This document shows, piece after piece, positions 1 to 64,000 of a stretch of 64,000 bases of DNA; within the stretch, counting starts at the first letter, position 1, and each line of letters opens with the position of its first letter. A model generated the notes under the pieces. That model did not search any database. It had not been told where the DNA came from and was given only the letters and a program-made list of their open reading frames with translations. Source of the stretch: Phorcus lineatus (Eukaryota; Mollusca; Gastropoda; Trochida; Trochidae); NCBI GenBank assembly GCA_921293015.1, contig OV121081.1, positions 3,906,001 through 3,970,000 on the forward strand. The letters are read 5' to 3'. The position numbers and the translations under genes were made by a program.

Positions 1-831
1 CCCGATTTAAATATTTTGCATAACCGGAGCACTAACGGCGTGACGTCAAATAACATAACGCATATCCCAAGAAAAGTTGAGACTGGCAATTGATGCTTAG
101 GGCTCTATTGCACGCTTTTCCGGTTCAAATTAGACATAGGTATTCATTTTAACTTTTTATCGATACGATGAAAGACTCATTCCTACCAATTGACCTGCAG
201 TCACAATGAAAATTCTAAGACAGCTGCTATGGGCTTGGATGTATAAAAAAAATCCATGGTCAGCCGCGCACATGCAAAATGTATAAATTATGGACAGTTA
301 AAAACAACTGAACTAGTAATGTTTGCAGCTATTGAATTTACCTAAACTCTGAACTGAGAACAAAGGATGACATATAGTTAATTAAAGCAATGTTGTAAAT
401 TAACCGATATCGGCTGCCGGCCTTTTAATATAAACTTCATCAAGGAAAACGTACATATTTGCTAAATAAATTAAGAGGTGGATGGCTTGAGCGCGTATCG
501 TTAGTAATATCGAGACACATGCAGTATCTTTGCATTCGTTGTGTTTACGAAATATTAATGTGAACAAGTGCGTTTATTTTTCGATCTGATCTAATTGTGA
601 CATTATTTGTAAAAGAGGTTATCGTGCTCGTGAGTTTTGGGATGGTTAATATCATATCCTGCATTAGGAATGAACACTAAGTATTTAGCTCGCCAAGGCT
701 CGCAAGAACAATGTTTATTCCTAATTCAGGATATTTACCATCCCAAAACACACTCTCAGGATGCCCGCTATTTCATAGCTACTTCTAATCACGCTCCTAT
801 CTAACATCTGTACGTACTGTTCTATCCAAAG
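1..831. other. Intron of the VWDE-like gene, left edge
   Basis: No coding exon is visible. An in-frame TAA at 802-804 shows that the first exon cannot reach further left than its acceptor at 830-831. The stretch is AT-rich and holds a foldback element (630-753) and a TGACGTCA palindrome at about 39-46. Confidence 0.7.
630..753. repeat. Foldback (MITE-like) element
   Basis: The left arm (TTTTGGGATGGTTAATATCA at about 634) is answered by an inverted right arm (ATTTACCATCCCAAAA at about 731). Further pairing surrounds a short centre (ATCCTGCATTAGGAAT against ATTCCTAATTCAGGAT). This is a non-coding palindromic element of about 120 bp, with no target-site duplication that I can define. Confidence 0.65.
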
Positions 832-990
832 CCCCAAGATGGAGAGGTTCAACAATGGACAACAGAGGAGGCGACAAACTTTTGCAACACTTTCTTCAAT
901 AAATCCAAAGCAGCATTAGTTTGTGCAGACATATCCGGAATGGTCAGCATAGTTGACGAAAACAAAGCCAACTGTGTTTTGGATATATTG
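832..990 (+). CDS. VWDE-like exon a (53 codons)
   Basis: The exon is phase 0 to phase 0. The acceptor is CTATCCAAAG at 830-831 and the donor is GTTTGT at 991. It encodes a segment with WTTEEATNFCN and ends CVLDIL, a pattern I recognise from the region just before the EGF domain in VWDE-like proteins. It is the first exon of this gene inside the window; the protein begins further left. Confidence 0.8.
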
Positions 991-3900
991 GTTTGTTCTT
1001 TTTAATAAACTCTTTGAATTATCTCTCCATTAGAATGAGAATATCATAACAATATCTGCATATTTTAGCTAAAATTCACTCTTTGTAAATCTAAACATTT
1101 AAGGAGATGTTTTATGTTCATTTGTGAGCGTTCTTCATGAAATAGTGTTAAATTTAATGAACGGCGGGCTTCCTTGCAATTTATAAAAAGCACTAGTATA
1201 CATATATCTCATTTGTTTCCCTATGCCTTTCTTTCCGTCTTATCCCTAAACCTTTCGACCCCTTTCTACCTGATCTGTCCACTCTCTTTTGGATGCTTGT
1301 GATCCACGTGTTTAATAACTGAAATATTGTTCAAAACACGTTAAACCACAACTCACTCACTCATATGTTTCCCTATTAGCGGTAGAGGATATTACAATGT
1401 TAATGGTTAACACTTGTTTTTCAGCTGTTTTGCAACGATAGAGTTTGCTATTCACCTGATGTAAGATGGGTTTTTTTGTTTTATATTCTGATTTAATGTG
1501 TTGCAATTATCAATAATATCCAGGCATCGGGAAGTACGACATTTGCAAGCTTTGCCCTGGAATCATTGAAAGAGCTGTGCTTGAACGAAGTTCAGCTGGA
1601 CTCAACTCTGCAAGAGGAGCCTGAGCCTGGGGTCCCGTCTGTCTATGCGGCTCTGCTTGAAGTTACCTGTGACAACGAATGCTCTGACAGAGGGACTTGT
1701 GTGAAAGGTTGTAATAAACATAGTACTGAAAAACACACAAGGAATTGAAAATGATCATTATCTAAAAGAATTTAAAATATTGATTATAATATCCCTTCCC
1801 ATACATTATAAAACAGCAAGACTGACAAACGCCACATAATAAAAGTTTTCAAAAACATGATCATAAACGACTTCTAATTGAGCTCATATTTCAAATCCTA
1901 CACAATGTCATGCTGATTATTAATGAGGTTTCATACTTATCGTATATTTGTATGATTGTATTTTCTTTTGGCAAATGCTCGATGAAACGACACCGCTTAA
2001 TATCATAGTAACTGGATCAGGCCAATCTCATTGAAATGAAATCTAAAATACTCTAAAACGTTACGCAAATAGATCTCACCAGATCCCGTTACCCGAGCCG
2101 TCAGGTTTGCCTATGACAAAATTCAAAACAAGGAGTTTGCCCCGTATTCAAGGGTGCAGGCGAAATCTGTAACAGCAAAAACTAATAAGAGGATTCTTGT
2201 TGATTTTAGATAAGTCATATTCGATGTACAATTGCTAATGAGAATGACCCTTGTTCCGTCAAAGATTGAGATTCTATAACTATTTTTGTTTTTTGTTTGT
2301 AGAATTATAGGACTTGTTCAAATTACTTAACCTTTATCGTAGGAGAGTATAAGATTATGAGCGTTTCAACTTCATTTAATGATAATATATGTTTTCTCAC
2401 TTAGGGCTGTCGAAAGACGCGCATACTGATTGCTTTAAGTTATTTGCGTCAAGCAAATCACATCAAGAGATCAAGTTGGAGTCAAAGGTGAAAATAATGG
2501 CTTGTGTAAAATCTTCAATCTGCGTAAAAAAATGCCGCTAAAATATATTTATTTTAATGAGATTGACAATCAGGTAGCTTTAATAGTCCGTTTGCTTCCA
2601 ATTCGTACCGATGAATGCAATATTGATTAGAAAATAGAAAAATCTGTTTCAAAAAAGTTTTCACATCTAATGTATTTTCATGAACCAATTTGTGATGCTG
2701 ATTGTGATTTGATTTTCAAGCTTTTTTTAAATAAACGAATAAAAAAAAAGTTATTGAAGAACGGACCATACGATTGATGTTCTTTTATTACTTCTCATTA
2801 CACGGTGGTCAGAACAATGACTGAAACAGCCGGGTTTGGGCACGTGGAATTTTCTTAATTGGAGTCACTTCCGTCTATTGAAGCCGTCATGCGATGATTC
2901 TGACAATACGGCGTGTGTCAGTTTTATGATCTGTTAATGTAGGGGTGTGGATGTTATAAATTATATCTTATGATTACTTTTTGGGTTTGGCCAATTCGAA
3001 TTCATAGCGACCATCCTCAGTTGCTTTTATCGCCGTATCGAAAGTCCTGTTTCCATGTGATAGTCGTTTCGTTTCTTTGTTAAGAGACGTTAAGAATGTT
3101 TTGGGAGTTTATAATATGTACGATAGCCTGATTTTTTTATTTGTAAGTGCACATGTGAATAGGCGTCTGCCTCTTTTGGCTGCTCAATAAAGGTAAATAA
3201 AACTGGAATTTTTAAAACTATTTCTCTTTAAACAGGAAACTGTGTCTGTGATGAGGGTTTCGCTGGAAGAGACTGTTCTCAGGATGAGGCTGTTCCCCCT
3301 CAGATACTCGGCATGGACTTAAATGGTCATTGTGATGTTGCAACAGAAACCTGCAACGAGACTGCATTGATCGGAGACTTCTTTGACGAATTTGGTCAAA
3401 GACGGTGTCGTTTTGTTCCCTATTTGGTATGTGCTACGTTTGGCGATGGAATATAGAATTTTTAAAGCAGTATCATATGTTTTTTCTTACACAGAAGTGG
3501 TAATTTGTGTGATATTTTTGTCAACATAATACAAACTTTCAAAAATTATTTCATGAAATTTCAATCGTCCATTCAATTCCAGCTATTGGTGGACGGCTCC
3601 ACTATTGACGATCCAGCCACAGAATCTGATTCCCTTGTCGAGAGTTTCACTGAAGCCATTTGCCCTTTGCCCATTTCAAGACCAAAACGTGCAGCTGAAG
3701 TAACCATTCCAGCAGATTCAGTGATTGCATCAGGTTACAAGATATCATTAGCCAACTATGCGGACGTCTTTAGTGACGATGCTACCATCGTTCTGTACAA
3801 TTCTCAATGCCAGTCCTGCAGTGTGACTGACAAACTTGTCAACTGCATATTCACTGTAAGTGCGACTTTATGTCCACAATTAAAAAGGTCTATTTTTGTT

Positions 3901-6900
3901 AATGTGTTTATTTGATTAAGGACAGGTTTCTATAAGATTCCAGTATGCTGTAGTTTTACTAATTAATCAACATCAGAATCATAAAATAAATGTATTACTT
4001 GAATATCTACAAATTAGAGGACAATAGAATTAACCTTGAAGTGGCCAATAACTATAAACAATGTGATTGGTTTAAAAAAATGCTGCTAAAGGAAAACTTC
4101 AAGGGGAGTAGAAAGAAGTCCATTGAAACAATAAACATAGAGCCATGGGCTCTTTGGCTCATCAGGATATCCATGATTTATTATCCAAGGTTGCACATCC
4201 AAAATTTTTCTCAAGTAATACATTGTTACAATGTTTCTCCAAATGCCTCAGCTTGCTTTGAAAATAGTTAAGGCTGTGCCTTATACAAGCTTAAAATATT
4301 TTGTGTGGCCCCAAACCCAATTTTCACCCATTACTCTTCAACACTTCAAACAGATGTAATATTACTTCCTGTGCAACTGATCAGGATTCTCAAATTCTAG
4401 CCGAGGTAACAATAGAAATATGAAGGGAGTAGTATCTTTCGGAAGAGAATATCTAACACAGGAAAAAGTAAATGAATTAATGCAATAATCATTACAGCAT
4501 CATTTTGTGACATATAGAGATCCTAGTATCAACCTCCTCTTATCTGATGTAAGTTGAACACCTGTCAGCCTGACTATAGGGACTCTCCCACCCTTCAATC
4601 CCAAGTTACCTGAGTAAGCCTACCACCAAGACCAAATATACAGAGTATCATCTTCATGTAACAAAGATGTTGTTCTAAGATTATGAGCTATCAACGCCAA
4701 CGAGTTTGGGTGAATCGTCCTAAATTTGCACCCCTGCCACACCCAAACTGTATTTACCATTTTGAGATCATTCGACAATGGAAATTGTTTTGAGAACATT
4801 ATCGTTTCCTCATGGTGATACCGACACAAACACCTAAATCTCCTAAAAGTCTTGTACGTCGACCACAATTGGTAAGTAAAATATCAACAGACCCAAATGT
4901 AGTGACTGACATGTGTAACTCAACACTCATAAGTCTTGTTGATAAACATGCTCAGGTTCTGGTTAAAAATTTAAAAAGGTTTTTAATAAAAGACAATGCA
5001 TGATCATAGTGTAAAACGTGTACAAACGTATTTTTTTACTTATTGTTTGTTTATTTTGAAACATTACTATCACAAAATAAAACAAGAAAACTAATTAATG
5101 AAAATACGGACGAAGAACAAAAAGGCATCCCCATATCAGTTTACTGCTTTAAATAGAAAGGGGCGCATTATTTGCAGGGCTGTGCAAAGGACTTTGCGAA
5201 GACTTTTTAGCTCATCAGGTCTGAAAGACCCGATGGGCTTATGGCATGGCATGGCGTCCGGCGTCCGTCCATCCGTCCGTCCGTAAACTTTTCACTTTTT
5301 CGACTTCTTCTCCAGAACCAATGACTCTAGAGAGCTGAGATTTTATGTGCATACTCCTTGGCAAATGGGGATTCTAAATTGTAGATTTCGTGACCCCATG
5401 ACCCCAAATGGGGTCACAAGGGTCAAAACCTTAAAAATCTATTTAATCTTCTTCTCCAGTTCCAAAAGGTCCAGAGAGCTGAAAAGTTGTGTGTAGACTT
5501 CTTGGGGATGGGGATTCTAAATTGTAGATTTTGTGACCCATGACCCCAAATGAGGTCAGAGGGGTCAAAACATGAAAAACCTATTTTCATCTTCTTCTCC
5601 AGTTCCAAAAGGTCCAGAGCGCTAAATAGTTGTATGTAGACTCCTTGGGCACTGGAGATTCTAAATTGTAGGTTTGGTGACCCCATGACCCCAAATGGGG
5701 TCACAGGGGTCAAAACCTGAAAAACCTATTTTCATCTTCTTCTCCAGTTCCAAAAGGTCTAGAGAGCTGAAAAGGTGTGTGTAGACTCCTTGGCCAACGG
5801 GGATCCTAAATTGTAGGTTTGGTGACCCCATGACCCCAAATGGGGTCAGAGGGGTCAAAACATGAAAAACCTATTTTCATCTTCTTCTCCAGTTCCAAAA
5901 GGTCCAGAGCGCTGAATAGTTGTATGTAGACTCCTTGGGCACTGGAGATTCTAAATTGTAGGTTTGGTGACCCCATGACCCCAAATGGGGTCACAGGGGT
6001 CAAAACCTGAAAAACCTATTTTCATCTTCTTCTCCAGTTCCAAAAGGTCTAGAGAGCTGAAATGGTGTGTGTAGACTCCTTGGCCAACGGGGATTCTAAA
6101 TTGTAGGTTTGGTGACCCCATGACCCCAAATGGGGTCAGAGGGGTCAAAACATGAAAAACCTATTTTCATCTTCTTCTCCAGTTCCAAAAGGTCCAGAGA
6201 GCTGAATAGTTGTATGTTGACTCCTTGGGCACTGGAGATTCTAAATTGTAGGTTTGGTGACCCCATGACCCCAAATGGGGTCACAGGGGTCAAAACCTGA
6301 AAAACCTATTTTCATCTTCTTCTCCAGTTCCAAAAGGTCTTGATAGCTTAATAGTTGTGTGTAGACTCCTTGGACAATGGGGATTCTAAATTGTAGGTTT
6401 GGTGACCCCATGACCCCAAATGGGGTCACAGGGGTCAAAACCTAAAAAACCTAATTTCATCTTTTTCCCTAGTTCCAAAAGGTCTAGAGAGCTGAAAAAT
6501 TGTGTGTAGACTCCTTGGACACTGGGGATCCTAAATTGTAGGTTTGGTGACCACTTGACCCCAAATGGGGTCACAGGGGTCAAAACCTTAAAATCCTACT
6601 TTCATCTTCTTCTCCAGTTCCAAAAGGTCTTGATAGCTTAATAGTTGTGTGTAGACTCCTTGGACAATGGGGATTCTGAATTGTAGGTTTGGTGACCCCT
6701 TGACCCCAAATGGGCAATGGGCATTGTTAATTTGATTGTGAATAACTCGGACGTTGGGACAGGCTATCTTTCCTACACTGCCCATGACCCCATGGTCTAA
6801 ACCCAAACACCTATTTCTATCAAAAGTCTGATGAGCTACAGAGCCCATGGCTCTATTTTTTAGAGATATGATCTAATTTACGCTTCAGTCAAATATGAGC

Positions 6901-9900
6901 CAAGTAAGACTGTTTCGACGGGAATGTGTAGTTGCACGTGACTTGCCATGGCAACTGTGCAATTGACGATCACTGCCATGAATGAACTAGCAAGGAAAGT
7001 AATGCTAACTTGTTAACTACGAAAAAGGACTGTATACAAAACGAAATATCGGAAATTTAGCAACAATACTCGCGTCAAAGACTGCTTTCATTTACCGATT
7101 TTCTCTCTTAAACAAATCTGAACTTTGCCTTCTCGCTTATAACTTAAGTCTCTTTTTTCTGAATTTGAATAACAAAACCGTTCACTGCGATAACCAATGC
7201 CGTCATCTGACATTTAATATATAAGTTTTTAGAAGGCGTCATCTGGTTACGGAGATTTAAAGTGACAAAGCTGCCATTATTTCCTTCACTTAAAAACAAT
7301 AACACTCGTGCGGCTCGGCAAGCTCCTGCGGAACTTCCAATCCTCCGTCACTCTGGGCTAAATGTTCTGATTCTCTTCACGAAAATTTGTACTTAAATTA
7401 CCCGCCCTGAGCCTTGGAACTTAAAGCAACAGGGCAGAAATATTTAATTAGATATGAGGGGGAGATTAGTAATATTAGTGGTTTGAAATATAGCAATGTG
7501 AAGGCCCCAATATTTCGTATCTTATTCCGGCCAATATATTGGCATAATACATCCTCACTCGACATGAAGTTTATACAAATGGAAAAAGCAAATAGGTATG
7601 CAGATAAGGCATATACGGTGTGTAGTTTGGTAAAGAGAACGCAGACTGTATCAAAGGTTTCATTTCCCTTTCGACCATTTTCAATTACTTTCATTTTAAT
7701 TCAACTTAAAAAAGTGTAAAATGAATTTAAACTTGTATAAGTTATCTAGCTATCGATTGTGCCTACGACATTGTGGCTTTTTATTGATTCTACTATTGAA
7801 GTAGCCAGATGTTAAGCTACCAGTTACAGCAAACATTGTAATCAATTCTCATGTTGGCAACTGAATATTTAAAAAGAAATGAATGAATTTTTTAATACAT
7901 TTTGAATAAATGATTAAGGTGATAATTACTTTGGGGTGCTTTGGCCCTCAAGCAATAAACTATTGATAAGCACACTCACAGAAAATTTGTAACCTGTCAA
8001 TAATTTAGCTTTGTGAATGACAACCTATAACTCTATAAATTGAGAAATTGCTATTCTGAATTTAGACGAAGTCGTGCATTGTGGGAAGCCAATGCATAAA
8101 CCATGGAGACACCCATCCTGAAAACCCGTGCTTCACATGTGATGCAACCATGCCTAACAGGAGATGGCTTAGGAAAAATGGTAAGTGTTCAGTTGGAACA
8201 AAGTAGTTTTACAGCAACATTGAATAAATAGTTTTTTTAAATTTCAAAAAAACATATCATTATATTTTCTCTAAAAGACATTTTTCATTTTGTATATGTT
8301 ACAATAAGATTGTGAAACTAAGATTTTCGTAAAATCCCTGATTTTTTTTGAGAATATGTAGAATCCACAGTTCAGGACTAAGGACTTAAGGATAGAATTT
8401 ATGATGAGGTTATTTCACAAGAATCCTGATATCAATGGATAAGGTAAAACTGAATATATAAGGGTTTTATTTGAAAGTCATCATTGACTCATGGGTAAAA
8501 GATTGTTTCTCTTCTGTCGCACCAAAAGAAAAATCTTCCCTGACGAAAAGCTGGCTCCCTTTCAGTTTCTTTGCTGCTTTGATTATATCGTACTTCTGAC
8601 AGGTCTTTAAAAGTTTCAGTATCATTACCATTCCCCGCATCACCCTTTGAGCTCGCTGGATGGGAATGTCGTCGGTGTCGATGCCCCACTTGTCTCATCT
8701 TAATATGATTCTTCTGGATTTCTCTTCACTGAAGGTATCCGAAGTCACATAAAGAAACAGCTTAATTTGGGGGGTATACATGCAAACCAAAAATTAATTC
8801 TGTTTTTTTACAATTGAAGTTGCTGTGGCACCTACTGTAACATAGTTTGTGGGCTTACAAACACTTGCACCTGTGTGTTTGGCACTGTTTTTTCCTCTTC
8901 TGTAGTCACAGTGGAAGGATCCTTGACCATCGGTAGCTGTAGCACTAACAGACAAAGTGTAAGTGTGTATTCAGTGTTGACAGCTGAGGCATTAGGGGAC
9001 TGGCGCGGGGAACACATTTGGAAGACGAGATAGTGTATTGTATGGGGTCCGTTTTATTCCAGAATGGTGAGCGCAGCTATTCTATTGCTAAACAAATAAA
9101 TTTATAAGAAGCAACTTCTCCAGCTCTCATGGAAGACAGGGGTTTCTGTATGACAAACTTTGTCAGGTGCCACTAGAACAGCATTATCCACTTATGTGGG
9201 CCTTTATGAGATGACTGCATATCAGTCAAATTCTCTAGATCGGATAGGCTTTACAACAACACAAGAAGTATTTAGGCGCTTCTTCTTTTCTTGACACACG
9301 AGACAGTGAGACTTGGAGAGTTCAACAGCATGAGTCTCGATGTTAGCATACTTCTGCGAGAGGTGTTTCAACATCATATCTCGACCACCGTGACCAGTCC
9401 CATTGTGCGCCTTGTTGATGATGTCATAATTGTGACTTCCTTTTCTTGATTTGAGTTTTGACATCAGCACAACTGAGCACTTCATTTAGGAAAGAGATAT
9501 TTCTGACATTGTGCATCATTATCAAATAACATTTCCCTGAATTCTGTTTTTTGTGTGCAGGTTGTGACGTTTTGTCGTGCAGGAATGCAATGCAATATAA
9601 ACAAACAAGGCAGTTTTCTTGAATAGTCAGATTAATCTCACGGCATATACACCTACTGTTAGCCGAACCATGAATCAAAATGAATTGAGTACCAATTGAG
9701 TACCAATCTAGTTAAAACTAAAGGACTTAGGGGATGTATAAGCATTACATCTAGTTTTAACTAGATTGCATGAGTACTAACTAACACAAAATACAATTCA
9801 TTTTGTGACTTTATATGTTCAGATTTATTTGAAATGTGTTTAGTGAAATTTTGTAATAATGGAATTCATATTTCAGTAATTTCGTGAAAACCGTAGATTC

Positions 9901-11026
9901 ATAATCTTACTGTAACGTAGCAATCATATCTTTATCGCAATGCCAAAGCATAGCTTTGAGGTATAAGCCTACTTCCTGAGGCTGATCTTCCCACTATCTT
10001 TTTTTGTTTTTTGTGTGCTTGTCATCAACTTGTTTAATAACTGAAATTTTGTTTTAAACACGTTGAACCTTACCAAACTCACTCAACCACTCAAGAAAAA
10101 TATGTCGTGAACGTGTTTATAATGTCGACAAAGATCATATTACATTTATCATGCATTTTAGATATTCTTATCTATATATTGAACGAAATATGTTGTATTT
10201 TCATAGGTACATTTTTTACCATTTGTTCCACTTACGTTTATTGCTAAGCAGCGATTGATTTGAATTTCAGCATATAGATTTTGTTTATGAATTGTTTATT
10301 TCTCTTCGACACTGCAGAGGAGTCATGTATGTCTGACTCTGAAGAAGGAGAAGATTCTAAGCTTTGGATAATTGGACCTTCTGTCGGAGGCGTTTTTCTG
10401 GCTGTAATGGGAGTGGCAGTGACCTGCTTCGTTTTGCAAAGAGGGTATGAATCTTGTTTTCTAATGTTCACTGTAAAAATATCCACTGTAGAAAAAACAT
10501 TCATATAAAGTTATCAATCCATAACCATGTACTGACTACAATTTAAGATGCTCATCACCAAATATACAAATTTTAGTTTCTATGTCAAAAAGATTTTATT
10601 CTTAAAATTAAAAAAATTGGGAATCCTATGTCAGCCGTTTTTGGGAAGATTTTAAAGAACGCGTGCCACACCCATATTTGAGATTGGGTAAGTCCTAAAA
10701 TTACAAATTCTGTTCACTTTGGTGCCAGGTGCATCCCCCTTAATTTCAACTTTTGGGGGTGCAGAAGTTTGGGAGGATCAGTTGGCTATGTGTAACGTTT
10801 ATGGATGACGCCTCGCTCCAGTCATACAATGAACTACAGACTATAGCTTAAGTCGATCTGATAGGTCAGATGAGTTTATATGTAAAGAATTTCTTTCCTT
10901 TGTGCTGTGATCATGACTTTTCATTTATCATTCTCTATGATTTTAAACTGGTCCTTGCAGAAATTGTATTTAATTTTCAGAAAGTCAAGGAAGGTTGCAA
11001 ACACACCACGAAGCTCTGTCAAGTGA
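832..11026 (+). CDS. VWDE-like transmembrane protein, C-terminal 364 aa (7 exons, 5' part outside window)
   Basis: The exons are 832-990, 1524-1707, 3236-3426, 3583-3855, 8066-8180, 10318-10444 and 10981-11026, all with AG/GT borders and compatible phases (0,1,0,0,1,2). They give 364 residues ending at TGA. Visible parts in order: a Cys-containing segment with WTTEEATNFC and CVLDI (1-77), an EGF domain with six cysteines (102-128), a segment starting NGHCD with the SQCQSC-type motif (about 139-265), a furin-type RPKR (211-214), a short CxxC segment (274-295), an acidic stalk, a helix of about 25 hydrophobic residues (323-347) and a basic cytoplasmic tail. This order matches the C-terminal half of von Willebrand factor D and EGF domain (VWDE-like) proteins, which are abundant in molluscs. 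The upstream vWD domain would lie outside the window. Function is unknown; an extracellular or cell-surface adhesion role is inferred. It converges on OXR1. Confidence 0.82.
1290..1366 (+). mobile_element. SINE 3' tail (copy 1)
   Basis: GCTTGTGATCCACGTG is followed by TTTAATAACTGAAATATTG and ends ACCACAACTCACTCACTC. The same tail recurs at about 10013-10095 and, in the minus orientation, at 35145-35205. This marks a dispersed SINE family with a CTCACT tail. The tRNA-like head is missing here. Confidence 0.6.
1524..1707 (+). CDS. VWDE-like exon b, first half of EGF domain
   Basis: The acceptor is AATATCCAG and the donor GTTGTA, entering in phase 0 and leaving in phase 1. It encodes ASGSTTFASFALESLKELC, an acidic linker, then CDNECSDRGTCVK, the first three cysteines of an EGF module. 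The EGF domain is split by the intron and completed by the next exon. Confidence 0.85.
1708..3235. other. Intron, nothing notable
   Basis: AT-rich intron sequence between two phase-matched exons. I see no coding sequence or clear repeat in it. Confidence 0.7.
3236..3426 (+). CDS. VWDE-like exon c, second half of EGF domain
   Basis: The acceptor is TTTAAACAG and the donor GTATGT. The split Gly codon gives GNCVCDEGFAGRDC, the CxC-xxGF-xGxxC end of a standard EGF domain. It is followed by PPQILGMDLNGHCDVATETC, the start of the next conserved VWDE-type segment. Confidence 0.88.
3583..3855 (+). CDS. VWDE-like exon d with furin-type site
   Basis: The acceptor is TTCAATTCCAG and the donor GTAAGT; 91 codons, phase 0 at both ends. 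It encodes a beta-rich extracellular segment with paired cysteines (CQSC). The tetrapeptide RPKR at 3679-3690, followed by AAEV, fits the R-x-K/R-R furin consensus. The start lies inside a longer open frame, but the splice acceptor and the phase of the neighbouring exon fix it. Confidence 0.87.
4136..4168 (+). repeat. Fragment resembling the end of the 5205-6857 element
   Basis: AGAGCCATGGGCTCT followed by GGCTCATCAGG is nearly the reverse complement of the right end of the satellite-bearing element (6833-6855). A second, truncated copy of that family is the simplest reading. Confidence 0.5.
5205..6857 (+). mobile_element. Non-autonomous foldback element carrying a satellite
   Basis: The left end contains TAGCTCATCAGGTCTG, a small GGTCTGAAAGACC palindrome and a GTCCGTCCATCCGTCCGTCC tract. 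The right end, read in reverse, starts AGAGCCATGGGCTCTGTAGC and continues TCATCAGACT, so the two ends share an inverted TAGCTCATCAG. The family type (GTCCGTCC followed by CTTCTTCTCCAG) is widespread in mollusc genomes from my memory. It encodes no protein; the many 65-residue minus-strand frames are shadows of the satellite. Confidence 0.65.
5390..6720. repeat. 145-bp satellite, about 9-10 units
   Basis: The landmark GACCCCAAATGGGGTC recurs every ~145 bp from about 5400 to 6710. The first unit grades into the head of the host element, so the satellite grew from the element's own interior. Between about 5570 and 6290 neighbouring units alternate between two types (GGGCACTGGAGATT and GGCCAACGGGGAT), which gives a 290-bp higher-order period. 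Confidence 0.9.
8066..8180 (+). CDS. VWDE-like exon e (short CxxC segment)
   Basis: The acceptor is TCTGAATTTAG and the donor GTAAGT; phase 0 in, phase 1 out. It encodes TKSCIVGSQCINHGDTHPEN followed by PCFTCDATMP and a WLRKN end. This short cysteine segment normally follows the CQxC segment in VWDE-like proteins. It is too short to appear as an open frame of its own, and was found from the splice phases and the family pattern. Confidence 0.85.
8500..8720 (-). mobile_element. LINE ORF1-type remnant
   Basis: The minus strand reads DTDDIPIQRAQRV, then KAAKKLKGSQLFVREDF. This is the pattern of the C-terminal part of the ORF1 protein of L1/CR1-like LINEs (an ERAHR-like motif, then KLKG...VNEDF). 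The matching basic stretch is short and no reverse transcriptase follows, so this is a truncated piece of about 220 bp. Confidence 0.5.
8815..9485 (-). pseudogene. Fossil of a KRBA2-like integrase element (broken)
   Basis: The minus strand encodes an H2C2 integrase zinc-binding segment (GHGGRDMMLKHLSQKYANI, then CLVCQEKKKR). Further on lies a cysteine-rich tail of the type CQTHRCKC...LCYSRCHS. Both are features of KRAB-A-domain-containing-2-like proteins, which derive from integrase-bearing (Ginger- or Gypsy-type) elements. The copy is incomplete and clearly broken. No long terminal repeats are recognisable, and its degree of decay suggests an old insertion. Confidence 0.55.
9676..9805. repeat. 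Palindromic MITE, 130 bp
   Basis: The outer ends CAAAATGAATTG and CAATTCATTTTG are perfect inverted repeats. The inner arms AATCTAGTTAAAACTA (9705-9720) and TAGTTTTAACTAGATT (9752-9767) are also perfect. The centre is about 30 bp and nothing is encoded. Confidence 0.8.
10013..10095 (+). mobile_element. SINE 3' tail (copy 2)
   Basis: TGTGCTTGTCATCAACTTG, then TTTAATAACTGAAATTTTG and CAAACTCACTCAACCACTC, align with the copy at 1290-1366. The copy is truncated at its 5' side. Confidence 0.6.
10318..10444 (+). CDS. VWDE-like exon f (transmembrane helix)
   Basis: The acceptor is GACACTGCAG and the donor GTATGA; phase 1 in, phase 2 out. It encodes an acidic juxtamembrane stretch (ESCMSDSEEGEDSK) and one hydrophobic helix beginning LWIIGPSVGG and ending VTCFVLQRG. 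A Gly-x-x-x-Gly-type spacing lies inside the helix. It anchors the protein as type I. Confidence 0.87.
10445..10980. other. Last intron of the VWDE-like gene
   Basis: No feature of note. A second possible acceptor (TCCTTGCAG at about 10960) would add only three residues before a TAA, so the acceptor at 10979-10980 is preferred. Confidence 0.6.
10981..11026 (+). CDS. VWDE-like terminal coding exon (cytoplasmic tail)
   Basis: The acceptor is TTTAATTTTCAG. One base completes the split Gly codon, then 14 codons and TGA follow. The tail is KSRKVANTPRSSVK, basic right after the helix as expected for a cytoplasmic stop-transfer end. The exon is only 46 bp and was found from the phase-2 donor of the previous exon. 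Confidence 0.75.
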
Positions 11027-11100
11027 TTTTCAATAGAGCAACCGCTGTTCATCTTATATCTGTGATTAATATTTACTATTGCTAAATATATCGTTAATTT

Positions 11101-11106
11101 AATAAA
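11101..11106 (+). terminator. Poly(A) signal of the VWDE-like gene
   Basis: AATAAA lies 75 bp after the TGA at 11024-11026, with a T-rich stretch following. It is the nearest canonical signal. Confidence 0.6.
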
Positions 11107-13005
11107 AAATAATGTTTATTCAAACTACCAGTGATAATCTTAACCATTACCAGTAATGTTAAAATTACTGTTCTCCCTAACATTTTAAAAGTGTAGATTT
11201 GCAGTTTTAAATCATGATTTGTAAAACGTTGTTACTGAACATTGAAGGTTTACTAATATTTTTATATTAAAGGGACGATGCATTTCATGTTGATTAACAT
11301 TTCAATAAATGATTTAATCTATTTCAAAACTTCTGATATCAAGTACAATACATTCAAACCCTGAATAAATGTTTTAATAGACATCAGTTGTTGACTGCAG
11401 CAAGGTTATCTACTTCTTGTCCCAATATTTTTGCTTTTTGTAAGTATTTGATGCATCATAAATAGTCGTCTTTTGTTAAAACCTCTTGAGTGAAGTATTC
11501 ATATTTTCATAAAAATAAAGCTGTTGATCATCAGCTTTTTCATGATTTATTACCAAGATTTAGTTATTGATAAAGACAGATATTCACCATACACTAATTT
11601 AAACCTAACCATGCTTTTCTTTGAAGATAAGTAAAATAAATGTCATTGACTTTGAAGCTCATAAGAGTTTGTTTTGTATATTATTAAATGGTTTTGGTAT
11701 ATAAATTAATAGTTTTGGGATAAAATATGAAATATATTTACCTTCATCAGCAGATGATAATTTCATTTCTGAACACTATTCAACCATCAGTGGAAACATA
11801 AATGTACCAAAACGTCTTATTTACTTTCATAATGTGACTCAATTGCACACTTCCATATATCAGCTCTTAAATCTCATGATGAAATGACCAAATGTACAAA
11901 TTGGTCTTGGTACATTTTGAACTGCTTCAGTGTAGCAGTTCTTAAGAATTCGAAATGTCAGGTTTACTGACAACAGATGCTAGGGCTTGTCATAAGCACA
12001 TCTAGCCTAAATCCCCCAAAGACAACAAGACAAGAAAAAACTTTGGCATATGTGTTCACTTTAATTCATCATCATCAATGTAAGTACTGCAGTATGTAGT
12101 TATGTTGAACCTGTGATGCAGTATCTACAGTAGCCCTCAGTCTCTACCAGTGAGTAGTGAGTTCACTATGTACATGCACATGCATGCTACACCAGCTTAG
12201 TTGCTTACTCCGTAAAACCACCAATACTGCTGCAGCGAAACAAGGACCATCTCAATTTTATTCAAAGATGATAGGATTTTCAAGAACATGGCCCTATGTA
12301 GGCTGCTGACAATACTCTTGGCAAAGGGAGTTTGCAGAAAATGGTACCTTCTGATGTTATCAATCTCCTTTCAACTGTATATAGAAAGCAAAAATTGCTG
12401 CAAAATAATGAAGGACAGAGTTTGAAGGTCTAGATGAGGGAATTTTCTTTTAGAAGAATCAAGGTCAAATCAAGGCAAAAATTGCTGAAATTTGTTGATG
12501 CATTATACATACAATCCCTGTACATGGTGAAAAAAGGAAACAAAAAACAAAAACATTTTGTCTTGACTCACTAGAAATGAAGCTTTTGATTCAAGGTTAT
12601 CATCGATGAATAGAAAATTGAACAGGATTATCAGAACTGCTCCATGGGTAGGGTTTCTATCATAGCATATCTTCTGATTTTTTGTCAAAGCAAGTGATAT
12701 CCAGTTTCCACTGTAGCAGTTTTGGCTGGTTTTACACGTACATAATGTCTGAAATCACTACCACATTTAGACAGCTTGTAAACACTGATGCACAATACCC
12801 TAAGATGCAAGTGATATACCTCTATAAACCATATACAGCTACATTCAAGTTTCTCTGCGCACTTCTTGCTTTTGAATACACAAACAACTTTCTGTTTCTC
12901 ATAACACCTGAATATTTCAATAATTTGCACGTTTAGCAATGAGGTGAAGTAAAGTCTTGGGTTTAATGCCGCTTTCAAGAGTATTTCAGTAGAGTAGTTC
13001 TCAAT

Positions 13006-13070
13006 TTTACATCAAGAAGCTGGATGTTTATCAAAGTACTTTTGATATACATCCAGCTTCTGGATGTAAA
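13006..13070. repeat. Near-perfect 65-bp palindrome
   Basis: The left half begins TTTACATCAAGAAGCTGGAT and the right half ends ATCCAGCTTCTGGATGTAAA. The halves meet at AAGTACTT and differ by only two or three bases. It is probably a tiny foldback element. The lack of a loop argues against a microRNA precursor. Confidence 0.75.
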
Positions 13071-15460
13071 GATAAGAACAGAAAGTTACCATCAAAATTG
13101 TTTTCAAAGGTGATGGGAAACAGGAAATATTAGTTGTGGCCATTATATATAGATATACCACTATGTCTACAGACCCACCGTGCTAATACACAATACCATA
13201 TGTGTAAACAGCCACTAATTCATTTAGTTTGTTGAGAACTCCAACTCAAAAACAAACTTCCATATTTACAGGAGTTACAGAATCTGCAAAAGTGACACCA
13301 TGTGTTGATTTACTTTTTAACAAGGTGAAGTTTTACTTGAAAGAAAAATCATTCAACTTAAAATTCTTATATGACATAACACTATCTGTTCCTGTCATAA
13401 AAATCATAATTTAAGAATCAAGTTTTCTTCATCGGCTCATTTCAATCTTGAACAAAACATTTTGAGGACAAATAGTGAACAACATCATGCTACCATGCTA
13501 ACTTCCCTCTACCATACAAGCTTGCTGCAAAATGACAAATGTTGGCAATTGAAAATATATATACAACTTTGTACAAGCTACATTTACATTTGGTATAACA
13601 TTGCACATATCAGTTCATTTCTACATGGTGAGATATAGGTGATTTGGCAAATAAACAAGATCACTATAACATGTGTCCTACCAATAGCTTTTCATATGCC
13701 TGGTAGTTGATCTATCAGATATGAGCAAAAGACATAGCGTAAGATACATAATATTTTTTTCAAGCCGAAAAGTACAAGATAGTCATCACATTGCCATATA
13801 GCGTATGGAACAGTCGCTTAAGTTGCCATTTTAATCAGGTTGCCACAACTAAATAGCCTAAAAAACATTTTTTGAAGCTCTTATAGAGTTAGTTGTATCC
13901 TAATGCTAATGAATGGCACTTAGGACTATCTTTGAGTTTAGAAAATACAGACCCATATCTAACCAGAAAGAGAAAGCTATAGCATTTAGAGGAATCCCTT
14001 TTGTGTTTAATTTCATTATGATATTAAATATGCGGATTAGTGACATTTCACATGTTATGGTGTGACAGAGTTTTACTACTAAACTTCTCATAACACAGGT
14101 CTTATCAAATATTCCCACATAACTCAAGTTTAATCATTCAAAACACCTCTGATACAACTACCTTTCCATTGGTTTAGTAAAGTTCCAAGGTAACCTGATG
14201 TCTATACAGTATACCTGTTGGAGCATGTTAGTTTGACTGGTATTAAGTGGAGGCAGCATTGAGTTGAGAACAACTACAGGCATCTGTCTCTACTTCCCTA
14301 TATACAATAAGCACAAGACAGGCATAAGTTCTCAATCGTCACTTGCTAGAAATTGTACAACCTTTTTCAAACTTTTGCTTAATTAGTACCATCATGAATC
14401 AATTTTATTAACAAATCTATAGAATAAGTATTGCTTTGAGTTTGGTTTTGGAATCGATTAGTTAATCAAAAGTTTTATGAAAATGAATCTAGTTGCAACA
14501 AAAATATGATAAATGATCAGCCATCAATACTGACATTGACAAAGAAAATGAAAAAAGCTAACAAAAAGATTCTCTCACAAATTGAAATGAGAAATAATAC
14601 CTTCTGCATTAAGCATGGGGAAGGTACAAAAGAAAAGAATGGATCACAGAAAATAATATTTATAACACATATTGCAGCATACATGACTGAAAATGTCAAA
14701 AACAACATTTTTCATTAGTTTCCTATTGATACATAGGATAAACATCAACTTTTAATCTGAACTCAATTAGAGATAATATGATTCTTCTTATTCTGTATCA
14801 AAAAACAACCACAATAATTTCAGATCATTTCAAGATATGTTTTCTGCTCCTTATTTGTGAGACTATGTTTGCAATTTAAGAAGATTTGATAATTGTATAA
14901 GTCAAAGTTGCCAAGTAATACAATAGTGAAAGTAAAGAAACATATTCATGTGAACAAAAGCAACAACAGAAACAGGTTTCATGGCACAAAGCAACACAGT
15001 TCATCTGAGAGCACTTCACTCTTGAGTACACAAGATATGTTCAAGGAACATACCAACATATTTTTTGAACAGACTTTCGAGGGAAAACTGTCACCATAAG
15101 CAAACTTAAACAACCATCACAAATGATTTAAGAATTTGAACTCTTTGAACTCCAAAAGTAACGACATTTGAAAAGGTAGAACTTTAAGTACATTACCATC
15201 AATTGTGTATAACTATATGTACAAACTACAAAAATATTTCAAAATTTCTTATTGTTTTGAAAGTAAGTTTTACCATTTGAGAAGAATACTCATTTCCGTC
15301 TAACGCTTATCACTTTAAGGAGGTCATAGACTAAAAACCAATTTTCAAAAATAGATCTTAAACTAACAATGCTAGTGTCAAACAAATTGATAATTTATTT
15401 TCTCTTGTACAAACATTCTTGGTTTCAAAGACATGGGGTATACCTTTGTGTCTCATGAAC

Positions 15461-15567
15461 GTTGCTTCTGCAAAAAGTTTACGATCTTTCAACATATCGT
15501 TATCTCCAAGCCATTGCTTCTGCAAGATGTTTACCATCTTTCAACATATTGTTATCTCCAAGCCATC
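15461..15567. repeat. Tandem duplication, 2 x ~53 bp
   Basis: Two adjacent copies run from TTGCTTCTGCAA to GTTATCTCCAAGCCA and differ at a few positions. Confidence 0.75.
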
Positions 15568-15794
15568 ACTTGATGATTTCAGAATGAATGTCTTAATGAC
15601 ATTGTCATCGGTACACTGAAGCACAGCACTTTATACATAACCTATAACAAGAAGTATATATCTAGCACTAACAAACAGAACAGTGATTGGAATTATCCTT
15701 ATTGGTAACATGTTCATACAACTGTACACTGAAAATAATGCTTTCATCAGAAACAAACAGACATTTCATATTCATCACAAAACATGTACATAAC

Positions 15795-16033
15795 ATCTTA
15801 CTATGACTGCACATAGTCACAAACTAGTGCCGATGATGATGTGCCCATCTTGATTTGCAACAGAATGTCCATCATCACCTTTTTCCCCATGAACAGCACT
15901 TCAGGATCATAACATTTTACTCTGACTGCACAGTTATCAGCATCTCGCTATGAGTGCATGTAAGGTCACAAGCTGATACCATTCCCAGTTAGATGTCAAT
16001 CATCACTTGTGTCTATGAACAGCACTTTAACCC
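15795..16033. repeat. Diverged tandem duplication, 2 x ~117 bp
   Basis: Both halves contain GACTGCACA near the start, a GTC.ATCATCAC block, and end in ATGAACAGCACTT. Similarity is moderate, so the duplication is old. Confidence 0.5.
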
Positions 16034-16230
16034 TCCTGTGAAGATTGTGTGTTGTGAAGACATTCGTCTCTGCTACACCCAATGATGCTTGATCAAACCA
16101 TGTGAGCTCTAAGTACAAGTGAGTCTATATATCACCATCTACTCTACAACTACAGCTCAACTAGTGGCACATTCTACTCAACAGTCAACATGCAACACTT
16201 TGAGTTGTACTTCCTTAAGGATCACACTAG

Positions 16231-16360
16231 TCATTTTCACAGGTGAAGATATTTTCCACGGGTGACAAATTTTCCACAGGTGACAAATTTTCCACAAGTA
16301 AAGATGTTTTCCACTGGTGACAAATTTTCCACAGGTAAAGATGTTTTCCACTGGTGACAA
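16231..16360. repeat. 18/20-bp minisatellite, about 7 units
   Basis: The units are variants of ATTTTCCACAGGTGACAA and TTTTCCACAGGTAAAGATG. On the plus strand they carry CAG|GTAAAG and CAG|GTGA strings. The array lies about 0.9 kb past the OXR1 stop, possibly in its 3' UTR. Confidence 0.8.
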
Positions 16361-16609
16361 AGGTGCGGACAAATGAAATCTTCTCCTTCCCTTCCTATAC
16401 AATTAAGCAAATGTATTCACAATTCTCTGCAATCTATACTATCAAGTGTAACCTTGAGATGGAGCTCTGTCAACCTCTCCTCCTATGCTGTACAATTCAT
16501 CAAATCTAGTCACACTACAGTGTAACCAACTCTATAGCAACAACTTATCAATCTGTACAACACACAAGTTGCTTGTACTGCGGTATTCAACATAGTTGCA
16601 CAATGTGTC

Positions 16610-16615
16610 TTTATT
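16610..16615 (-). terminator. OXR1: Candidate OXR1 poly(A) signal
   Basis: TTTATT on the plus strand reads AATAAA on the gene strand, about 660 bp past the stop. Other AATAAA hexamers lie further on (about 15390, 14402 and 12255), so the real end of the transcript is open. Confidence 0.3.
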
Positions 16616-17270
16616 GCAGAATTGTTCACATTGTTAAAACAAAATGCTAGTACTGCAGAACTGTTGCACCAGTTCTCAAAGGATTATTTAGGAGATCTGG
16701 GAATGGGATGCTTCCAATGACCTCTTCACCCTCACACAGTGCAGGTAATGGGCCTGTAGGTAGTAGTGACATCTACATCCTGCTTTGTGCTGGTATATGT
16801 GACAGACATGTGTAGGGCCTGTTTTTTATGCTGACTGACAGGGGGCACCAGTCACTCTCCAAAATTCATATCCAAAACACACAATACTCTGAAGAAGAAA
16901 AACAAAAGGGGAGTTAAACTCCTAAGAAGTTTTGTATGGTGAGATTGTTGATTAGCTGATATTTATCATACAGCTATCTCAGGGTCGAGTTTGAGATTGC
17001 AGAATGCCTGTAATATCTTTAGAGCAACAAATTTATGTGATACCTATCAGCAAAACATTTCTTGTACTGCAAAGATTTTAAATGTAGTATAGCACTCAAA
17101 ATGAAAGTATTGATAACAGTTCCTCAGAGCAAATAAACTTGTCTGGACCCTTTTGTAACAGGACAGATAACATAAACTCCATTACAATGTTACACAAAAC
17201 AAACTAGCTGTGTTACAAAGTAAAATATTGTAACATCAGAGATGAGGCCACAGGAAAGGCAAACATACCA

Positions 17271-17406
17271 TTAAAGGAATGCCCATGCTTCAAGCCCCTT
17301 CAAGACAAAGTCCTCTTTATCAGTGAGGACGTCGTTGTCAAATGTATCACATCGGTGAGAGCGCCCATGGTAGAGATCTCCGTCTAACCACAAGCCAAAC
17401 TGTCCC
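17271..17406 (-). CDS. OXR1: OXR1 last coding exon, end of TLDc
   Basis: The acceptor is CATTTTCAG. It encodes [19 protein letters not shown], then [13 protein letters not shown] and EAWAFL before TAA (17271-17273). This is the most conserved end of the TLDc fold; human OXR1 and NCOA7 end IWAFE and VWAFD. Confidence 0.97.
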
Positions 17407-20400
17407 CTGAAAATGAAAGATTACCTTAAACATACCTTATTGATAAGACGTTTAATAATCCTCAATGTTCTTGTACAATTGTACGCAGGGAATGATGAGT
17501 GCCCTGGAATGCAACATTACCGGGCAGTCTAAATGTTCTTGACTAAAACTGCCGACAAAAACTATAACATATTTTTGGGGGATGGGGGGTGACAGGGAAA
17601 TAAGAGGCTGCTAAGATGTTCACTTCACACACTGATGCATCCTTACACAGTGGGTTAAAGAGTCAAAGGCAAATCAATAAATAAAAGTTTCCTGATTTTG
17701 TCCAGGTAATGAACATATCAAGAGAAATACAATAAGCCCTTACTGTCCAGCTCCTATTGCCAAGCTCTCCTTGTTGCCCTTGATGAAGAAGTTATTCTCC
17801 CCCGTCCAGTGAAATACCTAAAAACAGCAATTACTAATGTGATTATCTTAAACAAATCTTGAACTAAATTCAGGCCTAAAATCTTTTTAGAAATCCCAAC
17901 TGCATCACCGTAAATAATTTTTGGGTACCAAATATCACATTTTTACTTTTTCCAGAGATGACTAAGTATGCAAGTACTTGACAAAAAACACCTTTAATAT
18001 TTACATTTTTTAGTTGGTAAACTATAAGTTGAACAAACATTAGCTCACCTTGAACTCTGGGTAGAATGTGTAGAGGAAACACTCGCCGGTGCCGTAGAAG
18101 TGGTCACTCATCTTGAAAGCACAGTTGGTCACAGCTCCAAACACCTGCAAACATTACTTCATTCATTCTTTTCTCCTTTCTCCTTGATAAACTTTACATA
18201 GTTACTTTTGTAAATAAATGAGAATGATGATCACCACAAACAATAAAAACTTATAGATATTGCTTGTTTTGACTTGATAACTTCTTTTGGAGTCACATTG
18301 TTAATATGTGTAGTACTTCACCACTGCACCAAATAATGCAACTTGTCACAAAAAGATTGATAAAGATAAAAATGCATTAAAGCCGTTGTTAAGCAATGTT
18401 TCAACATGAGGTGACATTTGAATGTTTAGGTGATGAAATTGTGACTACAAAAAGCATGATTCAGCCACGGCTACAACAAAGACAGTATTGCAAAGCAAGG
18501 TCACGTACGGTCACATTCAGTCTTAATTGCTGAAAAAGTGACTCAACAAGGATAATTCAGCGACAGCTGCCACAGACATTAGCGTTATAATTATAATTAA
18601 TATTGAAGCCGATATTGGAGATTTGGAGAGGACAGGATGAGCTCACGTGATGATTGGTGTCGGCAACCACTAGGAGGATAGGGCTGTCCACGTGACTCAT
18701 GTCCCGGTAAAGAGTCTTCAGACTGAAGCCGTGCACCTCGGTGCTGTAGATCAGGTTCCACGTGTACCCGATTGTCCGTGCTGGCATGTTCTGGGAGAGC
18801 TGTAACACAATGTGAGAACTGTATAGTTACAAAAAGAAAGTTTTTGAATATTTGGAATACCATGGGAGAAACAATAAAGTGATAAAATCCCTTTGTGAAT
18901 TCAATAGCACATGCAAGAATATTCATTAAGAAAAAAAATTCAATTAGAAGATGACTTTAAAAAAAATAATTAAATAATGATATATCAAAACTTTGACATA
19001 ATGCGGTTTAGTGTGCTTTTGGGTGCTTATAATTAAGCTAAAAGAAAATCCTAATCCTGTGTTGTAGACCTCACATGATGTTATTGTAACTTTTCCATTG
19101 AGCAATAAAACTATCATATAATACAGCTATTTCTATTAATACATATTGTTTTTCACCCTGCTGCTAATAATAAGCTTATATCCAGAGTAAGTAGTACAGA
19201 CCATTACATAACACACGCTGGACAGCTGTATGCCATGAAAGAAATCTGACCATGATCATGTAAGACATGAAGTTAACTGACCCCTGGGGCTGAAAATATA
19301 CTTCATGCTGACCTGATGACCTCACCTGGTTAGATGTCAAAGGTCATGCAGGTCATTCACACCAGGAGATTTACCAGCTTTGATAGGTAATCAAAATTGA
19401 TTTACCAGCTACTGAAGACAATGGACATTGGAAAAGAGTTATAACTGTTAGCTATCAAATAACAATTTAATAATAAAACATTTCATAAACATGGTCAAAG
19501 TTGTATCATATGAATATTATCTTTAAAAGCAACTACTTATATCAAAAAAGAAATAATCAAAATGTATCTACTTATCCAACCAAAATGAAGAGAAAGTCAT
19601 ACAATTCTGATCAACACTACATCTACTGTTTTGAAACTCATAATCTAAAAGCTTTTGTCATACAGAAATCAATTCTAATGTGAAAAAGTGGCCAAGTCCT
19701 GTGGATCTATTTCATAGCAATATAACATCCAAGTGGTATGTGTCTCCGCCATTTTCTAGTATTTACAAAAAAGAAAAAATGAAAAAAAATTATTTTTTAA
19801 AAAAGTGTTTAGTTATTAAACATAACTTTACTCAATAAATCAATTACATCATTTGCTAACCTCTATGGAAATGATTCATGTGCGTTGCGGCCAACATGTG
19901 CATGTTGACTAAACAAGATTTATAGTTTACATTATTACTAAGTAATATCAAAGCAAACTGAACAGATGAAAGATGTGTCAAACATAACGATGCACAATTT
20001 TTTCACCGATCCTAATTTTGCTATCCAGAACTTTTAATGCAGCCAATCTATCAATCAATCATTTATTCTCATATAACCACGAAGGTGGTACAAGAGCATA
20101 TACAACAATCATTTTATACAATAAATAATCACAAATATACATGATATATAATAAATACAGAATATTATACAATACAAGATGGCTGTCTAATTAGTTAGCT
20201 ATGTTTCAAGAGATTCTATTTTGGATAAAAATTTTGATAAGTAGCTAAATTGCTTAGTGTCATTTGTAGAAAATAGTTTAACAAAATTGTGACGGCTTGT
20301 ATACATTGAATCAATGGATAAAATATACATTTTCCTTGCATTGCAAAGACTTTTACATTTAATAAATATAATGAAATTCATCAGCAAAAGACGTGGATTG

Positions 20401-23400
20401 ACAAAGTTTACAAGTTCTTTCACAACCGATGCCTTATTTCTTCTAGAGAATGATCAACTTTTGGTCTGTTCAAGGGGTTTGAAAAATCTTCTCTAGCAGA
20501 AAAAATAATCAACACTATGGCACTTAAAGTAAATGCAAGTCATTTGATGTTTGGGTGATACTTTTGAGATCAAGTGACCTTGAACTTCCAGTGTTTAAAC
20601 CAAATTGTTCAAAAATATATCCAACAGGCAAAACTCTGCAAATATATAAGAGAATATAACGCAACATGACAAATTTCATACCTCTTTGAGCTCATCCTCT
20701 GTAAGCAGCTTGGTTTCCCCAACCATGTCCGGCAGCTGGATCTGTTCCTCAATATCAATGGTGGACATTCGACGGATTGCTTCCTCTTTGCTGATAATCT
20801 GAAACATTGCCAACTGCAAACTCAACATCCTCTCTATTCAACAGCTTCTGGTCTGGACTATTTAGAAGCAGGTTCCTCAGTTTCCAATCAGATGAGTTTA
20901 TTCCGATGAACAGCTTTCACAAGTATGTCCCTATTATCTTAGAATGTGAGGTGTTAAACTGAACATGGCATTTCACCAATACACAGCAGCTTCTGCAGAG
21001 AAAGCCTGCACCCTTGTAGCCACATATTGGGTGGAACTGAATAAACAGATCAGTCTACTGTACAAGCCTTTCAAACATGGTGTCCAGTGAAGAACATGCA
21101 CAATAGTGGCCTTGTATTGTGTTAACTAAACAGACACAAGTCCGTCTGCTACACAAGCTTGTTCAGTGGCATGAGTTCTTCAAGTTGGCTGTTGAACCTT
21201 TGTCACGGAGACATACACAAGGGTGTAGCTCTGGTATTGAGGTGTAAGCTGATGACTGATCAACCACATATTGCCCTGCCTACCTAGCCTGGTCCACCAC
21301 CTACAGGTATATCCTGTACTTGTCTTGCTTCATCAGACCTGTGACAGCCACTCTGCCTCCGGGCAATATTAGCTTACATCAACGTATTATCAAACAATCG
21401 GCTGAGCCTAAGTCAGACTCGTTCACATACAAGATTTTATAATGATGATTAATAGGTGAACTTCAGAGTGATTATGACAGGAGATCACAATTTTGAATAA
21501 TAAAATCCCTTTTGTATTAACACCCCACCTGCTGGTCCATATTAGCTGATAGCTCTTGTCAAACTAGCTACCATTGTTAATGACTGGTTTTTCATGTTAA
21601 TTGGCAATTCTGAATTGTTTGGCACTAATTTCATCAACATAATTAATGAGTTACTTAAATTAATTTGAGCTATCTTATTAAAACAATCATTACTTTGATA
21701 TAACACATGATAGTGTAGATTAATATTACATTAAAACACTCTAATATTATTCATGCTGTATGATAACTGTATAGTTATGACCTGATATACGCCAAATCCT
21801 GCATGCTTTATTTACTAATATCATAAAATTCAAATTGCTCACAAAATTCCTTACAATAGACAAAATAAGCAAAATTATGTATGTGATAAGCCTGTCTGAC
21901 AATGTGATTAATCTAAACGCATTAATCAAAGATTGTAGAGGTTCATTGTTTGATGAGCTGAAACAAGCAATGCAAAAGATTTCTGCCTTCTATATCTTTT
22001 TGTTCTGGAGAAGATGAAAATATGGTTTGAGACCATGCTCCCCAGGCCCTTAACAGGGGCCACAGGGCCAACAAATCTACAATTTTAAGTATCCACTGGC
22101 CAAGGGACCGAATGACAAGATCTTAATTCTCTAAAACTCATGGATCTGGTGAAGAATTCACAAATGTTTAAAAGTTTACATATGGCTGGATGCCGGACAC
22201 AACGCCAAGACATATATGCTCATATCAGAACTTGTTAAAAATATCATATAGAACTAGCCTTTAAATTTAAGTTCTAAATTTATTTTTTTTAAATACAATG
22301 TGGAAAATGATTTTACATTTGAGAAAATTGGAAAACAATTTTACCATGGTCAACTAATTTGAAGCTGTCCACCTCCAAGAGCAAACTTACCAGAGTAGAG
22401 TAAGTAGGACTGCAAACATCAAGTAAACACCGAAGGTCCTCACCTCCATCTCCTTGGGATCTGAGTTTTTAATTTTACATAGGTTCTTAAATATAGCCAC
22501 AAATATTCAGGAAAGTTTGAAGCTTGATCCTCACCTCCCAGTCCTTGCGGATCTTCTGAATGCTGGCGCTGAAGTGTTCGTCTACAATCTCCAGGTGCTC
22601 CTCCCCCAGTTCATCCTCATCCTCAATAACAACAAAACCTCGCTTCTCAGGGTCAATATCGTCCTCGTCACCGTAGATCTCCGGAGTCCATTGCACAAAG
22701 AATGCATACAGCTGGTCAACCCTACATTATTAAAAAAGCTCAACCATTTAGAATTTGTGACATCGTTGTATAATTAGGAATTTGAGGCTTTTTTTATAAA
22801 AGGTGCACAAGAAGAAAGTGTTTAGTGGTCTAATTTGATGATTTCATTCTTTGGTAATGTAGTATGACAAGTCTGATAAACAATGTTTAATTACTGATAA
22901 CCTAAATCCAAGGATGGAGCTACAGTGCACATCATCTCACACAGGAAATACAGCCGCGACAAGAAAAGGGTGGAGCTTAATGGGAAAAAGAACCTATATG
23001 TCTCTGTAATAGAATGAATTTTAATTGGAAGAAGCATACTATCATAAAGGTCAAAATTACAATTTACTATATGTCATAACATACCTAAAGAAAAAATATC
23101 AAGAAAAAAGAAAGCCATGATTGATTCAAAATCCTTTCCAAAAGAATGCATGTTAGTTCATAACACAACTATTCAATGCACGAGAACGCAACATCACAAA
23201 CTGAAGGGGTAGACTTCATAGCATGTCTTAGAAAGTCTTTTGGATGTAACTTTCACAAATGTTAACCTAAGGCATGTATGTGTACTAATATCAGGACAGC
23301 AATGACACCAACATTACCTGTATGTGCTATAGCCATGCAAACATGTACCAACTGAAGGGGAAGTACTGAGCTGTATCTCAGGACAAGTCCTTTGGATGTA

Positions 23401-26400
23401 AATTTGAAAGTTTTTATCATATCATAGCCAATATCATAACAGCACTGCCATCAAGATTACCTGTGTGCAAGAAGCATGTGAGGTCTGACAGGGAAGTGTC
23501 AGGGGACCAGCTGACACCAGTGATTGACAGTCTCAACATGCATACGTCAATAACGTGACCTGCAATCTCTCCCAATGTGACGACACACTTTCCGATGTCA
23601 GGGACAGGAGAGCTAACAGACAGGTGGCTACTTTGAGACAGGGATAGCTTAACTTCGTGTGTTTTGATTACAAATTTTGAAAAATATTTTTGCAAAATTA
23701 TGTCAAAAGGATTGTTAAAAGTCCTGTCTGGCTCATAAGTTTGCACCAGGGTAACATAATTGGGTTTTTGGGATGGAGAGGAAGCAGAACTTACTTGTCT
23801 CTGGGAATGGAGAACCAGTACTCAGGTTTCTTCTTGGTGGTCCTGTAGGACTCAATCGGACAGGTCTGGGACACCTCCTTGTTCTTGGGGTGGCCCACTC
23901 GCAGACAAAGGTACAGAGGTGGGTCCTCCACACGCGCTGCTGGCCTCGCTATCAGCTCTGGCAGGTACAGGGTTAATGTTAATACACATCTTATATGGCT
24001 AAGAGGCATTGGATTTAAAAGATTGTTAGCATGGTCTACAGATAGGTAAAAGATGGTGACTTGTTATTTAGTGATACTTAGGTAATATTTCTAGTCACAG
24101 CATTCTGTATACATACTCAATATGAAAGACAATATTGTCATAATCATAAATATCTTGGTTTCATGTGTTCAAAGTTAATGAGGTTACCTGTTTCGGGACT
24201 TCATTTACTTAGATTTCACAGAAAAATCTTAACTTTAGCTAAGAAATCTAAAGAATTTAGCAATGAAATAACCTGAGGTAGAAGGATATTCCCTTTAGTA
24301 TTTGAGTTAGTTCATCTTATTCTACAGTAAGGATGTTAACGGCCTAGATTCTTAAAGCACTCTAATGTTAACAAATATACAGACAAAGAAATTAGCACTT
24401 AAAGAACTTGAAAAATCTGGGTTTTTAACTTGCATTTCTAGCATTATTGTTATGAAAATGTAAAAGTAAATTTAATCGAACATAGAAATATGTAGATCTT
24501 TATGAAGTTGGATTTTAACGTTGGTTAATTCTGAGACTGTCTCAATCTAAATATATCTGGCCCTTGTTGATCTCTTGTAAAGAATAAATAGATTACTGTT
24601 ATGGAGGAGATTTCTTAAAGGCATGCACACAGCTGAGGAACCAACTGTTAACTCACTGCAAACATCACCACTTAAGCAAGAACTTGTCATGCAATAATCA
24701 ACTGATGACTTGTTTGTTAGATTATTTCCAAAAAAACTAAAACATATCACATTCCAATAATATAACACAAAAAATTTGACACATATTTTACATTTTAGTT
24801 TTAACCTTAGCAATAATAAAATCATTAAAGAAAAGAAGCTTAAAGTAAATTGGTAATTTGAAAGAATGTATGGCGATTAAAAAACTAAGATACCTTATGG
24901 TTAATGCTTAAATTAAAGAGCTTCTTACACTTATAGGATTGCATACATAAATGTCCATTACCTAAATAATCATTTCCTACGTATATAGGTGTACGAGCGA
25001 TTTAGAGAGATGAAGAACCAATGTTATATGTACAGGTATTTGAGTCTTTCAAAACATCATATTTCTTCATATATATGTAACATTCTAACCACCATAGAGC
25101 TGGATATGTGTCGATGTTGAAATCCAGAAAACAAATCTTTACAACGATAAATGGAGAAATGACATGAAGAGAACAGATGTAAGCAAGAACTTCAAGACAA
25201 TGTCGTCACTCACAGAACCTCACAATAGAATAAACAACCATTTAATAAACACAAAAATGAAAGACACGTTTTTAAATTCAAATTGTGCAACTAAATAGCA
25301 GCATTTTGGTGACTTCACATGTGATGCATCTATAAAGGTTCTTTCTAGTTAACTGATGAATTAATTACTAAAATACCTTTGAAATGTAGGAAGTAATATC
25401 TTTTTTAGCAATTTTTTTTATCAAATTAATCAGATTTGAATAGAAAAACAAAAATGTGAGAGAAGAAAGTTGAGTGTATTGAGGACTTATGGTTGAAGTA
25501 ATGATTTGTATGATATTTGTTACAAGTTTCCACTTCAATCAGAAACAATCAATTAAACAGACAATTCAATTGAGATAAATGCTTTAAAATAATTTCATGC
25601 AATAAATTGATAAGTGCACAGTGGTATGTCTATCTTTAGCCTGATATAAGCATATAATACACCAAGACCCAACCTGAGGAATATTTACCTAAACCTGTAA
25701 TGCAAGAGGAAACATTAACATGTAAATGGTAAACGAGCTTGTTCATGTTACACCTCAAATACATGGGCTCACCACGTGCTTAATAACATTACCACAAGTT
25801 TGTTTTGGGGAAATAAATTTGATATTAGCAATACCATGAAATTGATTTTGCTGAAAAATTCACACATGATAGAGTACAAAATGTATATCAAATACAAAAT
25901 GTACATAATTCTTTATCTTAGATTTTGAAACAAAAATCATGCAAAATAAAAAAATTGACAACCCAAAAATATTTATTGAAATAGAATAGAAAATCAAGCC
26001 ATTCATAGATTATCTGAAATATGTCTTTTAACTGTATCCGTCTGATGAAAACAAATATCTGGTCATTCAAATTTAAAAAATTTTTAATCTACAACCCTCT
26101 CACATCGATGATATTAACAGAAAACTAATTAGAAAGGAAAACAAATGAGACCTATCTATAAATAAAGATGGAGAACAGTAACATGACACAGAGCATTTCT
26201 AACAAGAATCTCTAAAATAATCTGAGCTTATTTCAAGAATACTTGACCAAACGGAAGGAAAATCATTCTTCAGTGATCACATTGAGTGACATTTGTTTGG
26301 AAAAGTTATGATTATGAGAAATTATTATTATGTGAGTTTATGGACGCAGTCTATATCATATCCTTAATCCTGACAACATTTTACAGGAGTCTTTAAAAAG

Positions 26401-29400
26401 ATCTTGCAAAATTAATGGAGTGAAACATGTTAATCAACTCACTGTCGAATGTCTGGAAGAGTTCTGGTTTATCCGCAAGTTTGATGGCGCTCTCCACTTC
26501 CCGCACTCGGTCTGCCTGAAAAGAGACAATCGGGGTCTTGTCGGCAGATGTTACGACCACTTCACTGACATCTCCAGGGTTGAGTTGGTCTTCAGAGTCC
26601 TTGCGGAAAAGACCTGTGGCATAGTTGACAAAGTTACTGAGATGTTTGGCTGACGTTTGGAAGGGGCGAAAGCTTGCTGCATCTGGTTGGTCGGCCGCCG
26701 TCTGAGATTCTGAACTGATCACAGATCCAGTTTCATCTGCGACATTTCGAGGCTGGGGAGCTGAAGAGTCTGAAGGAGAACTTCCTCTGACAGAAACTGT
26801 TCCATCCTCGTTCTTGTCTATTGGGAGATACACAATACTGCCTATTCTGGTTTCGCTGGTCTCCTCTTCCTTTGACTGTTCACCTGCTGAGGGTTCATCA
26901 CTTGCTGCATTATTCACTATCACAGATTTTGGTTCTTCCCCAGACTGTGTCAAAGACAATTTGGGATCATCCTGAGAAAGAGAAAATTGGACAAGGTCTG
27001 AATTGTCAGTTGTCATCAAAGAACTGTCCCGATAACTGGTGTCACCTTTCCTGTGGCCCTTATCATCGGTCACATTTGCATCATCACTGAACCCCTCGTC
27101 CTCTGTAACATCAGTCCCAATACTTGAAATATCAAATATGTTTTCTGGAGGCAGAATGTCTGACACAGCACCTCCGATCTGACTAGAATTCTTCTCATCA
27201 CCCTGAGATGACTCAACTCCTTCTCCAATCTCAGTGTTTTTACTCTTCACAGCGCCCATTGTGCTGCTGGCAGTGTCTTCAACCTTGTCTGGTGGGGAAC
27301 TTTCAGGAATGGAAGATGGAGGCACCTGTTCAGGGTTCACAGGAGGAATGGAAGATGCAGGCGCCTGTTCAACATTTACAGGAGCTTCTGATTCAGAATC
27401 AACTTCCTCTGTTCCGGGAACCTTATCGTTTCCATTCAGATCTGGAGAATCTGGGGTCTCCCCGTGGTCGTGGGAGAGAACACCACACGAGCACACGCTG
27501 TTGCTCTCTGATTTGAGACTGTCGAGTGTGGTGGAGCGACTGGGAGCTGTTTTCTCAGCTTCTTCATCTGGTGGCGCTGCATCCACTACGTCCTTCACCT
27601 TGTCATGATGGTGGGCAAGGCCGTGGAACAACGGACAGCTCCTGTCGTGGTAGACCTCGGGGCGCGGGGAAAGGGGTTGGTCCTCACTAAAACAAAGGGG
27701 AGAGAGTTCATTTTTATGGAAGGGCTCAAACAAACAAATAACAAATCATTTCAGTGTCAATAACTCCTTGACTTGCAGCAGTTTTTGTTATAAGCGAAGA
27801 GTGGAAAGTTATGAGTAAAGCCAAAGGTGAAATCTTGTGGGTCAATTTCAAAGTTACAGGTTCTTAACCCTGTGCAAAATTAAAAATCAAAGCCCAAGAA
27901 GTGATGGATGTGTAACAAGTTATAAAATTGAAACCTTTCATTGTTGACCTATGTAGCATTAGTAAGCAAATAATCCAAAGATCTGTTAGACTTTCTGCAA
28001 AAGATTGAAATATTCAAGTAGCTTTAGCTTATATAAGGTTGTATAATGAATAACCTTGAATATATCTTGACAACATTAGTGAAAGCAGGTTTTAATGATA
28101 ACCATAACACATAGGCTACCACAAGCTGCTTTAAAAATTGATTCAATTATGTGATCAATAAGTGCAGAGGCAATTGATCGTTGAGCTGCTTGAAACCTGC
28201 TCAATATGAAGCCATATAACGAATAAGCAATTTCCAAATAACTCATAAATAAAAGCTTCCTGAAATATGAAAAATAAGTAAACAAGATTCTCTTGACAGA
28301 TTGTGGTGGTCCAAATGAGAAGTAGATTAACTTGATTAGAATAAATAATAACAGTCATTTGTAAATCTTCAAAAATTGTATGTTACGTGGCAGATATCAT
28401 GAGTAATGGCCAAATCTGGATATCCTTTTTGTTAAGATTTGATATCTGTAAACTGACCAGTAATCAAAGTAATCAACACTGATATATTCTGCAGCTAGTG
28501 TGGTAATTAAGCTGTTTAAGCTTTCACTAATTTTGAATTAGCTCTTTGTGCTATGATAGATATAGGTGTATCACACATTAACATTTGCTTAAAACAATCT
28601 ACAAAACTGCAAAAATCATAGCCCCGGAACTTACTCTTGAAGATGCATAAAACAACTTTGTGCTCAGAGTGAATATTACTTGGGCCCTTCTGTTCTAGCT
28701 TCTATTCAACCTTTCACTTAGAAAGAGTATCTAAAATAAATAGGTGGCATCACTTATAACAAAATTGTTCAGCAAAGAATTTTTCATGACCCTGTGGCCT
28801 CATGCTTACATCTCAGAAAATTGTCAAAGAACAATGAAGGACAAAGAGGTATACACATAATCACGTATAAAATTTAGTCAAAATCCTCTACTGGACAAAG
28901 TGAACTCAACCACTGCTAACACTTTAAATTAACATATCACACCGAAAACACATATAAGGACCCTTCTTCCCATCTCACCTCACCTGAGAAACTTGTGCCC
29001 TACCCGCTGTCTGCAGACCCTTATACCTCCACTGATCAACCAGAGTGGAGCTTTCACTCACTACATAAAACAATAGGAAACCCTCCCCCACATAATCAGT
29101 TCACAAAGAGGTTTTTAAATCTCCTACCCTTGATCAGGTAATTAGCCCAGCTTTACTCTGATGTAACACTGAGGCAAGCAGAGTCTCACAAGATGAGGTT
29201 TATGACTTACAATCTAATTGATAACATACAAAGTGGCAACATCCTAGAAAGTGCTGACAGTTGCTAATTTATACTTCAGATTGACCTTATCATACCGTCC
29301 TTACCCAGTTAAATAAACTTTGGGATGTTCATAATCAGATTAAAGAGCAAAATTTGATAGATGATTGTTTTTACTTGTTTAATGAGATCAGGATTTTTCT

Positions 29401-32400
29401 CAATTTTACAATGATGATGTCATTATAATAAGTATTTCTATCACATATTTATCTAGCCAAAATTTTAGCTCAATGTCCAATGCCGATGTTACTCTACCAA
29501 TAGATATTCTTAGCTCTGGGAGTAAGATACAACCTAAGCAAATGCTGCTAATTGCTAAAAATATTCCTCAAGCGTCACTAAAAAATAACTCATTTACTCA
29601 AATTACACATTCTATTATGGTACTAACAGGATATGATTTAATATGCCGTCACTTTCAAACCAGGTACCCACTTGGACTGCTGGGTGAAGAGTGACACCTT
29701 GGGTGACAATTATTGCGAAGGAAACACCAAAAGTGGGAAAACACACGTCTTTGTGCAGTACTTGGGACTTGCCCTTCTCAATGATAAGTGGTTTCTGGAA
29801 ATTTCAGAGCCGATCATGACCTCACAGTCTCATTATTCTCATTCTCCTGCTTGAACACCGAGGTAGGTTAGAAGTGTCTCTTGCCAAGTCAAAATGTGTC
29901 TCTATTGTGTGACAGACCATTCCATTTGATACGAGACCTTTGCTTTAGATAATAGAGACTACAGAGAACATGCCATATATTTTAGACTTTTCCCCATGTA
30001 CCCCTAGACCTGTATTTTCGAAGCTCACTTAGTGCTAAGTTAGTCATAGGCCACTGTATGGTACTCATAACCATCTTAGCACAAAGAAAGCTTTGAAAAT
30101 GCGGTCAAGGAGAGTATCCCCGATTGGTAATTGGACATAAGTAACTCTTTCATGAACTCAAGGTCTACAACAAAACCTCTCAACGCGGAGGAGGCCGCAG
30201 GTCTACATTGAAGTCTATCAGTGCTGTACACAGGATCACTGTCAACAGATTACCTTTTCAACATTAGTCATAATCAGTTTATTATCAATCAATAATTAAA
30301 ATTTAAAAAAACCTGAATTGCAAAGAGTGGTGATCAAAATTTTTTCAGTTTTCAGTTCAACTGACAGAATTGTTTATTCTATTTATTTATTCTTTTGTTA
30401 TTCACCATTACAACAAATTTTGCATGTGTAGAAAAATGTTTTATAGTTGTAAGCCAATCACCTGACATCACATGATGAAAACAAATACTAATAATCATCA
30501 AAACAACATTTTTTATTAGAAATTTCTAGATGTTTACTTAGCTTAATATTAATATCAGAATATTAGACATTTGAAAAATTACTGTTTCAAAATACGTTAA
30601 ATGATTGTTAAACTTTATCTCTCCCTTAGGGAAGTCAACACCTTGTTATAATGTTTATTTGGTACACACTTCAGGGAAGTGGGGTCACTTCCTCAGATCA
30701 AGTCTTCCTTCTCATTCTCATGACAGCTGTTTTTCTTAACAATTATTGAAAAAATTGAGAAAAAAAAAGCAACCTTCTCATTTTAAGACAATTAATGACA
30801 ATAACATTGCTTAAAAATTGCTATTATTCCTTTTCATTTCACAAATATAAGTTTCTATCCAATAGGAAAACAGTCAATAATGAACTTGTCTGTATTCTTT
30901 ACTACTTACAGATATAGACAATAACTAACGCGTGACAGGTAATGACAGATTATCTTTCCCCGAGTTATACAAATTTCGTAATTCTCTAGCCTTGGCGAGA
31001 GAATTACACAATTAATATAACGAGGGAAAGATAATCTGTCATTTCCCGTCACGAGTTGGTTATTGTTTATATTACCCATATGTTTTTTAAAAGATTAAAA
31101 CTCGAAATGATAGAAATAAACGTTCCTCTATAAAGGAACAGGGTTGCGAATTTCCAAATTCATACGCGTGTGCTGTGGCTTTACTTTACACTTACCTACG
31201 CATGACTAAATTATCCTTTTTGGAAATGTCGTTTAATATTGTTGTTGTTGAATGTTTACTCCTTTTTTCATAACCGTCATTCAAAATAAGTACATTTAAC
31301 AGTTTTTGTGTTAATTTGAAGAGGTCAGCGACGCCCTACAGTAATACTACAAGACGGCTGAACTTCTTGTGACGTTAGTGATGGCCCTGTGACGTCATAA
31401 CCGCTCGTGTCTATGACGTCATTACGATAGAACGGAACCAGGCGCTTCTTCGCGATTGTTAGTTTTACGTGATGAGAAATAAATTCAGTAAACACTAATT
31501 TCTATACTTTCGTGCAATGTGGCAGGCTTATTTTACGATGTTTGCAGAGGCACATCTGAGAAATGACGACTGGCGACTCCATTGAATGAATATACATTGT
31601 TAACATTCAGAATAAGGGTAAACAAATTACCAGTCGGGCCACGTTGGAAAGATGAATGAAATAGTCCCGGCACAAATTTCTTTGTCATTGGTTTACAACA
31701 ATCAATCAAATGCCAAGAATATGTGTAACTCCCATGTGACTTAAAGGAAAAATATTACCCTGTGTCCCTCTTGCCATATGGGTAATATACACGGATACAC
31801 AATGACTCATATAAATATGAGGATATGGGATTATGAAATATTTAATTCAATTTGACAACTTGGGTTTTCCTGTAAAAATAATTTTGAAAAACATTTCTCA
31901 TGAAAGTTTTTATAACATTACCCTTTTCTTCGTTTCAAAACCCAGCTGTAGCATCTCCTGAATCCATGTTTCATAAATCTTTTCATGTGAGGCATGTTGA
32001 TTCTGTAAAGGTCTGATCTAACTGTTGAGATTATTACTACAACTATCTTATAAACCACATGACTTCTGAATCACAGCAGGACTGACAGAGTAATCTCCCT
32101 TGGATCATCAGCTGACTCTAAGCAACAGGGCTAATCAGTGATGAATTTCACAATACACATTTGAGTAAGATGACACGTTTTAGACACAGGACTACTGATT
32201 AACATGGATGTCTGTAACATTTACGTATGTCTGATGACACATTTTTGAAAATATCCAATACAACTTTTTTTTACTAAGAAAAGAAGTTAATAAGATATTC
32301 CTGAAAGGGTTTTAATGATTTTTAAAAACAATGATTCATTAAGCATATAAATTGTATGTGTTTAATTGTACGAAGGATTTTTTAAGTGAATCAATAGAAA

Positions 32401-35400
32401 TTAAACAAAAATGTGCTGTTATTTTGAGATTTCTTATCACAATTTGATAAGGGTCATTAACTGTAGTTGGTGATTATTCCATAAGCTTTTGATTCACATG
32501 AGTATTGTAAATAAAAAGTATTAAATCTAACAGAACGATATTGTATCAATATATTGTGTATCTTTGCTAAATTTGAGAGAAGAACTTTCCCAAGAATATT
32601 TGGTTGATGAGAAAGCAGTATCGTTCATACATATAAAGTATATTGCATGACAATGGCAGATCTGAATTTTACCACAATTACATGATTAAATTGTAGCCAG
32701 TGGCTATTTACTGCGTCATATGATTGTCTATACATATTAAACAAGCTTGTGCACTTTTCTTGTCAAGATATACTTGCATTTCCTGGTCGTAATCCCATAT
32801 ATCTTACATATAACCTTTATGAATAGAAATTAATTTGTTAATAATAATGCATACCTGGAGAGCCACACGGTGCTCTACTGAAGTTTATAAATTTTTACTA
32901 ATTACTTCTTTCATTAATCCTATTCAGATAAACACCACAGAGAAAATAGAAATAAATTTGTTAATATTAATTGAAATGTTCTGGACACCTGGAATGTTCA
33001 CTGCTAAAAATAATCATTTTTATTAATTAATTTGTTAATCAATTCTGTTTTGATAAACAACGAGAGAATAGAACGCAAACAATGAATTTGTTTTTCTTGC
33101 AGGAGGAAAATCTTGATCAACAAACATGGCATTTGGATAATTGTGTTAACTTGCACGATGAACAAACCATAAGAAGTAAGTTGATAGACTCATTGGGATA
33201 TTAAGAAATATGAAACCAGGGTTGATTATTTCCTAACATAAGCCTAATAAAAGAACCATCGAACAATTTTTATATTAATGGTTTATGAAAATCGCATAAA
33301 GATGTGAAAACAGGAGACATTCTTACGCAACTTCCATATGAAAGTTAAAGGTTACCAAAAGGAAAAAGAAAGTAAGTATAGCTGTAAATATCCATATCAA
33401 ATGAAAGCTGCTACTAGTTTGAAATCACAGCAAACTAGTAACAGCTTCCAATTCATCTCTTAGTTTGGCATCTCATGGCTCTGAAGTTTTCAATTTATGA
33501 TTGCTTGAGTGAACAAGAAGTTTTCAATGTCGAATGTTATTCTCTTATTATAACAAAGTGGCTACTAGGATACTGGGAGACGACCAAAAAAATATATATA
33601 CATGAGAAACCTTAAATCAGTGTTGTCCCAATGTAGGCAGAAAGGGATTAAATTTGGTTAATTATGAAGAATAGACTCTTAAAAAGGTAGAAAAGTATCT
33701 TATTTCCTACCAGGGCAATCATATTGGGGTTCATATTTTTCATACGATACCCTAGGGCAAAATATCCCTTTTTCATTGTGACGTCACGTAAAAAACAATG
33801 CTTTGACATCATAGTTCGCCTATGACGTTGTGTTCCAAATGCGCCTTTGCCTATGCCTATGCTTAGGAATATTATTTTCGTGTCCATGACATACTATGTT
33901 TACGACACTCGTGCCCTATTATCAGTATATCCCTCGCTCTCACTCGGGGAATACTAATAATCAGCACTAGTTTCGTAAACATAGTTTGTCATAGACACCA
34001 ATATGATATCCTTTTTCTCCTCAATGTTTTAGATGTATGAAGATCGAAGATCTAGCGAATTTACCCAGTACCCCCTCTTGCAGCTTTGATCATAATTCAT
34101 ACAGTGTGTCAAGATCCAGCGGACAATTCACCAGGCCTTTTTGCACAAAGGATCTTAACACTAAGTTTAACCTTAGTGCCATTTTTGAACATTGCACTAA
34201 GGCTATTTTAGTGATTTCAGGTTACCTTAGTGTTGTGAGCAATTGGACTGCTTTGATCATAATTCTTACAATGCATGATGATCCAGTTGACAATTCATTA
34301 GTCCTTCCCACATGCTAGCTGCTGAATTAGTGTCAAACTATTCTGAGAAGCCAGTTTACAACAAGTACTATAAAGGAAATAATCTAATACTGAGCCAAAG
34401 GGAGGGTTACTCTGCAGTTATGTTGCATTAGAAGGCAAAGTGGTAAAGCACAAAACTGAGCTGACTGATGGAGATCTGTAATCCTGTTGTAATAGAAAAA
34501 TCAACAACAGGTTTTACTTCATTGAATTTAACCTACTTCTCATAAGCTGTCATCTCACAGATTTTCTAAACATTTTGTCAATCAATACTTATACTAGTGA
34601 CAACATTTCAACACAACAAAGATTCATCAAAACCAAAATATTTAAACAACCACAAAACATGCGACACAGACAATTTTGGTCAATACTGATACTGGTAACA
34701 TGACTTGAAATATTTCAGAAACAGCTTTCAAAATATTACTCATGAATGAACTCTTTGATGACATATGCATGAAAGGCTCAATTTTCAATAAATTTGGGAC
34801 CCAAGTCGAACATGTCGTCTTGCATCACAGATCAAAACCAAACAAGCTGTAGCAAACAGTATCGTGTTCAAGTGACATTATGCAAATATGTTTAGAATAG
34901 TGATGAGATGTAGGATGCCAGTTTGCATAAGTTTCTATTGGAAAAATAAAATGCACTCAGCAATATCCTCTGATTTTTATGTCTGCCTAATTATGCTTAT
35001 CAAATTGACATGGAACTGGTGGGAAATTCCCTAGATGTGATAACAGACTTTGGTTCCAGTAACATTTCAGCCTTTTTGAACTTGAGTGTTACACAGACAG
35101 CTGATATCAGATAGAAGACAAAACAAAGCAACATGAAGGAATTGTTGGTGAAGTGAGGTGATTTGGGGTTTAGCTTCAAGAGTTTTTCACTTATATCACG
35201 GCTGCTAGTATTATTGCAGGGAGAATGCCCCCAACACCATTGTGGCTATGCATTGTGGTGTTTCCTGTGAACATGGGCTGGAAATAGCGAACCATGGGTG
35301 GTACTGCGCTGAAGTTCAGTGTAGCATTGCAACCAAACCTGACTGCGTGTAGAACAGTTCTTGACTGCAGACAAAGTTGCCGAGCCCTGGTGACATTTGA

Positions 35401-38400
35401 TCACAAACCTCTTGATCTGTTGCTGAACGCACTTACCACTGCGCTATCCGGTCCCCAAGGATTGTAGGAGTTCTGAGTGGATATGAATACCCGGATATAA
35501 CAATATTACATTCAGGTTAACTGGTCTTACAGAAAGCATGGAATTTTGGTAGAATTTTGAAGTATTGAATAATTATAATGATTAGAAAATTCAGGAAATA
35601 ACTGCATAAGTCTTCAATATTTCAAAACCTTCAAAAGTGGAATGAGTCCTTGATTCTATCTGAGAGTGTATACCCATGCAACTACATGTACAAACATTAA
35701 TTCTCATGTGGTGAAACAGTGAAGCTGTTATTCAGTACAAGCTTATCTACTTGTCAGCCTAAACCAAAGTAATGGTGCTACCAACCCAAATAGCCCTACG
35801 TGAAAAAAACCAAAGACACTTATATACATCGATAACAGGTTTTGGGCAGCAGAGTCTCAGCTTGATGTTTGACTATTTCTTGTCTCTCGTTTCTCTCAGG
35901 CCCCACAAAATTCTAAAAGTTAGAACCGAACCTCACCTTCTCTTCCCGCGGAGCCTCATTGCGGCAATGTCGTGATACATGGCAGCACTGATCACCATAT
36001 CCATCGGGGTGATCATCCCATAGGACTCCGCACCCTGCTCGATGACCAGCGGGTCAGACACGTTGGGGTCAAACATGACAGCGTTCGGGGTCACAATCAG
36101 CGTCCCTGTCACAACACCCTGCAACAACAGGAACAGGCATTTGTTTCCTTTCACTCCCTACTTCTGGGTGAAATTTGATGCACATTTGATCTATGAATAT
36201 GAAAACATTTTTTTTTTCCAACACTTCCTGTACAATCCTGTGATATGGTGCTTCAGTGGTTATCAGGTTGCAAAGCGGCACGTGAATGGATGTACAGCTT
36301 AAAAGCATACTTTAGATAGCATAAGTTGTAGGTCAGCTCCATGATTATAAAATAGGAACCTTTGATACCGTCTATGTCCCCATTCAAGTCTTGATCATAT
36401 GAATACACATAAATAACACAGAATCGGATGAATATAAATTAAAAAGACTAAGAAATTAATCTTAAGAAAAACGTTTTATCAATTTTGAAAACATCTTTCA
36501 TAGAATGAATTTTATCTTACATTGGCTCCAAGGTTAATTGCATTGTACAACTTTGATATTGATAAAAAATATTTAAGGGAGGGGAAAGTATTTCTGAACA
36601 AAGGGAATGCTGGACAAAGGGGCCATATGATACTTCTTGTAATGATAATTAACTACTTCCTTATTGATGAAATAAGATGTTTTCACTATTCATTAGCATC
36701 TATGATCCTCAAACTACACAGCTGAGTGTTCTACTTGAAAAACTGCATGAAAACAAAGAAAATGTTAGCTTTAATTACAATGAAATTGATATAGACACTG
36801 GATCTATTTGACATATTTAGATCTATAAAAAGTGTAATGCTGACGATGACATATCGGTTGACATCCAAGTCAACAGTAACAATCATCATTCATAATGGAA
36901 GAGGAAAATCTGGATTTTGTGCAATGATTGGCAATTGATGATGTAAGCTTGCTTGTGATGTTTGACATGAATATAATCTAAAAGGTTAGCAGTATGAGTA
37001 CAGGGATAATGAAGAAGACCATTTACCTCCTTTTTGTCCCATTTGCCCTTCATCTTGATAAATAGAAAAACAGTGTCACAACTATCGATTTATCAGCAGG
37101 TTTTTCTTCCTAAGTCCAAACATGAAGATCATGGACCTTTTTACTGATTGCGTCAGCAATATGATATACAAAAGTGGGAACTACACTCGATCATTTTCTG
37201 ATTGTTTTGGAATTTTAATAAATATTTTAAAAAATGATATTAAACAGTGATGATTCGGAAACCAGTCTTATGTCTTCTAATGGAAAGATTTAGGAACAAG
37301 GGGTGATAGAAATCAAGATCAGGGGCTGAAAATTATCCTTATCTATCCTTTTTGACCAATGCATTATCTAGTGCTGATCCCAAGAGATTCCTTCGAGTTG
37401 TACAGTCTCTTAGATTATATTCTCTCAAATATTCAATCAATCCTTCAGACTCCTAGTTATAACACTTCACTTGCCCTTCTTATTAAAGCCCTGAATGTCA
37501 TTCCTATTGGTGATATTATCAGTTGATCTTGATGAACTTTGAAAAAACTTGAAATACAAATGAATGAAGGCAACCTACCTGTCCATCAGTGATGTGTTTG
37601 ACATTGATCTTAATGAACCTCTCAAAGCACTCCTGGTCCAGTTGTTGAGCCTCCTCTTCCGAAAGTTTGTGGGGCAACTCTGGCTCCTTCTGGGAGGAGG
37701 TGGATAACTGTCTCTCCACGTGACCAGGCACCTTCTCTGGTGGGCGGTCCGCCATCCGCACCAGCGGGACATCCTGAAAGGGAAGAGGAAGAATATGAAG
37801 TATTAGGTAAATCATCCTGCAGAGAAAGGGAGAACATGAAGTACTTTGTAAAGCATCCTGCAGGGGAAAGGGAGAACATGAAGTACTTTGTAAAGCATCC
37901 TGCAGAGAAAGGGAGAACATGAAGTACTTTGTAAAGCATCCTGCAGGGGAAAGGGAGAACATGAAGTACTTTGTAAAGCATCCTGCAGGGGAAAGGGAGA
38001 ACATGAAGTACTTTGTAAAGCATCCTGCAGGGGAAAGGGAGAACATGAAGTACTTTGTAAAGCATCCTGCAAGGGAAAGGGAGAACATGAAGTACTTTGT
38101 AAAGCATCCTGCAAGGAAAAGGGAGAACATGTAATACTGTGTAAAGCATCCTGCAAAAGAAAGGGAGAACATGTAGTACTTTGTAAAGCATCCTGCAGGG
38201 GAAAGGGAGAACATAAAGTACTTTGTAAAGCATCCTGCAGGGGAAAGGGAGAACATGAAGTACTTTGTAAAGCATCCTGCAGGGGAAAGGGAGAACATGA
38301 AGTACTTTGTAAAGCATCCTGCAGGGGAAAGGGAGAGCATGAAGTACTTTGTAAAGCATCCTGCAGGGGAAAGGGAGAACATGAAGTACTTTGTAAAGCA

Positions 38401-41400
38401 TCCTGCAGGGGAAAGGGAGAACATGAAGTACTTTGTAAAGCATCCTGCAGGGGAAAGGGAGAACATGTAGTACTGTGTAAAGCATCCTGCAAGGGAAAGG
38501 GAGAACATGTAGTACTTTGTAAAGCATCCTGCAAGGGAAAGGGAGAACATGTAGTACTTTGTAAAGCATCTGCAAGGGAAAGGGAGAACATGTAGTACTT
38601 TGTAAAGCATCCTGCAAGGGAAAGGGAGAACATGAAGTACTTTGTAAAGCATCCTGCAAGGAAAAGGGAGAAGTCTAAATATGAAGTATAATTTGAAGCA
38701 TCCTGCATACACTATTCTTATTAAAAAAGTGAACACTAGTCATTTAAACTACATGTATGATTTACATTCCCTTGCTCTTTAACTTTCACAATTCAAGAAA
38801 ATAAACTCATTTTGAAATTATATAGTACTCTCATATATCAAGGAATCTATTTTACACCTTAAGAGATAATCTTACCGAGCATGAAAATAATAACTTTTAA
38901 ACAAATATACTCCTTCACCAAAAAAAAAAGGCCTTTTGACATTGAAAATATACTTATCACATGACAAGTGTTATCTTTTAAAATTAAAATTTAACTTGAT
39001 GAATGTGTCACTTTAAGAATACAACTTAATGAAGAACTGAATATACAAGGCACAAGTGTCAATTAACAGTCAAGCCGTTAAGAAATATCACTATGGCCAA
39101 TGCATTGAAACAGAAATATTTCACATTGCATATATAACTTTACACATTGCAAATTTTGACAACTTTAGAACTACTCAAAGTTGTTATGGATTTTAAAAAA
39201 TCCAACAAAATAAAAAAATCTTATGAGTATTTGAAATATTTCTTAAACTTTAGTTTTCAATCATATAGAAAAACTTTAAGTGAAAACCAACAGATCCTTC
39301 TGCATCACATACCTTAGCACCTCCTTTACCCTTTGTGAAAACTCCACAACATCGTAAACACACAACACATAAAGAAGTTGTGGCTTGGACAAACTGCATT
39401 GTGCCAACACATGGTTACATATGTCCAGAACACATTTCACAATATATAAGTATATAAAGTGTATATATATCTTGTGATGTATACAACAGGTGCCCTATGA
39501 CCCACTCCTATCATACGCTGACTGCTATCAGCTGCAGCAGATCAATATCTACCTGTCATTATACAGGTACATTAATACATCTGCTAGTGGTCTGGTGATT
39601 AGGGTTACATCACCAACACCAGGATTCCATTAAATCAGCCTCTCGTCATCTGCATACAGGTACATTGATACATCAGCTAATTGTCTGGGGATCTGAGTTA
39701 AACGTCATCCTCATGACTGCTTCATTTAAATGGAGCCACTTGTATCAGAGCAGAGAGAGTTTGAGAAGGTCAATATCTACCATTTCTTATATAGGTATCT
39801 CCTAAAAGAAAAAGTCTGATCAATGAAGATTTTCTCCCCCGATGTGTTGGTTAATTTGTATCTTTTCATTTGAATGACAATCAACATCAAATTGGTAAGC
39901 TTCCTTTTCTGCCTGTACTGTTATCCTTATCTTTCCTCTCAGCAAAGGAAATAATTTTCTTTATGAATTATCAACAGATGTCTCATATTTAAGGCTATAA
40001 CAATTGTATTGATAAATGTGTGGATGTCAAAAGCATTTTATAGCCTTTTAATGTTACATAACTTCTAGAACTTCCAGAACTACCATGAAGCATTCTGACA
40101 TTAGTATAACAAAGGATAGATCAGTTAACAAAGGATCAAGAACGTAAATTGTCTGAGTCATCACAGTTACAGAGACAGAGATGAAAGAATGCAATGGTAT
40201 CTAACTGAAATGTTTCAATGACAGGACACTTTAGCTATCCTTCACCATCTTCTCTGTAGTGTAAGACAGTAACAGTTGGAACAAAAAAAGATCTGTTGGC
40301 TACTCAATATGATACAGTTACAACTCAATTTGGAAAATTCTAAGAGTTACATTCCTAGATAGGTAAACAGGTTTTCTTAGTCCAATAATTACCTTCATGA
40401 CAGAATCAAATAGAAAACTAAACCACTCTGACCCTGGAGTGTGGCAGGAGACTGTGAGAGAGGGGGTTGAGGACGAGGACACTCACCACTCTGACCCTGG
40501 AGTCTGGCAGGAGACTGTGAGAGAGGGGGTCGAGGACAAGGACACTCACCACTCTTTAACATGGAGTCTGGCAGGAGACTGTGAGAGAGGTGGTCGAGGA
40601 CGAGGACACTCACACTCTGACCATGGAGTCTTGCAGGAAACTGTGAGAGAGGGGGTCGAGGACGAGGACACTCACACTCTGACCATGGAGTCTGGCAGGA
40701 GACAGTGAGAGAGGGGGTCGAGGACGAGGACACTCACCACTCTGACCCTGGAGTCTGGCAGGAGACTGTGAGAGAGGTGGTCGAGGACAAGGACACTCAC
40801 ACTCTGACCATGGAATCTGGCAGGAGACTGTGAGAGAGGGGGTCGAGGACAAGGACACTCACACTCTGACCCTGGAGTCTGGCAGGAGACTGTGAGAGAG
40901 GGGGTCGAGGACAAGGACACTCACACTCTGACCATGGAGTCTGGCAGGAGACTGTGAGAGGGGGGTCGAGGACGAGGACACTCACACTCTGACCATGGAG
41001 TCTGGCAGGAAACTGTGAGAGAGGGGGTCGAGGACGAGGACACTCACACTCTGACCATGGAGTCTGGCAGGAGACTGTGAGAGAGGGGGTCGAGGACGAA
41101 GACACTCACACTCTGACCATGGAGTCTGGCAGGAAACTGTGAGAGAGGGGGTCGAGGACGAGGACACTCACACTCTGACCCTGGAGTCTGGCAGGAGACT
41201 GTGAGAGAGGGGGTCGAGGACAAGGACACTCACACTCTGACCATGGAATCTGGCAGGAGACTGTGAGAGAGGGGGTCGAGGATGAGGACACTCACACTCT
41301 GACCATGGAGTCTGGCAGGAGACTGTGAGAGAGGGGGTCGAGGACGAGGACACTCACCACTCTGACCCTGGAGTCTGGCAGGAGACTGTGAGAGAGGGGG

Positions 41401-44400
41401 TCGAGGACGAGGACACTCACACTCTGACCATGGAGTCTGGCAGGAGACTGTGAGAGAGGGGGTCGAGGACGAGGACACTCACCACTCTGACCATGGAGTC
41501 TGGCAGGAGACTGTGAGAGAGGAGGACGAGGACAAGGACACTCACACTCTGACCCTGGAGTCTGGAAGGGGACTGTGAGAGAGGGGGTCGAGGACGAGAA
41601 CACTCATCACTCTGACCATGGAGTCTGGCAGGAGACTGTGAGAGAGGGGGTCGAGGACAAGGACACTCACCACTCTGACCATGGAGTCTGGCAGGAGACT
41701 GTGAGAGAGGAGGACGAGGACAAGGACACTCACACTCTGACCCTGGAGTCTGGAAGGAGATTGTGAGAGAGGGGGTCGAGGACAAGGACACTCACACTCT
41801 GACCCTGGAGTCTGGCAGGAGATTGTGAGAGAAGGGGTCAAGAAAACTCACCACTCTGACCTTGGAGTCTAGCGGGTGGTTGGAAGAGAAAAAGGAAAAA
41901 GATTTAGGATACTCACCACTCTGACCCTTGAGTCCGGAGGGGGACTGAGAGGAGGAGAGATGGATAGCTCGGGGGATGAAGGTTCTGGTTCCTCTGTACA
42001 CACATAATCTGGGTCTGGGATGTATAGAACCTGCAAAACATGAACAAAATAAGAGATTGTTGTCGAAATGACAGATATTTGGATCATGATGAATATTTGA
42101 AAAAATCTAATTCTTAAAACAGACAATTGGGTGGATATTCAAGTAGAAATACAAGAAGTCGGACATTTTCTTTTGGGGGATTTGTAGTAATTTGATAAGT
42201 TTCTCCAAAACTCTGATTTTATGAAAATGGAAAACCTTTGATTATGAATAGAAGTTTTTCTGGAAAAAAGTCAATGAACTTCTCTTTGACAACACAATAA
42301 GCTTGAAACAGCACTTGGCTACAAACATCTGAAAGACGATCACTCTCGGATTCTTCAATGACACATGAACACAACTAACACCCGTAAACAGCCTTTGAAC
42401 AAGATTAAGCTCTATGCCTACCTGTCCAGGGAAGATCATGCGAGAGACTAGTCTGTTGAGTTTCTTCAGCTCCGAGGGCGTGGTGTCATAGTGTGCCGCA
42501 ATACTCTCCAGACTGTCGCGACCTTTCACCTGTGTCAGGGTCAAAGACATGGTTAATACTTGTAATATTGTCACTAGGGAATCACATAATCTGCACTTGT
42601 ACAAGCACTTGCTCTTTTTGAGGGATTTGTGATCCCACTCCCTGAGTCTGGCACTTATAATCAGCACTGTCAGTACAAACACTTTATCAGCTCTGCCACC
42701 AAGGGATTGGGTGTTTGATCCAACAATCAACGATGTAACATATCAAATGGCAGGAATTTCAATTCAGCTTTACAAAAGATATGCTTGTTATCGTGTCTCA
42801 AGACAATCAAATCTCGTTGAAATCAGAAACTTTAGGAGCTGACTTGTCAAAAAGTAGATCAAATGCCGACAGAAGAATTACAGTAGCTTGAAATAATAAA
42901 ACAGACATCAGCCCCCTATTGATCAGACATATAGGACCATGTATGTATATATATATATATATATATATAAAAAAGATAATACTTTTAATCCTATTTTACA
43001 TCATTTTTTAACTATGACAAGACAAGTTTTATTAGTTTTCACTGTTGACAACTGTCCAAAAAGTGTTCATACTAACACTGTTTAACATTGCTGAGTCTCA
43101 TTATTGACATCAAGAATATAATTCATAATCCCTATCTTAACTAATCCAGGATAAAAGACCATTTACCTCATACAACAAAGTGCCTTTTGGTTGAGTTTTG
43201 GGCAACACCTTCTTCTCTGGGGAGGGGGGTTTCTCTGTGAGAGGTGCTTTATCCCCTGTGGTTCCTGGAAGGGAGGAGAGGAGGTCAGTGTCTGCAGGTG
43301 CCCTTCCAACAGGTGCCCCTTGTGCCCCAGACAGGGAGGAGAGGGCACTAGGGGCCGAGCCATAACCAGTGGAGTTAGTAGGGAGGAGGGTGACGGCGGT
43401 AGAGGTGGGGACAGGAACGGGGTCACTGCTGATGTACCACACCGACCGCTCTGAACCTGGCGACCAAGGTAATTGATGTTAGTGGTGTTAGTAGGAACTA
43501 AGGGAGACAATTAAATGATAAGAGGTGTTTGATGAAGAAGATTTTTTTTTAAATGTCAGTAGTGTTAGATGTTCTAGTGGAATTACAGAAAGACCAAAAA
43601 GTATTTCCAAAAGAAAATGTTAGAATCCTTAAATGAAATGATAAAAGGAAAACCAAAAACAGCATAAATGAAGTCACTATCCATGGTACTTACTCTCCTT
43701 GAGTAATTTTTAAACAAGGAAGTGTTGGTCTCGTAGCTTTCTAAAAGTGTATAATAAATAAAAACACAGCTACACCAAAAATGCTATTTTTGCAATTTCA
43801 ATGGAAAAAACCTGGATAAAAACTTTGCTTTGATTTTTTATAGCATGTAAGAGATATTCAAGACATGTTTTATTTCATACACGTTTGTTAGAACATTCGT
43901 AAGTAGAAGTTTTTTCTCTAAAATTTAACTATTTTTTAGCACATAGTTGTATGTAATTATCAAAAGGTAAATGCACAGAAACATTAATTATGGAACTAAC
44001 GTCTAATCTCTAAACTATGATTGATTTTTTTCAAATTCCAAATGCCTTCAAACAATTAGCGGACATTAAATACAATGACCAAAGTGATACTTTCAGGTAT
44101 GAGTTTTTTCAAAAATAATTATTATGTCACATATACAATAGTATATAAAATGTGCAGATGGCATATTATATTTGTTTCTTTGAAATCATGTTAAAGTTAA
44201 CTAACCTAGGGGAGATAGATCATTTCTTTACTGTAAAATAACAGATGTATTTCTAAAAATACTAGTTGTTCTTAGCATATTATGCCTGGTCAAATATACA
44301 AAACAATAATTATACCTGAATATGTTAACTTCCAGCAGTGTTACATTTGGTTAAGCACTATCCAAATCTTACTCTGACAACAAACTTAAACTGGCTAGTC

Positions 44401-47400
44401 GGCAAGTTCTTATTGCTAACCCATCTCCGGTTCTTAAAATTACTTTACTCTAATCTAACAAAAAAATTCTTTTGACCATGAGTATATCAGCAAGCCAAAT
44501 CATGCATGCTGTTCAAACTAAAGGGAGATAACTAGAGCAGGCTTGATAAAACAAGAAGTAGGCTGAATGATCAGCACCATCACTAATTTGTTATTCCTGA
44601 ATCTGTCTCGATCAATTGCTCCTAATCAAATCAATGCAGCTCAACAGTTTCCTTTTATCCCTCATGATAGAGCCGCCCAAGGAATCTCCAAGTATCTACA
44701 TGTATATTGAAACTTTATCTACACTTGTGAATGTAGACTTTGTAAGATGTATTCCCTGAGCGATGAAGCAGACCATTGTTGAAGTGATCAACATCATCTA
44801 TTATTAACTGCGGTCGACTGGCCGACAAGGAGGAAATCACACTCGTGCCTCTTCCTCTGTTCATGTAGACTCACAGGGGATTGTTGTGGAACCATTTACT
44901 CATTGTATATTTTCAAATTTAATGTTTTCTTTATGTAATTACATTATAACAAAATGTAACATATAAATTAATTGGTATCATTTATTCAGAAATTCTGAAA
45001 GTATTTTTTATGCATTACACATTCATTTTTTTTTCTTTATAATTTTTCTGAATTTATGAAAAGAATACTCCTTCATTGCTGCCCACATTCCAATACCTCC
45101 TTTGTAAGATCATTTATCTTATCAATTTTCATATATTCATTGCCTTCTCAAAGATGGATTTTGAAATATTGTACCTATTTGAATGATGATTTATCTGTTT
45201 ATAAACAAAAACTATCAAATTATCACTTTATTGATTCATAACATTCTTTTGTTTATCTACAGTCATAAATATTCAAATTCCTCCAAATCAACAGCTGCTA
45301 ACTTCAAAGTGTCTACAAATTCTGATGAGCCACATAACAGTAGTCACGAATTGTTAACAAAAGGAGATCTTTAAAACAAACAACCTGTTTTAAGAAAGCC
45401 TATCCCAGCATGTTTGTGAAGCAAAATGAAAATAACCCAGAAACTACCATAGGCCAAAGAAAATCGCTATTGGAGGATATCCACAAACATATTTTAGAAA
45501 CCATGAAAAAGGGTTAGTTAAACACCAACACCATTTATTTACAAACATCCTGTACAAATACATGCATACAGACATGCATCATTCCCCCTGCAGGTTTGCA
45601 TTGAACTTTACATATGCTGAAAAACTCTGGCCAGTTGCCACTCGATGCAAGGAGGCAGTTTAGAGCATGACTTCAACCTGTCATCTATATTCAATACCAC
45701 TGTCAATAGAGTATTTCTTGTATAACTTAAGCACATAAGTATTTTAGAGGAAAACATGATGAAGAAAGCAGGACATCAATCATATTTAGTGAAACTGACA
45801 CTATCCATCCCCATCCGACACTAAACGCCGTAGGTCCCTTAGGAAATTAGGCTCATATTATAACCATAAATCAATAAGTATTTCAGTTTCACCATAGAAA
45901 TCGCAAAAAGACACTGAAAATTTTCGGAGCCATCAATTTCAGGCCAGCAAAAGGAGACATGACCTGATATCTCCAATCATCTCTAACTAAAAAACATAGG
46001 AGCAGTATAAACATTAGAGAAAAGAAGGCAGTCACTTTTTTTCTACAACGGTACAGGGCACTGAGAAAAACATTGATTGTGGATGTTTTGAAGGGATGGA
46101 GAGTGCAGGGTTGGTTAGATTCGAGAGAGAAAGCTTGTTTGTTGGCAGAAAGTGGCAAGTGAAGCCCAACCAGGGGATGTGGGACAAGATGACTGTATGC
46201 GAGACTATCTCCCACTGTATTGATCTACAAGCTAATCAAGCTGCCTCCAGGCAACAAAACGCTCCTCTTACAAGCAGTCCAAGACAAACTTCTCTCTGCC
46301 TCATTCTTAATTACATGACACCATTCTCTGAACCTCCTGCGCTAACTGCAGGAAAAGTTGCAAATGTCAATACAAAGATGATTGATATTCAATAACAAAT
46401 ATGACTGTTGGTTTTAGATTCCATGGTCAAGGTTTAGTGATTTAAGATTTAATACCATTTCACCTGATTATAATACTTTAAAGTACAGCTGCTAAATCAG
46501 TTGCAGAGACAAAATCTTCAAAACTAATGTTGATAGAAGTTGGTGTGAAAACTCAAGAATTATCGGCAACAAAAAACTATGTAAGATGCATTGTAAAACA
46601 TTAAAGATTTGCACACAAACACAAAAGCATGCAGTTCTGCAGGTGAAGTTGTCAAACCTCCAGAGATTAAATCCACAATTGTTATGATAAGAATGGAAAC
46701 AAATAATCCTAGGCAGGTAACGCAAAAAAAAACATTATACATCTTGTGAGGTCCAATGTAATTAGGGCTCACCAGTGGTAAAGTGTCCTAAAATGTTACA
46801 TACCTTTTTGACTTCCATTAACTATTAGACTTGGTGCAGATTTCACAGGGCTGAGAGGTTCCTCATGACCATGGCTCTCACCATTATCATGCTCATGGTG
46901 TTTCTCATGTTTGTGGTGGTGATTGTGATGGTGATGCTTCAAGCGATAAAGAGCACCTTGAAGTCTTGACATGCCCTTTCGACTGGGGACATCAAAATCT
47001 TTGTCAGGACTCAAAGGGCTCTTTGGACTTAAAGGACTTTTTGGACTCGTGGGGCTTGTCGGACTTGTTGGACTCATTGGGCTTGTTGGACTTTTAGGAC
47101 CATCAAGATGACCATTCTGTTCATCTTCATATGCATGTTTGTGGTGATGGCGATGGTGATGATGATGATGATGCTTTAACCAAGACAGCGCTCCATGAAA
47201 TTTGGAGGTGCTATGACGTCCATTACTCCCGTCGGATCCTGGAGAGACCGGGCTTTGAAGAAGACTCTCGTTCTGATGGTTATCATTATTTGCTACATTA
47301 TCTTCATCCACTTCAAGAAAGTTGCCATGCTCTTGGTCTTCAAAGTGCTTTCCATGCTCATGATCACCCTCATGGTTGTGATGATGGTGATGTTTGAGGC

Positions 47401-50400
47401 GGGAGATGGCGCCTTGTAGCTTATGAGGGAAATGTAAATGCATTCTCTTATGGTGTTTCTTCTTAGGTGGGGACACAGAAAGTTCTGGTTCCATGGCTTC
47501 AATGGTATTCCTTGAAACATGTCCTTCCTCAATCCTCTGTTGCTCCATGTTATATCGTTTCTTCAGTCCATGACCAAAATATTTCCGATTGGAAAATATT
47601 TTTTCAGCACATCACAAGTACAACTTTCCAGGTTATCAATTTTACAATCAACGATATCAGGATAGTTGGTTTTCAATTGCACAGAAAAGCAAGGGATACA
47701 GCATCCATCCCTGCCAGTAATTCACATTAATGTATCTGGATTCTTATTCAAAATCATCAAACAATTGAAACACAGATAACTGGTGATATCTTGTTGATGA
47801 TAACACAAATACTATGGACCCAACCTGATTAGTCAATTGATGTGGTTGATTTACAATCACTGATACCAAAGAGAAAGTGACGATGAAGTCGTATTCATAT
47901 TTTTGTAAGAATTCCTGTTGATGTATTTTCTACAACAGCTGGTCACAAGTTAACAGTAGCTGTTTAAACAAGATTGTAAACAACAGCTTTCTTACGAGAA
48001 TTAATGCTTCCTCAAGCAGGTAGAAGATTATGCAGCCAACAGCCCAACACTCACAAGACAATAAACTATATTCAACTGCAAGGTTTTTATGAGAGAAACC
48101 TCCGTCTGAATAATGCATTCCTTGGACTAGACGCCCAACACACTGACCCACCTCTTATCAATAGCAGCAATATCTTGCTCTTGTCTCTTCTCTAAATAGC
48201 CAGTGTCCAGTTGACAAAGTTCAAATCACTGGTCAATCACCTTGAACAGGGCTGGCCACCTGACAACTGCCCAATCCTGCTGCAGTATGGAGTCTGATCT
48301 ACAAGTGTAGGTGTGCCTCAACCTGGCTGTACACACACAGGTTAAGTGTAAATGGTCCACTAGATATCTGGTTGGCCTCATCAATCAACTTTGAAAGCCT
48401 TAACACTTCCTGTAATAACCTTTAATCACCGTCAATACTAATGAACTATTAATCAGTTACTCAAATATATTAATCACTTTTCAAACAGTTCTTATTTTGC
48501 TAATCAAGACATGTTTGGTGTAAACAATCAAATTAATTTTGTTTGTTGGTGTAAAGAAATAGAAATTTTAGATTTAAATAAGTTCTCATGTGGAATACAT
48601 TTTAGAGCAAAAATCCTTTTTTTATTTCTTGCGGCAAGGACTGAAATAGATAGACAAACAAACCTAAGGCAACAACAAGTGCTTGTAAGAAGGTCGACCT
48701 AAAGACACATTTTTAAAATTTCCTAATGAAATCAACTTTTTTCCTCAAACAGTGTTAATCTACAGGAAACATGAAAATCTAACAAATGCATCCTTTTCTC
48801 TGTGATATAAGCTTATCCGGAATTACTTACACAAGAAAATCAAGAAATGAGTCAATAAATGTTGTATTGAGTTTCCTGACATAATCAGGCATCATGATAT
48901 AGTTACTAGCAAATCTAATCCTACCTTCAATTTAAAACTTACTTATTAGTCACTTTCAAACTTAATTAATAAATACTTTAAAATTTACCATCAAACCAGT
49001 ATAACACGTCTCTGATTTTCAAACTCACTAGCATTATCTCTTCATTATTCTAGATAATCTGTATCTATGCGTGCGCAAATCAGGCAAAAGCCACTGTCCC
49101 AACGGAGATCGACCCTTAATCTAGCATTTGAGAAATAGATTTGAATGGATTAATCCAATAGATGAAAGTTTAACTTTCAATGGGCTTACTGACATGAATA
49201 ATTTTAAACAGAGAGGAAAGGTTGTTTGATAAAGAGTATGAAAGTCGAATGGAGCCTAGTTAGTTAAGCGGCTTCTCAACACCTAGAAGGTCTGTGCTTG
49301 GTTCTGCATTGAATCTTAACCCAAAAGATGTTTAAAGATTGGAGTTGTTGCTTCCCTGCTTGGCATTCAGCATTATATGGACATAGTACACATTAACTGA
49401 CTCTACACACTGGCTGTTGGATATTAAACAACCAAACAGAAAATTTCAAAATTTAACCTGTACTACGGTCAATAAGGTAATAGATTCAATAATTAAATTA
49501 ACATTCTCATTATTTATTATTGGTCATCATTATCATCATTATTGGTAGCAGTAGACATTGAATAAACATCAATATCACTGCTTATCATGTTTACCTCCAA
49601 ATACTTATATAAGAGATTTGCCTGTCATGAAGGTCACGAGAATAGTTGGGTTACTATACAATGTGCCTACCTAGACACTCGCCTATCTATGGGGTTATAA
49701 CAACATTGGTGCTGTCAAAACCTTCTCATCTTTAATAGATCTCATCATTTTCATGTATTATCATAAATTATAAGGAAAAACATTCTAAGAATTCACAAAC
49801 ACACACTTGAGATTATGATGAATTGGATGTAAGTGATCAACACAACTCATTTTGAAAATTAACATATAATACAACACCATATTTATTTGAAAGTGGATGC
49901 TCAACGAAAACTCGATCAAGTCAGAATGATGTATGATTCTGTAGATAATCAGGTGATATTGATCATTAATTCAAATCAGCTGACAACAACAGAGCCCATG
50001 GTAAACAGTCAGTGGGCTGTGAGAATAGTAAACAACTCTAAAATTCTAAGAGCAAATATGTTTACTTCAGGGAAATGGTTAAGTTCAAAGTTCGTAAATA
50101 ATCACCAAGTTAAATTTGTTTAGTTTCTGAGAGACAAAATTTATCTAAATTGTTTTATAAGCAAAAGCACACTTTGTTATGTTGTTATTGTATATTTCAC
50201 TATATAGTAACAGGTCTCAATAAAAAGAAACGTTTATGTTAACCTAAAGAGGGATTGCAATTCTGATATTATTTCAATGAGAATCACCAGATGACAAGGG
50301 ATAAGTTAATGAAATAATAAAAATAAGATCAACAATGTTGACATACTTTCTTTTAATCACTGAACTTCAAAAGTTAGCTGTTGTGTTGATATATGCTAAT

Positions 50401-53400
50401 CTATTCCAATAGAGATTCCAATATAGATTTATAGGTTAACAGCTGTTTGTCAGTATCTGATATGTGAGGAATGTCAACGAATTCATAAGTCTACAATATT
50501 CACATTTAGGCAGAAAAAAAAATGTTCTAGCTGAGATAGAACAGATTAAATTGAAGGGAAATAAAATTTCATATACACATCGTGACTGGTTAACAGTAGG
50601 GAACATATGACGGTCGATTCTCTCAACATATACGTGTGTACATGCGGAATTATCCTGATTACATTCAGGTTCGATAAAACTGTTGTCTATTGCTCCATTT
50701 ATCATGTAGGAAGGGATGAAATATTTTCATACAGAACAATTATAGTTTCATTACCATACCTACAGACAGAATGACAGATTGATAACTGTTGGTGACATTT
50801 TTATGTCTAATATTGATATGCTGTAACCCATTCAAGTCATTAACTGAGATAACTGAATAAATAGAAGCGGTTGATAGTTAATAGTAATCCTCTAGTTTTG
50901 AGGCTTTTTAAGTGCATATTTTGAAAGGGTTTAGCATTCTTACCATATTTCAACATTATATGAGCAAATGTAGTTCACAGCTTGCTTAACAAAATGAAGG
51001 AATCGACTGACGTTTGACCGATCAGTAACTTAAAATAGTGAAGATGGGTTATCTTCTGGTTGCTTCCTTGCGAAGCTGTTCTCCACATATTCATTTTCAT
51101 TATCTTTTGTGACTGGCCATGATAGTCTTCCTGAATATTTCTTTTAGGACTGGATTACTTAGTCCTAGTAAGAAATCCTGTAAATATTAAGGATGGGTCG
51201 CTCCTCATTTCGTTATTGCAATATATTGTGATACAGAAAAGGGAATTGCAATAGATTGGTACTTTTAATATCTTAGTTTGTCCATGCTCTCTTGACTAAA
51301 ATCACAGCAATTAGAACAGGGATCAATGCCCAACTGGGTGTCGGTTTGTAAAGAGAGATAATTCAGTGACTGCTTTTTTATTTTTAACACGGCTATTTTC
51401 ACTTAGCGAGGTCACCATATCTTAGAACTTTCAGTAAAATAATTTTTTTGGGATACATTATTCTGCATTTTCACACAGAAATGTTAATTTCAAAACCTCC
51501 GATATATTGGATATTTTCGTAAGAGTCGACCGGTACGTATCATGTTGTTTCTGTATTGCAGTATACTGATATATCGATAATACCATGCATCCTCAGTAAA
51601 GATGGAGTACAGAATTACAACTTAAAAAGCAGAGAGATGATCCACATATACCTATTGGCAACTAAGGGTTACCCATAATAACACTATTTCTACAGATGTA
51701 TAAAGGATAAATCTCATTTGGTCCTAAGGAATGGGTGAGATTAATTTTTAAGTAGACCCAACAAAATTGAACATAAAATAGCCACTTAAAAATATATTTA
51801 AAACATTTGACAGTTTACTTGTTGACTATGTAGACTTATTTCACTCATTAGATTCGACTTGGTCATAAACATTCTTCAGCAAGAAAAAGCCCTGCTAATT
51901 ATTCAACAGACTTAAAGTGTTGTCAAATACCAACAGGCCTATTACAATACACACATGGTTATTATTAGCCTGGCTAGAGGCTGAGACGGATAATAGCTAT
52001 AATTGACTCTCCATACATAATTGATATGGTAAAGCGTTTGACCCACTGGTTGATAGTTCAGAAAGTGAATGAATGTTCAACTATCATAATATAATGAACT
52101 TTTTTATAGAGAAAAGTTAAACTTCAAAATGATTTTAATGTATTCTAGTTGAAAGACCATGAGTTCAGTGCTTGTAAACTTAGAGCTAATTTGATGGAAA
52201 AATACAAATAAAATTCTTTTTCAGCTGCTAATGTTTGAAATAGATAATTGATAGAACTACAATGGTAAAGATGAAACATCAAAAAGTTTTTGATTCCATA
52301 TCCTTATTTTTAAAACCTAAAAAACGTAATCAATTCATTCTGTATTCCGCAATCAAACACAATTTTATAAACCTTTATCCTAGATTATAAACACAAGGTC
52401 AGATTGCACTGAAATGATTAACAATTTCGAACAGCACACAAACCTAACAATGTACAACATTTATCTACCGCAGATTAAATTGTCCACTCAACAAACCTCT
52501 AAGATGACCATGAGAATTTCTTCCAAACTAGAGCATAGTTTTCTCTAAAAGTATCCCAAGGAAATCAACCAATCAATATAATCACTCATAAATTCAGGAA
52601 CCTGGTTTCTCCTGATTAGAAAGTAAATCACATCATCACACAGTTCATTAGTAAAGTAGCATAGAAGCTAAGCAACTGGATCAAAACCCTTTGACATTTA
52701 AACTTGAAGTATCAACATATTTTATGATCGACAAGGAGGCCAAACCTTAAAAAAAATTGATGACAAGGAAATGAAATTCAGCTGAATATTATTAGAAAGT
52801 TTTGCAGGAAGAAAGCCTGCACACAATTTTGATAACGTATTTCAGTGAATCCTCAAAATTTTTGGGGAAAACTGCAAACATTAATGTTGTAATGATAGAT
52901 TGCAATGCAGGTAGACATACTGTTTTCACCATTTCGTAAAGGTCACTTCCACTAAAGACACCGACCTCTGGGTATCCAGTCTAGGGATTAAGGGTTTCAA
53001 GAGAAGCTTACGAATCTTGAGAAGTCCAGAGCATGTTGCGGTAGAGATTCATACACAAGCTAGATCGCTGCACTTTAATCTAAAATATCAATGTTTTTAC
53101 CATAGGATGTCTGTACTACTAATTTTACAAAAGGAGTTGAAATTTAGTGTAACCATTACAAGACTATACAAAATTTGTCATGACTTTTGCATCAAATCAA
53201 AACAGCAAAAAACAGGCTTTTGGTTTCGTTAGATGATGTTACAGAGGACTACATACATAAAAGGCATAAAAGTGATATGTGCCCATGTGCACATACAAAA
53301 ATATTACACTGCTTATCTTATACCGCATGTTAAACAAATAGTTTTTCCTATATTATGATTAATTATATCCCTCCCCCATTCCCGAAGGAAATTTTCAAAC

Positions 53401-56400
53401 GATGACATCATATGTTAAGCCGCTTAATCCCCAAAACAAAGAGATTAACTATCACTGGGCAAATTTTCTTTGAAGAGAATCTAGGTGACCCAATGAAAGC
53501 ATGTCAAAATGACCCAAGACATTCTTACCGCCTTGAATATTCTGGTAAACTCCATGAAGGAATTCTGGAGTGCGAGGCCAAGAGGGAACAAGAGATTTCA
53601 GAGTGGAGTACATCCAACTCATCTTAATCTAGTTTCATTGGGCATTTCCAATCTCTTGAACATGTTCAAACTTCTTCCCCTTCTATCATCTCTATCTAGA
53701 GATAATACAGCACATGATACTGCGTAGCTGTCCGAGTCGCCTCAACATACAAGTAAACAAACATCTCTAGCAACATTGCACTATTGTACAGAAGCTCAAT
53801 AGTCAACAGGAACACATTCATCCCTCACCTAGAAAAGGAAATTATGTACAAAACTAAAACATAAACAGTTTAGTTCCAGATAGCCTTGAACATTGCCCTA
53901 TTGTCCAGAACCTTATCAATAACACATTTGTTGCTCACCTAGAATAGTAAATTTGGCACAAATCTAAAACAAAAACAGTTCAAAATGGCCTTGAAGTTGG
54001 GAAAGTATAATTCAATGGCATTACGAAGATGCTTATAGAGATTATAACATTGTTTCTTAAATATGGACACTCAATTTAGTTAACAACAGGACCATGACAG
54101 TTTTTCTCTAAACATCAAGACATAATTTGTTCATACATAAATGATTACATGGAACAAATGTCAACTTGGCGACACAAACAGTTCATTTATGAACTTATAA
54201 GACTGGAATTTCATTCTTGCTTCAACATCGTTCAACAGTTATAAATTGAATTATCTCCTATGCTCGAACAACAGTCAAAGACAAGTAAAAAAACAGCACC
54301 ATCTTTCCTTCATAAGTATCTTTATCTATCAGAATCACTAATCTCCCTTGACCATCTCAAATGTTTTACGTCATGTAACTATAAATGCAATCCTTTCAAA
54401 CTTGTTGTACATCCGCTGTCAATGCAACCTTTTCAAACATGAGTTACCTCCCTTGTTGTTGCAACCTTCAGAGACCTGAGTTATCTCCCCTGCTAGTGCA
54501 ATGACCTACCTTTCTGCTGGTTGCTGTTCTCAACTGCCTTAGTGCTGTCATTTTCCTTGCCCTCGTCTGAGTCCGACACCAGAGCAAGGGAACTGTCGCT
54601 CTTCTCAGACGCTGATGAAACCAGAGTACTGTCCACAGATCCGGGGCGGAATCTGAAAATTGAAGAAGAAATTAAGGCATTAAAACATCAAATTCCTCTT
54701 TACTGAAAGAATGAGAAAGCTTATTTATATCTTTTGAGGGATTCTTGACTCAAACATTGAATAAATAAATAATTGATAAATTATTAGTAGTATGAAGATG
54801 TTGCAACATTTACAAAAGATGCCTTCAATTTATCAATGAATCTTTTTAATCATGTATCTTAAACAGCATTTCTATTTAAAATCTCATTAGGATAACAACC
54901 GCTAACAACTCTCAGATTCACTTTTCAACCATTTACTCTTATGTAACCATGGATGTCAAGAAAACTGATTTAAAAACCTATGTTCACATTCAAATGCATT
55001 ATCCTTGTTTAAATACCATATTGTCATTTTCAAAATATTCAGTAGATATCATAAGAATACATACATAATTTGTGATACATAATGGCATAAAATGACCATA
55101 CTTTTTTTCATATGTAAAAACATATCATATATATATACATTGAAACAAAGAGACAAGCTACAATCAATTCCAAGATATCTTTATCTATTATTGGCCTTTT
55201 TGTGCTGTAAAGCAATATGACATACAATAAATACTGTTATCGCAACATAATCAGGTGAATAAAGAGCAGTTTACTTGGACAGCTGTTGCCGAAGTGTTAA
55301 ATGGTTGAAGATATCGGCTATAGAAACTAAACATGACATTTACATAATAGACACCAACTGCAGCGATATCACTTGTCTGTTGTGTTAAGTTTTTCGATCA
55401 TAGATTGTGGCTGTACAATTTACTTTTCTACTAACTTTGATTTTAACAGATACAAAAACTGCATATATATAACAGGAGACAAACTGCTGCTGAATTTTTC
55501 AGAAAACTTTAACCCTTCGCCTGCTGGAATTTTTCAGGTTTTCACTGAGATCGTCAAAACTATCACATTAGTATATCTAATGTAAAGCTTAATAGATAAA
55601 ATAATTTTTTCAATACAATGTCTGGTATCCACAATATAAGTATTAGACAGGGCACAATGCACTTTGAACAGAATTCTATTTGATACTGTTTAGCACTATT
55701 GAAAAGGAAATACTTGCCGAATCATCTTTAAATTACAGAATAAGCTGCCTAAAGGAACTTTTGAACAATCAAAACATAACCACAAGAAGTACACATTCCG
55801 AGAGCAGATTGAGATGCTGATTTCCTTTTGATGGAGAGAGATGCAAGGTAAGACAAGGTTGTCCCTAGTCACCCTAGTCAAACAAAATTATGAAAAGTTA
55901 TTATCTAAGTATTTTCATATTTCAAACGTGTTCCCTGCAGATTTCCTGGAGCTTTTATCAGCATACATATTATTGTAGCTAATTCAATAATTTAGCTAAA
56001 CCCTATTTTTCAGGCACTTTTTCAATATTATCACACCTTATATTCTTTCTCATTCTGGGTAGCCTACTCATAAAGAAGCTCATCAATACAGCGACTGAAA
56101 GCAAGACCAGTCAAGTTGATATTGCAATAAAAGCAAAGAAGCTCATCAATGCAGCGACTGAGAGAAAGTCTAGTCCACTAGATGATACAATGAACAGCAA
56201 AGAAGCTTGTCTATACAGTGACTGATTTCAAGTCTAGTCCGTTAGATATTGCAATGAACATCAAAGAAGCTCATCATTACAGCAACTGAAAGCAAGTCTA
56301 GTCATTAGATATTGCAATGAACAGCAAAGCAGCTCATCAATACAGTGCCCACAGGAACACTTCCCTGCAGATCGTGTTTAGATTGTCTCACCCTTGTAAA

Positions 56401-58716
56401 CCTGCACAAACTTTCAACATTTGTCATTCCTTATCAAACACGAATCCAATCAAATCAGCATGTTGCCTAGATGCTGACTAAATCGGGCAACTTTAATCAA
56501 AACTGTCCCTTATAATGTTGACATTTTTCATCTGTTACGTGAATATTGCCTTGCAAAACCATCCAAGCTTATTGTGGAGCATGTTTGCTTGTATGACCAA
56601 GGTTCTTGATAATGAACTGGTTCCATGGCAATAAATCAGAGGATTCCTGCATAGAACCAATATACAGCTATACTGAGTATATAATTCAATATTAAGCTGT
56701 TGAATGAATATTGAACTATTGACGCAAATGTCACAGAAGTCGTCGGTGAGCATAAAACACTTAAAAGGGGTATTTTTTGTGGAAACAAAATACAAGGGAA
56801 CAGTCCCGTTTATACAAGTATGTTATAAGTACATTATTGCAACATAATCCAGTTGAAAGATGGTATTGAGGATAACATTTTGGTTTATATAGATTTTACA
56901 ACTTGATAAATGAGAGCGCACACTCCATAAAATAAAACAAGATTGAAAAGTAAAGCCATTCATCGGCACCATAAGCTTGAAAAGCCATGCTATGGCATTA
57001 CAAGACATTATTGATTAGTCTTATCATAAAACATTTATTAAATATTCTATCCATACATATAGTTTATTTTCATAGTGTTGTGAAATTAGTAAAAGTACAT
57101 GTACGTTTTCATGCCATTTTCCCTCAAAGAAACATGGCAAACCATAGCCGATAGGTCAGCCTCTTTAAGATTCCCAAGATAACTATGTAGCAGAACTAAG
57201 AACCTGAATGACCAAAATAAATGTGATATCCTAACATTGATCAAATAAATTCTTATTTGGGAAAAGAATCAGTAAATTACATCTATTTACCTAAAAAAGG
57301 GCCATGAAATAATTGTGAAATATACTGAAGAAGTTGCCATCCGTAAGATTATCTTGAAATGACAATTTTGAATATCCATTATAACAGAACAGCACGGAAA
57401 ATTACATTATTTGTTGGACATAAAACTTACCGGGTAATTTGATATTATGTGAAGTCGACTTTATTTCAATTTGAAATACTTGTGATAATTAAAAGCCTTG
57501 TAGGATTAACTTAATGTCTTTCCCGGTCACAAATCAATCTTCCCTGTCACAATAATGCTATCTTACAGCATAAACAAGGCATAAATTAAGCATCAATGTT
57601 ATTCTTGGTCTTCATATGGACACATTTGAATATATCAGAATACTTTAATTAACATATTATACATAGTAAATAGCCTTAATCTCAATTCAGTGTCCTTATT
57701 TTCAATCTGGAGACTGGTTAGAACATGTAATAGGTAATAGACATGGGAATAAATGGATCTTAGACAATAAAGACTTTTTTTTTACTTTTGAAGATTTCAC
57801 AACAACATCAAATTTGTCACTATTTACAACATTGTATAATTATAGAATAATTACTTTTAACAATAGGATACTAACTGATGTGACAGTTGGTATCATTCTA
57901 AACAACTAATAGAGTAACAAATAACGATACAATACTTTGTACTGCTTTACTGATATTTATACATATTCATCAAGAAAAGAGTCAAATTTTGAAAAATTTA
58001 AATATTTGAACATAGTAGTTTTACCACTTTCAAATTACATTTACATTGAAAATCTGTGTGAACATGCCAAAATATTTTATGAATATGATTTTTTTCGTCA
58101 AGTGCTACGGTGAATCTTATTTCTACAACCATTTTCCATAAGTTAGCAATTAATTTTTTACAAATAGATGAGTTATATATCCACATTATTGGTCAAAATG
58201 TATATGGTAGGAGTTCTAAGTTCATTCATGTAAAAAAAGTACAATATAGACCGGAACAGTATCATAAATGCTGACAATTCATTTAGGGACCTCCAAATTG
58301 TTTTACCTTTTCAATAAATCATAATGTAAACTTATTATTTTGAAAAAATAATATGATTCTAAAAGATATTCTTTGTGCCATCTCTCCTTAATTGTCTGAT
58401 TATATGGCCTTCTACAAGTAAGTTGAACATCAACTCTAGATAGGGAGTCAGCCAGGTGCATGGGCAAAATAAATATAATTTCAAGCAGGAATACCAAGTT
58501 TTTATGACACTACACTCACCCAGTGAGGTGAATATCATCTATAGCTACGGTGTCGGACAGGTGCACAAAGTGAGCCTTGAGACTGCCTGTGCGGTGCCAG
58601 GCACACTTCTCCGGCCAGGGCACCTCTGTTGGAATATCCAGAGGTCCTGATCCACGACAGAAGTCGATCAGGTTTGAGTTGTCCAGGCTCTTTGATCTGC
58701 GGAATCCGATATCCAT
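17271..58716 (-). CDS. OXR1: OXR1/NCOA7-type TLDc protein (complete, two alternative N-termini)
   Basis: Sixteen exons were traced by homology and splice phase. Form A starts at the His-rich exon (46804-47548) and gives 1265 residues. Form B starts at 58716, uses the exons 58520-58716 and 54510-54652, and gives 1130. Form A contains the His-rich N-terminus (1-248), a Pro/Ser linker (249-343), LysM (344-379), a GRAM-like domain (about 460-540), a disordered acidic region (544-957), conserved NCOA7/OXR1 blocks with YLCLRVG and PEYWFSIPR (about 970-1050), and TLDc (about 1105-1265) with [19 protein letters not shown] and the final EAWAFL. Vertebrates have two paralogues (OXR1, NCOA7); an invertebrate is expected to have one. 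The family protects against oxidative damage, and TLDc proteins bind the V-ATPase and promote its disassembly. All junctions are GT-AG and in frame; the total length divides by three in both forms. Confidence 0.95.
17744..17817 (-). CDS. OXR1: OXR1 TLDc exon
   Basis: Encodes [20 protein letters not shown] then IGAG, with a split Gln codon (donor GTAAGG, phase 2). It corresponds to VFKWTGDNMFFIKGD in human OXR1. Confidence 0.97.
18049..18144 (-). CDS. OXR1: OXR1 TLDc exon with GTGE motif
   Basis: 32 codons, phase 0 at both ends. Encodes [20 protein letters not shown] then [12 protein letters not shown]. The YGTGE motif is the hallmark of TLDc domains. Confidence 0.97.
18647..18799 (-). CDS. 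OXR1: OXR1 TLDc exon, start of the fold
   Basis: 51 codons, phase 0 at both ends. Encodes [20 protein letters not shown], then [20 protein letters not shown] and LVVADTNHH. It aligns with LPPRTIGYPWTLVYGTGKHG in human OXR1. Confidence 0.97.
18800..20681. other. OXR1 intron with LINE tail
   Basis: AT-rich intron. Apart from a LINE 3' remnant (20045-20460) I see no repeat or exon. Confidence 0.7.
20045..20460 (-). mobile_element. LINE 3' end remnant
   Basis: The minus strand encodes a C-terminal reverse-transcriptase-like tail ([20 protein letters not shown], then [13 protein letters not shown]). A short AT-rich 3' UTR with ACCACGAAGGTGGT follows down to 20045. I place it with CR1/L2-type LINEs with low certainty; the rest of the element is absent. 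Confidence 0.4.
20682..20798 (-). CDS. OXR1: OXR1 exon before TLDc
   Basis: 39 codons, phase 0 at both ends. Encodes [20 protein letters not shown] and ends LTEDELKE. It corresponds to the EIITVEEAKRRKST region of NCOA7, just ahead of the TLDc domain. Confidence 0.95.
20799..22534. other. OXR1 intron, no clear feature
   Basis: AT-rich. I see no exon and no repeat that I can define. Confidence 0.6.
22535..22721 (-). CDS. OXR1: OXR1 conserved mid-C exon
   Basis: Incoming phase 2, outgoing phase 0. Encodes [20 protein letters not shown], then an acidic stretch and a WE end. It aligns with VDHLYTFFVQWSPDVYGKD in human NCOA7. Confidence 0.96.
22722..23794. other. OXR1 intron with an old duplication
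   Basis: The intron holds a diverged tandem duplication (23195-23475) and nothing else that I can define. Confidence 0.6.
23195..23475. repeat. Diverged tandem duplication, ~150 bp unit
   Basis: Two copies share AACTGAAGGGG, CTTTTGGATGTAA / CCTTTGGATGTAA, AATATCA..ACAGCA and GATTACCTGTGTG / CATTACCTGTATG in the same order. They diverge too much for a recent event. Confidence 0.6.
23795..23957 (-). CDS. OXR1: OXR1 conserved exon with YLCLRVG and EYWFSIPR
   Basis: Phase 1 in, phase 2 out (donor GTAAGT). Encodes [20 protein letters not shown], then [13 protein letters not shown]. It matches FLCLRVGKP and HEYWFAVPQER of human OXR1. It lies in a longer open frame, but AG and GT borders plus homology fix both ends. 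Confidence 0.96.
23958..26442. other. OXR1 intron, no clear feature
   Basis: 2.5 kb of AT-rich sequence. I looked for a short-isoform first exon (vertebrate OXR1 and NCOA7 have TLDc-only forms) and found none that I could support. Confidence 0.6.
26443..27686 (-). CDS. OXR1: OXR1 large disordered exon (414 codons)
   Basis: The acceptor is TTTGTTTTAG and the donor GTGAGT; phase 2 in, phase 1 out. It encodes a hydrophilic, Ser/Glu/Asp-rich region without domains. It opens [20 protein letters not shown] (compare the CPLY motif after the GRAM-like part of NCOA7) and includes two PVN(V/P)EQ(A/V)P repeats. Near the end is a short conserved-looking block [15 protein letters not shown]. Such a long variable exon is usual between the N-terminal domains and TLDc. 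It probably acts as a flexible, phosphorylatable spacer. Confidence 0.93.
30010..30104. repeat. Foldback MITE
   Basis: CTGTATTTTCGAAGCT at the left is answered by AGCTTTGAAAATGCGG at the right. TTAGTGCTAAG and CTTAGCACAAAG form inner arms. About 95 bp, non-coding. Confidence 0.65.
30918..31066. repeat. Long-arm foldback element
   Basis: The left arm ACAATAACTAACGCGTGAC runs to CAGATTATCTTTCCCCGAG. The inverted right arm runs from CGAGGGAAAGATAATCTG to GAGTTGGTTATTGT. The arms are about 50 bp each with a few mismatches. The centre has its own small palindrome (GTAATTCTCTAGCC against CGAGAGAATTAC). Confidence 0.8.
31065..31792. mobile_element. Non-autonomous element with 18-bp inverted ends
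   Basis: GTTTATATTACCCATATG (31065-31082) and CATATGGGTAATATACAC (31775-31792) are inverted repeats with one mismatch. The 700-bp interior is non-coding and holds two TGACGTCA palindromes (31390, 31414). It abuts the foldback at 30918-31066 and may form one composite element with it. Confidence 0.6.
33880..33998. repeat. Foldback element, 119 bp
   Basis: The left arm GTGTCCATGACATACTATG and CGACACTCGTGC pair with the right arm GCACTAGTTTCG and CATAGTTTGTCATAGACAC. The centre is about 50 bp. Confidence 0.75.
34083..34305. repeat. Palindromic element flanked by ~56-bp direct repeats
   Basis: GCTTTGATCATAATTC at 34085 and again at about 34250 open two similar direct copies that end in GACAATTCA. 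Between them lies a palindromic piece (TTGCACAAAGG ... TTGTGAGCAA, with CCTTAGTG and CACTAAGG arms). Confidence 0.55.
35145..35458 (-). mobile_element. tRNA-derived SINE
   Basis: On the minus strand the head reads GACCGGATAGCGCAGTGGTA, with a good RNA polymerase III A box (TAGCGCAGTGG, 35437-35447). A weak B box (GGTTTGTGATCA) follows at about 35398-35409. The body ends CCGTGATATAAGTG ... CTAAACCCCAAATCACCTCA, the tail shared with 1290-1366 and 10013-10095. It looks like one old, nearly full-length copy of that SINE family. Confidence 0.6.
35937..36118 (-). CDS. OXR1: OXR1 GRAM-like domain exon
   Basis: Phase 0 in, phase 2 out. Encodes [20 protein letters not shown], then [20 protein letters not shown]. 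It aligns closely with GVVGGVMIVTPNNIMFDPHK of NCOA7. This part is predicted to be a GRAM/PH-like fold; its ligand is not settled. Confidence 0.97.
36119..37578. other. OXR1 intron, no clear feature
   Basis: 1.5 kb, AT-rich, with no exon or repeat that I can support. Confidence 0.6.
37579..37773 (-). CDS. OXR1: OXR1 exon leading into the GRAM-like domain
   Basis: 65 codons, phase 0 at both ends. Encodes [20 protein letters not shown] ... [15 protein letters not shown]. The last part matches EKFLKINCKYITSGKG of human OXR1. The true acceptor is TTCCTCTTCCCTTTCAG|GATG at 37774-37775; the open frame continues left through the 42-bp array but only because that array lacks stops. Confidence 0.95.
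37795..38690. repeat. 42-bp array of 3' splice-site copies, about 21 units
   Basis: On the gene strand each unit reads TACTTCATGTTCTCCCTTTC then CCCTGCAG|GATGC. The real acceptor directly next to it reads TACTTCATATTCTTCCTC ... CCCTTTCAG|GATG. The shared TACTTCAT, pyrimidine tract and CAG|GATG show that the array is an amplified copy of the acceptor. All three minus frames stay open because 42 is a multiple of three. Confidence 0.95.
40425..41880. repeat. 62-bp array of 5' splice-site copies, about 23 units
   Basis: On the gene strand each unit contains GACTCCATGGTCAGAGTG and GTGAGTGTCC, matching the real exon end GACTCAAGGGTCAGAGTG and donor GTGAGTATCC at 41915-41916. The unit also has a pyrimidine-rich run ending TCTCCTGCCAG before GACTCC, so it resembles a micro-exon with its own acceptor and donor. 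Units alternate between GAGTGTGAGTG and GAGTGGTGAGTG forms (62 or 63 bp). The copy next to the exon is the most diverged from the array consensus and closest to the real donor. Confidence 0.95.
41917..42030 (-). CDS. OXR1: OXR1 exon after LysM
   Basis: 38 codons, phase 0 at both ends (acceptor TGTTTTGCAG, donor GTGAGT). Encodes [20 protein letters not shown] and a Pro/Ser-rich end with DSRVRV. It aligns with GQVLYVPDPEYVSSVESSPS of human OXR1. Confidence 0.97.
42422..42529 (-). CDS. OXR1: OXR1 LysM exon
   Basis: 36 codons, phase 0 at both ends. Encodes [20 protein letters not shown], then [16 protein letters not shown]. This is the LysM-like motif of OXR1/NCOA7 (human ESRDSLNSIALKFDTTPNEL), with the typical D-S-L-x-S-I and N-x-L positions. 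In this intracellular family the LysM is not thought to bind cell-wall glycans. Confidence 0.97.
42530..43166. repeat. OXR1 intron with a (TA)n microsatellite
   Basis: The intron holds an uninterrupted (TA)12 tract at 42946-42969 and nothing else of note. Confidence 0.85.
43167..43450 (-). CDS. OXR1: OXR1 common linker exon
   Basis: Phase 1 in, phase 0 out. The first bases AG complete a Glu codon begun by either upstream first exon. It encodes [20 protein letters not shown], a low-complexity Pro/Ser/Ala linker, and ends QPKGTLLYE. This leads into the LysM as QKPKGTIEYTV does in human OXR1. It is the merge point for both N-terminal forms. Confidence 0.95.
43451..46803. other. OXR1 intron, no clear feature
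   Basis: AT-rich. A 300-bp frame on each strand at about 45889-46395 overlaps itself, has no ATG on the minus strand and no family pattern. Confidence 0.6.
46804..47548 (-). CDS. OXR1: OXR1 alternative first exon, His-rich (248 aa)
   Basis: The ATG at 47546-47548 has a good context (AACATGG), an in-frame TGA lies upstream, and no acceptor is visible, so it reads as a first exon. The donor is GTATGT in phase 1. About 44 of 248 residues are His. Three modules each combine a short helix ([10 protein letters not shown] at 43-52, [10 protein letters not shown] at 116-125, [10 protein letters not shown] at 195-204) with a run of four to seven His and further His/Glu/Asp. Residues 152-181 are ten Ser-Pro dipeptides in tandem. 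The exon joins in frame to the common linker. Metal binding is an inference from composition; I know of no equivalent in OXR1/NCOA7 elsewhere. Confidence 0.8.
49256..49312 (+). mobile_element. Possible tRNA-derived SINE head
   Basis: TAGTTAGTTAAGCGGC resembles an A box and GGTTCTGCATTGAATC, about 35 bp later, resembles a B box. No clear body or tail follows. Confidence 0.3.
53768..53990. repeat. Diverged tandem duplication, 2 x ~112 bp
   Basis: Both copies share ACATTGC.CTATTGT.CAGAA, CTCACCTAGAA and AAAAC(A)TAAACAGTT-like blocks in the same order. Confidence 0.6.
54510..54652 (-). CDS. OXR1: OXR1 second coding exon of form B
   Basis: The acceptor is ATTTTCAG and the donor GTAGGT; phase 2 in, phase 1 out. 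Encodes [20 protein letters not shown], then [13 protein letters not shown] and ENSNQQK. Ser/Asp/Glu-rich, with possible CK2-type sites. The phases match the exon at 58520 on one side and the common linker on the other. Confidence 0.8.
54653..58519. other. First intron of OXR1 form B
   Basis: AT-rich, with a 64-bp minisatellite at 56072-56347. No other feature seen. Confidence 0.6.
56072..56347. repeat. ~64-bp minisatellite, about 4.3 units
   Basis: AAAGAAGCTCATCAATACAG recurs with substitutions at about 56072, 56135, 56200, 56263 and 56327. Each unit also contains GCAAGTCTAGTC and GATATTGCAATGAACA variants. Confidence 0.85.
58520..58716 (-). CDS. OXR1: OXR1 first coding exon of form B
   Basis: The donor GTGAGT at 58518-58519 leaves phase 2, which matches the next exon and gives [11 protein letters not shown] then FRPGSVDS. 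From the ATG at 58714-58716 the exon encodes [20 protein letters not shown] and on, 65 codons plus two bases. An in-frame TAA lies about 54 bp upstream. The start context (CCGATGG) is only fair. An AG at 58697-58698 could instead be an acceptor, in which case the protein would begin further right. Confidence 0.65.
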
Positions 58717-60945
58717 CGGAATTTTGGAATTCTTCAACAAGATTTTCTTTGAAACCAAAATATTTTACTGAAGCTTTTCTACTTATTTCTTGTAATGAGA
58801 AGTGCAAACCATGCAGGACTTTTGGCTGCCAATGTCTCAAATAGCTTATTGCACTTGCCAATCCACTGATCTTTTTATTTTCATCACCACAAGGAAAACG
58901 TGCATGTTCTGGTCACAGTACAGAGTATTTGGAGAACAAGTATGCCAAAAAAAACCTTAAATATGTCATGATTCCAGATAACATTCTTTGGTTGCCTCAT
59001 CAAACTGTGTAAAGTTAGAAGGGAATCAAGATGCAGCAGCTCTGGTAGAAGTTCAACTTTATATCACTGAGCACATGAGCAACACTTGGCAACATCATCA
59101 TTTCTCTCTGTGTGTACAATCTCTTCTATGGCACGGCCCACAATCCAATTGTCCATAAACACTTCTTCAAGAATTCATACACTACATTTTATTCAAAATA
59201 AATTTTTACAAAGTTTTTTTTAAGGTAATAGCGAATTTGAATAAGAAAGTCAAGTGAACACTCTAAATTCAATGCTGTCAAAATTTCAAAACATCCCCAT
59301 CAGACTGTCAGTGAGAACTCTCAAGATGATGGAACTTGTAAACAAACACAAGAATGAGATCCACTTGTCAGCCATCTTTCCTCCAGCAAACATCAAAGAT
59401 CTTGACCAGACCTTCACCTAACTCATCACTCACTTCCATACAAGGTCTTCTGTATGCTGTAGGGTGTCACAATAAAGCTAGGTGAAATTTAATCAAATCT
59501 CTACAGCCCCGTTCTCAAATCAAAATCTCAACATGTGACATGACTGGCCCATAAATACACCATAACTTATGACATAAACCATTACAAGGAGAAAAAGCCA
59601 CAGCCTTTCTTTGAACAAGGCCATTAAACAATGGCTGGATTAAAGCTGGGGTAAGATTCACAATTGTGCTAAGATTTTCTCATGCTATTATTTCTCTATA
59701 CACAGCATGTGCCTATCAGTCAGTTACATGGCTTCTTAATTGTCTTAAGTCAGGCATCCACAAACCACTAAGGACATAGAGCTGCCCATATTCATGATAA
59801 TGATCGCAAGCCAAGTTAGGGTGAGTTCCTTTTTTTAAATTCATTTTCAAAACATTTACTAATATTATGGTAACTGTAAATCAGTTTCTAACCATACATA
59901 AACAAAATTGTGACTCCTTTATGTAATTTTTGTGAAAACATTTTTTTATTAATATTCACTGTCACAAGCCATTCAAAACATTTGATACTATTTGATATTT
60001 GGAATGATGCTTAGAAATGTAATAAAGCCTAGTGAGTAACCAAAGTTGTCACTGACAACCTCATGTCCATAAAAACATCTTTAGAAGATTCTTACAACCA
60101 TCTTTTCATCAAAGCAGTGGCCATTCTTATGATTCTAAAGCAATCTAGTTTTCAAATCACTTAAACAATGTTGCTATGTCATGAAAATTGATATATAAAA
60201 ATACCTTAAATGAAACATCAATTTCTACATCATCAACAATTTTTGATGTGATTATTTGTAATAAATGCTTTCCTAATAAGTTGTATCAACCTTAACACAA
60301 ACATTGTTAAGTTGGCAAAGCATGACAAAGCACTAGACAAGGGAGGGGTGCAAAAACATCTACTTATTATTAAAGCATAAAAAGATGCCCCCACGCCCCT
60401 CTCAAAATTTAATTGTTCGATCATTTAGCTATCAAAAGATCATAAATCCATGACCAAGCTGTATATCTTACTGACCCTAGTAATTGTATGTTAAGTAAAA
60501 GAATAATAAGGATTAAAGTATTCCATCATAATTGGCAGATTGCAGTTTCAAACAAAACATTAATATATTGTCATTTACAATTCATAACAACATAAATTCA
60601 TATCCATAGTTATGCATTACAATGAGCTCAAAATATTCTTATTCCTGTACATGAGTGGATTATCATTGTCAAATCAGCAATTCAAAAAATTCGACAACAA
60701 AAAAGAACACCTATGACAATCAAATTCAGTAAAGAACAATGGGACATATTTCACAATACTTTTTTCACTTTAGCCCATCTAAACTCAGATGCGGTGTAAG
60801 TTTAGCTTTATGTGAATTCTTTCTCTGATAATACTGTCGCCTGGAAACTCTCCTATTTCCAGGTCAAATATCACAATGATGGTTTTCAAGATATATGAAG
60901 AATGGCAGAAATATGTATTATTAGCAAAATATAAGATATGAGACA
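58717..60945. other. 5' flank of OXR1 form B
   Basis: AT-rich sequence between the first coding exon and the 44-bp satellite. It should contain the 5' UTR and promoter, but I see no core promoter motif that I can support. Confidence 0.5.
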
Positions 60946-63900
60946 TTCATACAGTGTAATGACCTCTGGCTCTGTCGGTGCATGTTGCATGCATACAGTG
61001 TATTGTCTTCTGGCGCTGTCGGTGCATGTTACATGCATACAGTGTATTGTCTTCTGGCGCTGTTGGTGCATGTAGCATGCATATAGTGTATTGTCTTCTG
61101 GCGCTGTCGGTGCATGTAGCATGCATACAGTGTATTGTCTTCTGGTTCTGTTGGTGCATGTAGCATGCATACAGTGTAATGACCTCTGGCTCTGTTGGTG
61201 CATGTAGCATGCATACAGTGTATTGTCTTCTGGCGCTGTTGGTGCATGTTACATGCATACAGTGTAATGACCTCTGGCGCTGTTGGTGCATGTAGCATGC
61301 ATACAGTGTAATGACCTCGGGCTCTGTTGGTGCATGTAGCATGCATACAGTGTATTCTCTTCTGGCGCTGTTGGTGCATGTAGCATGCATAAAGTGTAAT
61401 GACCTCTGTCTCTGTTGGTGCATGTAGCATGCACAGTGTAATGACCTCTGGCGCTGTTGGTGCATGTAGCATGCATACAGTGTAATGACCTCTGGCTCTG
61501 TTGGTGCATGTAGCATGCATACAGTGTATTGTCTTCTGGCTCTGTTGGTGCATGTTGCATGCATACAGTGTAATGACCTCTGGCTCTGTTGATGCATGTA
61601 GCATGCATACAGTGTATTGTCTTCTGGCTCTGTTGGTACATGTTACATGCATACAGTGTATTGTCTTCTGGCGCTGTTGGTACATGTTACATGCATACAG
61701 TGTATTGTCTTCTGGCGCTGTTGGTGCATGTTATATGCATACAGTGTATTGTCTTCTGGCGCTGTTGGTACATGTTGCATGCATACAGTGAATTGTCTTC
61801 TGGCACTGTTGGTGCATGTTACATGCATACAGTGTATTGTCTTCTAGCGCTGTTGGTGCATGTAGCATGCATTCAGTATATTGTCTTCTGGCTCTGTTGG
61901 TGCATGTAGCATGCATACAGTGTAATGACCTCTGGCGCTGTTGGTGCATGTAGCATGCATACAGTGTAATGACCTCTGGCTCTGTTGGTGCATGTAGCAT
62001 GCATACAGTGTATTGTCTTCTGGCATTGTTGGTGCATGTAGCATGCATACAGTGTATTGTCTTCTGGCGCTGTCGGTGCATGTAGCATGCATACAGTGTA
62101 TTGTCTTCTGGCTCTGTTGGTGCATATAGCATGCATACAGTGTAATGACCTCTGGCGCTGTTGGTGCATGTAGCATGCATACAGTGTATTGTCTTCTGGC
62201 GCTGTTGGTGCATGTAGCATGCATACAGTGTAATGACCTCTGGCGCTGTTGGTGCATGTAGCATGCATACAGTGTATTGTCTTCTGGCGCTGTTGGTGCA
62301 TGTAGCATGCATACAGTGTAATGACCTCTGGCTCTGTTGGTGCATGTTGCATGCATACAGTGTAATGACCTCTGGCTCTGTTGATGCATGTAGCATGCAT
62401 ACAGTGTATTGTCTTCTGGCGCTGTTGGTACATGTTACATGCATACAGTGTATTGTCTTCTGGCGCTGTTGGTGCATGTTATATGCATACAGTGTATTGT
62501 CTTCTGGCGCTGTTGATGCATGTAGCATGCATACAGTGTATTGTCTTCTGGCGCTGTTGGTACATGTTACATGCATACAGTGTATTGTCTTCTGGCGCTG
62601 TTGGTGCATGTTATATGCATACAGTGTATTGTCTTCTGGCGCTGTTGGTACATGTTGCATGCATACAGTGTATTGACCTCTGGCTCTGTTGATGCATGTT
62701 GCATGCATACAGTGAATTGTCTTCTGGCTCTGTCGGTGCATGTTACATGCATACAATGTATTGTCTTTTGGCGCTGTCGGTGCACGTTACATGCATACAG
62801 TGTATTGTCTTCTGGCGCTGTTGGTACATGTTGCATGCATACAGTGTATTGTCTTCTGGCTCTGTTGATGCATGTTACATGCATACAGTGTATTGTCTTC
62901 TGGCTCTGTTGGTGCATGTTGCATGCATACAGTGTATTGTCTTCTGGCGCTGTTGGTGCATGTTACATGCATACAGTGTATTGTCTTCTGGCGCTGTTGG
63001 TGCATGTTGCATGCATGTAGTAGCAATGTCTTCTGGCTCTGTTGGTACATGTTGCATGCATATAGTGTAATGTCTTCTGGCTCTGTTGGTGCATGTTGCA
63101 TGCATACAGTGTATTGTCTTCTGGCGCTGTTGGTACATGTTGCATGCATACAATGTATTGTCTTCTGGCGCTGTTGGTACATGTTGCATGCATACAATGT
63201 ATTGTCTTTTGGCGCTGTTGGTACATGTTACATGCATACAGTGTATTGTCTTCTGGCGCTGTCGGTGCATGTAGCATGCATACAGTGTAATGTCTTCTGG
63301 CCCTGTTGGTATATGTTGCATGCATACAGTGTATTGTCTTCTGGCTCTGTTGGTGCATGTTGCATGTATACAGTGTAATGTCTTCTGGCTCTGTTGGTAC
63401 ATGTTGCATGCATACAGTGTAATATCTTTTGGCTCTGTTGGTGCATGTTGCATGCATACAGTGTATTGTCTTCTGGCACTGTCGGTGCATGTAGCATGCA
63501 TACAGTGTAATGTCTTCTGGCCCTGTTGGTACATGTTGCATGCATACAGTGTATTGTCTTCTGGCTCTGTTGGTGCATGTTGCATGTATACAGTGTAATG
63601 TCTTCTGGCTCTGTTGGTACATGTTGCATGCATACAATGTATTGTCTTCTGGCTCTGTCGGTGCATGTTGCATGCATACAGTGTATTGTCTTCTGGCCCT
63701 GTTGGTACATGTTACATGCATACAGTGTATTGTCTTCTGGCTCTGTCGGTGCATGTTGCATGCATACAGTGTATTGTCTTCTGGCTCTGTCGGTGCATGT
63801 TACATGCATGCAGTGTATTGTCTTCTGGCGCTGTTGGTACATGTTGCATGCATACAATGTATTGTCTTCTGGCTCTGTTGGTGCATAAGGCATGCATATA

Positions 63901-64000
63901 GTGTATTGTCTTCTGGCTCTGTTGGTACATGTAGCATGCATACAGTGTATTGTCTTCTGGCTCTGTTGGTGCATAAGGCATGCATGCAGTGTATTGTCTT
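60946..64000. repeat. 44-bp satellite, about 69 units, running off the right edge
   Basis: The unit is TGCATACAGTGTATTGTCTT, CTGGCGCTGTTGGTGCATGT, AGCA. Each unit contains the palindrome TGCATG-TAG-CATGCA. Two main types differ at GTATTGTCTTCTGG versus GTAATGACCTCTGG. The second type is common up to about 62400 and absent after about 62700. A two-unit block with GGTACATGTTACATGC followed by GGTGCATGTTATATGC recurs at about 61660, 62415 and 62545. The long frames on both strands exist because the repeat lacks stops; it is not a gene. Confidence 0.97.

Follow-up and report, generated by a model that had tools for sequence, protein, structure and literature searches.

Tandem arrays matching both splice borders of one predicted intron in an OXR1/NCOA7-like gene of Phorcus lineatus

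Introduction

Within a 64,000 nt stretch of the Phorcus lineatus genome (contig OV121081.1, referred to below as the window), two long tandem repeat arrays flank the two ends of what appears to be a single intron, and each carries many copies of a splice site. This raises the question of whether the two splice sites of one intron have been amplified separately, and, if so, whether the extra sites are likely to influence expression of the gene or are carried along as near-neutral sequence. A preliminary description of the locus, made from the sequence alone, favored an amplification of both sites and raised the possibility of a splice-decoy system; its claims are considered below together with the results that bear on them.

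Gene context and predicted features

The gene carrying the intron is OXR1/NCOA7-like, and the intron lies between coding exons. It is predicted from the sequence to span 37774–41916 on the minus strand, in phase 0, with a length of 4143 nt. A Pfam search of the three reverse frames of positions 1–29000 (E 0.01) returned TLD as the sole domain, although the run was insensitive, having missed a weak integrase match that was obtained with a shorter query. The main features are given below in the order of the forward strand, the extra splice-site copies being called decoys. All splice scores are from approximate human frequency matrices, which rank sites only roughly.

35937–36118, minus strand: exon C, the next predicted exon, which carries on the frame from exon A
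37579–37773, minus strand: exon A, predicted, downstream of the intron, ending ...ITDGQ
37774–38672, minus strand: acceptor-side array of 42 bp units, with 21 decoy acceptors scoring 15.5–18.6 (real acceptor, 18.3)
38673–40423, minus strand: mid-intron sequence outside both arrays
40424–41916, minus strand: donor-side array of 62/63 bp units, with 22 decoy donors having an intact GTGAGT and one copy (41608) in which GT is changed to AT
41911–41916, minus strand: real donor, GTGAGT, scoring 10.29, with an in-frame TAG at intron nt 46–48
41917–42030, minus strand: exon B, predicted, upstream of the intron, ending ...RVRV in phase 0, its own acceptor scoring 9.45

Organization of the two arrays

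Tandem Repeats Finder delimits a 42 bp array at 37770–38672 (21.5 copies, 95% matches) and a 62 bp array at 40424–41839 (22.7 copies, 94% matches), and beyond these limits more diverged copies extend to the exon. Counted to the exon edges, the arrays account for 899 + 1493 of the 4143 nt, or 57.7% of the intron. The donor-side unit is composed of about 45 exon-side and 17 intron-side nucleotides, and the acceptor-side unit of about 38 intron-side and only four exon-side nucleotides. Aligned to the 42 bp unit, the copy at the real acceptor has 34 identical columns of 43, and the copy at the real donor, aligned to the 63 bp unit, has 46 of 64. The preliminary description had both splice sites of one intron amplified, in arrays of 42 and 62 bp with different origins that fill over half of the intron. 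All of this is borne out: the coordinates are exact, each array matches and reaches its own border, and the origins differ in that each array derives from that border.

The arrangement resembles the mirages of lancelets, which are minisatellite-like tandem duplications across an exon–intron border (PMC3087553, PMC3902484). In both arrays the repeat units include the exon–intron border and adjoin the real exon, and most units retain the AG or GT (all 21 acceptor copies and, from the real donor to 40486, 22 of 23 donor copies). The inner copies of the acceptor array are homogeneous, with a mean pairwise divergence of 4.4% among the 17 gapless copies of 22 (the figure omits two edge copies and three with indels). 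Divergence is seen in the copies at either edge of this array and, in the donor array, in those next to the exon; at the far end of the donor array, copies 40486 and 40549 are not clearly diverged, and the last copy is just cut short.

The likeness of each array to its own border was measured with 60 nt probes centered on each splice border. Compared with the 3 kb downstream of it, the donor probe scored 29.5, where the controls reached 15.5 at most (n = 47); for the acceptor probe and the 3 kb upstream of it, the score was 23.5 and the highest control 12.5 (n = 52). These values supersede an earlier similarity test (for the donor 28.0, with 13.0 the highest of 269 random windows, and for the acceptor 40.0, with 12.0 the highest of 272), where the acceptor value was inflated because the probe held a neighboring array copy. 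When 12 candidate borders in the window were scanned, several of them predictions only and one (row 18640) misplaced by a few bases, large self-copy scores were confined to the donor and acceptor borders of this intron. Weaker excesses were recorded for a donor at 22534 (17.5, control maximum 16.5, n = 40) and an acceptor at 43264 (13.5, control maximum 11.0, n = 39), which may lie inside an exon. One unit core was also searched for in viral contigs, with 0 matches.

Splice-site strength of the copies

The 21 extra acceptors have roughly the strength of the real acceptor. Among the 22 extra GTGAGT donors, seven equal the real donor in strength and 15 are weaker, the latter being without one G at the junction, which gives a matrix score of 6.70 instead of 10.29. 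Outside the intron, only two of 3527 sense-strand AG sites score at least 15.4, and the real acceptor (37773) accounts for one of these, while inside it there are the 21 decoys. For sense-strand GT sites outside the intron, 16 of 3492 score at least 10.29 and 95 of 3492 at least 6.69. Repeated strong sense-strand sites were found in none of 10 other arrays in the window, a check that left out four small arrays (at 3250, 9683, 11671 and 48931). Individual sites do occur in these other arrays: a single sense-strand donor at 27305–27384 and, on the opposite strand, three donor-like and one acceptor-like sites at 5297–6714 and three donor-like sites at 16233–16361.

Reading frame, variant distribution and decoy use

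The TAG reported 48 nt past the real donor is present and in frame. A frame shift, which the preliminary description ascribed to the decoy acceptors generally, applies to 19 of the 21; the other two, close to the real acceptor, would add extensions of 84 and 126 nt that are in frame and free of stops. Its further expectation, that decoy use should produce transcripts for nonsense-mediated decay, stands to the extent that the TAG precedes every one of the 22 decoy donors and 19 of 21 decoy acceptors would give a premature stop, and is weakened by the two open acceptors and by the frequency of stops. This nonsense property is close to what chance would give: among random non-coding stretches of the window, 63% run into an in-frame stop by 48 nt and 73% by 65 nt.

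A depletion of distinct variants in the splice signals was sought in both arrays and none was seen, in a test that has little power because homogenization leaves few independent variants. In the acceptor array, one of 11 distinct variants falls within CAG, which occupies 3 of the 42 columns, and this one reflects an alignment choice inside GG, the AG being retained. The count covers 20 of 22 copies, without the one at the real acceptor and the one at the far edge (38653). In the donor array, one of 22 falls in GTGAGT (6 of 62 columns), counted over 22 rows that include the mutated 41608; the copy at the real donor, copy 41851 and the truncated final copy were excluded.

These results bear directly on the idea that the decoys compete with the real sites, with the proportion of transcripts routed to nonsense-mediated decay depending on copy number. 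The supply of sites would suit such a brake (22 decoy donors, seven of them matching the real score, and 21 acceptors of similar strength), as would the premature stops, and there are precedents in human IFI6, where minisatellite units serve as donors (PMC4526556), and in a TERT intron minisatellite that shifts splicing with copy number (PMC3948165, PMC11830802). However, the stop rate is close to that of random sequence, two acceptors are in frame and open, the splice signals show no variant depletion, 15 of the 22 donors are weakened, and lancelet mirages are reported to leave regular splicing undisturbed (PMC3087553, PMC3902484), so that a brake of this kind is considered unlikely. A broader proposal, in which the paired arrays would form a length-polymorphic decoy field, with an exon-like donor-side row and competing acceptors restraining or misdirecting splicing and copy number setting the level of full-length mRNA, is judged quite unlikely.

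Exon-like units and motif content

An acceptor-like CACAG is found 27–29 nt upstream of the donor in 18 of the 22 donor-side units, and scores 10.1–14.6 by these approximate matrices compared to 9.45 for the acceptor of exon B. These 18 units thus contain the intronic acceptor–donor pairs of adequate strength that characterize decoy exons, and a row of them could hold splicing factors while remaining unspliced, leading to intron detention as in OGT. Decoy exons are known for OGT, ARGLU1, SF3B1 and other longer retained introns (PMC12017769). The units, however, measure 27–29 nt against the 143–153 nt forms of the OGT decoy exon (PMC12017769), and a similar acceptor-like site already exists inside the real exon B, at 41944 (score 13.99), with the last 28 nt of the exon after it. 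The site in the donor-side units was therefore probably copied along with the border, and detention by decoy exons is regarded as very unlikely.

The arrays are also rich in pyrimidine motifs. CTCTCT is absent from the acceptor array and reaches 14.1 per kb in the donor array, compared to 0.22 per kb elsewhere; TTCTCC is absent from the donor array and reaches 22.3 per kb in the acceptor array, compared to 0.19 elsewhere. Both resemble PTB sites, and the units might bind a repressor such as PTB that loops or silences the intron ends; but the duplication of any pyrimidine-rich border would give the same motif excess, and this explanation is highly improbable. Base pairing of the two arrays, drawing the intron ends together, is scarcely credible: 400 nt pieces gave a pairing energy of −133.4 against a mononucleotide-shuffle mean of −105.9 and a lowest value of −118.0 (20 shuffles), but that shuffle lost the periodicity, and long-range pairing was dropped once shuffled units tiled alike gave 29 of 200 controls as low.

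Origin of the arrays

The explanation considered likely is a paired mirage, that is, near-neutral tandem duplication at both borders of one intron. It is supported by the way each array matches and runs up to its own border, by the homogeneous inner copies and diverged edges, as reported for lancelet BflGb6, by the lack of variant depletion in the splice signals together with stop and frame properties near chance, and by the same anatomy in lancelet Adh3, globins, troponin C and PGBD5. We infer two independent tandem duplications in the same intron, one across the donor border and one across the acceptor border, each of which, through slippage or unequal exchange, would have expanded to a minisatellite with about 22 copies. 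If the original splice site was kept at the exon edge, the extra copies would be intronic, the spliceosome would mostly choose the exon-proximal pair, and the copies would be carried as near-neutral sequence. Perhaps decoys are used at a low level and the products removed by nonsense-mediated decay; low-level use of the two open acceptors would add 28 or 42 codons. Several points count against this account. The retention of AG and a strong tract in 21 of 21 decoy acceptors, and of GTGAGT in 22 of 23 donor copies, would also fit selection, and amplification at both borders of one intron goes beyond the described cases that were found. Further cautions are the low power of the variant test and, for lancelet mirages, the stated potential of cryptic sites to be used and the argued status of regular splicing in PGBD5. 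The sequence as it stands does not demonstrate regulation of the gene by the arrays.

Even if it is only a mirage, the intron adds a case amplified at both ends, in a conserved gene, and illustrates the extent to which splice sites can be copied next to the originals (22 donors, 21 acceptors). It is a naturally occurring setting in which to examine how the spliceosome selects the exon-proximal site from a set of near-identical competitors, and whether duplications of this type give rise to new introns, as has been proposed. Should the decoys be active, they would amount to a dial on expression whose setting is the number of repeats.

Comparison with known systems

The preliminary description knew of no case of paired splice-site minisatellites. 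Minisatellites at a single border have been described, in lancelet mirages and in IFI6, while paired arrays on one intron were not found in the available text of the literature searched, a scope outside which lay the original Adh3 and Zhuo et al. papers. Lancelet mirages are reported at the 3' intron end in BflGb6 and the 5' end in BflGb9 (PMC3087553), and at 5' and 3' splice sites in PGBD5, where the repeats are apparently on different introns rather than on the same intron as here (PMC3902484). In BflGb6, splice signals are present in many units, and the inner units are homogenized while edge units are not (PMC3087553). The 10–72 bp range of lancelet Adh3 units (PMC3087553, PMC3902484) covers the 42 and 62/63 bp units of the present arrays, but these have about 22 copies at both ends of one intron, compared to six and three units in two haplotypes of BflGb6. 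Regular splicing was reported as undisturbed for Adh3 and the globins (PMC3087553), with troponin C added later, and for PGBD5 it was argued rather than demonstrated (PMC3902484). The globin paper also pointed out that cryptic sites in mirages could be used, giving alternative or aberrant transcripts (PMC3087553).

Beyond lancelets, human IFI6 likewise has a donor-side minisatellite, two downstream units of which are used to give three mRNAs (PMC4526556); it is confined to the donor side and copy use is reported, whereas use of the decoys in the present intron is conjectural. In human segmental duplications, border repeats may make new introns, some through activation of cryptic splice sites; those repeats average 30 bp units in four copies and were sought within exons, and the accessible text describes no paired array (PMC2812944). 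VNTR6-1 of TERT intron 6 is an intronic minisatellite that alters splicing by copy number, but it differs in acting through RNA pairing or a G-quadruplex and in lying more than 1 kb from the junctions, with no splice-site origin stated in the text available (PMC3948165, PMC11830802). The OGT decoy exon is a single exon, experimentally supported and not described as a minisatellite, and it shares with the present locus the presence of intronic splice sites, which in OGT act as competitors of the real sites and restrain removal of the intron (PMC12017769).

Gene context and predicted intron

A minus-strand gene of the window is OXR1/NCOA7-like, the name OXR1 being based on its LysM and TLDc domain order, and three of its predicted exons (A, B and C, the last at 35937-36118) presumably resemble their counterparts in vertebrate OXR1. 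The intron under study was predicted from reading frames and splice signals, and occupies exactly 37774-41916 (4143 nt, phase 0, minus strand). The main features, with arrays as delimited by Tandem Repeats Finder, are:

42245-42742, minus: open frame with LysM domain (Pfam LysM, E 1.1e-09)
41917-42030, minus: exon B, predicted, upstream of the intron, ending ...RVRV
40424-41839: donor-side array, 62 bp unit, 22.7 copies, 94% matches
37770-38672: acceptor-side array, 42 bp unit, 21.5 copies, 95% matches
37579-37773, minus: exon A, predicted, downstream of the intron, beginning DVPLVRM...
18560-18826, minus: TLDc domain (Pfam TLD, E 1.1e-10)
~18046-18156, minus: second TLD stretch (Pfam TLD)

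Both splice sites of one predicted intron are amplified

The amplification of both splice sites of this intron, first noted in the preliminary description, is confirmed by the match of each array to its own border (34/43 aligned columns identical for the acceptor array, 46/64 for the donor array) and by a 60-nt probe scan. Against downstream sequence the donor border scored 29.5 (47 controls, maximum 15.5), and against upstream sequence the acceptor border scored 23.5 (52 controls, maximum 12.5). The remaining ten rows scored 17.5 or less, several of the other borders being predictions and one row lying a few bases off. In sense orientation, the 42-bp unit is an acceptor region, with a pyrimidine tract followed by CAG and GATG. 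The 62/63-bp unit surrounds GTGAGT and combines some 45 nt from the end of the exon with some 17 nt from the start of the intron. Diverged copies extend both arrays as far as the exon and, measured up to the exon edges, the two make up 57.7% of the intron. Repeated strong sense-strand splice sites were found in two of the ten arrays tested in the window, both of them in this intron.

Strength of the decoy sites

Splice scores come from human frequency matrices and give an approximate ranking of the sites. The 21 decoy acceptors (array copies of the intron's own acceptor) score 15.5-18.6, and the real acceptor 18.3; of the 3527 sense-strand AG sites lying outside the intron, two score 15.4 or more, namely the real acceptor and one at 43264. 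Seven of the 22 decoy donors with GTGAGT equal the real donor (10.29) and 15 score 6.70 because they lack a G at the junction, with 16 and 95 of 3492 sense-strand GT sites outside the intron reaching 10.29 and 6.69, respectively. One further donor-side copy (41608) has lost its GT. An acceptor-like CACAG lies 27-29 nt upstream of the donor in 18 of the 22 donor-side units, making these exon-like. This motif was probably copied from exon B, since a similar site occurs there at 41944 (minus), 28 nt before the donor, with a score of 13.99 versus 9.45 at the exon's own acceptor (42030).

Predicted outcome of decoy use, and variation within the arrays

A TAG 48 bp past the real donor had been reported, and is indeed present, in frame, at intron nt 46-48; the nearest decoy GTGAGT is 65 nt downstream of the real donor, so that a premature stop is predicted with 22/22 decoy donors. 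The claim that decoy acceptors shift the frame holds for 19 of the 21: entered in phase 0, 15 lead to a stop within the extension and four to a stop in exon A, 46 nt from its end, but two (extensions of 84 and 126 nt) are in frame and open. It is possible that the decoys, by feeding transcripts into nonsense-mediated decay, act as a brake on the full-length mRNA, and the strong splice-site copies and their stop codons form the whole of the support for this idea. However, an in-frame stop occurs in the first 48 nt of 63% of random non-coding stretches of the window, and in the first 65 nt of 73%, and the stop and frame properties of the decoys are therefore no argument for design.

Selection on the decoys predicts splice signals that are less variable than the rest of the unit. 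At low power, no such depletion was detected among 20 internal acceptor copies (1/11 distinct variants in CAG, 3/42 columns) or 22 donor-side rows (1/22 in GTGAGT, 6/62 columns). Internal acceptor copies are homogeneous (mean pairwise divergence 4.4%, 17 gapless copies), and the acceptor array has diverged copies at either end. In the donor array the copies next to the exon are diverged, those on the far side not clearly so. Tandem-repeat turnover usually leaves a homogeneous interior with diverged edges. Most likely, the paired arrays are neutral or nearly so.

Other features of the window

Two GGAGGTGAGGA donor-like sites at 22534 and 22443 (minus), 91 nt apart and with similar flanks, directly follow a predicted exon; the self-match of the 22534 border in the probe scan was 17.5 (control maximum 16.5, n=40), and the pair is perhaps a minimal border duplication. 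A 44-bp tandem array (60944-64000, 69.5 copies) extends to the window end, and a 145-bp array (5297-6714, 9.8 copies, 89% matches) carries three donor-like sites and one acceptor-like site on the plus strand. The open frame at 9225-9485 (minus) is a likely transposon remnant, judging by an Integrase_H2C2 zinc-binding match of 22.5 bits, below the cut-off of 25.5. Two long minus-strand frames, 26396-27745 with a 39-bp in-frame repeat and 46799-47611, which is His-rich with SP repeats, are perhaps coding exons of a low-complexity protein.

Comparison with known border repeats

The preliminary description knew of no described case of paired splice-site minisatellites. According to extracts of the papers cited here, tandem repeats spanning exon-intron borders (units of 10-72 bp) were named mirages in lancelet Adh3, and occur at the 3' intron end in globin gene BflGb6 and the 5' end in BflGb9; the globin authors state that either kind of border can undergo such duplication, and report length variation among haplotypes (PMC3087553). 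Adh3 data and globin RT-PCR suggest that regular splicing is undisturbed, and the same authors consider that cryptic sites in mirages could be used (PMC3087553). A later paper adds troponin C to the genes with undisturbed splicing; for the PGBD5 mirage, normal splicing is argued rather than demonstrated, and one gene model treats the repeats as exon (PMC3902484). In our literature search, which did not extend to the original Adh3 paper, amplification of both ends of one intron was not found, a weak absence. In extracts bearing on function, minisatellite units serve as donors in human IFI6 (PMC4526556, citing Turri et al. 1995), human exon-intron border repeats may create new introns (PMC2812944), splicing varies with the copy number of a TERT intron minisatellite (PMC3948165, PMC11830802), and an OGT intron is held back by a decoy exon (PMC12017769). 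Taken singly, both halves of the original idea are already described, and the two arrays are best filed as a paired mirage.
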